This document shows positions 1 through 61,180 of a DNA stretch of 61,180 nucleotides, in pieces; the stretch's first letter is position 1; each line of letters begins with the position of its first letter. The notes under the pieces were generated by a model. The model ran no database searches. It worked only from the letters and a program-made list of their open reading frames with translations, and was not told where the DNA came from. A program made the translations under genes and the position numbers. Source of the stretch: Bacteroidales bacterium (GTDB lineage: Bacteria; Bacteroidota; Bacteroidia; Bacteroidales; PUMT01). Where the stretch lies: the NCBI GenBank assembly GCA_007135095.1, contig SLJO01000048.1, positions 1 through 61,180 on the forward strand. Reading direction: 5' to 3'.

Positions 1-184
1 GGCACGACGGCCGCCCCGGGCATCATTTATTCTTTACCCTTTATCATTGGTTTTTACTGGTGATGCCTCTTCCCCGGCCGGTACCGTTATAATGTTTTCA
101 AATAAATCAAAAAAGAGGGTTATAAAACGTCCTAAAAAGTTATTTTTACAAACTGTTAACAGACCAGGCAAATAAAAAGAAAAA

Positions 185-2245
185 ATGAATAAAGAAATCA
201 TCAATAAAGCATCGGACAACATCAGGATCCTCTCGGCAGCAATGGTTGAAAAGGCAAATTCGGGGCATCCCGGCGGGGCAATGGGCGGGGCCGACTTCAT
301 AAACATCCTCTATTCGGAATTCCTGAACTTTGACCCCGATAATATGCAGTGGTTCATGCGTGACAGGTTTTTCCTTGATCCCGGCCACATGTCGCCTATG
401 ATCTATTCCATGCTTTGCCTGACAGGACATTTCACGCTTGACGAGCTTAAGGATTTCAGGCAATGGAGAAGCCCGACACCGGGCCATCCGGAAATGGATG
501 TCAACAGGGGAATAGAAAATACCTCGGGTCCGCTGGGCCAGGGACATACAATGGCAGTGGGTTCTGCAATTGCCGAACGGTTTCTTGCAGCCCGTTTCGG
601 CGAGTGGATATCACACAAGACATATACCTTTATCTCCGACGGGGGCATACAGGAGGAGATATCACAGGGTGCGGGCCGCATAGCAGGCCATCTGGGATTA
701 AGCAATCTTGTTATGTTTTACGATGCCAACGACATCCAGCTCTCCACAGCCACCAGCGTGGTGACTACCGAGGATACAGCCGGAAAATATGAAGCATGGG
801 GCTGGAGAGTCATGACAATCAGGGGCAATGACCAGGATGAAATCAGGGAAGCACTGAAGGCGGCAAATGATGAAAAAGAAAAACCTTTCCTTATCATTGG
901 AAAAACAATAATGGGAAAAGGTGCCTTAACCAGCACCGGAGAATCATTCGAGCGGCAGCTTTCCACCCATGGCATGCCCCTGTCAGCCGCAGGTGGTGAT
1001 TTTGCCAAAACCATTGCCAACCTGGGGGGCGATCCCGCCAATCCCTTTGCGGTTTTTAAGGAGGTAGGCGAATACTATCAGAGGGTGCTTAAATTTAAAA
1101 AAGCGGGCGCCGAACAAAAAAGAATGGTTCAGCAGAAATGGGAAAAGGAAAATCCGGAACTTAGCGCCACCCTTAAGCATTTTCTCTCGGGCAAACCTGC
1201 AGAAATCGATTATGCCGGCATCAGCCAGAAACCCAATATAGCCTCCCGGGCTGCATCAGGAGTTGTACTGGCTCACTTTGCATCGGCAATGGAAAATCTT
1301 ATAGTCGCCTCCGCCGACCTGGCCAACAGCGACAAAACTGACGGATTCCTGAAAGCATCAAAAGCCTTTGCCAAAGGAGACTTCAGCGGAGCCTTCCTCC
1401 AGGCAGGGGTCAGTGAGCTGACAATGGCAGCCATTGCCAACGGGATGGCAGCGCACGGCGGAGTAATACCTGCCATAGGTACCTTTTTTGTATTTTCCGA
1501 TTTTATGAAACCTGCCGTCAGGCTGGCTGCCCTTATGGAGCTCCCGGTAAAATACATCTGGACACATGATGCTTTCAGGGTGGGCGAAGACGGCCCCACC
1601 CACCAGCCGGTAGAACATGAGGCGCAGATCCGGCTGCTGGAAGAGCTCAGGAACCATTCCGGCAGGCCCTCCATGCTCGTTCTCAGGCCGGCAGATGCAG
1701 CAGAAACAACGGTAGCATGGAAAATGGCCGTTGAGAACACTAAAACGCCGACAGCACTGATACTTTCCAGGCAAAACATCCACGATATACCGGCCCCGGA
1801 GGGGATTGACCGGTTTACCGCTGCCCTGAACGCAGCAAAGGGAGCCTACATGGTGCATGACGACGGCGACGACCCCGACATTATCCTGGTTGGAAGCGGT
1901 TCGGAAGTTTCTACCCTGATAGGTGGCACTGAATTGCTTAAATCAAAGCTGAACCTTAAGGTAAGGGTTATATCACTTATATCTGAAGGGCTCTTCCGCC
2001 AGCAGCCAGCCGAGTACCAGTCCGCCATAATACCCGGTAACATCCCGGTATTCGGCCTGACAGCCGGCCTGCCCTCCGGCCTGAGGCGGATTGTGGGTCC
2101 CCGGGGCAGGGTGTTCGGCCTTGACCATTTTGGTTATTCCGCCCCTGCCGGAGTTCTTGACGAACAATTCGGTTTCACTGCCGAAAATGTATTCACCCAG
2201 GTTAGGACGTACCTTGAGGAATATAAACAGCAGCTCATGCATTAA
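185..2245 (+). CDS. tkt: Transketolase (full-length)
   Basis: 686 aa ORF; thiamine-PP domain motifs such as ANSGHPGGAMGGADF, GPLGQGH, ISDGGIQEEI; C-terminal transketolase domain (THDAFRVGEDGPTHQPVEH). Confidence 0.95.
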   Translation: MNKEIINKASDNIRILSAAMVEKANSGHPGGAMGGADFINILYSEFLNFDPDNMQWFMRDRFFLDPGHMSPMIYSMLCLTGHFTLDELKDFRQWRSPTPGHPEMDVNRGIENTSGPLGQGHTMAVGSAIAERFLAARFGEWISHKTYTFISDGGIQEEISQGAGRIAGHLGLSNLVMFYDANDIQLSTATSVVTTEDTAGKYEAWGWRVMTIRGNDQDEIREALKAANDEKEKPFLIIGKTIMGKGALTSTGESFERQLSTHGMPLSAAGGDFAKTIANLGGDPANPFAVFKEVGEYYQRVLKFKKAGAEQKRMVQQKWEKENPELSATLKHFLSGKPAEIDYAGISQKPNIASRAASGVVLAHFASAMENLIVASADLANSDKTDGFLKASKAFAKGDFSGAFLQAGVSELTMAAIANGMAAHGGVIPAIGTFFVFSDFMKPAVRLAALMELPVKYIWTHDAFRVGEDGPTHQPVEHEAQIRLLEELRNHSGRPSMLVLRPADAAETTVAWKMAVENTKTPTALILSRQNIHDIPAPEGIDRFTAALNAAKGAYMVHDDGDDPDIILVGSGSEVSTLIGGTELLKSKLNLKVRVISLISEGLFRQQPAEYQSAIIPGNIPVFGLTAGLPSGLRRIVGPRGRVFGLDHFGYSAPAGVLDEQFGFTAENVFTQVRTYLEEYKQQLMH

Positions 2246-2301
2246 ACCTTTCATGGTTTCGGGCATCAAAGTGCTAAAAGAATTATCCCAATACACAATC
2301 C

Positions 2302-2850
2302 ATGCAGGATCAGACTGACAAGGAACTGCTTTCATTGTTTCGTAACCCGGATCATAAAAGCTACGCATTTAACCTTATAGTCAGGAAATACCAGGAAAGA
2401 CTTTACTGGCACATCAGGAAGATAGTGATCGGACATGATGATACAGACGATCTGCTTCAGAATACCTTCTTGAAGGCATGGAAGGGTTTGGAAAATTTCC
2501 GGGGGGAATCGCAGATCTATACCTGGCTTTACCGGATTGCCACCAATGAGGCACTTTCCTTTCTTAAGGAGAAAAGAAAAAAATTCTTCCTTCCACTGGT
2601 TGATGTAGAAAAGGAACTCAGCTCGAACCTGGAAAGCGACACCTACTTCAACGGTGACGAGATACAGCTCAAACTGCAGAAAGCCATACTTAAGCTCCCC
2701 GAAAAGCAACGGCTGGTATTTAATATGCGCTACTATGATCAAATGAAATATGAGGATATCTCACAGGTGCTTGATACCTCGGTGGGGGCATTAAAAGCAT
2801 CCTACCACCATGCGGCAAAAAAAATCGAGGATATGTTAAAGAATAATTAA
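2302..2850 (+). CDS. RNA polymerase ECF-type sigma-70 factor
   Basis: 182 aa; region 2 (DDLLQNTFLKAWKGLENFRGESQIYTWLYRIATNEAL) and region 4 (LPEKQRLVFNMRYYDQMKYEDISQVLDTSVGALKASYHHAAKKI). Confidence 0.95.
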   Translation: MQDQTDKELLSLFRNPDHKSYAFNLIVRKYQERLYWHIRKIVIGHDDTDDLLQNTFLKAWKGLENFRGESQIYTWLYRIATNEALSFLKEKRKKFFLPLVDVEKELSSNLESDTYFNGDEIQLKLQKAILKLPEKQRLVFNMRYYDQMKYEDISQVLDTSVGALKASYHHAAKKIEDMLKNN

Positions 2851-2886
2851 ACCAATTAGCAAAAATTCAGTCAAACGAGGGTAAAC

Positions 2887-3339
2887 ATGCAAAAGAAAAA
2901 CAACATAAAATTCACGGAAGGCGGGGCGAAAAACAATCCCTTTTCGGTCCCTGATGATTATTTCGAAACTTTTTCCTGCAGGCTTCAAAAACGCCTGCAG
3001 ACCGAAGAAGCCGGATTATCACCCAGGGAGAGGTTCTGGCTGGTGCTCAGGCCGCAGCTTGCGCTTGTGGCTGTGATCGCAGGGTTTGCCATTATCGGAT
3101 ACCTGGGATTTCATACCTTTACATCCCGTGACCAGGGGATCGCCAGGGAAGAAATTGCGGGATATATAGATCTGTATCAAAACGAATTCAGCGATTATTA
3201 TTTCCTCAGCATGCTTGACGATGACTTTTATCCGGATGAAGAAATCTATTTTGACGAGTACCCGGCAGACCCTGATACCTATATGGATTTTCTTTACCTG
3301 GATGAAATAGCCATAGAGCTGATAATTAGTGAATTTTAA
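2887..3339 (+). CDS. Single-TM protein downstream of ECF sigma, candidate anti-sigma factor
   Basis: 150 aa; short cytosolic N-terminus (NPFSVPDDYFETF), one TM segment (LALVAVIAGFAIIGYLGF), acidic C-terminus; sits directly between sigma gene and Spy-like gene. Confidence 0.6.
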   Translation: MQKKNNIKFTEGGAKNNPFSVPDDYFETFSCRLQKRLQTEEAGLSPRERFWLVLRPQLALVAVIAGFAIIGYLGFHTFTSRDQGIAREEIAGYIDLYQNEFSDYYFLSMLDDDFYPDEEIYFDEYPADPDTYMDFLYLDEIAIELIISEF

Positions 3340-3355
3340 TTCAAAAAAGCAACCG

Positions 3356-3823
3356 ATGTCAAAAAATATACTTATAGCACTTACACTATTGCTTTGTTCA
3401 TTTGCACTTGCCGCACAGCCCGGAAGGGGCCGGGCCGGATTTGAGCGGGTGGAGGCTGAGAAAATAGCCTTTTTTACCACCTTCATTAACCTTTCCAGCC
3501 AGGAAGCAAGGGCGTTCTGGCCGGTATACGATGACTTCCAGAGGCAAAAAAATCAACTCGTGCAGGAAAGGCAATCGTTATCAGGACATTTTGAAAGGCA
3601 CCGTGAAAGCCTGACCGATGATGAATCTGAAAAAATAGCAGACCGGTATATTGAGATTCAGATGAAAGAGGCCGGGCTGCAAATGGAGTTTCATGAAAAG
3701 CTCAAGGATATCCTTCCCCCGGGAAAGGTGATGAGATTTTACCAGGCCGAAAATGAATTCAGGATGCAGCTTCTAAGGCGGGTAAGAGGCGGAGGGCCCG
3801 GAAGGGGGCCCGGAAGACCTTAG
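3356..3823 (+). CDS. Secreted Spy/CpxP-like or heavy-metal-sensor-like periplasmic protein
   Basis: Signal peptide (MSKNILIALTLLLCSFALAAQ), helical Glu/Arg-rich body, C-terminal RGGGPGRGPGRP; ORF track start 3329, ATG at 3356 preferred because it begins the signal peptide. Confidence 0.6.
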   Translation: MSKNILIALTLLLCSFALAAQPGRGRAGFERVEAEKIAFFTTFINLSSQEARAFWPVYDDFQRQKNQLVQERQSLSGHFERHRESLTDDESEKIADRYIEIQMKEAGLQMEFHEKLKDILPPGKVMRFYQAENEFRMQLLRRVRGGGPGRGPGRP

Positions 3824-3883
3824 CAGGCCTTGCCCGGGCATGTGTGCCGCTGAAGCACGCAGCAGCAGGTTATCAGGGAGGGG

Positions 3884-5383
3884 TCAGGGGATACCGGCAT
3901 CCATGGTTTTAAAAAACTCCAGGGATTCATTCATGTCCTCAAACATCACTTTGTCATTCTTAATAAAAGGAACTTTCTTCCGGTATGAATCCACGATATT
4001 TTCGATAAAGGAGGAAGATCTTGCGGGCCTTCTGAATTCAAGTGCCTGAACTGCATTGTATAGTTCGATGGCAAGTACCTTCCGGGTATTCTCAATTACC
4101 TTTAGTGCCTTGGTGGCGGCATTGGCCCCCATGCTTACATGGTCCTCCTGGCCCTGGGATGATTCAATTGTATCGACCGATGCAGGAGTGCAGAGCTGTT
4201 TATTCTGGCTTACAATGGATGCTGCAGTATACTGCGGTATCATAAACCCTGAATTAAGTCCCGGATTGGCAACAAGAAACAGCGGCAGTCCGCGCTTTCC
4301 CGAAAGCAGCCGGTAAATGCGCCGTTCCGATATGCTTGCCATCTCGGAAACCGCAATGCAAAGGTGATCCAGCGCAAGTGCAAGCGGCTGACCGTGAAAA
4401 TTACCGGCGGAAATAACCCTGTCCTCACGCGGAAATACTGTAGGGTTATCAGTGACCGAATTCATTTCCCGCTCGAAGACCGATATCACATAATTCAGGG
4501 CATCCCTGGAGGCGCCGTGCACCTGTGGCATGCACCTGAAGGAATAGGGATCCTGAATATGGGTTTTGGTACGTTTTGTTATCTCGCTGCCCTCAAGGAT
4601 ACGGAGGATCCTGCCGGCTGTTTCAAGCTGGCCGGGATGCGGCCGTACCCTGTGAACCAGCTCATCGAATGCCTCCCACCGTCCGTCAAAAGCATCAAGA
4701 GAGATAGCCCCGATAATATCGGCCTTTTGCATAATAGCAGCAGCCTCTATGCAGGCGTGTATGCCACAGGCAGTCATAAACTGGGTCCCGTTCAGCAGGG
4801 CCAGCCCTTCCTTTGACTGCAGCCTCAGTGGTTCCCAGTTATGCTTTTTCAAAATTTCCGACGACCGCCGCTTCTTTCCCCTGTAAAGGACCTCGCCCAT
4901 GCCCATGAGCGGCAGACTGAGGTGGGCAAGCGGAGCAAGGTCGCCCGAGGCCCCCAGCGAGCCCTGCTGGTAGATAACGGGCAGGATATCATTATTGAAA
5001 AAATCAACCAGGCGCTCCACGGTGCTCAGCTGCACGCCTGAATGGCCGAAGGAAAGAGATTGGATCTTCAGCAGCAGCATAAGCCTGACCATGACACCGG
5101 GAACCTCTTCCCCCATTCCGCATGCATGGGACATGACAAGGTTTTTCTGCAGTGCACCAAGGTCCTCGCCCGATATCCGCCGGTCATATAATGATCCGAA
5201 CCCCGTATTTATGCCATACAGCGGTTCATCCGAAGCAGCCATCCTTCTGTCCAGGTACTCCCTGCATTCGGTAATGCGCCTGAGGGCATCCTGCGAGAGG
5301 CTCAGGGGCATATTAGAGGATATTATCCGGGCAACACTGCCCAGGTCAAGCTCTGCCGAAGATATGCTATGACTGTCTGCCAC
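3884..5383 (-). CDS. hutH: Histidine ammonia-lyase
   Basis: 499 aa; MIO-forming ASG in GSLGASGDLAPLAHLSL; YGINTGFGSL; SSQGQEDHVSMGA. Confidence 0.93.
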   Translation of the reverse strand: MADSHSISSAELDLGSVARIISSNMPLSLSQDALRRITECREYLDRRMAASDEPLYGINTGFGSLYDRRISGEDLGALQKNLVMSHACGMGEEVPGVMVRLMLLLKIQSLSFGHSGVQLSTVERLVDFFNNDILPVIYQQGSLGASGDLAPLAHLSLPLMGMGEVLYRGKKRRSSEILKKHNWEPLRLQSKEGLALLNGTQFMTACGIHACIEAAAIMQKADIIGAISLDAFDGRWEAFDELVHRVRPHPGQLETAGRILRILEGSEITKRTKTHIQDPYSFRCMPQVHGASRDALNYVISVFEREMNSVTDNPTVFPREDRVISAGNFHGQPLALALDHLCIAVSEMASISERRIYRLLSGKRGLPLFLVANPGLNSGFMIPQYTAASIVSQNKQLCTPASVDTIESSQGQEDHVSMGANAATKALKVIENTRKVLAIELYNAVQALEFRRPARSSSFIENIVDSYRKKVPFIKNDKVMFEDMNESLEFFKTMDAGIP

Positions 5384-5390
5384 TAGGGTA

Positions 5391-7616
5391 TCAGTTAAAC
5401 CAGTATGACATTTTTAATACAAGCGCCCTGTTCCTGGCTTTCATTGTTTCGGGAAAATAATTGTCGGTATACACAATGAACAGGTCCGATACGGGCTTGT
5501 AGCGCCATTGAAAACGGGCATTGATATTAAGGTTGTCGATCTGTTCATTATACTGTATAAAGGTAGTAAAGAAAAGCGTATTGGTGAATGTTAAATCAAA
5601 TTTTGGCCCGATAAGCCAGAACGAATTATTCTCCCAGGGCGAGGGCAAAAGCAGGTCGTTGTAGCTGAAGAATACCGAAACACTGCCATAGGGCTGATAG
5701 CGGTAATTAATATCACCTTCGAAAAACCTCCTGCTGCCGTTGAAATAACCACCGAAACCGGCAGCCACGCGGTAACGCAGCAGCTTGCGGATATCCGACC
5801 TGTACAGCACCGATGCCCCGGTCCAGTCGTATTCACTGCCGGCGGGAAGGAAGCTCAGTCCTGTATTGGTAGGATCAAAATCCTGTTGCAGCATTACAAA
5901 ATTATGGTTCACAATGAAATCTATCCTGCTCAGGTTATGAAAAGTCAAATAATAACCCAGACTGGCATCCCGGTCGGTCAGCGTGAAATCAGAGGGCCTG
6001 AAAAAACTTCTCATTTGCCCGGTTATGCCGTGTTGCTCCAGGCTGGAACTTTCGGGGTAGAGCCTTATTGTCATTTTGGGATTTACCTGGAAGAAATCTG
6101 TTCTTGGAACATACCCCGCTGCCGCAATGTAATTATCGCCGACAAAGTACTGTTCCACACCAAGTTGCAATCGCTGCCTGTTGTAACTCAACTGCATGCC
6201 CTGGGAAAACGGGGTGCCTCCCTCCGTGCCGTCGGTAAATGCCGTGAGCCCGAATACCTGGCCGGTCCAGAAATTGTCGCGGCTGGCAAGGTTGAACTGA
6301 AGGCCGCCGGTACGGTTATAGGCAGGCATTTCCGGTTGGTCCTGCCCGCCGAAGTTTTGCTGGTTTACAAATATCCCCGTAATATTGGAACGGGAGAAAA
6401 CGCGTCTCTGCATCGAGGCCACAAAAAAATTTCGCGACGGGCTGCCCATTGTCTCCTCGGTATGCATATCCATTATCCCGATCCTCCAGTCCTGTCCAAG
6501 CTTGCCGCTTAGACGGGCCCCGCCGGTTACCGGGGCATCAAGTCCGATACGCCGGGAAAAAAACGGCCTTATCTGTGTTGAGCCGAAATTTGCAAACAGG
6601 TCGGAATTCTCAAGGAAAAACTGCCGCTTTTCCGGAAAAAAGAGTTCAAAACGATCAAGGTCGGTAATCTGCTGATCCACCTCGGCCTGGGAAAAATCGG
6701 GGTTGTAGGTAAGGTCGAGGTTCAGGGAGGAAGAAAGTGCCACCTTGGCATCCAGCCCGAAATCTCCCCGGTATCCGGGGTCGGTGCCGGCTACAAAATC
6801 ACGTGAGGCTCCCCCGGAAACATAAGGGATAAGCGACAGCTGCAGGCCCGGATCCGGTGGTGGCGCGTCCCATTGGAGAACACCGCAATAGGCAAGCGAT
6901 GCGGTAGGAAACTGACGGGGAACGGGAGCCCAGGAAGATTTTTCATTGATCTTCAAATCCAGCCTGGAAAAATTGATGTTCCACCGGTCGAGCCCTGCCT
7001 TGTAGCGGATAGACTTGAAGGGTATGCGCATTTCTGCCACCCACCTGTCATCATAGCTCCTGGTAACCGCCTCCCACTTTGTATCCCATATCAGGTGAAC
7101 CTGGGAGCCGTCACTCATGGTTCCGTCCCATAATGCACCCGCGGCATTTACCCCGAATGAATAACCGGTTGTCCGGTCATTGAAAGGATCAAGGAACAAA
7201 AGAAAATTATCATTGTTTCCGAAGCTAAAATCCCTTCTTAGAGATTCCACCAGCCGGGGGCCCGGCACGACATCATAGAAGACCAGCGAGAGGTAGATGG
7301 CATCATCATCGTAGGTCATCCTGATTTCCGATACGGCCTCGCTGTAGCTGGTATCATAGGGCATAACCATATAAAAATCGGTTGCCACATCAGCATCCTT
7401 CCAGTCAGGCTCATCAATTACCCCGTCGAGGACTATGCTGCCCTGCATCTTTTTTATATTCAAAACATACCCGCTGTTCAGCGGGCCCGAGGAGCCCGGT
7501 TGAGGGATTTGTTCTGCCTCTGAAATACCGGGAGAAGCATTGCTTTCACGGGAAAACACAGAAAAAACAGACAGTGCTGCAACCACAAGCCATACAGACC
7601 TGTTAAACATGTTCAT
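5391..7616 (-). CDS. DUF5916 family protein with N-terminal CBM9-like domain and C-terminal beta-barrel-like region
   Basis: 741 aa; signal peptide; IVLDGVIDEPDWKDADVATDF...TYDDDAIYLSLVFYD; FFLENSDLF; C-terminal alternating aromatic beta strands. Confidence 0.8.
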   Translation of the reverse strand: MNMFNRSVWLVVAALSVFSVFSRESNASPGISEAEQIPQPGSSGPLNSGYVLNIKKMQGSIVLDGVIDEPDWKDADVATDFYMVMPYDTSYSEAVSEIRMTYDDDAIYLSLVFYDVVPGPRLVESLRRDFSFGNNDNFLLFLDPFNDRTTGYSFGVNAAGALWDGTMSDGSQVHLIWDTKWEAVTRSYDDRWVAEMRIPFKSIRYKAGLDRWNINFSRLDLKINEKSSWAPVPRQFPTASLAYCGVLQWDAPPPDPGLQLSLIPYVSGGASRDFVAGTDPGYRGDFGLDAKVALSSSLNLDLTYNPDFSQAEVDQQITDLDRFELFFPEKRQFFLENSDLFANFGSTQIRPFFSRRIGLDAPVTGGARLSGKLGQDWRIGIMDMHTEETMGSPSRNFFVASMQRRVFSRSNITGIFVNQQNFGGQDQPEMPAYNRTGGLQFNLASRDNFWTGQVFGLTAFTDGTEGGTPFSQGMQLSYNRQRLQLGVEQYFVGDNYIAAAGYVPRTDFFQVNPKMTIRLYPESSSLEQHGITGQMRSFFRPSDFTLTDRDASLGYYLTFHNLSRIDFIVNHNFVMLQQDFDPTNTGLSFLPAGSEYDWTGASVLYRSDIRKLLRYRVAAGFGGYFNGSRRFFEGDINYRYQPYGSVSVFFSYNDLLLPSPWENNSFWLIGPKFDLTFTNTLFFTTFIQYNEQIDNLNINARFQWRYKPVSDLFIVYTDNYFPETMKARNRALVLKMSYWFN

Positions 7617-7644
7617 AAGACACTCCCGCTTATATATTAAATTA

Positions 7645-8412
7645 TTAGAGCTCCTTTATGTAAATATTCCTGAACTGAACCAGCGAAGGGGAACTGCGCC
7701 ATTCACCGTCAACCATATGGCCATGATGCTGAAGGGCAAGCCGGCCCTTTTCGGGAACACCGGGCAACTGAGTATCCTCTATAACGGTGATGTCATTGAG
7801 AACAACTGTCAAACGGTCGCCCTTCATTGTTAACTCGAAACTGTTCCACTCACCGATGTGATTATCAGCAAGGGTATTCGGGGTGACACCTGCCCTCACC
7901 TCAGGGGGCATGGCTGAGTCCATCCTGTAGCCGTATACCTCCCCGGAGCCAACCGGCCATGTCCAGATATTAACCTGTGCCTTTGAGGAGCCCCGCAGGT
8001 AAATGCCCGAATCACTGTCAGGAACTGAAATCCTGATCGTCTCGCCCCGGGCATTGCGCTGATGTGTTCCATCGGGCCTGACAATGGGTACATTATGGTT
8101 GATAAACGGGGTGTCCTTTATGCGCCACTCGATCCTCAGTGTAAAATCTCCGTACTCCGCCCGGGTCCACAGGTTCTTGTCGCCAGGGGCCTCGCTCAGC
8201 GCATCATAGTCAATGACGCCATCAATTACCTGCCAGTGGCCGTTGTCACCTTCGGGAACAATCCACCCTGTAAAATCGCGGCCATTGAAAATCTGCTCCC
8301 ATTGACCCTCTTCCTGCCTGCACGTAAAAGCAGGGGAAAGAAAGACAACGGCAAGGAAAACCGTTAAGGCCCTGATAAAGGTTCCGTTTGACTTGAATTT
8401 TTTTTCCATCAT
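7645..8412 (-). CDS. DUF1080 (3-keto-disaccharide hydrolase-like) domain protein
   Basis: 255 aa; lipoprotein-like or Sec signal; WEQIFNGRDFTGWIVPEGDNGHWQVIDGVIDY; SGIYLRGSSKAQVNIW; GRLALQHHGH. Confidence 0.87.
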   Translation of the reverse strand: MMEKKFKSNGTFIRALTVFLAVVFLSPAFTCRQEEGQWEQIFNGRDFTGWIVPEGDNGHWQVIDGVIDYDALSEAPGDKNLWTRAEYGDFTLRIEWRIKDTPFINHNVPIVRPDGTHQRNARGETIRISVPDSDSGIYLRGSSKAQVNIWTWPVGSGEVYGYRMDSAMPPEVRAGVTPNTLADNHIGEWNSFELTMKGDRLTVVLNDITVIEDTQLPGVPEKGRLALQHHGHMVDGEWRSSPSLVQFRNIYIKEL

Positions 8413-8613
8413 AATTTATTAGTTTTGATTGTTATTATGTTCTGGCTTGCGCATAATTTAAAGTGCACCGGAAAAGCCGGTATAGCGCCTGGTGATATGT
8501 TTTCAGATGGCTAAAATACATAATAAAATTTATTTGTAAAGGGTACTGACGATTTTATCCCGTTCTTTGGGTTTAACATGTCAGGTTGGCATAACAAATT
8601 AAAAACCAAAACT

Positions 8614-9573
8614 ATGAACCCCATAAGGATCGCAACAGCACAGTTTGAAAACAGGAGCGGCGATAAAAAGTATAATCTGGCATGTATAAAAAAACTCAGC
8701 GAAGTGGCAGCACGGTCAGGCTCCAGGGCAGTTGCCTTTCATGAATGCTCGGTCACCGGCTACACATTTGCAAGGAATCTCTCCGGGCAGCAAATGTTTG
8801 AACTGGCAGAGCCTCTTCCCGGGGGTAAAAGCATCGGGGAACTGGTCAGTGTCGCAAGGGAATTTGATATTGCCATTCTTGCCGGGCTATTTGAAAAGGA
8901 CCGGGATAAATTATACAATACCTATGTTTGTGTTGACAAAAGCGGCATGATCGCAAAGCACAGAAAGCTGCATCCTTTTATCAATCCACGCCTTACGCCA
9001 GGTGACAGCTATTGTGTTTTTGACCTCTGTGGCTGGAAATGCGGAATACTGATATGCTATGATAATAATATCGTTGAAAACGTGCGTGCAACAAGCCTGC
9101 TGGGCGCAGACATCATTTTCATGCCGCATGTCACCATGTGCACCCCCTCGGGCAGGCCGGGCTCCGGATTTGTTGACCCCCGGCTATGGGAAAACAGGGA
9201 GCATGATCCCACCTCACTGCGTCTTGAATTCAACGGCATGAAAGGACGCGCCTGGCTGATGAAGTGGCTTCCCTCAAGGGCCTGGGACAATTCAGCCTAT
9301 GTAGTTTTCTCAAATCCCATAGGCATGGACGATGACCAGCTGAAAAACGGATGTTCAATGATAATCGACCCCCATGGTGATATAATTGCAGAGTGCCGGA
9401 GGCTTGGCGATGATGTGGAGTCGGCACTTGTTACTGCCGAAAAAGTGACAACGGCCGGGGGCTACAGGTACAAAATGGCCCGCCAGCCTGAGCTTTACAG
9501 GGAAATCCTTGGCATGGACCATACGCCGGGGCATAAAGTTGCATGGCTTGATACCGGAAAAAATAAAACATAA
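8614..9573 (+). CDS. Carbon-nitrogen hydrolase (nitrilase superfamily)
   Basis: Glu-Lys-Cys triad contexts: VAFHECSVTGY, KHRKLHPF, GILICYDNN; ORF track begins 8578, but MNPIRIATAQF at 8614 is the likely start. Confidence 0.9.
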   Translation: MNPIRIATAQFENRSGDKKYNLACIKKLSEVAARSGSRAVAFHECSVTGYTFARNLSGQQMFELAEPLPGGKSIGELVSVAREFDIAILAGLFEKDRDKLYNTYVCVDKSGMIAKHRKLHPFINPRLTPGDSYCVFDLCGWKCGILICYDNNIVENVRATSLLGADIIFMPHVTMCTPSGRPGSGFVDPRLWENREHDPTSLRLEFNGMKGRAWLMKWLPSRAWDNSAYVVFSNPIGMDDDQLKNGCSMIIDPHGDIIAECRRLGDDVESALVTAEKVTTAGGYRYKMARQPELYREILGMDHTPGHKVAWLDTGKNKT

Positions 9574-9669
9574 AGCAGCATTTTTCTCCTGGATGTTAAA
9601 AAAAGTTAATCCTTCCGGGCATTCCTGCAAAGTGTTATTTTTACAATTCCAATCGAAAAAGACAATTCT

Positions 9670-10881
9670 ATGAAGAAACTGACCCTGGCAATACTGGTTT
9701 TTATGGCCATGATCCCCGTTTTACTCCCCCAGTCCTCTGAAAACTGGCGGGGGCCCGGGAGAATGGGCATATACAATGAGAGCGGACTGCTGCAGGAATG
9801 GCCTGCCGGCGGGCCTGAAATGCTGTGGGCTTATGAGGGGCTGGGCAAGGGATTCACCTCCCCTGTAATTGCCGATGGCAGAATCTATATTACCGGCATG
9901 GAAGGAGAGACAGGCTTCCTGTATGTTATTTCCATGGACGGGAAGCCTGAAAGGAAATACCCCTATGGCCCGGAGTTCCATCAAAGCTATCCCGGAAGCC
10001 GGAGCACACCTGCCGTTGTTGATGACATGGTATATATTGTCAGCGGGCACGGGGTGCTGGTGTGCATGGATAAAAATAACGGGGACATAAAATGGCGCCG
10101 TGACCTGTTCAATGATTTTGACGGCAGAAATATACGATGGGGCTTTACTGAGAACCTGCTGGTGGACGGCGACCGGATCTACTGCACGCCGGGAGGAAAA
10201 AAATACAATCTCGTTGCTCTCAACCGCCACAACGGCGAACTGATCTGGGCCAGCGAGGGCAGCGGGAGGCTGTCAGCCTACTGTTCGCCGCTCCTGGTAA
10301 ACCATTATGGCAAAAGCATGCTGATTACCATGATGGAAAGGCATATAGTCGGCCTTGATGCCCTCAGCGGCCGGGTGCTGTGGTCTCACCCCTATGCCAA
10401 CAACAGGAACATCCATCCCAACACCCCGATATACCACCAGGGCAGCATCTTTGCATTCAGCGGCTATGGCATGGGGGGGATAAAGCTGAAGCTCAATTCG
10501 GTGGGCGATGCAGTGGCCCAGGAATGGTTCAGCGATGATCTTGACAATCAGATGGGTGGCACCGTCCTGGTTGACGGCTTTATTTACGGATCGGGCGACA
10601 GGAACAGGTTCTGGTTTTGTGTGGACTGGGAAACGGGGAAGACGGTCTATTCAGCACGCGACTTTGCCAAAGGAACGGTGATCTATGCCGACGGCCGGCT
10701 TTATTGTTATACCGAAAGAGGTGAACTGGTGCTTGTTGAACCTGCTGCCGACCGGTTTATCGTAAGGGGGCAGGCAGATGTTACGCTCGGGTCGGAGCAG
10801 CACTGGGCCCACCCGGTTATCGGTAACGGGGTCCTGTACATCAGACATGGCAACGCACTGATGGCCTATAAAATCAGGTGA
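9670..10881 (+). CDS. PQQ-like beta-propeller repeat protein, secreted (paralog A)
   Basis: 403 aa; signal peptide; ENWRGPGRMGIYNESGLLQEWPAGGPEMLW plus repeated propeller-blade motifs (VYIVSG, NGDIKWRRD, GRLYCY). Confidence 0.87.
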   Translation: MKKLTLAILVFMAMIPVLLPQSSENWRGPGRMGIYNESGLLQEWPAGGPEMLWAYEGLGKGFTSPVIADGRIYITGMEGETGFLYVISMDGKPERKYPYGPEFHQSYPGSRSTPAVVDDMVYIVSGHGVLVCMDKNNGDIKWRRDLFNDFDGRNIRWGFTENLLVDGDRIYCTPGGKKYNLVALNRHNGELIWASEGSGRLSAYCSPLLVNHYGKSMLITMMERHIVGLDALSGRVLWSHPYANNRNIHPNTPIYHQGSIFAFSGYGMGGIKLKLNSVGDAVAQEWFSDDLDNQMGGTVLVDGFIYGSGDRNRFWFCVDWETGKTVYSARDFAKGTVIYADGRLYCYTERGELVLVEPAADRFIVRGQADVTLGSEQHWAHPVIGNGVLYIRHGNALMAYKIR

Positions 10882-10939
10882 GTTGGTCCTGCGGGAAAGC
10901 CCTGGCATGTGAAACTGTAAATCCTTTAAAACCATTGTA

Positions 10940-12151
10940 ATGAAGACATTGATGCTTTTAACTCTGATGTTGCTAACCTGTGTTTCCGGTTCACAGGGAC
11001 AGGCGGCCGATAACTGGCGGGGTCCTGACAGGCAGGGTATTTTTCATGAAACCGGCCTGCTGCAGGACTGGAATGAGGGCGGCCCCGAATTGCTCTGGTC
11101 ATATGGCCGGCTGGGCGAGGGGTTTTCCTCGCCGGTAATGGCAAACGGCAAAATCTACATCACGGGGATGGAAGGCAGCACGGGCTATGTATATATACTG
11201 TCCATGAATGGCCGCCTTGAGAAAAAATTCCCCTACGGCCCCGAGTTCACTGAAAGCTACCAGGGGACACGCAGCACACCGACGGTGGTCAGGAACCTGG
11301 TTTATATTGTAAGCGGCCAGGGATTGCTGGTCTGCATAAACCAGGACAACGGCGAGATAGTATGGCGGCGCGATATGTTCGCTGATTTCGGGGGCAGGAA
11401 CATCCGCTGGGGGGTGACCGAAAACCTGCTTATAGAAGAAGACATACTGTACTGCTCTCCCGGTGGTGAAAAGTACAACATTGTTGCCCTTGACCGCCAT
11501 AACGGTGAGGTGATCTGGGCAACCCGGGCAGCCGGGGGCGTGTCGGCCTACTGCTCTCCGCTGCTGGTTGACCATTACGGGAGGAAAATGCTGATAACCC
11601 ACATGGCATACCATATTGTCGGCATAGATGCCCGCAACGGAAGGCTGATGTGGTCGTTCTCCCATGTCAACAGGCATGAGATCCATCCAAACACCCCTAT
11701 ATATCATGAAGGCAGCGTATTCGCATTCAGCGGGAACGGCAAGGGCGGGGTTAAGCTGAAAATTTCCTCGGTGGGTGACGCGGCAACAATAGAGTGGACA
11801 AACAGTGACCTTGACAACCTGATGGGTGGTGCTGTCCTGGTTGATGGTTATATCTACGGGTCAGGCCACCGGAACAGGTCATGGTTTATGGTGGACTGGG
11901 AGACGGGAGAAACTGTGTATTCATCGCGCAATATCGCCAACGGCACGGTTATATATGCGGACGGGCGGCTCTACTGCTACAGTGAAAGAGGCGAGCTGGT
12001 CCTGCTTGAGCCGGCTAAGGGTGGTTTCAAAGAAAGAGGCAGGAAGAATATTACGCTGGGTTCCAATCAGCACTGGGCTCACCTGGTTATTAACAATGGC
12101 ATTCTCTACCTCAGGCGGGGAAATGCCCTTATGGCCTATAAAATAAGTTGA
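10940..12151 (+). CDS. PQQ-like beta-propeller repeat protein, secreted (paralog B)
   Basis: 403 aa, same length as and collinearly similar to the preceding gene; DNWRGPDRQGIFHETGLLQDWNEGGPELLW. Confidence 0.87.
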   Translation: MKTLMLLTLMLLTCVSGSQGQAADNWRGPDRQGIFHETGLLQDWNEGGPELLWSYGRLGEGFSSPVMANGKIYITGMEGSTGYVYILSMNGRLEKKFPYGPEFTESYQGTRSTPTVVRNLVYIVSGQGLLVCINQDNGEIVWRRDMFADFGGRNIRWGVTENLLIEEDILYCSPGGEKYNIVALDRHNGEVIWATRAAGGVSAYCSPLLVDHYGRKMLITHMAYHIVGIDARNGRLMWSFSHVNRHEIHPNTPIYHEGSVFAFSGNGKGGVKLKISSVGDAATIEWTNSDLDNLMGGAVLVDGYIYGSGHRNRSWFMVDWETGETVYSSRNIANGTVIYADGRLYCYSERGELVLLEPAKGGFKERGRKNITLGSNQHWAHLVINNGILYLRRGNALMAYKIS

Positions 12152-12227
12152 AAGCTGCCTTTTTGGCCAGGGGGATCACCTGCCCGCGGCCGGCAGAACG
12201 GAGTAGCTGACCTGTAATTTGCCAGTT

Positions 12228-13664
12228 ATGAGATATCTGATCTACAAGCATTTGAAATTTCTGCCGGTGACCACCTTTGTTCTCGGGCTCCTGGCTGTCG
12301 GCTGGTGGATCAGTTACAGTCCCCTGCCAGTCATGGAGCTATCCCTTCCCGGCGCCGACGGTTACATCCATCCTGCAGGGCAGCCTGATGAAAATATTAT
12401 TATCGGTGAATACTTCCAGGAGCTCTACACCATGGATCCGGCCCGTGGAGAAAACTGGCCGGGCTTCAGGGGCCAGCACCATGACAACATTTACCGCAAC
12501 AGGATGCCTCTTGTCAGCAATTTCTCCCAGGGCGGCAACGAAATACTCTGGTCGGTCAGCCTTGGGGAGGGCCATGCGGGACCTGCCATATGGGAAGGCC
12601 TGGTTTACCTGCTTGACTATGATGAGGAAAAACGGGCCGATATGCTGAGATGCTTCTCACTCGAAACCGGCAGGGAGATCTGGCGCAGGTGGTATGACGT
12701 GCATGTAAGGAGAAACCACGGGATGTCCCGCACTGTTCCGGCAGTGACCGAAGATTATATACTCACCATGGGTCCGCGCGGTCATATAATGTGCCTGGAT
12801 CGCGCAAGCGGCGATCTGCTCTGGGTAATGGACCTGGAAAAGGACTGGGGAACGGAAATACCACTTTGGTATACCGGCCAGTGCCCGCTGATCGATAACG
12901 GGGTGGCGGTAATCGCCCCCGGAGGAGATGCGCTGATGATCGGGGTGGACTGTGCAACGGGAGAGGTGCTGTGGGAAACTCCCAACCCCGGCGGCTGGGA
13001 GATGTCGCACTCTTCGGTGATACCATATACATTTGGAGGAAGGAAGATGTATGTGTACAGTGCCATTGGCGGTGCGGTGGGCGTGGCTGCCGAAGGCCCC
13101 GATGCAGGGGAGATACTGTGGAAAGTGCCTCAATGGAATCACCGGGTGATAGCCGCCTCGCCGGTATGCATGCCTGACGGGAAAATATTCCTGACAGCAG
13201 GGTACGGCGCGGGGAGCATGGTCCTGCAGCTTCACGCCGGTGGCGGGGGTTTTAAGGCAGAGATCCTTGAAACATTCAGGCCGGGCGAGGGATTGTCAAG
13301 TGAGCAGCAAACCCCTGTTTACGCCGGGGGGCACCTGTTCGGGGTGCTTCCCAAGGATGCCCGCACACTGAGAAACCAGTTCGTCTGCGTAGACCCCGCA
13401 GATTTCACCTCGTTCGTGTGGACCAGCGGTTCAACAGCAAGGTTCGGGCTCGGCCCGTTTATCCTTGCCGATGACAAGTTCTACCTTCTGGATGATGACG
13501 GCACCCTTTATATTATTGAGATGAGCCTGCAGGAGTTCAGGCAGCTCGATGCCATGCAGATCATCGATAACGGCCATGATGCATGGGCGCCGCTGGCTAT
13601 GGCAGACGGATACCTCCTGCTAAGGGACTCCCATACAATGGTATGCATTGACATAAAAAGATAA
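12228..13664 (+). CDS. Membrane-anchored PQQ-like beta-propeller protein
   Basis: N-terminal TM (FLPVTTFVLGLLAVGWWISY), ENWPGFRGQHHDNIYRN, blades with GREIWRRW, SGDLLWVMD, TGEVLWETP; ATG at 12228 preferred over TTG at 12219. Confidence 0.83.
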   Translation: MRYLIYKHLKFLPVTTFVLGLLAVGWWISYSPLPVMELSLPGADGYIHPAGQPDENIIIGEYFQELYTMDPARGENWPGFRGQHHDNIYRNRMPLVSNFSQGGNEILWSVSLGEGHAGPAIWEGLVYLLDYDEEKRADMLRCFSLETGREIWRRWYDVHVRRNHGMSRTVPAVTEDYILTMGPRGHIMCLDRASGDLLWVMDLEKDWGTEIPLWYTGQCPLIDNGVAVIAPGGDALMIGVDCATGEVLWETPNPGGWEMSHSSVIPYTFGGRKMYVYSAIGGAVGVAAEGPDAGEILWKVPQWNHRVIAASPVCMPDGKIFLTAGYGAGSMVLQLHAGGGGFKAEILETFRPGEGLSSEQQTPVYAGGHLFGVLPKDARTLRNQFVCVDPADFTSFVWTSGSTARFGLGPFILADDKFYLLDDDGTLYIIEMSLQEFRQLDAMQIIDNGHDAWAPLAMADGYLLLRDSHTMVCIDIKR

Positions 13665-13670
13665 GGCAAT

Positions 13671-14654
13671 ATGAGAAAACCGTTAATCACCATACTCGTG
13701 TTCCTGGCAACCATTACCATCATAGCTGTGATAATGGCAGATTATAAATCAACCAGGCGGGGAAAAGGGCCGGCAAATCCGTATGCCTTCAACGTGGATG
13801 AGTACAGGTCGGTGCCGCCGGAGCTGGTCCGCTGGGAAGAGGTCAGGCAGGTAACAATCGATGGCGGCATTCCACGGGCCATCGCCTATGGCAGGGGCAA
13901 TATTTATCTCGCTGCCGGCAATGAGATCCAGGTGATAGCGGGCGACTGGAGCAGGACACTGCGAAAAACCCTTGAATCAGTGCCGACGGGCATTGCCGTG
14001 GCCGGTGATGGCAGGATAATTATTTCCTTTTCCACTTATCTGGCGATACTGGATAAGCATGGTGACATCATTGAACAGTCTGTACCACTGCCCTCCGGCA
14101 GCCACTTTACCTCAGTGGCTGAATATGACGGCAATATCTATGTTGCCGATGCAACGGCAAGAAAGGTAAGGATATTTAACCCGGCCCTGGAACTCACCGG
14201 TGAATTTGCCGGTGAGTCGGGGGTATCGGAAACTCACGGCTTTATTGTGCCGGGCGCGCATTTCAGCCTTGCTGTCAACAGCGAGAATGAGCTGTGGATA
14301 ACCAATCCCGGCCTGCATGCCCTGCAAAACTATACTGCCGGGGGAAGGCTCCGCTCATACCTGCAAAACTCATCTTTCGGCATTGAAGGCTTCAGCGGAT
14401 GCTGCAATCCCGAGTATTTTGCCTTCCTTCCCGGCGGCGGGTTTGTCACCAGCGAAAAAGGGCTGATAAGGATCAAGGTGATGGATGAATCGGGTGAGGT
14501 GGTTTCTGTGGTGGCCCCCGGTGAGAAATTCAGGGGGGGCACCAGGGCGCCCGCAGTAGCCGTCGATGACCGGGGAAATGTGCTGGCACTGGATTTTGAC
14601 AGGAACATAATAAGGATATTTGAACCGCACGCTGTTGACCCGGCACAACGTTAA
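13671..14654 (+). CDS. NHL-like beta-propeller protein with N-terminal TM anchor and vicinal Cys pair
   Basis: 327 aa; TM at N-terminus; NIYLAAGNEIQVI..., NIYVADATARKVRIFNP; GFSGCCNPEYFAFLPGGGFVTSEKGLIRIKVMDESGEVVSVVAP. Confidence 0.75.
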   Translation: MRKPLITILVFLATITIIAVIMADYKSTRRGKGPANPYAFNVDEYRSVPPELVRWEEVRQVTIDGGIPRAIAYGRGNIYLAAGNEIQVIAGDWSRTLRKTLESVPTGIAVAGDGRIIISFSTYLAILDKHGDIIEQSVPLPSGSHFTSVAEYDGNIYVADATARKVRIFNPALELTGEFAGESGVSETHGFIVPGAHFSLAVNSENELWITNPGLHALQNYTAGGRLRSYLQNSSFGIEGFSGCCNPEYFAFLPGGGFVTSEKGLIRIKVMDESGEVVSVVAPGEKFRGGTRAPAVAVDDRGNVLALDFDRNIIRIFEPHAVDPAQR

Positions 14655-14700
14655 TCCGGAAAAAAAATTGTAACCTGATATTATAAACCCATAAAGCGAA

Positions 14701-14916
14701 ATGCAAAGAAGAGATTTCCTGATAAGGACCGGAAGATATGCACTGCTGGCCGTGCTGGCGGTGGTTGCCGCCGTGGGCCTTAAAAACGCCGATAATTCCC
14801 CCGGCGGCCAGTGCCCCCTGAAAACCCCGTGCAGGGAATGCGGGATATTGCAGGGATGCAGCCTGCCCGGGGCACTCGAAGAGAGGTCGGGGCTGAACAG
14901 GGAAAACAATAATTAA
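14701..14916 (+). CDS. Cys-rich microprotein with Tat-like signal
   Basis: 71 aa: MQRRDFLIRTGRYALLAVLAVVAAVG... then CPLKTPCRECGILQGC; ATG start, tightly spaced between two co-oriented genes. Confidence 0.65.
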   Translation: MQRRDFLIRTGRYALLAVLAVVAAVGLKNADNSPGGQCPLKTPCRECGILQGCSLPGALEERSGLNRENNN

Positions 14917-14927
14917 CCCGTTGAACA

Positions 14928-15500
14928 GTGGAAAGAAAAAAAACCAAAAACAGGAGGGAGTTCATCCGCAGCAGCATGCGCTTTGGAATGGTGCTGGCAC
15001 TGGGTGGTGCCGGGGGACTGGCATTCAGGCATTCAGCAGGCGATAAGTGGGTGTGGCAGGTTGACCCTTTTAAATGTTCATGGTGCGGACGGTGCGCCAC
15101 GCATTGCGTGCTCAGCCCTTCAGCGGTAAAATGCATGCATGCCTACGATCTGTGTGGTTACTGCGACCTTTGCGGCGGGTACCTGATACCCGGCCATTCG
15201 GCCCGTTCCACCGCCGCCGAGAACCAGCTCTGCCCGACGGCAGCAATAGAGAGGAAGTTCATAGAGGAGCCTTACTACCAGTACACCATTAACGAGGACC
15301 TGTGCATTGGCTGTGCAAAATGCGTGGAGGGTTGTTCGGCTTTCGGGAACGGCTCGCTGCACCTGCAGGTAAACCACGAAATATGTGTTAACTGCAATGA
15401 ATGCGCCATTGCCAGGTCGTGCCCCTCCGATGCCGTTAAAAGAGTAAGGGGCTCAGCGCCTTACCTTATGAAAGGGGATTTTTCCCGTGATCAGACATGA
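14928..15500 (+). CDS. Tat-signal multi-[4Fe-4S] ferredoxin-like protein
   Basis: 190 aa, GTG start; NRREFIRSS Tat motif; CSWCGRCATHC, CGYCDLCGG, CIGCAKCVEGC, CVNCNECAIARSC. Confidence 0.83.
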   Translation: MERKKTKNRREFIRSSMRFGMVLALGGAGGLAFRHSAGDKWVWQVDPFKCSWCGRCATHCVLSPSAVKCMHAYDLCGYCDLCGGYLIPGHSARSTAAENQLCPTAAIERKFIEEPYYQYTINEDLCIGCAKCVEGCSAFGNGSLHLQVNHEICVNCNECAIARSCPSDAVKRVRGSAPYLMKGDFSRDQT

Positions 15501-16827
15501 CGAAATAATTAAACCGGGGCCTCAGCATGCCTCCAGGCTGAAGCTTGAAAAAACGAATATTTTGCACTTTAAAAACATCATATTGCCATTCCTGCTGCTT
15601 CTGTTAATTGCCCTTTCAGTTGATTCCACCGCACAGCAGCGCTTCCCCATGCCGGAATTTGAATCGGGCTACCAGCATCCCGAGGTATCCGCTCCGGAGC
15701 CCCGCTCCCTGGCACTCGAGTATATCGATGTGTTGGTGCTGCTGGCTTTTCTCTCTGTAACTTCCTGGCTTGTCATCAGGAAGCGTTCCAGGAAATGGAT
15801 ACTGGGACTGGTGGTGGCTGCCCTGCTCTACTTCGGGTTCTGGCGCAATGGCTGCATCTGCCCCATCGGTTCGGTGCAGAACATGGCTTTGTCGTTTTCC
15901 GATCCCGGCTATGCGGTATCATACACCGTCATTGCATTTTTCATGCTTCCGCTGCTGTTCAGCCTTGGCTTCGGCAGGGTGTTCTGCGGCACCGCCTGCC
16001 CGCTCGGTGCAATACAGGATCTTGTGATCATCAGGCCTGTAAAGGTTCCTGCCCGGGTCAGCAAATCCCTGGGGATGTTCCCGTTTGTTTATCTTGCACT
16101 GGCAGTGCTCTATGCATCAACCGGCACCGGCTTTGTAATATGCAGGTATGACCCGTTTATCGGGATATTCCGCATGGGTGCGGAGTTTCATCTTATAGTG
16201 CTCGGTATTGCATTCCTGCTGGCAGGCATGTTCGTGGCACGGCCGTATTGCCGGTTTGTTTGTCCCTATGGCGCATTGCTGAAGGTGACCTCCATGTTCT
16301 CAAAGCACCACATTTCAATAACCCCTTCACAATGCATAGAATGTAAGCTTTGCAGCGACTCATGCCCTTTTGGGGCAATAGACAGGCCGGTACCCGAAAG
16401 GGCAATAAGTGAAATGAAGGGCAAAACCGGGCATTTCATGCTCTACGCCGCAGTTATCCCGCTTCTTATGATGGCAGGCGGGTGGGCTCTTTCATCCTCC
16501 CATATTTTTCTCTCACGTGCGCATCCTGATGTCTACCTGGCACATCTTCTCATTGATAATCCCGGGGTAATGGATGATACCGAAAACCTGGATGTGCAGA
16601 CCTTCCTGGGATCAGACCGCACCATGGAATCACTGGTGCATGACGCGGAAGCGATCCAGGCAGCCTTTCTCAGGGGATCATGGATTACCGGGGCATTTAT
16701 CGGGCTTGTGGCAGGGCTGTTCCTTGTATCGCAGTCCATAATACGGCGCCGCACCGGCTACCACCCCAACAGGGGCGACTGCCTGAGCTGCGGCAGATGC
16801 CTTAAATACTGCCCTGTGCAGAAATAA
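15487..16827 (+). CDS. NosR/NapH-like polytopic membrane polyferredoxin
   Basis: 446 aa; multiple TMs; CICPIGSVQN, CGTACPLGAIQD, CRFVCPYGALLK, ferredoxin motif CIECKLCSDSCPFGA and C-terminal CLSCGRCLKYCP; overlaps upstream gene by 14 nt. Confidence 0.85.
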   Translation: MIRHDEIIKPGPQHASRLKLEKTNILHFKNIILPFLLLLLIALSVDSTAQQRFPMPEFESGYQHPEVSAPEPRSLALEYIDVLVLLAFLSVTSWLVIRKRSRKWILGLVVAALLYFGFWRNGCICPIGSVQNMALSFSDPGYAVSYTVIAFFMLPLLFSLGFGRVFCGTACPLGAIQDLVIIRPVKVPARVSKSLGMFPFVYLALAVLYASTGTGFVICRYDPFIGIFRMGAEFHLIVLGIAFLLAGMFVARPYCRFVCPYGALLKVTSMFSKHHISITPSQCIECKLCSDSCPFGAIDRPVPERAISEMKGKTGHFMLYAAVIPLLMMAGGWALSSSHIFLSRAHPDVYLAHLLIDNPGVMDDTENLDVQTFLGSDRTMESLVHDAEAIQAAFLRGSWITGAFIGLVAGLFLVSQSIIRRRTGYHPNRGDCLSCGRCLKYCPVQK

Positions 16828-16890
16828 AAAACCGCCTGGCAACGGGCAACGACGCGAAAAGGGACTGATTAAAAATGACCGCTGAACATA

Positions 16891-18708
16891 ATGGATATTA
16901 ACGAAAAAATAAAAACAGCAAGGCATACCTCCACGGTTGCAGGGGCATTTTGCCTGGTGATAAGCCTTTTGCTGATTCTTAACTACTGGCAGATGCAGGC
17001 CGTTGACCCGCTCGGGGGCACAGCGCTTGAAACACTGGTGCAACGCCTGGCAATGGAACCGGGCAACGAGCAGCTCCAAAAAGAGATAAGGGAGCTTGAC
17101 CTTCTTGCCCGCAAGGCATACTTCACCAGTATCTGGCAGGTGAGAACCGGCGGTTACCTGCTTCTTTTCGCATCCATGATCCTGGTGACTGCCCTGAGGG
17201 TATATTACTCGCTGACAGCAAAAATCAACAAGCCCCCCGAGGAGGAGGAGGACCAGGTCAGCGGCCGCGCGCTATCGCAGAAATGGATAATGGCGGGCAC
17301 CGGCATGTTTATTATGGCAGCGCTGGTGGCGGCATTTACCGTATCGGATCCTGTGGAAAAATATTTTGCCGGCACAGCCACCGCCCCTGAAGTGAAGCAA
17401 ACAATAGAGCAGATAACGGTGTCGGATGCTCCTTCCGCGCCCCCCTCTGTCCCACTGGATGCTGATGAGAGCGCGGGGGAGGATCCCGTTACGGAAGTCC
17501 CCGCCACCGCGCCCGCGGAACCTGCCCCGGGGCCGGCCCCGGCACTCTTCCCGGGGGAAAGCGACATCAGGCAGAATCACAATGCCTTCAGGGGACCGTG
17601 GGGAAACGGGGTAGTATACCACACCAATGTTCCCGTTGAATGGGACGGCGAATCGGGCAGGAATATCCTGTGGGAGGTGCCCGTGCCGATGCATGCCTAC
17701 AGCTCGCCGGTAATATGGGATGATAAGCTGTTTATCACCGGCGCCGATGAGCAGGAGAGGAAAGTGTTCTGTTTCGACAGGCATACCGGCGTGCTTCTCT
17801 GGGAAAACAGCGCAACCAGCATTCCCGGGTCACCGGCAATACCGCCGCGCACAACCGACGATACCGGACTCGGTGCCCCATCGGTGACAACCGATGGTAT
17901 TGGCGTTTATGCTGTTTTCGGTACGGGCGATATAATAGCGTTCGGCATGGACGGCGCCAGGCTGTGGGCCCGGAACCTGGGGGTGCCGGACAATCATTAC
18001 GGGCACTCCTCGTCGCTGCTGTCCCACGGCGAAAAGCTTTTCGTGCAGTATGACGACAACCGGAGCGGACGTATTTTTTGCCTGAATGTTCATACGGGTG
18101 AGACAATATGGGACATATCCAGGCCGTCACGCATCTCCTGGGCCTCTCCCGTGCTGGCCCTGGTCGACAACCGTTACCAGCTGGTGGTCAGCGGCAATCC
18201 CATAATTGCCGGATACGATATCGAATCGGGAAATGAATTGTGGAGCGTTGAGGCAATGAGTGGTGAGGTAGGCCCGTCGCCTGCCTTTGGCGGGGGACTG
18301 GTTTATGCGGCAAATGAATATGCGAAGATGGTGGCCATCGATCCGGGCAGCGGCAGCATAGTGTGGGAGGATAATTACTACCTTCCGGAAGTGTCGAGCC
18401 CAACATATAGCGGGGGCCTCCTGTTCATATCAACAACTTATGCACTGGTGGCTTGTTTCGATGCAAAAACAGGCGAACTGATGTGGGAATACGATACCGG
18501 CGATATATTCTACTCGTCTCCCATAGTGGCAGACGGAAGGGTTTACGTGACTGACATCAGGGGTGATACATACATATTCGAAATTGACAGGGAGCCGAAA
18601 CTGGCCGCCACAAATTCCCTGGGTGAGGGGGTGTATACCGTTCCCGCCTTCGCCGATGGCAGGATATACATCAGGGGCGAGAAAAATCTTTACTGCATCG
18701 GCAATTAA
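16891..18708 (+). CDS. Membrane-anchored PQQ-like beta-propeller protein with novel multi-TM N-terminal module
   Basis: 605 aa; three predicted TM segments, Pro/Ala/Glu-rich linker, then HNAFRGPWGNGVVYHTNVPVEW...NILWEVPVP and propeller blades. Confidence 0.83.
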   Translation: MDINEKIKTARHTSTVAGAFCLVISLLLILNYWQMQAVDPLGGTALETLVQRLAMEPGNEQLQKEIRELDLLARKAYFTSIWQVRTGGYLLLFASMILVTALRVYYSLTAKINKPPEEEEDQVSGRALSQKWIMAGTGMFIMAALVAAFTVSDPVEKYFAGTATAPEVKQTIEQITVSDAPSAPPSVPLDADESAGEDPVTEVPATAPAEPAPGPAPALFPGESDIRQNHNAFRGPWGNGVVYHTNVPVEWDGESGRNILWEVPVPMHAYSSPVIWDDKLFITGADEQERKVFCFDRHTGVLLWENSATSIPGSPAIPPRTTDDTGLGAPSVTTDGIGVYAVFGTGDIIAFGMDGARLWARNLGVPDNHYGHSSSLLSHGEKLFVQYDDNRSGRIFCLNVHTGETIWDISRPSRISWASPVLALVDNRYQLVVSGNPIIAGYDIESGNELWSVEAMSGEVGPSPAFGGGLVYAANEYAKMVAIDPGSGSIVWEDNYYLPEVSSPTYSGGLLFISTTYALVACFDAKTGELMWEYDTGDIFYSSPIVADGRVYVTDIRGDTYIFEIDREPKLAATNSLGEGVYTVPAFADGRIYIRGEKNLYCIGN

Positions 18709-18722
18709 AAGTCTGTAACAGA

Positions 18723-21083
18723 ATGGAAGGACACGACAACGACATATATGCTGAGATTGACAAAATTATCTCCCTTTCGGGGAAGGATAAGAGTGCGGTG
18801 ATCCCCATACTGCAGTCCATCCAGAACAGGTATAACTATCTGCCGCGGGAGGCGCTGAAAAGGGTGTGCAGCATATCGGATATTACGCCGGCCGAAATAA
18901 CCGGGGTGGCAAGTTTCTATTCACAGTTCAGGTTTGAACCCGCAGGCAGGCATATCGTCAGGGTTTGTACCGGCACAGCATGTCATGTCAAGGGCGCGAT
19001 GCTTGTGCGCGAGGCGATAGCAAGGCATATGAATCTTGCCCCCGGCGCATCGACCGACGAGAAGAGGCTATTCACCCTTGAAAATGTTGCCTGCCTGGGC
19101 TGCTGCACCCTGGCTCCCGTTGTGCAGATTGATGATATCACCTACGGCCATGTAAGCGCCCGGATGGCGGCGGGGGTGATGAAGGATTTTCTCAGCCGCG
19201 GCAGCAGCGGGAAAAAGCCAAAAGGGGTCATTGTACCCGGCGGTGATCTGCAGGGGGAGATACGGGTCGGCCTGGGCTCCTGCTGCATTGCCAGCGGAAG
19301 CAATGAAATAAAGGAGGCCGTGGAAGAGTCGGTAATGCGCGACGGGATAAACGTGAACATCAAGCAGGTGGGCTGTGTGGGCATGTGCCACCAGGTACCG
19401 CTGGTGGAGGTTGTCACAGAGGACAACGGTGCGACACAAACAAAGCTGTATGCAAAGGTGTCGCCCCCCGACATCACATCCATAGTCCGCCACCACTTCA
19501 GTCCGCCAAACCTTCTTACCCGCATCAAAAACAGCATAACCCGGCTTGCCGAAAACATACAGTCTGACGACCACTGGGAAGGGATAGAAAGATACTCGAT
19601 CGATGTGCGCGAAAAACAGGTCGCCTCCTTCCTGGGCAACCAGCTGCCTATCGCCACCCGGCACAGGGGGGTGTCCGACCCCCTCGATATTGACGATTAT
19701 ATTGACAGGGGAGGATTCGCCGGATTGAACAGGGCGCTGACAATGGAACCCGGGGCAATCATCACAGCGGTCAGGGAAAGCGGCCTGAGGGGCAGGGGTG
19801 GCGCAGGATTTCCCGCGGGCGTGAAATGGGAAACAACCGCCTCCCAGCCCGGGGGCAGGAAAATACTCATATGTAACGGTGATGAGGGCGACCCGGGGGC
19901 TTTTATGGACAGGATGCTGCTTGAATCCTATCCTTTCCGTGTCATCGAGGGCATGACCATCGCTGCAAGGGCCATTGGTGCGAGGGAGGGAATATTCTAT
20001 ATAAGGGCTGAGTACCCCCTGGCAGTAAGGCGCATCGCAAGGGCCGCAGAAATTTGCAGCGAAAGGGGGCTGCTGGGTGATGACATCGGGGGCAGCGGCA
20101 TGAGCTTTACTGTCACCATTAAGGAGGGCGCAGGTGCCTTTGTGTGCGGCGAAGAAACCGCCCTGATAGAATCCATAGAGGGCAGAAGGGGCTTCCCCAG
20201 GCCCAGGCCTCCCTTCCCGGCGGTGCGGGGCTTGTGGGGCATGCCCACATTGGTGAACAACACCGAGACATTTGCCATGGTGCCATATATTCTTGATCAG
20301 GGAGGCGAAAAATTTGCAGCCATCGGCACACCCGGGAGCACGGGGACAAAAGTTTTTGCCCTTGCCGGTAAAATAAGGCGCGGGGGCCTCATCGAGGTAC
20401 CCATGGGGATAAGCATCAATGAGATAGTTGAAGAAATAGGGGGAGGCATTGCCGGTGGCAAAAAGTTCAAGGCGGTGCAGATAGGAGGCCCCTCGGGCGG
20501 CTGTATACCTCATTACCTTGGGGATATGGCGGTGGACTTCGGTTCGCTGATCGGGGCGGGCGCGATGATGGGCAGCGGGGGACTGGTGGTGCTGGATTCG
20601 GGTGATTGTATGGTGGATATGGCACGATACTTCCTCTCCTTCACCCAGTCTGAGTCGTGCGGCAAATGCACCTTCTGCAGGGTGGGCACAAGGAGGATGC
20701 TGAACATCCTTGACAGGCTCTGCAGTGGCAAGGCCGCTGCCGGCGAGCTGGAGGAGCTGGAAAAGCTGTCCCACCAGGTGAAAAAAGGAAGCCTGTGCGG
20801 TCTTGGCAGGACAGCGCCAAACCCGGTGCTCTCTACCCTGAAATATTTCCGCGATGAGTACCAGGCCCACCTGGAAGGCAGGTGCCCCACAGGAAAATGC
20901 AAGGATTTGATAACATATTATATTGACGATGAGTGCATAGGCTGCACCATCTGCTCGCAGCAGTGCCCGGTGGAGGCCATCGGGTTCAGGCCACATGAAA
21001 AGCATGATATTGACACTTCCAGATGCACCAAATGCGATATCTGCAGGGAGGCCTGTCCGGCGGGTGCGGTAAAGATCAGATAA
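18723..21083 (+). CDS. NuoE-NuoF-type NADH diaphorase fusion with C-terminal 2[4Fe-4S] ferredoxin domain
   Basis: 786 aa; NuoE-type 2Fe-2S (CTGTACHVKGA...CLGCC), second thioredoxin-like 2Fe-2S region (GSCCIASGS...GCVGMC), NuoF core (RGRGGAGFPAGVKWE, GDEGDPGAFMDRMLLES, ESCGKCTFCRVGTRRM), terminal CIGCTICSQQCP/CTKCDICREACP. Confidence 0.92.
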   Translation: MEGHDNDIYAEIDKIISLSGKDKSAVIPILQSIQNRYNYLPREALKRVCSISDITPAEITGVASFYSQFRFEPAGRHIVRVCTGTACHVKGAMLVREAIARHMNLAPGASTDEKRLFTLENVACLGCCTLAPVVQIDDITYGHVSARMAAGVMKDFLSRGSSGKKPKGVIVPGGDLQGEIRVGLGSCCIASGSNEIKEAVEESVMRDGINVNIKQVGCVGMCHQVPLVEVVTEDNGATQTKLYAKVSPPDITSIVRHHFSPPNLLTRIKNSITRLAENIQSDDHWEGIERYSIDVREKQVASFLGNQLPIATRHRGVSDPLDIDDYIDRGGFAGLNRALTMEPGAIITAVRESGLRGRGGAGFPAGVKWETTASQPGGRKILICNGDEGDPGAFMDRMLLESYPFRVIEGMTIAARAIGAREGIFYIRAEYPLAVRRIARAAEICSERGLLGDDIGGSGMSFTVTIKEGAGAFVCGEETALIESIEGRRGFPRPRPPFPAVRGLWGMPTLVNNTETFAMVPYILDQGGEKFAAIGTPGSTGTKVFALAGKIRRGGLIEVPMGISINEIVEEIGGGIAGGKKFKAVQIGGPSGGCIPHYLGDMAVDFGSLIGAGAMMGSGGLVVLDSGDCMVDMARYFLSFTQSESCGKCTFCRVGTRRMLNILDRLCSGKAAAGELEELEKLSHQVKKGSLCGLGRTAPNPVLSTLKYFRDEYQAHLEGRCPTGKCKDLITYYIDDECIGCTICSQQCPVEAIGFRPHEKHDIDTSRCTKCDICREACPAGAVKIR

Positions 21084-21086
21084 GAA

Positions 21087-22640
21087 ATGGTTAAACTCAA
21101 AATAGACAACAGGCAGATCACTGCCACAGAGGGAGCAACAATCCTTGAAGCCGCCCGTGCAGCCGGCATAGCAATACCTGCCATGTGCAACAACAGCGAC
21201 TCAGGGCATTTTGCCTCGTGCATGGTTTGCCTGGTCAGCGAGAGGAACTCCGGGTCGATGCTCCCTGCATGCTCGGCCATGGCGGGCGGGGGAATGGATA
21301 TAATTACCAGTGACCCCGCGATCGTTGAATCACGGAAAATGGCGCTGGAGCTGCTGCTTTCCGAGCATATCGGCGACTGTGAGGGGCCCTGCCGCGTTTC
21401 CTGTCCCGCCGGCATGGACATACCACTGATGAATACCTTCCTTGCCGCGGGAATGACCGACAAGGCCCTTGAAACGGTGATGAACCACATAGCCTTTCCC
21501 TCGGTACTGGGCAGGATATGTCCCGCTCCCTGTGAAGGGGCCTGTCACAGGAAAGGGATTGACGCCCCGGTAGCGGTCTGCGCACTAAAGCGGTTCGCCG
21601 GCGATAACGGAAAAAGAACTTTTACCCCCTCCCCTGCCAGGCAAGGCAGGGTTGCCATAGTCGGTGCAGGGATCGCGGGACTGTCGGCCGCATATTACCT
21701 GCGGCTAAAAGGCATATCCTGCGAATTGTTCGACAGCAGTCCCCTGCCCGGCGGTGCCCTGAGATACCTGGCCGGTGAAGGCAAACTGGACAGGAAGGTG
21801 CTGGAGGAAGAAATCAGCTTCATACTCGGTTCGGGGGTGCAGTTTCACCCGGGCACCACGGTTGACAAAAGCCGTTTTACCGAGCTTGCCCTCGGTTACG
21901 ACGCCGTCGTGGTTGCAACGGGCAATTTTTCAGAAGACATATCACATTGGGGGCTCACCAATAACGGCAAGCAGGTGACCGTCGACAAACAAAGCCTGCA
22001 GACCAGCATCGCGAACGTATTTGCCGCGGGGAATGTGAACAGGAGCACCCGCCTGGCTGTCCGCTCCGCCGGACAGGGCCGGGAGGCAGCCTGCAGTATA
22101 GCCCGGATGCTGGAAGGGGGTGAGCCCGCCGGGCAGAGGCGGTTTAACTCCCGTGTCGGCAGACTGCGGCAGTCAGAACATGCCACCTTCATGAAAGAGG
22201 CCTCTGCCGTGGCGAGGCTTGAACCCTCAAACGGCAGGGGATACTCCCCCGGGGAAGCGGCCAGTGAGGCTGCCAGGTGCATGCATTGCGAGTGCCTGAA
22301 GCCCGAAGGCTGCACCCTGCGCGATCTGGCCGGCCGTTACGGCGCATCACAAAGAAGGTTCGGCTACGAGGAGAGAAAAACTATCAAAAAGAACAGTGAA
22401 CACGACCTGCTGACCCATGAGCCGGGCAAATGCATTAAATGCGGCATCTGCGTCAGACTCTCAGCCGGGAACGGGGAGAAACCCGGCCTTGCCTACCTGG
22501 GCAGGGGTTATGACGTCGAGATAGCAGTTCCCTTCGGTGAGAGTATCAGCGGGGCGATAAAAAAGAGCGGGGCACTGCTGGCCCAATCCTGCCCCACCGG
22601 CGCACTCTCCCTTAAGGCGGGCAAAATCATAAAAATATGA
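21087..22640 (+). CDS. 2Fe-2S / GltD-like FAD / Fe-S fusion oxidoreductase
   Basis: 517 aa; NuoG/HndD-like N-terminal 2Fe-2S (CNNSDSGHFASCMVC...LPAC), GltD-like Fe-S helix bundle (CEGPCRVSCPAGMDIP...GRICPAPCEGACHR), FAD motif VAIVGAGIAGLSAAYYL, C-terminal CIKCGIC. Confidence 0.87.
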   Translation: MVKLKIDNRQITATEGATILEAARAAGIAIPAMCNNSDSGHFASCMVCLVSERNSGSMLPACSAMAGGGMDIITSDPAIVESRKMALELLLSEHIGDCEGPCRVSCPAGMDIPLMNTFLAAGMTDKALETVMNHIAFPSVLGRICPAPCEGACHRKGIDAPVAVCALKRFAGDNGKRTFTPSPARQGRVAIVGAGIAGLSAAYYLRLKGISCELFDSSPLPGGALRYLAGEGKLDRKVLEEEISFILGSGVQFHPGTTVDKSRFTELALGYDAVVVATGNFSEDISHWGLTNNGKQVTVDKQSLQTSIANVFAAGNVNRSTRLAVRSAGQGREAACSIARMLEGGEPAGQRRFNSRVGRLRQSEHATFMKEASAVARLEPSNGRGYSPGEAASEAARCMHCECLKPEGCTLRDLAGRYGASQRRFGYEERKTIKKNSEHDLLTHEPGKCIKCGICVRLSAGNGEKPGLAYLGRGYDVEIAVPFGESISGAIKKSGALLAQSCPTGALSLKAGKIIKI

Positions 22641-23815
22641 ATACTGAATCCACATACCACCGCAACCCTGCCACGGCGGCCCCGGGCCGCATGCATTCAT
22701 TCACAGCCCCTTATTTGCTGTTGATTGCCCTGCTGGCCTGCCTGCCGGTTTACGCGACCAGCCAGGGAGAAGACGGATGGCAAAACTTCCGGGGGGATGC
22801 GCGGCTCACCGGCACCACCGGGCAGTCGATCCCGGCCGGTCCCAAACCGCTGTGGACATTCCAGGCCGGTGATGAGATAAAATCCTCGCCGGTGATTTAT
22901 AACTCCCGCATTGTGATAGGAGCCGGCAACGGCATTGTTTATTGCCTGGGGATGGAAGGAAACCCGCTGTGGCAATATGACACCGGAAACACAATCGAGG
23001 CTCCTGCACTGATCAGCGGCAACAGGGTTTATGTAGGAAATCTCGGGGGCACCCTCTTCTGCCTGGACCTTTTGAGCGGGAAGGTGCTCTGGCGGTATGA
23101 ATGCGACAACCAGATCATGGCCTCACCAAATATCTGGAACGGGGGTACCCGCGACATGATCCTGGTGGGCAGCTACGATTACTACCTGCATGCGGTTGAT
23201 GCAGAAAACGGCAGTCCCCTCTGGAAGTATGAACTATACAACTACCTGAACTCCGCGGTAGCAATTGAAAATGACATGGCCGTTTTTGGCGGATGCGACG
23301 GCTACCTTCACAGGGTAGACCTTAACACGGGAGACCCGCTGCCGGAGATCGAAATAGCCAGCTACGTGGCCGGCTCGCCTGCCCTGGAATATGGCACAGC
23401 CTTTATAGGCGATTATGACGGGGTGTTCACCGCGGTCGATTACCTGGAAGGAGAAATTTTATGGACCTGGCAGGATACCGAAAGAAACCTGCCCTTCGTC
23501 TCCTCGCCGTCAATTCACGGCAACAGGGTGATAATCGGAAACAGGGACAGGTTTGTTTACAGCCTTGATAAAAGGACCGGGAAAATACAATGGAAGACAA
23601 ACACGGGAAGCCGGGTTGATGCCTCCGCCGTAACAGACGGCCAAAGGGTTCTGGTGGCAAATATGAGGGGTGATATATTGTTGCTTGATATTGAAACGGG
23701 CTTGAGATTATGGACCTTCGAGACCGGCAGCCCGGTTTCAGGAAGCCCGGGGGTATCGGAAGGCAAAATCATTATCGGCACCAGCGACGGCACCCTCTGG
23801 TGCTTTGGCGGGTAA
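22637..23815 (+). CDS. PQQ-like beta-propeller repeat protein, secreted
   Basis: 392 aa; signal peptide; GWQNFRGDARLTG...PKPLWTFQAGDEIKSSPVIYNSRIVIGAGNG; overlaps upstream stop by ATGA. Confidence 0.85.
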   Translation: MNTESTYHRNPATAAPGRMHSFTAPYLLLIALLACLPVYATSQGEDGWQNFRGDARLTGTTGQSIPAGPKPLWTFQAGDEIKSSPVIYNSRIVIGAGNGIVYCLGMEGNPLWQYDTGNTIEAPALISGNRVYVGNLGGTLFCLDLLSGKVLWRYECDNQIMASPNIWNGGTRDMILVGSYDYYLHAVDAENGSPLWKYELYNYLNSAVAIENDMAVFGGCDGYLHRVDLNTGDPLPEIEIASYVAGSPALEYGTAFIGDYDGVFTAVDYLEGEILWTWQDTERNLPFVSSPSIHGNRVIIGNRDRFVYSLDKRTGKIQWKTNTGSRVDASAVTDGQRVLVANMRGDILLLDIETGLRLWTFETGSPVSGSPGVSEGKIIIGTSDGTLWCFGG

Positions 23816-23865
23816 GCCCGGGAGCAGTGATTCATAAGGCACATTTATCAAAATAAATAAAAATA

Positions 23866-25149
23866 ATGAAGATAGTTCATATCATCCCCGGGTCAGGAGG
23901 CAGTTTTTACTGCGGTAACTGCCTGCGCGACAGCAAGTATTTTGATTCGCTCAGGAAGCTGGGCCATGATGCACTGAAAGTGCCGATGTATCTCCCCTTG
24001 TTTGAAAATGACATGATCAACGGCCAGGTGCCTGTTTTCTATGGCGCAGTGAACCTGTACCTGAAGCAGGCATACCCCTTTTTCAGAAATGCCCCAAAAT
24101 GGCTTAACAATGTGCTCAATACCAGGCCCGTGCTTAAGCAGGCGGCAAAAATGGCAGGATCAACAAGGGCGGCCGGCCTGGAGGATATGACAATTTCGAT
24201 GCTGATGGGCGAACACGGAAACCAGGCCAGGGAGCTTGAGGAGCTGACAAAATGGCTCGAGGTGCATTTCAGGCCTGATATTATCCATCTCTCCAATGCC
24301 CTTTTGCTCGGTCTTGCGGGCAAACTCAGGAAACGGCTGGGCATTCCCGTGTTGTGCAGCCTCCAGGATGAAGATGTATGGGTTGATGTGATGTCGGCGG
24401 GAAACCGGGAAAGGGTGTGGCAGCTTATGGGAGAAAAAGCACAGGACATTGAAGCCTTTGTTTCGGTAAGCCATTATTTCAGCAGGCTGATGACAGAGAA
24501 AATGAAGCTGGACAGTGGCCGGCTGCATACGCTGCACCTGGGGGTGGACCCGGATGATTATCAGTTCATCAATTCAGCCGGCAAGGAAAGGGCTATTGGC
24601 TTTCTTTCACGTATGAACCGGGAAAACGGACTGGATATTCTTGTCGATGCATTCATCCTGCTCAAAGGTGACAGCAGAAACAAGGATGTAAAGCTGTATA
24701 TTAGTGGCGGCAGCACCGGCGATGACGCTGCATTTGTTAAAGCTCAGAAAAACAGGATCATGGGGGCGGGCATAAGCCAGGACGTGATTTTCCTTGAGAA
24801 CTTTGAAAATGAGCACCGGCATATCTTCTTTGAAAGGGTATCGGTGCTTTCGGTTCCGGTGCGCGGGGGAGAGGCCTTCGGGATCTACCTGGCCGAGGCA
24901 ATGGCCAGCGGCATACCGGTGGTGCAGCCGGCCCTGGGAGCCTTCCCGGAGATTATTGAGGCAACCGGCGGTGGACTCACCTACAGAGGAAATACCCCCG
25001 GGGAGCTTGCCGGCAGTCTTGAAAAACTACTTTCCGGCAGGGAGTTATTATCGGTGATGAGCATCAATGCCAGGAAGGGTGTTGAAGAGAAGTTCAACAT
25101 CAACACCCAGGCAGCACTGCTGGCTGATATTTACAAGGGGTTAATATAA
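23866..25149 (+). CDS. Glycosyltransferase, GT4-like
   Basis: 427 aa; GT-B fold signals: AIGFLSRMNRENGLDILVDAF, VPVRGGEAFGIYLAEAMASGIPVVQPALGAFPEII; N-terminal SFYCGNCLRD. Confidence 0.85.
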   Translation: MKIVHIIPGSGGSFYCGNCLRDSKYFDSLRKLGHDALKVPMYLPLFENDMINGQVPVFYGAVNLYLKQAYPFFRNAPKWLNNVLNTRPVLKQAAKMAGSTRAAGLEDMTISMLMGEHGNQARELEELTKWLEVHFRPDIIHLSNALLLGLAGKLRKRLGIPVLCSLQDEDVWVDVMSAGNRERVWQLMGEKAQDIEAFVSVSHYFSRLMTEKMKLDSGRLHTLHLGVDPDDYQFINSAGKERAIGFLSRMNRENGLDILVDAFILLKGDSRNKDVKLYISGGSTGDDAAFVKAQKNRIMGAGISQDVIFLENFENEHRHIFFERVSVLSVPVRGGEAFGIYLAEAMASGIPVVQPALGAFPEIIEATGGGLTYRGNTPGELAGSLEKLLSGRELLSVMSINARKGVEEKFNINTQAALLADIYKGLI

Positions 25150-25226
25150 CCAGCGGCCTTATGCAGCCCTGAAGGCGCCCGCCGTTAAGGCGGTCTGGAA
25201 CGATAATCAGAATTAAGTTTATTTCT

Positions 25227-25958
25227 ATGCTCCTGAGAGTTAACGACATATCGAAATCATACAAAAGCCGGTTTGGCAGGACCATCCGTGAGGTGCTTCG
25301 CGAAACCTCCCTTGTGCTGGAAAAGGGTGAAAAAATAGCTGTTGCAGGACCATCGGGATCAGGCAAAACCACCCTTTTGAACCTGATAGGGGCACTGGAT
25401 TTTCCCGATCAGGGAGAAATAATTTTTAATGGCAAACCGCTTTCCGGCATGACTGCAAAACAGCTGGCAGGATTCAGGAACCGGGAGATCGGTTTTATAT
25501 TCCAGTCCCATCACCTCCTGCCCCAGCTTACCCTGTGGGAAAATATTCTTGTGCCCGTGCTGCCGGGCAATGAACCCAGAAAACTGGTTTACAGGCGGGC
25601 CGCAGAGCTGCTGAAAGAGACCGGATTGTGGGAGATTCGCCACCAGAAGCCGGGCGAGCTTTCCGGCGGTGAATGTCAGCGCACGGCGGTGGTCAGGGCG
25701 CTGATCAACCGTCCCTCGCTGGTGCTTGCCGATGAACCAACAGGCTCGCTCGACAGCGAAAATGCCAATATGCTTATCGACCTGCTTGTCAGGCTGGGCA
25801 CAAAGGAGGAAAGCGCAATGGTGGTGGTAACCCATTCCATGGAGATCGCCTCGGGGATGGATAAAATATACAACCTCGGCAGCGGGAAACTAAAAAGGGC
25901 CGTCCCCGGGCAGGGCCGCAAGGAACAGGGAGCACCGGAACAAGACAAAGATGCCTGA
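25227..25958 (+). CDS. ABC transporter ATP-binding protein (LolD/MacB-like)
   Basis: 243 aa; Walker A GPSGSGKTT, signature LSGGECQR, Walker B LVLADEPTGSLD. Confidence 0.93.
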   Translation: MLLRVNDISKSYKSRFGRTIREVLRETSLVLEKGEKIAVAGPSGSGKTTLLNLIGALDFPDQGEIIFNGKPLSGMTAKQLAGFRNREIGFIFQSHHLLPQLTLWENILVPVLPGNEPRKLVYRRAAELLKETGLWEIRHQKPGELSGGECQRTAVVRALINRPSLVLADEPTGSLDSENANMLIDLLVRLGTKEESAMVVVTHSMEIASGMDKIYNLGSGKLKRAVPGQGRKEQGAPEQDKDA

Positions 25959-25960
25959 TC

Positions 25961-28900
25961 ATGAACCTTAGTAAACTTACAATACGTTCATTTTATCACT
26001 ATTTCGGGGCAAACATAATGGCTGCCGCGGGTCTTGCCGTTGCAACAGCCGTAATTACAGGGGCATTTATAACAGGCGACTCGCTGAGCCATTCGCTGGA
26101 AAAAACCGTTATCATGAGGCTGGGCAATATCAGCCATTCGGTCACGGCCGGCGAAAGGCTGTTTACCATGGAAATGGGCAACAGGTTTGCGCAGATCAGC
26201 GGCCTGCCGGTTTCGGGGGGCCTGGTGGCTCAGGGCATGGCTGCCGCCGAAGGAGGCGGCGCGGAAAGGCTCAACAGGATCCAGGTGATCGGGGTGGACA
26301 GTGCGTTCAGCCGGCTGCTGGGCACGGGCTTCCAATACTCCGGCAGGGGGCCCGGAGAGGTTGTCATAAGTGAGAACATGGCCCGCCGGATGAATCTTCA
26401 GGCAGGCGATTTTTTCCAGCTCAGGATGAAAAGGACAGGGCTGATACCAATGAACACCCCCCTGGTATCGGATGCCGACCAGACCGTTGCCCGGAGGGTC
26501 AGGGTGGCGGCTGTGGCAGGGGACGGCGATTACGGACGGTTTAACCTGCAGGTTTCACAGACTGCCCCCTTCAATGTCTGGGCCGATATAGGCTGGCTTA
26601 ATATGGTGATGGGGCTCGAAGGGATGGCCAATATCCTCTTTATTGCATCCCCTGCATCTGAAACCGCCGATCTGCATCGCTTCCTGGAGGGCTCCTGGGA
26701 TATTGAAGATGCCAATCTCACCCTCAGCCGGATACCGGGAGAAGAGAGGCTTGCAATAAGCTCGGAAAGGGTTTTTATTGAAGATCACTTATCCTCGGGC
26801 CTCACCGGCCTGTTCCCGCAAAGCACTGCGTTCCTCACCTATTTTGTGAACTCCATTGAAAAGGCTGGGAACAGCACGCCCTACTCATTCGTTACTGCCG
26901 GCAGCCGCTACTTGCTGGAGGACCATGAAACCGTTATCAGCCGGTGGCTGGCCGATGACCTTTCGGCGGGTGTTGGCGACAGCCTGTTGATGCGCTACTG
27001 GGAAACAGGTGCGCTCCGCGAACTGAAGGAAAATAAAACCTGGCTTGTTGTGAAGGGCATCGCAGAGATGGAGGATGTCGCCCCCGACAGTGTGCTGATG
27101 CCCCATCTGCCGGGATTATCCGACGCCGGGAACTGCAGGGACTGGGACACGGGTGTGCCCGTGGAGCTGGGGAGGATAAGAGGCAAAGATGAACTTTACT
27201 GGGATGAATACAGGGGAACACCAAAGGCCTACATTTCCCTTTCCCTCGGGCAGCAGTTATGGACCAACAGGTTCGGAAATCTCACGTCGGTATGGCTGCC
27301 CGGGGAGATGGATGACCCGGTGGAGGTGCGCGAGGTGATCAGATCGGCTGTAAGCCCGTCACAGTCGGGCTTCAGGGTGAATGAGCTGCGGGAGCGCGGA
27401 CTGGAGTCGGCCGCTGGTGGCGTCGACTTCGGCATGCTGTTCGGGGGTCTCGGCTTTTTTGTGATGCTGGCCGGCGTCATGCTTTTTTTCCTGCTGCAGC
27501 TTTATAATATGGAAAAACGGGCTGACCAGATCAGGCTCTTTTCCTCCCTTGGATACCCGCCTGGGCTGATCAGGAAAATATACCTTGGCGAGGGAATGCT
27601 TGTGGCCATGGCGGGAACACTATCGGGACTTCTGCTGGCAGTGCTCTACGGGAAAATGGTCCATTGGGCACTCTCGGGAATGTGGCAGGATATAGTGCGC
27701 ACAGGTGTGCTGGAGATGGTGGTGAAACCCCTTTCACTGCTCACCGGCTTTACAATCGGCATCTCAATCGCCTTCCTGGTTATCATCCTCAGCATTAACC
27801 GGTATGTTCTTAAAAAACCCCGCTCCGGCACTGACGCGGCAGGGGAAAAGGGAAAATCACGCTGCGGCGCATTGCAAAATACACGGCACAGGATCCTGGG
27901 CAGGCATATCGCCGCAGCGCTGCTGACCCTGGGGGGAGCAGTGATACTGCTCAGGCAGCTTGTATGGGTTGCGGGCTGGGATCCTGCAGGCTTTTTTTTC
28001 GCCGGGGGACTGCTGGTTCCAGCCTTTCTGCTTTTCCTCGATGCCCTGCTGCTCCGGCTGGAAGATAAAAATTACGGTCATGTAAGCATGACAATGCTGG
28101 GCATGAAGAACCTGGTAAGGAACCGCACCCGCAGCCTTTCGGTCATCATACTGCTTGCGCTGGGTATATTCACCGTAATAGCCACCGGTTCGCACCGCAA
28201 GGATGCGGCAGCCTCCCAGACACACTCCACCGGCGGAACGGGAGGCTTTCTCTTTGTAACAGAAGTCACCGTGCCGGTTCTTTATGACCTTAACAGCAGG
28301 GAGGCTCAACTGGATTTCAACATACCCCCCGGCCTTAACTTCGTGCAGTTCATGGCCAGCTATGCGGATGATGCCAGCTGCCTGAACCTTAACCAGGTGG
28401 CCAATCCCCGGATCCTATCTGTCAACCCTTCACTGCTGAGCGGAAGGTTCAGTTTTGCCAGGGGCGCTGACCGGCCCGGCGGGGAGGATCCCTGGCAGAG
28501 CCTGGAGGCTGAGATTGCAGGCAGCCAGGCCGGCGGCAGCCCCATTATCCCTGCCATTGCCGATCAGGCAGTGATACAATGGGGACTGGGCAAGAGGGTT
28601 GGCGACACGCTGACCTATACTGATGAAAGAGGCGAAGAGCTCAGGCTTCTGCTGGTGGGGGGACTGGCGAATTCGGTGTTCCAGGGCAATGTTATCATCG
28701 CCGAAAAGCATTTCCTGAGACATTTCCCGGCTACCAGCGGAAGCAGCTTTTTTTTGGTGGAAGGGGCACCCGAAAGCCAGGATCTCATCAGCGAGGAGCT
28801 TGAGTTCATATTCCGCGACCACGGCTGGGAAATGGAAACGGCGGCCGGCCGCCTCAACAGGTTCAATACAATTGAAAATACTTACCTGGGGATATTCATG

Positions 28901-29260
28901 GTGCTCGGTGCGCTGGGCTTGTTGCTGGGTGTGGTGGGCATTTCTGTCGTGATGGCCCGCAGTATCATGGAAAGAAAAAATGAGATCGCCCTGTACATCT
29001 CGCTTGGCTATACAAGAACGCAAATTACGGGGATCATGGTAAGGGAGTACGCGGCCCTCCTTGTCCTCGGACTTGCAGCAGGAGTGCCCCCTGCACTCAT
29101 TGCCGGCCTCCCTTCACTTTCAGGCAGCCAGTCGGCCAGTCCTGCATTCCCTGCCTTTCTGGCAGCAGCCATCTTTTTGAACGGAATGTTCTGGATAGTA
29201 ATAACTGCAAGGCTGCTGATAAAAAAGGGCGGCATCGTCACAGCCCTGAGAAACGACTGA
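25961..29260 (+). CDS. ABC transporter permease, large FtsX/MacB-like
   Basis: 1099 aa; N-terminal TM, MacB-like periplasmic domains, FtsX-type TM blocks ([60 protein letters not shown]). Confidence 0.88.
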
Positions 29261-29480
29261 CGCCTGTTCATCCCATATCCTTTATCCGTATAATTATGGC
29301 TGCCGGCCCTGTGCAGGCGATTCTCCTTTTTTGCCGGTCCCTGCGGATTCCTGCAACGATGGTTCAACTTTCTGTATTTATGCCGGGTGCATCACTGCAT
29401 CATGGCCGGGCGGCAGGGATTCGAGGCGGGTGATTGAACAATTTTACTGCTTTTCACCTTGTTGTATAAAGACAAAGATT

Positions 29481-30518
29481 ATGGAAATCGGAATAACAAC
29501 GTTCGCGGAAAATACCCCCGACCCCTCCACAGGGAAGTTGCTCGACCCGCAGGAAAGGATGGCTAACCTGATCGAGGAGGTTGTCTTATCAGATCAGCTC
29601 GGACTCGATGTGTTCGGCATCGGAGAGCACCACAGGCCCGACTTTATTGTTTCTTCCCCGGCGGTGGTACTTGCCGCTGCAGCCGTCAAAACCAGGAACA
29701 TTAAGCTTACCAGTGCAGTGACCGTGCTTAGCTCCGATGATCCTGTCCGTGTCTACCAGGATTTCGCCCATATTGACCTGCTTTCCCGGGGCAGAGCGGA
29801 GATAATGGCGGGTCGCGGTTCATTCACCGAATCTTTTCCGCTCTTCGGATACGACATGAAGGATTATGACACCCTGTTTATTGAAAAGCTGGAATTGCTG
29901 ATGGAGCTGAATAAAAATGAAAAACCAACATGGAAAGGAACCCACAGGGCCCCTCTGGATAATCGCGGCGTCTATCCCAGGCCGTTTGTCAGGCAACTGC
30001 CCCTCTGGATAGCAGTGGGCGGCACGCCCGGGTCGGTGATCAGGGCGGCAAATTATGGTTTACCAATGGCCCTGGCTATTATCGGGGGCATGCCTGAACG
30101 GTTTGTTTCATTTACAGACCTTTATAAAAACCATTACCGGCAGTCAGGGCACGACCCGGAAAATCTGCAGCTGGCTATTAACTCGCACGGATATATTGCC
30201 GATGATTCTCAGAAAGCCGCCGACGAATTCTATGGCCCCTATGCCCTTGTGATGAACAGGATCGGTCGGGAGCGCGGCTGGCCCCCGATGAACAGGGAGC
30301 ACTTTGAAATGATGCGGTCGCCCGGAGGTTCACTGCTGGTGGGAAGCCCAGGGCAGGTTACAGACAAAATTCTCTTCGAGCATGAGCTCTTCGGAAATAC
30401 CCGGTTCCTTTTGCACATCAGTGTGGGTACGCTGCCTCATGCCAAAGTGATGCGCGCCATTGAACTGCTGGGCACCGTGGTGGCCCCCGGGGTTAAAAAG
30501 GCAGTGGGAAAAACCTAG
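29481..30518 (+). CDS. LLM-class flavin-dependent oxidoreductase (luciferase-like)
   Basis: [15 protein letters not shown]...[40 protein letters not shown] track start 29331, ATG at 29481 preferred. Confidence 0.88.
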
Positions 30519-31885
30519 GTCAGCAGGTATCCCGCCAGATCCTGCTGCCTTATGGTTTGCTGGGCGCCGGTCTTCATGTCCTTTACAGTAACGCTGCCTT
30601 CCATGGTTTCCTTTTCCCCGATAAGGGCAACAAAAGGAATATTGCGGTTATTGGCGTACTGCATCTGCTTTTTCATTTTTGCATCACCGGGATAAAGCTC
30701 TGCACTAATGCCCGACCGGCGGAACTCTTTGAGCAGCTTCATGCAGACCTTTGCCGCGGAGGGACCAAAATTTACGAACATCAGTCTGGTAGCCGAAGCA
30801 ACATCTTCGGGAAAGCTCCCTGTTTGCGCAAGCACATCATAAATACGGTCGGCACCGAAGGATATCCCCACCCCTGAAAGTCCGGGAAGGCCAAAGACCC
30901 CGGTAAGGTCGTCATACCGGCCGCCGCCGCAAATACTGCCGATCTCCACATCGGCCGATTTCACCTCGAAGATGGTCCCGGTATAGTAATTGAGTCCCCG
31001 TGCCAGTGCCACATCAAACACAGGCATATGTTTCAGATCAAGGTCTTCAAGCAGGTCAAGGACTTGCTTCATTTCATCTGTCCCGCCCCGCCCGGTATCG
31101 CTGTCGCGGAAAAGATCAAAAAGGGCATCCAGCTTTTCATTGTTGCTGCCTTTCATTTCTATTACAGGCCTGAGCCTGGCAATGGCGCCGGCGGAGATCC
31201 CCTTCTCCTGCATCTCGCTGCAGACTGCATCAATGCCGATCTTATCGAGCTTGTCCATGGCAACGGTCATTGCCGTCAGCTTCCGGGGCTCGCCTATGAT
31301 CTCAGAAATGCCGGTCAGTATTTTCCTGTTGTTAAGCTTGATTACGGCATTCATGCCAAGCCGGGTAAAGACATCGTCAATTATCTGGGCCATCTCAACT
31401 TCGTTAAGCAGGGAATCGCTCCCGATAATATCGGCATCACACTGGAAGAATTCCCGGTAGCGGCCTCTCTGGGGCCTGTCAGCCCTCCATACCGGCTGGA
31501 TCTGGTAGCGCTTAAAGGGGAAAGTCAGCTCATTACGGTGCTGCACCACGAAGCGTGCAAAGGGCACGGTAAGGTCATACCTGAGCCCGCGGTCACAAAT
31601 CATATTTGCAAGCCTGCCACTGTCGGTGCAGGGATTCTCCCCCGGGGGCAGCTTGCCCAGGAAGTCACCTGAATTGAGGATCCTGAAAAGCAGTTTATCC
31701 CCTTCCTCGCCGTATTTGCCAAGCAGCGAAGAGAGGTTCTCCATGGCAGGTGTCTCAATGGGAACATAGCCATAAAGATCAAAAACATTTTTTACGGTGC
31801 TGAAAATATGGTTCCTTCCGGCCATTTCTGCCGGCAGAAAATCTCTTGTTCCTTTAGGTACCGAAGGTTTATGGGACATGTACAA
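30515..31885 (-). CDS. hisS: Histidyl-tRNA synthetase
   Basis: 456 aa; [32 protein letters not shown], class II motif 3 [15 protein letters not shown]. Confidence 0.95.
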
Positions 31886-31904
31886 GGTATTTTATTTGGA
31901 TTGC

Positions 31905-31912
31905 CAAAGATA
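31905..31912 (-). promoter_or_regulatory. Candidate -7 element (TATCTTTG) upstream of hisS
   Basis: Minus-strand TATCTTTG matches TAnnTTTG, about 20 nt upstream of the hisS ATG; -33 element not clear. Confidence 0.4.
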
Positions 31913-31998
31913 GCATTTATTAATAAAAGCCGTTTCCTGGCAAACAGGTCACGGCACAAACCCATCTCTCTTAATGTTTCATGCCTTCGGGTGGCGGG

Positions 31999-32361
31999 CT
32001 ATGTCTGGTCGATGAACCTTATGCTGAGGGGATATCTGTAACGGACGCCCTCATTGGCTTTTATTGCCGCAACCACGGTTATTATAATGCTGAAGAAAAA
32101 CAGAGCTATCAGCAGGGGGATACCAATCAGAACAAAAATCAGTATAAATCCGGCCAGGTAGTAGATCAGCATCGATATCTGGAAATTGATGGCCTCCCTG
32201 CCCTGGTGGTCGACAAGGGGATACTGGTCCTTCTTGATTGACCACACAACAACAGGCCCTATAATATTTCCAAAAGGAATAATAAATCCGGCAAATGCGC
32301 TCAGATGGCAAAACATTGCCCATATTCGTTCATTTTGTGAGTTTTCGTCAATACGTTCCAT
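31999..32361 (-). CDS. DUF4870 / Tic20-like small membrane protein
   Basis: 120 aa; AMFCHLSAFAGFIIPFGNIIGPVVVWSIKKDQYPLVDHQGREAINFQIS. Confidence 0.87.
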   Translation of the reverse strand: MERIDENSQNERIWAMFCHLSAFAGFIIPFGNIIGPVVVWSIKKDQYPLVDHQGREAINFQISMLIYYLAGFILIFVLIGIPLLIALFFFSIIITVVAAIKANEGVRYRYPLSIRFIDQT

Positions 32362-32399
32362 TTTTTCAGGTTTTGGTTAGTCAACTGTATGATCATATA

Positions 32400-34079
32400 T
32401 CAGCCTGATATGAGTTTTTTGTACCTTATCCGGCCGGGCCCTGCATCGCCCAGTCTTTTGCGCCGGTTTTCCTCATATTCCGAGTAGCTTCCCTCAAAAA
32501 AATAAACCCTGGAATCACCTTCAAAGGCCAGGATATGCGTGGCTGTTCTGTCCAGAAACCACCTGTCGTGCGAAATGATTACGGCGCAGCCGGCAAAGTT
32601 CTCCAGTCCCTCCTCAAGAGCCCTGAGGGTGTTGATATCAATATCGTTGGTGGGCTCATCCAGCAGGAGCACGTTGGCGTTCTCCTTCAGGGTAAGGGCA
32701 AGGTGAAGCCGGTTACGCTCGCCTCCTGAGAGAACACCGCATTTTTTTTCCTGATCGGCACCGGTAAAATTGAACCTGGCAACGTATGCGCGTGCATTCA
32801 TTGACCTTCCGCCCAGATGTACAAATTCACTGTTACCGGATATTACCTGGTAAACTGTTTTTTCAGGGTCAATGGCAGCATGTGCCTGATCGATATAAGC
32901 GATCCTGGCTGTTTCACCAATTGCAAAGCTTCCCTTGTCGGGCTTTTCGGCGCCGGTTATGATCCTGAACAATGTGGTCTTCCCGGCCCCGTTGGGTCCT
33001 ATCACGCCCACTATACCCGCCGGCGGCAGCATGAAGTCAAGATCCTCAAACAGCAGCCTGTCCTGGTAACCCTTGGCCATGTTCCTTGCTTCAATGACCT
33101 TTTCGCCCAGGCGGGGACCATTGGGGATAAAAATCTCCAGCTTCTCTTCTTTTTGCCTTACATCTTCATTTAAAAGCCTGTCATATGCCGACAGCCTTGC
33201 CTTCGCCTTTGCATGGCGGGCCTTGGGGGCCATGCGCACCCACTCAAGCTCCCTTTCAAGGGTTTTCTGCCTTTTCCCGGCAGTTTTCTCCTCCATGGCC
33301 AGACGTTTTGACTTCTGCTCAAGCCAGGAGGAATAGTTTCCTTTCCAGGGTATGCCTTCTCCCCTGTCGAGTTCAAGTATCCAGCCGGCGACATTATCAA
33401 GGAAATACCTGTCGTGGGTGATGGAAATCACAGTACCCTTGTATAGTTTCAGGTGTTGCTCCAGCCAGCTTACCGATTCGGCATCAAGGTGGTTTGTCGG
33501 TTCATCCAGCAGAAGGATGTCGGGTTCCTCGAGCAGCAAACGACACAGTGCCACCCTTCGGGCCTCGCCGCCCGAAAGGGTGGTTACAGGACTCTCGCCC
33601 GGGGGGCAACGCAGTGCATCCATAGCCCGTTCAAGCTTGCTTTCCAGGTCCCAGCCGTTGAGGTTGTCTATTTTCTCGGTCAGTTCGCCCTGCTTCTCGA
33701 TAAGCCGGTTCATTTCCTCATCTTCCATTGGCTGGCCAAAACGATCGTTGACCTGTTCATAATCCCTTAGCAGGCCGGCGAGTTCACTGACTCCCTCCAT
33801 GACATTTTCCCTGACTGTTTTCTGCTGATCAAGCAAAGGCTCCTGCTCGAGCATTCCCACGCTATAGCCGGGCGAGAATACAACCTCGCCATCATAAGCC
33901 TTTTCCTTTCCCGCAATAATCCTGAGAAGGGTGGATTTACCCGAACCGTTAAGCCCGATAATGCCTATTTTGGCTCCATAGAAGAAGGAGAGGTAAATAT
34001 TGTTCAATACCTTCTTTTGCGGCGGATAGGTCTTGCCCACACCAACCATGGAAAAAATCACTTTCTTGTCTTCGCTCAT
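32400..34079 (-). CDS. ettA: Energy-dependent translational throttle protein EttA (ABC-F)
   Basis: 559 aa; two ABC domains (GLNGSGKST, GPNGAGKTT; LSGGEARR, LSGGERNR); EttA-type linker. Confidence 0.92.
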   Translation of the reverse strand: MSEDKKVIFSMVGVGKTYPPQKKVLNNIYLSFFYGAKIGIIGLNGSGKSTLLRIIAGKEKAYDGEVVFSPGYSVGMLEQEPLLDQQKTVRENVMEGVSELAGLLRDYEQVNDRFGQPMEDEEMNRLIEKQGELTEKIDNLNGWDLESKLERAMDALRCPPGESPVTTLSGGEARRVALCRLLLEEPDILLLDEPTNHLDAESVSWLEQHLKLYKGTVISITHDRYFLDNVAGWILELDRGEGIPWKGNYSSWLEQKSKRLAMEEKTAGKRQKTLERELEWVRMAPKARHAKAKARLSAYDRLLNEDVRQKEEKLEIFIPNGPRLGEKVIEARNMAKGYQDRLLFEDLDFMLPPAGIVGVIGPNGAGKTTLFRIITGAEKPDKGSFAIGETARIAYIDQAHAAIDPEKTVYQVISGNSEFVHLGGRSMNARAYVARFNFTGADQEKKCGVLSGGERNRLHLALTLKENANVLLLDEPTNDIDINTLRALEEGLENFAGCAVIISHDRWFLDRTATHILAFEGDSRVYFFEGSYSEYEENRRKRLGDAGPGRIRYKKLISG

Positions 34080-34403
34080 AAAATATGCTGTATTTAGGTT
34101 AGTTTCTTACACTCGGCGCCGCTGATTCAGCCCTTTGAGCCCCCGTGGTCATGCGTGTATTGCGGCAATCCTTCAAAAATACACTGGTAAGGCAGGCTAA
34201 GGCCGGTTAGCAACGTCCATTTTTTGCGCTGATAAAGTTAAAATTAATTAATTGTAACTGAAAAAAACAGAATATCGCGGCAAAGGTGAAACAAAACCTG
34301 GTGATTTTTTGTAAAAGCAGGCAGCCGAACCCCATGAAAAAGGAGAAAATTTATAATTAAATATTTTTACAGAACTATACCATATGCTTATCGCAGAATT
34401 TCT

Positions 34404-34411
34404 TATTTTTG
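34404..34411 (+). promoter_or_regulatory. Candidate -7 element (TATTTTTG) upstream of the hybrid kinase-like gene
   Basis: Exact TAnnTTTG match about 75 nt upstream of the ATG; no clear -33 element. Confidence 0.35.
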
Positions 34412-34485
34412 GATGATCCTAAAAACCGACATTTAACTCCGGGGTTTTTGCCTTTGGGCCACGATTCCCCAAAACAGTGCCTTAA

Positions 34486-36237
34486 ATGAAGCTTTTCAAC
34501 AAGATAGTAAATTATTTGTGCTCAGGGCTTCAGGGCAGGTGTGAGGAAAATGTTATCAGCAATATATTATTCATTACCCTGCTGACTCTTGCCGGTTCCG
34601 GCTTTTTTATCATTTTCGGTTCTTTTGCCCTTGCCAGGGGAGAATTTATTCATGGCCTGATTTCAATAGCAGCCTCTTTTTTATTGCTGGCCAGCATTCA
34701 CTGGGTAAAAAAAACCCTTAAATATTCTTTGGCTGCCAGATTCAACCTGACGCTGATAATTTTTGTCCTGCTTTTCATGCTTGCCTTCGGAAACAATGGC
34801 GAAACCGTGGTCATCTGGTTTCCTGTCATCCCCGTGCTGGCTGTATTTATTCTTGGAAACAGGAAAGGCGCCCTGGTGTCGCTGTCCTTCCTGCTGGTCA
34901 CTGTTATCTTTTTCATGCTTCCCGACAGTTATTCGGCTATCCAGCAGCACAACCCGCAACTGATCACCAGGTTGCTGGGCCTTTACACGGCACTTTACGC
35001 CATAGGCTCCATAGTCGAGTATTACCGGGTCGATCACCTTCGTTCAATTGAGCTTGAAATGCTTGAAGCCAAAAACGAGACCAGGCTCAAGGAATCTTTC
35101 ATATCAAAACTCTCCCATCAGATACGAACCCCGCTGAGTAATATAATGCTTGTCGGCCATATGGTCAACAAGGTCAGTCTTACCGACGAACAGCGCGATA
35201 TGATGGAAACCATCATAGCCTCGGCCAATAACCTTGTATCCACAATCGAAAGTATTGCAGAAATTGCCGAGGTGGATATTGAAAGCAAGAAGACCCTGCA
35301 CAATACCGGGTTTAACCTGCATGCCGCGATAAGCAGCACTATCAGGCTTTTCACCGTGCAAAAGGAACCGGTGGTTGATTTCACCCTTTCAGTTGACGAA
35401 GCCCTTAGGACAAAAACCCTCAAAGGTGATCCTGTCCTTCTCAAACAAATATTCCTTAACCTGATTGAAGCAGTGCTGAAGAATAAAAAACCCGGCAGAA
35501 TCAATATCAGCATAGCTGCAAATATTCACAGCCAGGACGCAGATACTGCTGAGGTAAGATTCGAGATAAAAACAAACAAGCCGGTTAAGCTCCCGCAGGC
35601 CGGCATGGAAACAAATAAATATAACAGCAGCCTCACTGTTCAGCACTACACCAGGCATATCAACAACCTTGACCTGAATATTGCAGGAAAAATAATTATG
35701 CAGATGAGCGGGAAACTGCGTTTGCTAAGGACCCAGGACAAAAACCTTGTTTTCCTCTTTACCCTGCCTTTCATGGTCGATTACTCCGCCAATGGCGGCA
35801 CGCGGGAAGAAGACGGGAAAGCAACCGTTCAGATTGCACCGGGCTCACATGAGAAATTAACGGATGTCAATCTCCTGCTTGTAGAAGACAATACCATAAA
35901 CCAGAAAATAGTTGTGCTAAGCCTTAAAAACTATATAAAAAATATTGATGTGGCAAACAATGGCAAGGAAGCACTCGATAAATTCGGCACATCCAGGTAT
36001 GATATCATACTGATGGATGTACAGATGCCTGTGATTGACGGATTCCTGGCCACGAAAAAAATCCGTGAAATAGAAGCAACCACCAATTCCCATACCCCCA
36101 TTATTGCCATAACGGCCAATGCCCTGCACGGCGACCGCGAGAAATGCCTGGATGCCGGCATGGATGACTACATAAGCAAGCCTTTCCAGGTGGAGGTGCT
36201 GGTAGAGAAAATCAAGCAGCTTTTGTTCAGGGAATAG
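34486..36237 (+). CDS. Hybrid histidine-kinase-like protein with degenerate ATPase domain and C-terminal receiver
   Basis: 583 aa; TM sensor region, HisKA (FISKLSHQIRTPLSNIM), altered N/G boxes, REC domain (LLVEDNTINQKIV...DIILMDVQMPVIDG...ISKPF). Confidence 0.87.
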   Translation: MKLFNKIVNYLCSGLQGRCEENVISNILFITLLTLAGSGFFIIFGSFALARGEFIHGLISIAASFLLLASIHWVKKTLKYSLAARFNLTLIIFVLLFMLAFGNNGETVVIWFPVIPVLAVFILGNRKGALVSLSFLLVTVIFFMLPDSYSAIQQHNPQLITRLLGLYTALYAIGSIVEYYRVDHLRSIELEMLEAKNETRLKESFISKLSHQIRTPLSNIMLVGHMVNKVSLTDEQRDMMETIIASANNLVSTIESIAEIAEVDIESKKTLHNTGFNLHAAISSTIRLFTVQKEPVVDFTLSVDEALRTKTLKGDPVLLKQIFLNLIEAVLKNKKPGRINISIAANIHSQDADTAEVRFEIKTNKPVKLPQAGMETNKYNSSLTVQHYTRHINNLDLNIAGKIIMQMSGKLRLLRTQDKNLVFLFTLPFMVDYSANGGTREEDGKATVQIAPGSHEKLTDVNLLLVEDNTINQKIVVLSLKNYIKNIDVANNGKEALDKFGTSRYDIILMDVQMPVIDGFLATKKIREIEATTNSHTPIIAITANALHGDREKCLDAGMDDYISKPFQVEVLVEKIKQLLFRE

Positions 36238-36255
36238 TCCCGCTGCCCGGAGCAA

Positions 36256-39200
36256 CTATGCCTCCTGTTCATCGCCAAGCCCGGGCCTCACCCCCATAAT
36301 AAGGATGTCATCAACCTGTTCATGTACACCCATCCAGCTGACAATGCTTTGATCCAGCAGCTCCATCTGCCTGCTTGCCGGCAGTGTATGAATATTCAGC
36401 AGGAGGTGCCTGAAGCGCCGGTATTTGAATTTTTTGCCTTCTTCTCCCCCGAACTGGTCAGGATAACCGTCGGAGAAGAGGTAGATCATGTCGTTTTTCT
36501 GAAGCTTCAGGCTGTGGTTCTCGAACTTCTCATCATTAATGTCCTCCATCAGTCCGACCGAAAAACGGTTCCCCTTGATCTCAATGACCGAATTATTCCT
36601 GACAAGGTACAGGGGTGAAAATGCCCCTGCAAATTCAAGCCTGGAATTCTTTTTGTCAATAACACAAAATCCGATATCCATGCCATCCCTGAACGAAAAA
36701 TCCTTGTCTTCCCCCTGTTTGAAAATGCCGGAGAAGTCATCGTTCAGCATATTAAGTATTTCGGAAGGCCTGGAAATTCCCTTTACATTGATGATGTTCC
36801 TGAGAAGCTCATACCCTATTATCGACATGAATGCCCCGGGCACGCCATGCCCGGTACAGTCTATTACGGCAAGGAAGACCCTGTGATCAATCTGGTTTAC
36901 CCAGTAGAAGTCGCCGCTTACAATATCCTTTGATTTGTAATAGACAAATGATTCGGGAAACAGCGTTGCGAAATGGCTGGAGTTTGGCATCATGGCCAGC
37001 TGTATCCGCTTTGCATAATTGATGCTGTCGGTAATATTATTGTTCTTTAATGTAAGCTCCTCTTTCTGACGCGATATCTCGGCCGAAGCAAGTTCCTTTT
37101 CCCGGAGCAACAGGTTGGCATTACGCAGGCGGCTGGTGCTGTAGAGGACAGTTAAATAAATGGCGAATACGGTAATTATGGCATAAAGGATCCATGCGTA
37201 GACAGACTGCCACCAGGGCGTCTGCACGATAATCTTCAGTGCCAGTCCCTCTTCATTCCACACGCCGTCGTTGTTGGAGCCCCTGACCCTGAAAATGTAG
37301 GTGCCCGAAGGTATCCTGGAGTAATTGGCTATACGCCTGTTGCCCGGGTATTTCCAGTTATCTTCAAGCCCCTCGAGCTTATATGCGTATTTGTTCTTAC
37401 CCGGCCTTGTGAAATCAAGGGCCGCAAATTCGATGCTTACCGAGTTCTGATCATGGGGGAGCACTATTTCATTTTTCCCCTTTACGTTAATGACCCTTGT
37501 TCCCTGGGGAGAAGAAACTTCGAATGAGGTAAGCACCAGGGTGGGAATTGTGTGGTTCAGTTCTATCTCATCGGGGAAGAACGCATTGAGCCCTGCCACA
37601 CCGCCAAAAAACAACTCCCCGTTATGGCTTCGGAAACTTGCCCCGAGATTGAATTCATAACTTTGCAGTCCGTCAGCCACATCATAAACGGATATATCGA
37701 GGCTGACCGGGTCAAACCTTGCAAGCCCGTGATTGGTGCCCAGCCATAAATGGCCGGCATTATCTTCAAGTATTGAATATATAAGGTTGTTAGGCAGCCC
37801 TTCCATTTCAGAAAAAACGATAAATGACCCGGTACCGGGGAAAAAACGGTTAAGGCCGGCCACCGACCCAACCCACAGGTTCCCTGAGGAGTCCTGATGC
37901 AGCGAGGTAAGTTCGTTGTTGCTCAGACTGAAACGCCCCATCGAGGGATCCCTGTGGAAATTCATGAATTTTCCTGTTTCCCGGTTCAGCCGGCTCAGTC
38001 CCCCTGCTGTTGCAACCCATATATACCCTTCCCTGCACTCAATGATATCATTTGCCTGGTCGGAAGCGATGCTGGCAGTATCACGGGGATTGTGGTAATA
38101 GCTGGTCAGGCTGTCTCCCCTGAATGAATGCAGGCCATGCCTCGTGCCTACCCACATGGTCTGCCGTGAATCCTCATAAATGCAATATACCCTGTTTGAG
38201 TTGAAAACAAGGCAGTCCTCCTTGTTGGACGAGGGGCAGAAAGATTCAAAACCGGGCCGTTCCCCCCTGTATATTTCCAGTCCGTCCCTGGTGCCCAGAA
38301 TTATCCGTCCCATGGAATCCCTGAATATTACATGTATAAAATCATTTGATATCAGCCGGTCCCTTTGTGAAGAATTGCTTGAGTAATGTGTTACCTCGCC
38401 GGTAAGACGGTCAAGGTTAAAAAGGCCTCCCCCCCATGTTCCTATCCACAGGTTATTATTGCCTGCCTGGTTTACTGATGCTATGAAGGTTGATGCCCTC
38501 GGCGCCTCGGGCATGTAGTCATGTATGCGGTAGGTGGTGAATTTGTTTTTTGCATCCACCATATACAGTCCGTCGAAGGTCCCTATCCACAGATTCCCGG
38601 ACCGGTCTTCAAGAACAGCGGATGTTTCCAGGTCAGAAAAAAGGGCTGATACACTCTCCTGGCTGAAGGAGGAAAACTGGCCTTTATCGGGTGAAAAAGT
38701 GTACAGTCCGCCATCGGTAGCCACCCAGACGGTTCCTTTTTTATCTTCTGAAATGGAATTTATGCTGTTTATCCTCGACCGCATGCCCGGGGGATGATGA
38801 GTATGAAAAGAACTGAAACTTCCCTTATCGGCGTCAAAGATATTCAACCCGTTTTGTGTTCCCACCAAAAAGTACCCGTCAGCGGTTTCATAAAGGGCCT
38901 GCACGTTATCATTGCTTATGGAACCTGGAGTTGACGGATCGTGGTAATACCTGGTAAATTCTTCACTATCCCTGTTGAAAAAGAACAGCCCGTCCTTTGA
39001 ACCTGCCCATAACCTGTCCTTTGTATCCTCATATATAGTAAAATAATTGTTGCCGGAAATATAATTGAGCTCATCATTGTAGTGCAAAAACCGGGTAAAG
39101 ACGGCGGTTTCAGGATCCAGCCTGTCAATGCCCCACTGGGTTTTCAGCCATATCACACCACTCCTGTCCTGGTAAACGCAGTAAATGTTATTACTGCTTA

Positions 39201-39642
39201 TGGATTCAGGATTGTCAGGGTCATGCCGGTAAGCGAGGAAAGTGCCGGCGGTCCTGTCAAATTTATTCAGGCCGTCCTGGGTGCCGGCCCAGATATTACC
39301 GTCCCTATCCTCAATGACCGACTGTATATTGCTGTTGGAAAGTGAAGAAGGATCAGATGGCTGATGACGGTAAACTACAAACTCGTAACCGTTAAACTTG
39401 TTCAGTCCGTCCTGTGTCCCGATCCACAAAAAACCGTAGGAATCCTGTATTATCGTATTAACCGATATCTGCGACAGGCCATGTTCGAGGCCGTAGCGGT
39501 AGGTCCGCCAGTTATCCTTTGCCGCCGTTAAGCGCGGCAGCATGCCAAAAGCAACCAGAAACACCAGGAATAGCCTGCTCAGCGCATAAACAACGAAATC
39601 CCGTTGTAATAACTTTTTATTCAGCAGTTCTGGATTGGTCAT
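36256..39642 (-). CDS. Two-component-regulator propeller (Reg_prop) + Y_Y_Y + SpoIIE-type PP2C phosphatase
   Basis: 1128 aa; many WIGTxDGLNKF repeats, Y_Y_Y domain (YKLEGLEDNWKYPGNRRIANYSRIPSGTYIFRVRGSN), TM, coiled coil, IVSGDFYWV...AVIDCTGHGVPGAFMSIIG. Confidence 0.9.
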   Translation of the reverse strand: MTNPELLNKKLLQRDFVVYALSRLFLVFLVAFGMLPRLTAAKDNWRTYRYGLEHGLSQISVNTIIQDSYGFLWIGTQDGLNKFNGYEFVVYRHQPSDPSSLSNSNIQSVIEDRDGNIWAGTQDGLNKFDRTAGTFLAYRHDPDNPESISSNNIYCVYQDRSGVIWLKTQWGIDRLDPETAVFTRFLHYNDELNYISGNNYFTIYEDTKDRLWAGSKDGLFFFNRDSEEFTRYYHDPSTPGSISNDNVQALYETADGYFLVGTQNGLNIFDADKGSFSSFHTHHPPGMRSRINSINSISEDKKGTVWVATDGGLYTFSPDKGQFSSFSQESVSALFSDLETSAVLEDRSGNLWIGTFDGLYMVDAKNKFTTYRIHDYMPEAPRASTFIASVNQAGNNNLWIGTWGGGLFNLDRLTGEVTHYSSNSSQRDRLISNDFIHVIFRDSMGRIILGTRDGLEIYRGERPGFESFCPSSNKEDCLVFNSNRVYCIYEDSRQTMWVGTRHGLHSFRGDSLTSYYHNPRDTASIASDQANDIIECREGYIWVATAGGLSRLNRETGKFMNFHRDPSMGRFSLSNNELTSLHQDSSGNLWVGSVAGLNRFFPGTGSFIVFSEMEGLPNNLIYSILEDNAGHLWLGTNHGLARFDPVSLDISVYDVADGLQSYEFNLGASFRSHNGELFFGGVAGLNAFFPDEIELNHTIPTLVLTSFEVSSPQGTRVINVKGKNEIVLPHDQNSVSIEFAALDFTRPGKNKYAYKLEGLEDNWKYPGNRRIANYSRIPSGTYIFRVRGSNNDGVWNEEGLALKIIVQTPWWQSVYAWILYAIITVFAIYLTVLYSTSRLRNANLLLREKELASAEISRQKEELTLKNNNITDSINYAKRIQLAMMPNSSHFATLFPESFVYYKSKDIVSGDFYWVNQIDHRVFLAVIDCTGHGVPGAFMSIIGYELLRNIINVKGISRPSEILNMLNDDFSGIFKQGEDKDFSFRDGMDIGFCVIDKKNSRLEFAGAFSPLYLVRNNSVIEIKGNRFSVGLMEDINDEKFENHSLKLQKNDMIYLFSDGYPDQFGGEEGKKFKYRRFRHLLLNIHTLPASRQMELLDQSIVSWMGVHEQVDDILIMGVRPGLGDEQEA

Positions 39643-39740
39643 ATTAACGATAAATACCAGGAATGGTTTACCGGTCAGCTATCCTGTTATTGTAACCGCT
39701 AATTTAATATTTCTTCTGTACACAGCAACAGCAGGGAAAT

Positions 39741-39766
39741 AAAAAAACCGGCCAGGCAGGACCGGT
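39741..39766 (-). terminator. Intrinsic terminator downstream of gltA
   Basis: Minus strand: ACCGG-TCCTGCCTGG-CCGGT followed by a T tract (aaaaaaaccggccaggcaggaccggt on +). Confidence 0.6.
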
Positions 39767-39788
39767 ATGTTCCAGCGCCCGGCAGGAA

Positions 39789-41093
39789 TCACATTCCGGC
39801 CTGCTCCTTAAACCATTCCAGCGGGTGCGAGGTGGGTCTTTCGATGGGCATGCCATAGGCCCTGTCCCACAGGAGCTGGGCAAGAACCCCCAGCGACCTG
39901 GATACCCCGAAAAGACAGGTATAGAACTCAAATTCCTTGATGCCATAATGAAGCAGAAGGACACCGGAACCGGCATCCACATTCGGCCATGGATTCTTGA
40001 TCTTCTGCACGCTGCCCAATACCTCGGGAACAACCTCAAAAAGGCATTCCACTGTCCTGAACAACGCGTCGCCGGGAAGGTATTTTTTCCCGAACTCAAA
40101 CTGCGCGGTGAACCGCGGATCTGTTTTCCTTAGTACCGCATGCCCGTATCCTGGTATTACCTTGCCTTCATTAATCTGCCGGATAACATAATCACGGATT
40201 TTAACTTTGTCGTCGCAGGAGTAGCCGATTTCCTTTTGCATGGCAAGCACCCATCTTATAACCTCCTGATTGGCAAAGCCATGCAATGGGCCTGCAAGTC
40301 CGGTCATGCCGGCTGCATAGGAATAATAGGGATTGCTGAGGGCAGATCCGACAAGGTGACTGGTATGGGCGGAAACATTTCCGCCTTCATGATCGGCATG
40401 CAGGAACATGTACAGCCTCATCAGCCTGAATACTTCAAGGGTATCGTAGCCCATCATATGGGCAAGATTTGCCGCCCAGTCGAGCGATTTATCGGGTTCA
40501 ATCTGCTTGTTGTCATGATACATCCTGCGGTATATGTAGGCAGCGATACGGGGAAGGCGTGCAATCAGATCCATTATATCCTCATAGGTTGAATCCCAGT
40601 AATCCTGCTTTCCTGTTCCTTCCATATAGGCATGCAGGAATTTGGAGTCTGATGCCATTGAAAGAATTGCAGTGGAGAATTGTACCATCGGCCTTGAATC
40701 AAGGGGCATGGCATCCAGTACCTTATATACATAATCGGGAAGATTCGAGCGCTCCGCCCAGTTCCTGCTGATACCGGCTACATCCTCATCTGAGGGCAAC
40801 TCGCCGATCATCATAAGATAAAACAGGCCCTCCGGAAGCGGTTCGCCTTCAGGATTCGCCTTGGGCAGCATTTTACGAAGTTCGGGAATTGAATATCCCC
40901 TGAATCGTATTCCTTCCTCCGGATCAAGTTTCGAAGTATCTGTTAAAAGACTCACTGTCCCTTTCATACCGCTTAGAACGCTGCCGATAGTGACGGTTCC
41001 TATTTCCGTGCCGGCATGTTCCGTCATGAGCTTCTTAAAATCTGCCACTCTGGGCAGTGCCTTTTCTACAAATTTCTTTTTTAACTGATCCAT
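39789..41093 (-). CDS. gltA: Citrate synthase
   Basis: EEGIRFRGYSIPELRK, LYMFLHADHEGGNVSAHTSHLVGSAL, PGYGHAVLRKTDPRF; MDQLKKKF start at 41093 preferred over ORF start 41141. Confidence 0.93.
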   Translation of the reverse strand: MDQLKKKFVEKALPRVADFKKLMTEHAGTEIGTVTIGSVLSGMKGTVSLLTDTSKLDPEEGIRFRGYSIPELRKMLPKANPEGEPLPEGLFYLMMIGELPSDEDVAGISRNWAERSNLPDYVYKVLDAMPLDSRPMVQFSTAILSMASDSKFLHAYMEGTGKQDYWDSTYEDIMDLIARLPRIAAYIYRRMYHDNKQIEPDKSLDWAANLAHMMGYDTLEVFRLMRLYMFLHADHEGGNVSAHTSHLVGSALSNPYYSYAAGMTGLAGPLHGFANQEVIRWVLAMQKEIGYSCDDKVKIRDYVIRQINEGKVIPGYGHAVLRKTDPRFTAQFEFGKKYLPGDALFRTVECLFEVVPEVLGSVQKIKNPWPNVDAGSGVLLLHYGIKEFEFYTCLFGVSRSLGVLAQLLWDRAYGMPIERPTSHPLEWFKEQAGM

Positions 41094-41185
41094 AGTTTTG
41101 TTTTTCATGATAATTGTCATAAAGCTAATAAAATTCATCAATTATGCCAAATATTCATTTTGAATTGTACCTGTTTTTCCAACAC

Positions 41186-41210
41186 AAAAAGGGGGAAGTT
41201 CCCCCTTTTT
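41186..41210 (-). terminator. Intrinsic, near-symmetric terminator downstream of eno
   Basis: aaaaagggggaagttcccccttttt: 10-bp stem with 5-nt loop, A/T tracts on both sides. Confidence 0.8.
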
Positions 41211-41231
41211 GACAAATTATGCAAAATCAAC

Positions 41232-42533
<1,302 letters not shown>

Positions 42534-42614
42534 TTAAAAGTAAATAAAAGAATTATTTGCAAAAAAAGGACAAGGAATTATCTCCTCATCCTTTCCAGAA
42601 AATTTTTTTGAATG

Positions 42615-43535
42615 CTATTCTGTCTTTTTCCCGTCCGGGTTATCCTTGTCCTCATCAGATGGATTTTCATCCTTTTCGGACGCAGTCTCCTGCTTCTTCT
42701 CACCGGTTTCAGGGGCTTCCTTTTCGTCTTCGGCTGCGGGAGCCTTCTCCTTTGGCGGGGCTTCCTTTTCGCCTTCGGCTGCGGGGGCCTTTTCCTTTGA
42801 CGGGGCTTCCTTTTCGCCTTCAGCTGCGGGAGCCTTCTCCTTTGACGGGGCTTCCTTTTCGCCTTCAGCTGCGGGAGCCTTCTCCTTTGACGGGGCTTCC
42901 TTTTCGCCTTCGGCTGCGGGGACCTTCTCCTTTGACGGGGCTTCCTTTTCGCCTTCGGCTGCGGGGACCTTCTCCTTTGACGGGGCTTCTTTTTCGCCTT
43001 CGGCTGCGGGTGCCTTCTCCTGCTGACTGCTTTCTGATTTTATGTCCTTTTCAGAGGGTGGCTGCGGCTGACTGGCGGAGGTTGCTTTTTCCGCTCCGTC
43101 TTCTGATTTCTTCCCGCGTGAGCGGCGCCTTCTTTTTGCTGCCGGTTTGGCTTCCTTGGTTGCGGCGAGCATGTTCTCGTTATAATCGACCAGCTCGATA
43201 ATGCACATATCGGCATTATCGCCCAGCCGGTTGCCTGTTTTAAGTATCCTGGTATACCCGCCCGGCCGGTCGGCAATTTTCAGGGACACTTCCCGGAATA
43301 ATTCAGAAACAGCATATTTATTTTTCAGGTAACTGAAAACCATCCTCCTCGAATGAGTGGAGTCAGTTTTGGATTTGGTGATCAGGGGCTCAACATAAAC
43401 TCTTAATGCCTTGGCTTTTGCTACAGTGGTTGATATACGCTTGTGCATTATCAGCGAAGATGCCATGTTGGCCAGCATTGCTTTTCTGTGAGAACTGGTT
43501 CTTCCTAAATGATTTAACTTCTTTCTGTGTCTCAT
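42615..43535 (-). CDS. rplQ: 50S ribosomal protein L17 with long low-complexity C-terminal extension
   Basis: N-terminus [35 protein letters not shown]-terminal 15-aa repeats rich in K/E/A/P. Confidence 0.94.
42712..43026. repeat. 45-bp in-frame tandem repeat (about 7 units) inside rplQ
   Basis: Unit ggggcttccttttcgccttcggctgcgggngccttctcctttgac starts at 42712, 42757, 42802 and onward; encodes [15 protein letters not shown]. Confidence 0.92.
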
Positions 43536-43540
43536 TTCTC

Positions 43541-44533
43541 TTATTCCTTGTCTAATTTATATTTCGATATATCCATCCCAAAATTAAGATTCATTGATTC
43601 AAGCAGCTCATCAAGTTCTGTAAGGGATTTTTTGCCAAAATTCCTGAATTTAAGCAGATCGTTCTTGTTGAACTTCACGAGGTCTCCCAGGGTATCCACC
43701 TCCGCTGCTTTAAGGCAATTCAATGCCCTTACTGAAAGATCAAGGTCAACTAGCCGTGACTTCAGCAATTGTCTCATATGCAATACCTCCTCATCGAATT
43801 CCTCATGGGCGAATTTCTCATCGGACTCCAAAGTAATCTTTTCGTCAGAAAACAGCATCAGATGATATATCAGGATCTTTGCAGATTCTTTAAGAGCTTC
43901 TTTGGGATGAACAGATCCATCGGTCTGGATTTCAAAAACCAGCTTTTCATAGTCTGTTTTCTGCTCTACGCGGTAATTTTCAACCAGAAACTTGACATTT
44001 TTTACGGGAGTAAATATTGCGTCGACCGTGATAAGGCCGAATTCATTCTCTGCAGGCTTGTTTTCCTCGGAAGGAACATACCCGCGCCCCTTGCTTATAT
44101 TGATCTCAAATTGCAACCTGGTATCAGCCTCCATGCGGCATATAAGGAGGTCGGGATTCAGTACGGAAAACCCGTTGAGATATTTCGACAGGTCTCCTGC
44201 CTTAAATTCTTCCTGCCCCTGTATTGAAACAGACACTTTTTCGCCCTCCGCATCTTCAATCAGCTTTTTAAACCTTACCTGTTTCAGATTAAGTATTATT
44301 TCAGTCACATCTTCAATAACACCGGTTATGGTTGAGAATTCATGATCAACCCCGGAGATCTTTATCCAGGTTATCGCATAACCCTCGAGAGATGAAAGAA
44401 GCACTCTCCTGAGAGAGTTGCCTATTGTCATGCCATAACCCGGTTCAAGAGGACGGAATTCGAATTTACCGAAAGTATCGGTCGATTCGAGCATAATAAC
44501 CTGTTCTGGTTTCTGAAATGTTAATATTGCCAT
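43541..44533 (-). CDS. rpoA: DNA-directed RNA polymerase subunit alpha
   Basis: [32 protein letters not shown]; alpha-[21 protein letters not shown]. Confidence 0.97.
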
Positions 44534-44540
44534 TACAATT

Positions 44541-45149
44541 TTATTTTGAATACAATTCTACAATCAATTGTTCTTTTATATTTTCCGGAATATCTTCCCT
44601 TTCAGGCATATTCAGAAACCTTCCTGTCATTTTCTCAGAATCCCATTCGAGCCATGAGTATGCATTTCGCCTGCTGCTGATCAGTGATTCGGTTATGGAC
44701 TCAAGGGATTTGGATTTTTCCCTTACGCCGACAAAATCACCGGCCTTGACGATATACGAAGGTATGTTGACTACTTTCCCGTTTACGGTGATATGCCTGT
44801 GTGAAACAAGCTGCCTTGCGCCTGCGCGGGTTGGTCCTATGCCCATGCGGTAGACTACGTTGTCCAGGCGGGATTCAAGCAACTTAAGCAAAGCCTCGCC
44901 TGTAATCCCCTTGGAGCGGGATGCTCTTTTGAACAGATTGAGAAACTGGCGTTCAAGCACACCATATGTGTACTTGGCTTTTTGCTTTTCCTGAAGCTGC
45001 ACACCGTATTCGGAAGTTTTCTTCCTTCTCCGCATATTTCCATGCATTCCAGGGGGGTAATTTTTCTTCTCAAGCACCTTGTCGGGTCCGAATATCGGTT
45101 CTCCGAATTTTCTGGCTATTTTTGTTCTTGGTCCTGTATATCTTGCCAT
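44541..45149 (-). CDS. rpsD: 30S ribosomal protein S4
   Basis: 202 aa; [22 protein letters not shown]4 domain [32 protein letters not shown]. Confidence 0.97.
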
Positions 45150-45191
45150 TTCAATGAATAGGTTATAATGTTATATTGTCTCGTCGTTTGA

Positions 45192-45581
45192 TTATACGCG
45201 TCTCCGCTTCGGGGGACGGCAACCGTTGTGAGGCAGTGGTGTTACATCTACTATCTCCGTAACTTCAATGCCTGAGGTATGTATCGTCCTTATTGCAGAT
45301 TCACGCCCGGTACCCGGCCCTTTTACAAAAACCTTGACCTTGCGCAATCCAAGATCATATGCCTTTTTTGAGCAATCTGCTGCCGACACCTGTGCCGCAT
45401 AGGGGGTGTTCTTCTTGGAGCCCCGGAAGCCGTTCTTTCCGGATGATGACCATGAGATGACCTGCCCGTTATTATTTGTCAGGGTAACAATAATGTTATT
45501 AAAGGATGCATGTATGTGTGCCTGACCTACAGACTCAACTTTTACAACTCTCTTTTTTGATGTACCTGCTTTCTTCGCCAT
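45192..45581 (-). CDS. rpsK: 30S ribosomal protein S11
   Basis: [57 protein letters not shown]. Confidence 0.97.
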
Positions 45582-45590
45582 ATTTACCGG

Positions 45591-45968
45591 TTATTTGGTT
45601 GCCATTTTCTTATTGGCAACAGTTTTCTTTCTGCCCTTACGGGTTCTTGCATTATTCTTAGTACTTTGTCCGCGTACGGGCAATCCTATACGGTGGCGTA
45701 TACCACGGTAACATCCGATGTCCATCAGTCTCTTGATGTTCATCTGAACACTGGAGCGTAATTCACCCTCAACCTTCAGCTTTGCGTTTATAATATTCCG
45801 GATGCTGGACAACTGATCGTCATCCCAGTCTTTTACCTTGACATTGCGGTCAATGCCGGCTTCTTCCAAAATACTAACGGCTGTGCTGTGACCTATTCCG
45901 AAAATATAGGTCAGCCCCACTTCACCCCTTTTGTTTTTTGGTAAATCTACACCAACTATTCTTGCCAT
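45591..45968 (-). CDS. rpsM: 30S ribosomal protein S13
   Basis: [50 protein letters not shown]. Confidence 0.97.
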
Positions 45969-46003
45969 AATTTATTTTTAATAATTTACAAACTTAGATA
46001 TAA

Positions 46004-46120
46004 TTACCCTTGTCTTTGTTTGAACTTGGGATTTTTTTTGTTTATCACGTATAAACGCCCCTTTCTTCGGACGATTTTACAATCTGCACTTCTTTTCTTT
46101 ACTGATGCTCTGACCTTCAT
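46004..46120 (-). CDS. rpmJ: 50S ribosomal protein L36
   Basis: Not in ORF track (38 aa); manual translation [38 protein letters not shown]. Confidence 0.95.
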
Positions 46121-46135
46121 TTCACACTGATTTAG

Positions 46136-46354
46136 TTATTTATACCTGTAGCATATTCTGCCTTTTGAAAGATCGTACGGAGACATCTCGACCTTTACCT
46201 TGTCGCCTGGCAGAATTTTAATATAATGCATCCGCATTTTACCGGAAATATGAGCAATAATAGTATGGCCGTTTTCCAGTTCAACCTTAAACATTGCATT
46301 GGATAAGGCTTCAACAATTGTACCATCCTGCTCTATGGCCTTTTGTTTTGCCAT
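46136..46354 (-). CDS. infA: Translation initiation factor IF-1
   Basis: 72 aa; [53 protein letters not shown]. Confidence 0.97.
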
Positions 46355-47166
46355 GGTAGTCCCTTGTTTTTATTAATTAATACCTCTTCAATATATTCAA
46401 ATGTTGACAATATGTCGGGCCGGTCCTTTTCAACAACAACGGCCAGCTCATAATGGGCCGAAGGCTGCTTGTCGCGGGTACGGATGGTCCAGCCATCGTT
46501 TTCCTGCACTATGCCCTTGCCTCCGAGGTTAATCATAGGCTCTATGCAGAGGACCATTCCCTTTTTAAGCAAGGCTCCCTTGCCGCGGCGTCCGTAATTT
46601 GGAATTTCGGGTTTTTCGTGAAGGCTTTGACCCAAACCATGACCCACCATCTCCCTTACGACAGAAAACCCTGCCTTTTCTGCATGCTCCTGTACGGCAT
46701 ATCCGATATCGCCAACACGCTTCCCGACAATTGCATGCTCTATACCCCTGAACAACGCTTCGTAGGTTACCCTGAGCAATTCAGCAACTTCGGCGGCAAT
46801 TTCCCCTACTGCATAGGTATAGGCTGTGTCACCGTAATACCCGTTCATCTTAACGCCGCAATCGACAGAAACAATATCCCCTTCTTTCAGCACATACGAT
46901 GAAGGAATTCCATGAACGACCTGTGAATTAACAGAAGTACACAGCGTGCCGGGAAATCCGTTGTATCCCTTGAAGCCTGGCAACGCGCCGTGATCGAGTA
47001 TATACTCTTCGGCTACCCGGTCCAGTTCAAGGGTGGTAACGCCCGGCCTGATGATCCCTGCAATCTCTGCCAGTGTTTTGGATACAAGCAGATTGCACTC
47101 CCTCATAATTTCTATCGCATCTCCTGTTTTGTCTTTCAACATCAAAGAACTTGTATTTAAAGTCAA
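46333..47166 (-). CDS. map: Methionine aminopeptidase type I
   Basis: [75 protein letters not shown]; start could be 47142. Confidence 0.95.
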
Positions 47167-48494
47167 ATGCCTCCCCCGCTTCTGCCCTTTATCCTTCCCG
47201 ATTTCATCAGTCCGTCATAATGCCGCATAAGCAGATGGCTTTCTATTTGCTGCAATGTATCAAGTACAACACCAACCATTATAAGCAGCGAAGTTCCGCC
47301 GTAAAACTGGGCAAAAGTTGAGGTGACCCCGGCAATCATCGCAAAAGCAGGCAATATTGCAACCAGTGCAAGGAATAATGATCCCGGCAGGGTGATTCGC
47401 GACATCACAGTATCCAGGAACTCAACAGTCCTTTTTCCCGGTTTGACCCCGGGAATAAACCCGCCGTTACGCTTCATATCCTCGGCCATCTGCCCCGGAT
47501 TAATAGTTACAGCGGTATAGAAATAGGTAAACAGTATTATAAGAACGGCAAAGGTAAAGTTGTACCAGAACCCTGTAAAATCGCTGAATGCCGCGGCAAA
47601 TCCGGTGAGTCCCGGCGCAAAGCCTGACACCGTTAATGGTATGAACATAAGGGCCTGGGCAAAAATAATGGGCATAACGCCGGCGGAATTAACCTTGAGC
47701 GGTATATATTGCCTGACACCGCCATATTGTTTATTCCCCACGATCCGTTTGGCATACTGTACAGGTATGCGTCTTGTTCCCTGGACCAGGAGTATTACAC
47801 CCATAAATATAAAGAACAGCACCACCATTTCAACAATAAACACAATAAGTCCGCCGCCGGCCTGCGCCTCAAGCCTTGCAAAGAATTCGGCAAACAGTGC
47901 AAAGGGCAGCCTGGCGATTATACCCACCATAATAATCAGTGATATCCCGTTGCCTATGCCCTTGTCGGTGATGCGCTCTCCCAGCCACATCACGAACATT
48001 GTGCCGGCAATAAGAATAATGACCGATGAAATCCAGAAAAACGGACCGGTAATAACAAATGCATCTGCCCCGACCTGGACCTGGAGGTTCCTCAGATAGG
48101 CGGGACCCTGGAATATAAGTATAAAGACGGTCAGGTACCGGGTGATTTGATTGATCTTTCGCCTGCCGCTTTCTCCTTCCCTCTGAAGCTTCTGAAAATA
48201 AGGGATCGCAATACCCAGAAGCTGAACAACGATGGAAGCCGAGATGTAAGGCATGATACCCAGCGCAAAGATGGAGGCATTTGCAAAGGCTCCGCCGGAA
48301 AACATGTCCAGCAAACCAAGGATTCCGTCTGCCGTCTGCTCGCGCAGGGCGCTGAGCTGCGTGGGATCAATTCCTGGCAGTACCACAAATGAGCCAAGCC
48401 GGTAAATCATTAATATACCAAGGGTATAAAGTATCCTTGACCGGAGATCCTCGATCTTAAAAATGTTCTTTATGGTTTCAATGAAAGACTTCAT
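47163..48494 (-). CDS. secY: Preprotein translocase subunit SecY
   Basis: 443 aa; GIMPYISASIVVQLL, YFYTAVTINPGQMAEDMKRNGGFIPGVKPGKRT. Confidence 0.97.
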   Translation of the reverse strand: MKSFIETIKNIFKIEDLRSRILYTLGILMIYRLGSFVVLPGIDPTQLSALREQTADGILGLLDMFSGGAFANASIFALGIMPYISASIVVQLLGIAIPYFQKLQREGESGRRKINQITRYLTVFILIFQGPAYLRNLQVQVGADAFVITGPFFWISSVIILIAGTMFVMWLGERITDKGIGNGISLIIMVGIIARLPFALFAEFFARLEAQAGGGLIVFIVEMVVLFFIFMGVILLVQGTRRIPVQYAKRIVGNKQYGGVRQYIPLKVNSAGVMPIIFAQALMFIPLTVSGFAPGLTGFAAAFSDFTGFWYNFTFAVLIILFTYFYTAVTINPGQMAEDMKRNGGFIPGVKPGKRTVEFLDTVMSRITLPGSLFLALVAILPAFAMIAGVTSTFAQFYGGTSLLIMVGVVLDTLQQIESHLLMRHYDGLMKSGRIKGRSGGGI

Positions 48495-48500
48495 GTAGAA

Positions 48501-48947
48501 TTAAATTTTTACCGCGGTGCCACCTGATTTCTCAATTGCTTCCTGTGCCGATGCTGAAAATGCATGGGCCCTGACCTCAAGCTTTGCTTCAAGTGTTCCC
48601 CCGCCAAGTATTTTTACCAGGTCGTTCCTGGAGGCAAATCCTGCATTAACAAGAGTCTGAATATCTATTTCGGTAATACCGCTTTTTTCAGCAAGGCCCT
48701 GCAATGCATCAATATTTATACCCTTATAGGATTTGCGGTTGACGTTTTTGAAACCGTACTTTGGAACTCTTCGCTGCAGGGGCATCTGTCCTCCCTCGAA
48801 TCCGGCTGTCCGGCTATATCCCGAGCGTGATTTTTGTCCCTTGTGTCCTTTTGTGGCGGTTCCCCCCCGGGTGGATCCCTCTCCCCTGCCAAGCCTTTTA
48901 TTGGTTCTGACCGATCCTTTGGCGGGTTTTAAATTACTCAAATCCAT
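48501..48947 (-). CDS. rplO: 50S ribosomal protein L15
   Basis: MDLSNLKPAKGSVRTNKRLGRGEGSTRGGTATKGHKGQKSRSGYS. Confidence 0.97.
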   Translation of the reverse strand: MDLSNLKPAKGSVRTNKRLGRGEGSTRGGTATKGHKGQKSRSGYSRTAGFEGGQMPLQRRVPKYGFKNVNRKSYKGINIDALQGLAEKSGITEIDIQTLVNAGFASRNDLVKILGGGTLEAKLEVRAHAFSASAQEAIEKSGGTAVKI

Positions 48948-48962
48948 ATCCTTAATCTATTA

Positions 48963-49145
48963 TTATTTAACCTCTTCAATTTTAAGCAAATGACGCACCT
49001 TATGCAGCATACCCAAAACCTGGGGTGTGGCTTCCGCCTCAACACTGTTGCTTATCCGTTTCAGTCCCAGTGCCTCCAAAGTCTTCTTTTGCCGCTGGGT
49101 ACTTCCTATCTTGCTTTTTACCTGGGTGTATTTAATCTTAGCCAT
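48963..49145 (-). CDS. rpmD: 50S ribosomal protein L30
   Basis: 60 aa; KIKYTQVKSKIGSTQRQKKTLEALGLKRISNSVE. Confidence 0.95.
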   Translation of the reverse strand: MAKIKYTQVKSKIGSTQRQKKTLEALGLKRISNSVEAEATPQVLGMLHKVRHLLKIEEVK

Positions 49146-49161
49146 GATCGTTAATTATATT

Positions 49162-49677
49162 CTATCCGTTAAAAACTCTGTCCAGGGGAATGCCCCTGAG
49201 TTCGGAAATAGTGTGTGCATCACGCAGCTGCATGAGTGCCTCAAAGGTTGCCTTTACAAGGTTATGGGGATTCGACGATCCCTTCGATTTAGCGAGCACA
49301 TCGATAATGCCGACGCTTTCCAGGACGGCACGCATTGCACCTCCGGCAACAACTCCCGTACCATGGGAAGCAGGCTTTATAAATACCTTTGCGCCTCCGT
49401 ATTTGGCAAACTGCTCATGGGGTATCGTTCCTTTGTGGATCGGAATCTTTACCAGATTCTTTTTCGCATCCTCGACACCTTTTGATATTGCGGTGGTTAC
49501 TTCATTGGCTTTACCAAGGCCGTAACCAACAATTCCATCTTCATTACCCACCACCACGATGGCGGAAAAGCTGAAGGTCCTTCCTCCCTTGGTCACTTTG
49601 GTAACCCTCTGTATGCTTACTACGCGGTCTTTCAGCTCCAGATCACTGGTTTTAACTTTTCTGATTGTTGTTGACAT
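49162..49677 (-). CDS. rpsE: 30S ribosomal protein S5
   Basis: [42 protein letters not shown]. Confidence 0.97.
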
Positions 49678-49680
49678 AAC

Positions 49681-50040
49681 CTAAAATTTTAATCCTCCTT
49701 CCCTGGCAGCATCAGCTAAAGCTTTTACCCTGCCATGATATAAATAACCATTCCTGTCGAATACTACACTGGAAATACCTTTTTCCTGGGATTTCTCAGC
49801 TATCAGTTTACCAACCTGTTTTGCCTGTTCGATTTTATTCACCGGGGCGGTTTTCTTCTCCTCCTTTTTCAGGGATGAGGCGGCAGCAAGCGTCTTTCCA
49901 TTCAGATCATCGACCAGTTGGACATACATTTCCTTATTGCTGCGAAACACTGTCATTCGCGGACGCTCCTGCGTTCCGGAAATATTTTTGCGGATCCTCA
50001 TTTTGATCCGTTTTCTTCTTTTGAGCTTAGTTAAAGCCAT
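49681..50040 (-). CDS. rplR: 50S ribosomal protein L18
   Basis: [61 protein letters not shown]. Confidence 0.97.
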
Positions 50041-50064
50041 GATTAGTTACCGATTTTGAATTTA

Positions 50065-50619
50065 TTAAACACTTGCAGACTTGCCGGCTTTCTTCCTGAG
50101 CTGTTCACCCACGTACTTAACGCCTTTACCCTTGTAGGGCTCCGGCTTGCGGAAGGACCTGATTTTCGCCGCCACCTGTCCGATAAGCTGCTTGTCTGTA
50201 CTTTTTAGGGTTATGATTGGGTTGCTGCGCCTCTCAGTTTTGGTCTCAACCTTCACCTCGGGAGGGATTTCAAAATGGATGTCGTGGGAATATCCCAGGC
50301 TCAGCTCAAGCAACTGCCCCTTTGCCTCAGCCCTGAATCCTACTCCGACCAGTTCCTGTTTGATCTCGTAACCATTGGTGATGCCTTCGACCATATTGTA
50401 AACAAGCGAGCGGTAGAGGCCATGCATTGCTTTGGTCTGATTGTCCTCTGATGTCCGGTTAAAGGTTATCTGATTATCTTCAATCCTGACACTTATACGC
50501 GGGTCAACCTGCTGGGAAAGTTCCCCAAGAGGGCCTTTCACCCTTACCAGGTTGTTTTTGTCGACAGTGACATCAACTTTTTCCGGCAATTCTACTGGTA
50601 AATATCCTATTCTAGACAT
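50065..50619 (-). CDS. rplF: 50S ribosomal protein L6
   Basis: MSRIGYLPVELPEKVDV; EPYKGKGVKYVGEQLRKKAGKSA. Confidence 0.97.
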   Translation of the reverse strand: MSRIGYLPVELPEKVDVTVDKNNLVRVKGPLGELSQQVDPRISVRIEDNQITFNRTSEDNQTKAMHGLYRSLVYNMVEGITNGYEIKQELVGVGFRAEAKGQLLELSLGYSHDIHFEIPPEVKVETKTERRSNPIITLKSTDKQLIGQVAAKIRSFRKPEPYKGKGVKYVGEQLRKKAGKSASV

Positions 50620-50635
50620 TGCTATATTCCTCCAA

Positions 50636-51031
50636 TTAATAAACGTAACATAATACTTCGCCGCCGATGCTCTTTTTGCGCGCTTCCTTATCAGACATAA
50701 CGCCCTGGGAAGTGGACAGGATAGCTATTCCCAGTCCGTTAAGCACCCTGGGGAGATCATCTTTCCCCTTATACTGGCGCAGTCCGGGCCGGCTTACACG
50801 GCGGATGGATTTTATTGCCGGTTGCTTCGTCTGGGGATGATACTTCAGGGCAATTTTAATCAGCCCCTGAACCCCGTCATCTTCGAATTTATAATTCAGG
50901 ACATACCCTTTTTCGAAAAGGATCTTGGTAATGTCTTTTTTTACATTGGAAGCAGGTATCTCAACAATCTTATGCTTTGCCATCATGGCATTTCTCAGCC
51001 GTGTAAGATAATCTGCTATAGGATCTGTCAT
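50636..51031 (-). CDS. rpsH: 30S ribosomal protein S8
   Basis: [65 protein letters not shown]. Confidence 0.97.
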
Positions 51032-51055
51032 CTTTATTGTATTTTAAAATATTAA

Positions 51056-51325
51056 CTACCAACTTGCTTTTTTCAAACCCGGAATAAGTCCCTTGGAAGC
51101 CATTTCCCTGAATGTTATCCTGCTCAAACCGAACTGCCTCATATATCCTTTGGGGCGACCTGTTAGCATGCACCTGTTATGGAGCCTTATTGGATTGCTG
51201 TTCCGGGGCAGACGGCTTAACCCGATATAGTCACCGGCTTCTTTTAGTTTTGCCCGTTTCTCAGCGTAACGGTCTACCATTTTCTGACGACGCTTCTCGC
51301 GTGCTTTCATTGACTCTTTTGCCAT
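51056..51325 (-). CDS. rpsN: 30S ribosomal protein S14
   Basis: 89 aa; [40 protein letters not shown]. Confidence 0.97.
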
Positions 51326-51327
51326 AT

Positions 51328-51885
51328 TTAATTCTTTTTTACATTCTTGAATGGTATTCCAAACTCCCTGAGAAGAGCGAACCCTTCTTCATCTGTGGGG
51401 GCGGTGGTAACAAAGGTGATTTCCATTCCCATTATTTTGTTGATCTTGTCGATATCAATCTCGGGGAAAATAATCTGTTCGGAAATGCCCATGGTGTAAT
51501 TACCCCTTCCGTCAAATTTGCTGCTGACCCCGCGAAAATCCCTGATCCTTGGTAATGCGGCTGCAATCAGCCTCTCAAGGAATTCATACATCTTTTCCCT
51601 TCGGAGGGTCACACGAACGCCGATAGGCATTTCACGGCGCAGTTTAAAGTTGGAGATATCCTTTTTTGAAACTGTCTGTACAGCTTTCTGGCCGGCAATT
51701 GCGGTGAGTTCTGCCTGGGCAACCTCAATGAGCTTCTTGTCAGCCACGGCCTGTCCTACACCCTGGTTGATGACTATTTTCTGCAACCTGGGCACCTGCA
51801 TCACGCTACTGTATTTGAATTCTTTAGTAAGCGCCGGTATTACCTCTTCGAGGTATTTTTTCTTTAGTGAAGGCTTGTAATCCAT
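51328..51885 (-). CDS. rplE: 50S ribosomal protein L5
   Basis: [74 protein letters not shown]. Confidence 0.97.
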
Positions 51886-52208
51886 TACTTAATTTCCTCC
51901 CCTGTTTTTTTTGAGTAACGTACCAGTTTATTATTTTCATCAAATCTTCTGCCTGTCCGTGTAGGCTTTCCCGTGGAGGGATCGACAAGCATGAGGTTTG
52001 AAACATTTACAGGAGCTTCTTTTTTTATAATCCCCCCCTGTGTATGCTTTGCGCTGGGTTTTGTATGGCGCGAAACCATATTTACACCCTCCACAATAGC
52101 TTTTCCGTCCTTGGTGATCAAATCAAGTACCCTTCCCTGCTGTCCCCTTGATTCGCCGGTTATTACGTAAACCGTATCCCCTTTTTTTATATGGTATTTT
52201 CTGCCCAT
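51885..52208 (-). CDS. rplX: 50S ribosomal protein L24
   Basis: [47 protein letters not shown]. Confidence 0.97.
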
Positions 52209-52229
52209 CAGATCTGCTTTTTTAAATTT

Positions 52230-52595
52230 TTATAATACTTCGGGTGCAAGAGAAACGATCTTCATGTATTTTTCACGAAGCTCACGGGGAACAGGTCCGA
52301 AAATACGGGTGCCCCTTATTTCACCAACATTGTTCAAAAGAACAACCGCATTATCATCGAAACGGATATAGGAACCATCAATCCTGTTTATGGCATTTTT
52401 TGTGCGAACCACGACGGCTTTGCTGACAGTGCCTTTTTTGATCTCACCCGACGGGATGGAACTTTTGACGGTAACGACAATTTTGTCTCCGACCCTGGCG
52501 TATTTTTTCCCGCTTCCGCCAAGAACCCTGATACAAAGGACCTCCTTTGCACCGCTGTTATCGGCTACGGCCAATCTGCTTTCTTGTTGTATCAT
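52230..52595 (-). CDS. rplN: 50S ribosomal protein L14
   Basis: [36 protein letters not shown] at 52595 preferred over ORF start 52637. Confidence 0.97.
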
Positions 52596-52597
52596 TG

Positions 52598-52852
52598 CTA
52601 TTTTGCTCTTTCTAATATTTCTACTACCCTCCAGCACTTTCCCTTGCTGAGAGGCCTTGTTTCCATTATTTTTACAGAATCGCCAATATTACAGCTGTTC
52701 TGTTCATCGTGTGCCATCAGTTTAGTCGATTTTTTAATAAACTTACCATAGATAGGGTGCTTAACCCTGCGGTCTACGGTTATCACAATGGACTTATCCA
52801 TTTTATTGCTAACGACAACACCGGTACGTTCTTTTCTTAAATTTCTTTCCAT
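52598..52852 (-). CDS. rpsQ: 30S ribosomal protein S17
   Basis: [45 protein letters not shown]. Confidence 0.97.
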
Positions 52853-52917
52853 TTCATTCGTATATTCAGTTTTTCAGGATATATCCTTATAAATTTACAG
52901 GGCTGAAGCACCTGTTT

Positions 52918-53145
52918 TCAATTCTCCGGGTTTTCAGAACCGGCTTTCTGCTTCTCGTTTAACATGCGCTGACGCAGTTCGGTATTCATCCTGGCAATAT
53001 TCTTTTTGGCAGCAGGTATTTTAAGTGGATTATCAAGTGGAGAAACCGCATGATTCATTCTCAGTTTAAGCAAAAGGCTTTTTTCTGTTTCTATCCTTTC
53101 CTGAATTTCACCGGTGGACAACTCCCTTATTTCTGATATCTTCAT
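52918..53145 (-). CDS. rpmC: 50S ribosomal protein L29
   Basis: MKISEIRELSTGEIQERIETEKSLLLKLRMNHAVSPLDNPLKIPAAKKNIARMNTEL; internal ATG at 53145 preferred. Confidence 0.95.
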   Translation of the reverse strand: MKISEIRELSTGEIQERIETEKSLLLKLRMNHAVSPLDNPLKIPAAKKNIARMNTELRQRMLNEKQKAGSENPEN

Positions 53146-53177
53146 CTGAATTAATTTGTCTGTATAGTGTATTAAAG

Positions 53178-53606
53178 TCAATTAGCCTTTTCGGCAAAAT
53201 CACGTCTTACAATGAATTTCGTGGTAATGGGCAGTTTTTGTGCTGCCAGCCGGAGTGCTTCCCTGGCAACTTCAATGGGAACTCCTTCTGCTTCAATTAA
53301 TATGCGACCTGGTGTTACGGGAGCAACAAATGCTTCGGGAGCACCTTTTCCCTTACCCATTCGCACCTCTGCAGGCTTTTTGGTTATAGGCTTGTCGGGG
53401 AAAATGCGTATCCATATCTGTCCTTCCCTTTTCATGTGTCGTGTAACCGCCTGCCGTGCAGCTTCAATCTGCCGTCCGGTTATCCATGATTCCTGCAGCG
53501 CCTTGATGCCGAACGATCCGAAGGCGAGCTGGTTCCCGCGCTGGGCATTGCCCTTCATTTTCCCTTTTTGCTGCCTTCTGAACTTTGTTTTCTTTGGCTG
53601 TAACAT
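53178..53606 (-). CDS. rplP: 50S ribosomal protein L16
   Basis: [37 protein letters not shown]. Confidence 0.97.
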
Positions 53607-53636
53607 TATAACAATATCTTAATGTATCTTATTTAA

Positions 53637-54359
53637 CTATTTTTTTCTTCTCTTGAAACTCCCCCGATCCCTGTCCTTGGGCTTTTCACCTGTGCCGGGA
53701 CCGGTTGCAGCCAGATTGGGTGAAAGATCGGGCTTGCCGAATATTTCGCCCTTGCATATCCATACCTTTATTCCGATCAGTCCGACCTTTGTCAGAGCTT
53801 CACTAAGTGCATAGTCGATGTTTGCCCTGAGTGTATGCAGCGGAGTCCGGCCCTCCTTGTACATTTCCGATCTTGCCATTTCTGCACCGCCGAGTCTTCC
53901 GCTTATCTGGACCTTGATTCCCTCTGCGCCCATCCTCATGGTGGAAGCTATAGCCATTTTAATAGCCCTCCTGTAGGATATCTTTCCTTCAATCTGCCTG
54001 GCAAGATTGTTGCCAACTATCGTGGCATCAAGTTCAGGCCTTTTTATTTCAAAAATATTGATCTGCACATCCTTCTGTGTGATCTTTTTGAGTTCCTCCT
54101 TCAGCTTGTCAACTTCCTGTCCGCCTTTACCGATAATGATACCGGGCCTGGCAGTGTTAACCGTAACTGTTATAAGTTTAAGTGTCCTTTCTATAATGAT
54201 CTTTGAAATACTGGCCTTTGCCAGCCTGGCACTCAAATACTCCCTTATTTTATGATCTTCTATAAGTTTGCCGGAATAATCATTCCCGCCATACCAGTTG
54301 GAATCCCAACCCCTGATGATGCCCAACCTGTTACTTATCGGATTTACTTTCTGTCCCAT
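53637..54359 (-). CDS. rpsC: 30S ribosomal protein S3
   Basis: [27 protein letters not shown] motif [19 protein letters not shown]. Confidence 0.97.
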
Positions 54360-54362
54360 TGA

Positions 54363-54782
54363 CTATTGTTTTTCAGTAATTTCTGTCTGTTCAACTTTGT
54401 CCAGCACCAGTGTAACATGGTTGGAGCGTTTCCTTATCCGGTGAGCCCTGCCCTGGGGAGCAGGCCTTAACCTTTTCAGGGTTCTTGCCTGGTCGACGAA
54501 TATTTCCTTTACGATCAGATGGCTGTCCTCGATACGCACACCTTCATTTTTGATCTGCCAGTTTGCAATAGCAGAGAGCAGTAATTTCTCTACCTTGCGT
54601 GACGCCTCTTTTGAACTGAACTTTAAAGTGTCGAGAGCTTTATTCACCTCTTCACCTCTGACCATATCTGCAACCAACCGCATTTTACGCGGAGAGGTAG
54701 GACAATTTCGCAAAACAGCAAATGCCTTGATTTTCTTTTCCTCTTTTATTTGCTGAGCTCGTTGTTGTTTTCTGGATCCCAT
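54363..54782 (-). CDS. rplV: 50S ribosomal protein L22
   Basis: [47 protein letters not shown]; internal ATG at 54782 preferred. Confidence 0.96.
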
Positions 54783-54821
54783 TGCTAACAATTATGTTAA
54801 ATCGTTTCTTTTTAATCTGAT

Positions 54822-55088
54822 TTATTTCCTTTTACCTCCATGCCCCCTGAACATACGTGTGGGTGAAAACTCACCAAGCTTATGTCCTACCATATTTTCG
54901 GTAATATATACGGGGATGAATTTATTCCCGTTGTGCACGGCAATCGTATGCCCGACAAAATCAGGTGATATCATCGAACGGCGTGACCATGTCTTGACTA
55001 CTGTTTTTTTACTTGCACGGTTCATGTCAGAAACCCGTTTTTCAAGTTTGAAGTCAATAAAAGGGCCTTTTTTTAGTGAGCGGCTCAT
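54822..55088 (-). CDS. rpsS: 30S ribosomal protein S19
   Basis: [37 protein letters not shown]. Confidence 0.97.
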
Positions 55089-55108
55089 AACGATCGTCTT
55101 TTTCTAAA

Positions 55109-55933
55109 TTATTTTTTTCTTTTCTCAACAATATATTTATTCGAAGCTTTCTTTCTCGAGCGGGTTTTAAAACCTTTGGCGGGAATACCATTCCTTGACC
55201 GCGGATGCCCGCCCGAAGCGCGGCCTTCTCCTCCTCCCATGGGATGATCAACAGGATTCATCACAACACCCCTCACCCTTGGCCTGCGTCCGAGCCAGCG
55301 GCTTCTGCCTGCTTTCCCTGAGCGCTCCAGCGCATTGTCGGCATTTGAAACGCTGCCGATTGTTGCCCTGCAGGTTACCAGTATCATCCTCATCTCCCCG
55401 GAAGGCAGCTTGATAATGCCGTATTTGCCTTCACGTGATGTAAGCTGTGCATATGAGCCGGCACTCCTGGCAAGGGCAGCGCCCTGACCGGGTTTAAGCT
55501 CAATGTTATGAATGACCGTGCCAAGGGGTATGTCTGAGATAAAAAGCGTGTTACCTATTTCAGGGGCAACATCTTTCCCTGATGATATAGTCTGTCCTAC
55601 ATTCAGTCCGGTGGGAGCTATAATATAGCTTTTTTCACCATCTGAATATGTCACAAGCGCTATTCTTGCCGTACGGTTCGGATCATATTCAATAGTTTTC
55701 ACAACGGCAGGAATACCATCCTTTTTCCTTTTAAAATCGATAATCCTGTACCTGCGCTTATGACCTCCCCCCATGTACCTCATGGTCATTTTACCCGTGT
55801 TGTTCCTTCCGCCCGATTTCTTCATGGGAGCGAGAAGAGACTTTTCCGGCTTGTCGGTGGTAATAGTCTCAAATGTTGATTTAATCTTATGTCGCTGCCC
55901 CGGGGTAACCGGGTTTAATTTTTTTACTGCCAT
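55109..55933 (-). CDS. rplB: 50S ribosomal protein L2
   Basis: [55 protein letters not shown]. Confidence 0.97.
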
Positions 55934-55998
55934 TTCAAATAGAACTATAAAGTATATAAAACATTACCAATTTTTTCCAGCTTTCAGATTCATCCCTT

Positions 55999-56289
55999 TT
56001 AAATATTGCTGTAAAAATCTATTGTATCTCCTTCGGCAAGGGTTATAATGGCCTTTTTAAAAGAGTTTGTTTTTCCGTGTATTATGCCGGCCTTCGTGTA
56101 CCTTGATTTGGCTTTTCCTCCATATACAAGGGTATTAACCGAGGCTACCGAAACATCGTACATCTCCTCGATGGCCTTTTTGATCTGAATTTTATTCGCC
56201 TGCTTATCTACAATGAAGCCGTACCGGTTTAACTTTTCGCCCTGCTCGGTCATTTTTTCAGTAATAATGGGCTTTTTTAGAATATCCAT
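55999..56289 (-). CDS. rplW: 50S ribosomal protein L23
   Basis: MDILKKPIITEKMTEQGEKLNRYGFIVDKQANKIQIKKAIEEMYDV. Confidence 0.97.
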   Translation of the reverse strand: MDILKKPIITEKMTEQGEKLNRYGFIVDKQANKIQIKKAIEEMYDVSVASVNTLVYGGKAKSRYTKAGIIHGKTNSFKKAIITLAEGDTIDFYSNI

Positions 56290-56303
56290 GTGGTTAAAAA
56301 TTT

Positions 56304-56933
56304 CTAGTTGCTTAACATATTATCCAAAACATCTACAGAGCTTTCAAAAAGCAGGAGAAATGATGCACTCATGATATCGTATGTGGTTATTTCAGAGGCG
56401 ATTACTACCCTGGCACCCTGTAAATTTCGGGAAGACAAATATATGTTTTTATTTTGTTCAGTTAAAACCAAAAGTGACTTTTTCTCATTAATTTTCATAT
56501 TATTGAGAAACTCAATATATTCCTTTGTTTTGGGCAATGCCAGATCGAAATCCTCAATAACCCTGATCTTGTCGGTCCTGGCCTTATATGAAAGGGCCGA
56601 TTTCCTGGCAAGCTTTTTCACCTTTTTATTCAGTTTAAAGCTGTAATCCCTTGGTTTGGGGCCGAAAACACGCCCCCCTCCCCTGAACAGAGGATTCTTG
56701 ATATCGCCGGCCCGCGCTGTGCCTGTTCCCTTTTGTTTCTTGATCTTTTTAGTACTTCCGGCAACCTCAGAGCGTTCCTTGGTTTTATGTGTTCCCTGAC
56801 GCAGGTTCGCACGATATTGCTTTACGTCCAGATAGATGGCATGATCATTGGGATCAATGCCGTATACGCTGTCGCTCAGACTGACATTCTTGCCGGTTTC
56901 CTCTCCTTTAATATTATAAACTGCTAACTCCAT
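56304..56933 (-). CDS. rplD: 50S ribosomal protein L4
   Basis: [68 protein letters not shown]. Confidence 0.97.
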
Positions 56934-57550
56934 TATTGCTGAATAATTAAATATGATCCTTTTGCTCCGGGTACAGAGCCTTTAACAATTAAAATATTGC
57001 TTTCGGGTATAAGTTTTATTATGCTCAGGGAAATCATCATAACATTTTCCCCCCCCATTCTTCCGGCCATTCTCATCCCTTTGAAAACACGTGAAGGATA
57101 CGAGGAACTTCCGATTGATCCGGGCGCACGCATGCGGTTGTGCTGTCCGTGGGTGGCCTGACCTACGCCGGCAAACCCGTGCCTTTTAACAACCCCTTGA
57201 AATCCCTTGCCTTTGGAAACACCTGTAATGTCCAGCCAGACATCATCCTTCAATAAATCTACGGTAATAACGTCTCCCAGCTTGACTTCCTGCCTGAACT
57301 CATGGAATTCATGCAGTTTCCTTTTGGGCGTGGTTTTTGCTTTCTTAAAATGACCAAGCAGCGGTTTGTTGCACGATTTTTCCTTCATGTCGTCAAAAGC
57401 AAGCTGGACAGCTTCATAACCATCCTTTTCCCTGGTCTTTATCTGGGTAACAACGCACGGACCAGCTTCAATAACGGTGCAGGGCATATATTTCCCATCC
57501 TCACCGAAAACCGAGGTCATTCCTATTTTTTTTCCAATTAATCCGGACAT
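56933..57550 (-). CDS. rplC: 50S ribosomal protein L3
   Basis: [71 protein letters not shown]. Confidence 0.97.
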
Positions 57551-57572
57551 TCTGTTTCGTTTTACAAAAAAA

Positions 57573-57878
57573 TTACACTTTGATTTCTACCTCAACGCCA
57601 CTTGGCAACTCCAGTTTCATCAGCGCGTCGATAGTTTTTGGAGTTGAACTGTATATATCAAGCAGCCTTTTATATGAACTAAGTTCAAACTGCTCCCTTG
57701 CCTTTTTATTCACAAAAGGTGAACGCAAAACGGTAAAGATCCTTTTATGAGTGGGCAGCGGAATTGGTCCGCTGACCACAGCACCGGTGGATTTTACGGT
57801 TTTAACGATCTTTTCGGTGGATTTGTCCACCAGGTTATGATCGTATGATTTTAATTTAATTCGGATTTTCTGGCTCAT
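57573..57878 (-). CDS. rpsJ: 30S ribosomal protein S10
   Basis: [39 protein letters not shown]. Confidence 0.97.
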
Positions 57879-57892
57879 TGGTTATTATAATT

Positions 57893-60001
57893 TTAAGCTG
57901 ATTCTTTTTGCCCTGTTGAACTTTCCAGGATCTTGGCTGCTAATTCATCGCCCACCTTCTGGTAATGTGAAAATTCCATAGTGGAGGTGGCTCTTCCCGA
58001 GGTAAGGGTACGTAATACGGTTACATAGCCGAACTGTTCCGAGAGGGGAACTTTTGCCCTGATCAGCCGGGCTCCTGTCTTGCCTTCCATCTTCTCGATA
58101 TGACCCCTGCGCTTATTGAAGTCTGAAATGACGTCTCCCATATATTCATCGGGGGTCACCACTTCAACCTTCATTATTGGTTCCATCAGAACCGGTTTTG
58201 TTTTGGGTATTGCATGCCTGAACGCCTGTTTTGCGGCGATCTCAAATGAGAGACTGTCGGAATCGACGTTGTGGTATGATCCGTCAACCAGCACAACCTT
58301 CAGGCTGTCAACCGGGTAACCGGCCAGCACGCCGTTTTGCATGGCTTCCCGGAATCCTTTCTGAACGGCAGGAATATATTCCTTGGGTATATTGCCGCCC
58401 TTAACCTCATCAATGAACTGAAGTCCGGTTTCTCCTTCGTCAACAGGGGATATCCTGACAATAATATCGGCGAACTTGCCACGGCCGCCCGATTGCTTTT
58501 TGAATACTTCCCTGTGTTCTGCCTTGCCGGTGATGGCTTCCCTGTATGCAACCTGCGGCGCACCCTGGTTGCATTCAACCTTGAATTCACGTTTCAGCCG
58601 GTCGACAAGTATTTCAAGGTGTAATTCACCCATGCCGTTTATAAGGGTCTGACCTGAATTTTCATCGTACTTGACCTTGAAGGTTGGATCCTCTTCGGAA
58701 AGCTTGTTGAGTGCCATGCCAAGCTTGTCAATATCACCCTGGGTCTTTGGTTCTATGGCAATGCCTATTACCGGTTCGGGGAAAGTAATTGATTCAAGCA
58801 GCACCGGTTTTTTCTCATCACATAATGTATCGCCTGTCCGCAAATCCTTGAAACCAACTGCTGCAATAATATCCCCTGCCTCAATGAAATCTTTGGGATT
58901 TTGCTTATTGGCATGCATCTGGTAAAGCCGGGTAATCCTTTCCCGCTTCCCGGTACGTACATTAAGTACATGGCTTCCTGCGTCAATCCTGCCGCTGTAA
59001 ACCCTGAGAAATGCAAGCCGGCCAACATACGGATCAGTGGCGATTTTAAAAGCAAGCGCCGCCATAGGCTCTGAAGCATCGGGTTTCCTCTCCACAATTT
59101 CATCGTTTCTCGGGTTGATCCCTTTCACCGGTGCGATTTCCATCGGCGATGGCAAAAAGGAGACAACTGCATCAAGCAGGCGCTGGACACCCTTGTTTTT
59201 GAATGCCGAGCCGCACATAACAGGAACAACCTGGAGTTGTATGGTAGCCTTCCTGATTGCGGCCATTAATTGTTCATTAGTAATTAATTCGGGATTATCG
59301 AGATACTGCTCCAGCACTGCATCATCAGCATCAGCTACCGACTCTATGAGGCGGCTCCTCCATTCAGCGGCCTCCTCAGCCATATCGGCAGGGATCTCCT
59401 GGATTTCGTATGTCAGTCCCAGCTGGTCATTTTCCTGCCATAACACAGACTTCATATCGATCAGGTCTACAATGCCGCGAAATGTTTCCTCGCTCCCAAT
59501 GGGTATCTGCAGGGGAACCGGGGTTGCTCCCAGTTTTTCATGCATCTGCGATACAACAGACAGGAAATCGGCACCCGAGCGATCCATCTTATTTATAAAC
59601 CCGATCCGCGGCACCTTGTACTTGTCGGCCTGCCTCCAGACGGTTTCCGACTGGGGCTCCACTCCTCCGACAGCACAGAACACGGCAACCGCACCATCCA
59701 GTACCCTTAATGAACGTTCTACCTCAACAGTAAAATCAACATGGCCGGGAGTGTCTATAATGTTTATTTTGTATTCCTCGTCCTGGAAATTCCAAAAAGT
59801 TGTTGTTGCAGCCGAAGTGATTGTAATTCCTCTTTCCTGCTCCTGAACCATCCAGTCCATGGTTGCAGCACCATCATGCACCTCACCCATGCGGTGAGTG
59901 ATCCCGGTATAGAACAGTATCCTTTCGGTTGTGGTCGTCTTCCCGGCATCAATGTGCGCCATGATACCAATATTCCTCGTGTATTTGAGACTTTTGCTCA
60001 T
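57893..60001 (-). CDS. fusA: Elongation factor G
   Basis: 702 aa; [61 protein letters not shown]. Confidence 0.97.
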
Positions 60002-60058
60002 TAAATTATCAATCTATCTTCTTTTTTCTTCGGAATAATCCAATATATATTATATATG

Positions 60059-60535
60059 TTAAAACCTGAAATGGGCAAATGCTTTATTTGCTTCAGCCAT
60101 CCTGTGCATGTCCTCTTTCCTCTTATAGGCACCGCCCTCTTCATTGAAAGCAGCGACAATTTCAGAACCAAGTTTGTCGGCCATTGTTTTACCGGCACGC
60201 TTACGGGCAAACATTATCATGTTTTTCATGCTGATGGAAACTTTCCTTTCCGCCCTGACCTCCTGTGGAACCTGAAAGGTTGCTCCCCCTACACGCCGGC
60301 TTTTTACCTCAACGGCAGGTGTGATGTTCTCAAGTGACTTTTTCCAGATCTCAAGCGGCGACTTGCCGGTATCTTTGGTCTTTTGCTCAACAATATTGAG
60401 TGCATCGTAAAAGATATTGAATGCAAGGCTTTTTTTGCCCGAGTACATCATATTATTCACAAACCGGGTAACCTCAATATCCCTGTATTTGGGATCCGGC
60501 AGCAAAATTCTTTTTTTTGGTTTCGACTTTCTCAT
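60059..60535 (-). CDS. rpsG: 30S ribosomal protein S7
   Basis: [38 protein letters not shown]. Confidence 0.97.
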
Positions 60536-60561
60536 CTGGTTATGATTCGCAGTGTTTGACT

Positions 60562-60942
60562 TTATTTTTTAACCTTGGGCCTTTTTGTCCCGTATTTTGA
60601 ACGCCTTTGGGTGCGACCTTCAACTCCCGAGGTGTCAAGGGCACCACGTATAAGGTGATACCGTACACCGGGAAGGTCTTTCACCCTGCCTCCGCGAATA
60701 AGGACAATCGAGTGTTCCTGCAGGTTATGTCCTTCTCCCGGAATATAGGAGTTAACTTCCTTTCCGTTGGTCAGCCTGACCCTTGCAACTTTTCTCATAG
60801 CAGAATTAGGCTTCTTTGGCGTGGTAGTATATACACGAACACAAACTCCCCTTCTCTGTGGGCAGGCATCAAGTGCCGGAGCTTTTTTCTTTTCGGTCAG
60901 TTTTGTCCTTCCCTTTTTTACTAACTGCTGAATTGTAGGCAT
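60562..60942 (-). CDS. rpsL: 30S ribosomal protein S12
   Basis: [63 protein letters not shown]. Confidence 0.97.
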
Positions 60943-60988
60943 AAAGATTAGTTCAATTTAATTACTTACATTTTATTAAACGGGTTTG

Positions 60989-61020
60989 CAAAGGTATACT
61001 TTTTTTTATTATCCCACTAA
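60989..61020 (-). promoter_or_regulatory. Candidate Bacteroidetes-type promoter of the rpsL ribosomal operon
   Basis: Minus-strand TACCTTTG (TAnnTTTG -7 consensus) at 60996-60989 with TTAGTG about 18 nt upstream; about 45 nt before the rpsL ATG. Confidence 0.5.
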
Positions 61021-61152
61021 TTATTTAGATATTTTTATCTGCAAAATACCGCCACAGTCAGTGTCCGGCAACCTTCATTTAAAACCCGGAGCTGCAGAAA
61101 TACAGTAACCCGCTGCAGAGCTTTATCTGCATCTTTTTAAGGTAGTCGATTC

Positions 61153-61180
61153 AATATATATATATGTATAATATATATAA
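61153..61180. repeat. AT-rich dinucleotide tract at window end
   Basis: aatatatatatatgtataatatatataa, truncated by window edge. Confidence 0.7.

Follow-up and report, generated by a model that had tools for sequence, protein, structure and literature searches.

The open reading frame at 21087-22640 on the forward strand of the window (the whole 61,180-nucleotide stretch of Bacteroidales DNA analyzed here) codes for a 517-residue protein resembling GltD. The locus raises the question of how a flavoprotein of this type works without a second dinucleotide-binding fold, and with what it exchanges electrons. The first-pass annotation proposed that its FAD is an internal relay or a bifurcation site fed through Fe-S clusters, with NADH bound only by the product of the gene upstream.

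Domain architecture of BfuA' and its relatives

Judged from its sequence, the 21087-22640 product belongs to the Bfu family as a StnC/NfnA-type BfuA subunit that lacks the NAD(P) Rossmann domain; it is termed BfuA' here. The protein begins with a [2Fe-2S] domain (residues 1-92, 21087-21362; Pfam Fer2_4 at 1-75) containing C34, C45, C48, and C62, followed by a Fer4_20 (GltD/DPD II) Fe-S bundle (residues 93-175, 21363-21611; Pfam match at 98-175) with H94, C98, C102, C106, C145, C149, and C153. A single FAD-type Rossmann domain (residues 186-345, 21642-22121; motif GAGIAGLSAAYYL, with GN in place of GD) has its FAD-type dinucleotide motif from residue 188 in Pfam, and it includes a short connection (residues 280-310, 21924-22016) at the point where StnC has its NAD(P) Rossmann domain, so that about 160 residues are absent. 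The carboxyl-terminal NuoG-like Fe-S region (residues 391-510, 22257-22616, also on the forward strand) contains C398, C401, C403, C409, C449, C452, C455, and C502. Residues 94, 98, 102, and 106 make up an HxxxCxxxCxxxC site, and C398, C401, C403, and C409 are the second half of the split His/Cys site. All of the Cys/His positions named for the three Fe-S regions are kept in 77 of 77 family sequences, with C398 present in 76 and represented by one ambiguous residue in the other.

The Fer4_20 match bears out the GltD-type N-terminal Fe-S bundle of the first-pass annotation. The NuoG-like N terminus and C-terminal Fe-S segment that were described as gained are both present, but they belong to the ordinary StnC/NfnA architecture, for which a GltD unit built into a NuoG-like protein has been proposed (PMC7483475). 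The C-terminal FdhF-like domain of StnC is likewise missing from BfuA'. The top NCBIfam model is a GltD-like family that matches in two separate stretches far under its cut-off, and scores against TIGR01316/01317 (GltD/NfnB) are 107 bits versus a cut-off of 472 and 111 bits versus 448, below the family scores. A search of a viral fold library returned no match at E = 0.001 or better.

The absence of a second dinucleotide fold, claimed at the outset, holds in Pfam, phmmer, alignment, and structure prediction. The best Pyr_redox_2 stretch covers only the first 119 of 291 model positions. The phmmer alignment with NfnA (9bov_A) jumps from query 282/target 289 to query 271/target 426, which leaves about 137 residues of 9bov_A, between 289 and 426, with no counterpart in BfuA'. 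The segment at residues 268-345 is 78 residues long compared to 239 in the StnC encoded by the same genome, in which the NAD(P) Rossmann domain spans about 160 residues. An AlphaFold2 model built on a 52-member family alignment (pLDDT 93.6, pTM 0.90) has one five-stranded parallel set of the FAD type (188-192, 211-215, 252-254, 273-276, and 311-313), and the second complete dinucleotide-binding fold that would have contradicted the claim was looked for in this model and is absent. The nearest solved chains, and the top three Foldseek matches to the model, are NfnA from Caldicellulosiruptor (9bov_A), NfnA from Thermococcus sibiricus (9n5u_A), and StnC from Sporomusa (8oh5_C), with TM-scores of 0.84-0.88 on the query and 680-704 alignment columns for 517 residues. 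GltD, NfnB, and DPD rank after them with TM-scores of about 0.4.

Alignment of the relatives indicates that NAD(P)-domain loss is a property of a family and not of one gene. A search of 60 relatives retrieved forms of the same length with 41-64% identity to BfuA', and a scan of named genomes yielded 80 loci in about ten bacterial phyla. The Bacteroidales carriers include Draconibacterium, Maribellus, Marinifilum, and Prolixibacteraceae; the other loci are from Planctomycetota, Hydrogenedentota, Kiritimatiellota, Lentisphaeria, Aminicenantes, Armatimonadota, KSB1, and Spirochaetaceae. Of 247 genomes sampled from the order, 34 have a short-form match at E ≤ 1e-80, and in a phylum-wide genome sample the only match is in the window's own genome. 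The NAD(P) domain is missing from 76 of the 77 relatives that are long enough to judge, a figure that, coming from a scan seeded with short forms, does not give the frequency of domain loss without bias, and these 76 sequences form one clade with a support of 1.0. The exception (L130, 681 residues) keeps the domain and branches outside the NADP-less clade (support 1.0); it is a possible intermediate. An assembly error or local deletion was rejected based on the 76 relatives in one clade and the 34 of 247 genomes that have the short form. Relocation of the missing domain to a separate gene was also rejected, as no pyridine-nucleotide domain occurs among the neighboring genes scanned. In-frame stops in some relatives were dismissed because, where read out, they are normal terminal stops at the alignment end only.

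Some relatives have unusual settings. In L130 (1277-5239), the gene for the BfuA, which is without the FdhF-like part, follows KASIII-like (OleA-like) and alpha/beta-hydrolase (OleB-like) genes. In a Thermoguttaceae locus (L112, 5835-8675) a single 946-residue frame covers BfuA' and a C-terminal 3-beta-HSD/SDR domain, a possible fusion. A Lentisphaeria BfuA' (L121, 4244-5743) lies off the usual cluster, inside what by eye is an apparent cell-division region (MraW/PBP/FtsW/MurG-like).

Fe-S ligands and the FAD domain

The conserved Cys/His positions can be read as the C3-C7 path of StnC, which carries electrons from FAD/NADPH to StnAB (PMC10482914). The C1 and C2 clusters of StnC are described as a non-functional remnant (PMC10482914) and belong to the domain that BfuA' is without. 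StnC K170, which is implicated in binding the flavin-proximal cluster (PMC10482914), corresponds to K168, a position that is Lys in 64 of 77 sequences and His in 10. C165 is kept in 60 sequences.

Residues of the FAD domain drift. The flavin-N5 arginine of StnC (R239) corresponds to position 233, which is variable across the family; the flavin motif GD is present in 5 of 76 NADP-less members versus 13 of 13 full-length comparators and has turned into GN or GS; and YGIPxxRLP is lost in most members. Mean pairwise identity is 33% in the C-terminal half of the FAD domain versus 47-57% in the Fe-S parts, and it is 71% for the corresponding half in 12 StnC sequences, which are a narrower sample. 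In a Hydrogenedentota/Kiritimatiellales clade (support 0.99), most of this second half is gone and every Fe-S ligand is still in place, and two other sequences (L021 and L075) have shortened it separately. The GxGxxG of the FAD site is nearly intact (G193 in 77 of 77, G195 and G198 in 76 of 77), the acidic residue after strand 2 is near-universal, and most Bacteroidales members retain ATG or a near match. The model of an eroded relative (L117; 19 sequences, pLDDT 74.9) still has a confident Rossmann core. The retention of GxGxxG in 76 of 77 sequences suggests that many members may still bind FAD, and the fold in Bacteroidales members probably does so, but not as a hydride site or a bifurcation site. 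An Fe-S wire with a decaying FAD domain is favored over a bifurcating FAD because the ligands are kept and the FAD residues drift, although the nearly perfect GxGxxG means that FAD may matter more than the wire reading allows. The family would then exemplify a modular enzyme from which a substrate domain was excised and the wire retained, and whose FAD module has eroded by steps in different phyla.

The BfuC-BfuB fusion and the expected site of bifurcation

The gene that ends 3 bp upstream of BfuA' (18723-21083, forward strand) encodes a BfuC-BfuB fusion consisting, by Pfam, of NuoE, a thioredoxin-like [2Fe-2S] domain, the NuoF FMN/NADH domain, and two C-terminal [4Fe-4S] sites. Its top PDB match is NfnB (9n5u_B), the NfnB/StnB subunit of the NfnABC/StnABC complexes. 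Across 62 homologues, 266 residues are at least 90% conserved, and the FMN/NADH motifs, the NuoE 2Fe-2S site, and the two extra C-terminal 4Fe-4S sites are conserved at this level. The BfuC part is the NuoE domain at residues 12-155, with C82, C87, C124, and C128 conserved. The NuoF-type FMN/NADH site and the B1 cluster are represented by Complex1_51K and NADH_4Fe-4S matches, with the GRGGAGF region and C646, C649, C652, and C692 at 90% or more, and the extra BfuB clusters by a second 2Fe-2S_thioredx stretch and Fer4_21, with C738-C748 and C768-C778 conserved. These are the signature sites of the BfuBC core of the Bfu family (HydABC superfamily, Schut et al. 2022). Several BfuB proteins of about 1020-1040 residues (L141, L148, L149, and L151) have a C-terminal Fer4_20/FAD-NAD(P)-like extension, like sub-type I BfuB (PMC11406978).

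The strongly conserved NuoF-type FMN/NADH motifs and Fe-S ligands agree with the first-pass assignment of NADH to this subunit only, which is what would be expected. In StnABC the FMN module StnAB is the assigned site of bifurcation, and the StnC FAD is explicitly non-bifurcating (PMC10482914); the Bfu literature places bifurcation at the FMN/Fe-S core and treats the FAD of Nfn-Bfu as non-bifurcating (PMC9304861). Bifurcation or confurcation is expected at the FMN of the upstream BfuC-BfuB fusion. The window's genome has a separate complete StnABC with a StnC of 1203 residues, and BfuA' is therefore not the NADPH transhydrogenase of this genome. By eye, these StnABC genes (L051, 6011-12874) are followed by a gene for a small rubrerythrin-like protein.

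The gene cluster and the probable third redox partner

BfuA' and its partner lie in a conserved block of genes, all on the forward strand. Upstream are a PQQ-like propeller protein (PQQc, 12219-13664), an NHL-repeat protein with an N-terminal hydrophobic segment (13671-14654), a polyferredoxin with an RRxF (Tat-like) signal and 17 Cys that is predicted to be periplasmic (14928-15500), a NapH/NosR-like polytopic membrane Fe-S protein with conserved CxxxCP motifs and two CxxCxxCxxxCP sites (15487-16827), and a membrane protein combining three TM-like segments with a PQQ-like propeller (16891-18708). Downstream are a PQQ-like propeller with a hydrophobic N-terminal segment (PQQd, 22637-23815) whose start overlaps the BfuA' stop (ATGA), a GT4 glycosyltransferase (23866-25149), a LolD-like ABC ATPase (25227-25958), and a 1099-residue FtsX/MacB-type permease (25961-29260). 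In the NHL-repeat protein the GCCNP motif is near-invariant and little else is conserved, and the glycosyltransferase has a conserved N-terminal GGSFYCGNCLRD segment (CxxC).

Of the 50 loci whose upstream DNA is long enough, 41-46 have the upstream block through BfuCB (BfuCB 46, TM-propeller 43, NapH-like 41, Tat ferredoxin 41), and the PQQd-GT-ABC-FtsX block occurs in 26-28 of 43 loci with enough flank. Ten genomes were checked, some with BfuA' apart from the block; all ten have a BfuB-type gene and nine a NapH-like gene. In three genomes BfuA' has the downstream block only (L057, L061, and L065), and a close BfuCB homologue occurs elsewhere in 3/3, on one contig with the NapH-like gene in two. 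No NapH-like gene was found in the L058 genome, a BfuA' carrier that counts against a NapH-like partner. The NapH-like protein has seven TM-like segments by hydropathy, which is ambiguous as to sidedness, and scores 47.9 bits versus a cut-off of 213 for NapH/MauN (TIGR02163), below the family score, so that it is likened to NapH in its way of working only. NapGH, MauMN, and NosR likewise pair a Tat polyferredoxin with a membrane protein carrying CxxxCP and 4Fe-4S motifs, but the similarity is weak and under family cut-offs, and nitrate reductase, amine dehydrogenase, and N2O reductase genes are not among the conserved neighbors. No gene fusion joining BfuA' to the cluster membrane proteins was found among the relatives.

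We lean toward a Bfu-family enzyme from the Stn/NfnABC line whose Fe-S-wire BfuA' lost the NADPH site and now serves a NapH-like/Tat-ferredoxin third partner. BfuA' would derive from that transhydrogenase line (HydBC/StnAB core) by loss of the NADPH site and the FdhF-like appendix with the Fe-S wire left whole. The adjoining BfuC-BfuB would handle NADH (at FMN) and ferredoxin, with bifurcation or confurcation expected there, and the third redox partner, formerly NADP(H), would now most likely be the NapH-like membrane Fe-S protein with the Tat ferredoxin. We infer a route of the form NADH + ferredoxin <-> BfuCB <-> BfuA' clusters <-> membrane Fe-S protein <-> periplasmic ferredoxin. BfuA' electrons probably pass to or from the cell membrane/periplasm because the cluster encodes membrane and exported Fe-S proteins. 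Gene linkage is no proof of contact, and a soluble Bfu module and the membrane proteins could work in parallel. The propeller, glycosyltransferase, and ABC/FtsX genes are given no role by the wire reading. If it is true, the cell could drive electrons out through the membrane or draw them in without using Rnf, Nuo, or cytochromes, with NADH and ferredoxin together fixing the potential.

The FAD could have a larger part. With the NAD(P) domain gone, the BfuA' flavin would lie exposed and might swap electrons with a new partner, either a protein or a small molecule such as a quinone at the membrane, and feed the clusters as in StnC; the nearly universal GxGxxG and acidic residue, the ATG variants, and a Rossmann core that is confidently modeled in the eroded clade as well are in keeping with such a relay. 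The loss of YGIPxxRLP and the N5 arginine in most members, the rarity of GD, and a supported clade that dispenses with the second FAD half and keeps all clusters make it rather unlikely, and the internal relay of the first-pass annotation is thus possible, yet not favored. HdrA, the heterodisulfide reductase subunit, has a thioredoxin-reductase-type FAD domain without a normal NAD(P) domain, and flavoproteins lacking that domain can bifurcate; HdrA does not figure among the top sequence or fold matches of BfuA'. The HdrA precedent and the homology of BfuA' with NfnB count for an FAD that, as in NfnB or HdrA, receives electrons through Fe-S clusters and is itself the site of bifurcation. The arginine important in NfnB is not conserved in the family, the adjacent gene encodes a full Bfu-type FMN core, and StnC has an FAD that is experimentally non-bifurcating (PMC10482914). 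Together with the scarcity of GD and the half-FAD clade, these points make the bifurcating flavin proposed at first pass highly improbable.

The complex might instead work as a plain NADH (or ferredoxin) dehydrogenase, relaying electrons between NADH and the membrane Fe-S proteins with no bifurcation. Among BfuABC homologues with NuoF cores, some are non-bifurcating (PMC9304861), but they are without the extra BfuB clusters that BfuC-BfuB has, and we consider this reading improbable.

Within the Bfu/Stn family, BfuA' represents a new variant. StnABC of Sporomusa ovata (8oh5/8oh9) shares with it the NuoG-like/GltD-like subunit with 2Fe-2S, Fer4_20, split His/Cys, and C-terminal 4Fe-4S sites, the K170 position in most members, and NuoE- and NuoF-like partners. 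BfuA' differs from StnC in having neither the NAD(P) domain nor the FdhF-like domain with C1 and C2 and in not conserving R239, and its system differs in the fusion of the StnA and StnB counterparts and in the other gene neighbors. NfnABC (Nfn-Bfu) of Thermococcus sibiricus and Caldicellulosiruptor saccharolyticus (9n5u and 9bov) provides the top sequence and fold matches for both subunits, and 9n5u_A aligns with BfuA' in a one-cluster C-terminal arrangement, but the NfnABC BfuA binds NADP(H) with the domain that BfuA' is without.

Bfu enzymes are classed by their third substrate. The main text of Schut et al. 2022 gives the classes FeFe, NiFe, Nfn, F420, Fdh, Wor, Bam, Codh, Por, Mbh, Nuo, and Rub, none of which has there a BfuA' or NapH/Tat-ferredoxin/propeller partners, and 17 Bfu clades are left there without an assigned substrate. 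The literature searched for the BfuA' cluster contained no description of it. The anatomy of one widespread Bfu variant is now defined, and a membrane/periplasmic Fe-S relay stands as its candidate partner, which can be tested. More tentatively, and with more doubt than confidence, it may be an undescribed Bfu class of about ten phyla that reaches an extracytoplasmic third substrate through an NADP-less, Fe-S-only BfuA, a NapH-like conduit, a Tat polyferredoxin, and periplasmic propellers.

Elsewhere in the window, a tandem pair of PQQ-like propeller genes, each coding for 403 residues, lies upstream of the conserved block at 9670-12151, and an aromatic amino acid lyase gene (Lyase_aromatic, E = 1e-189) is present at 3884-5383.
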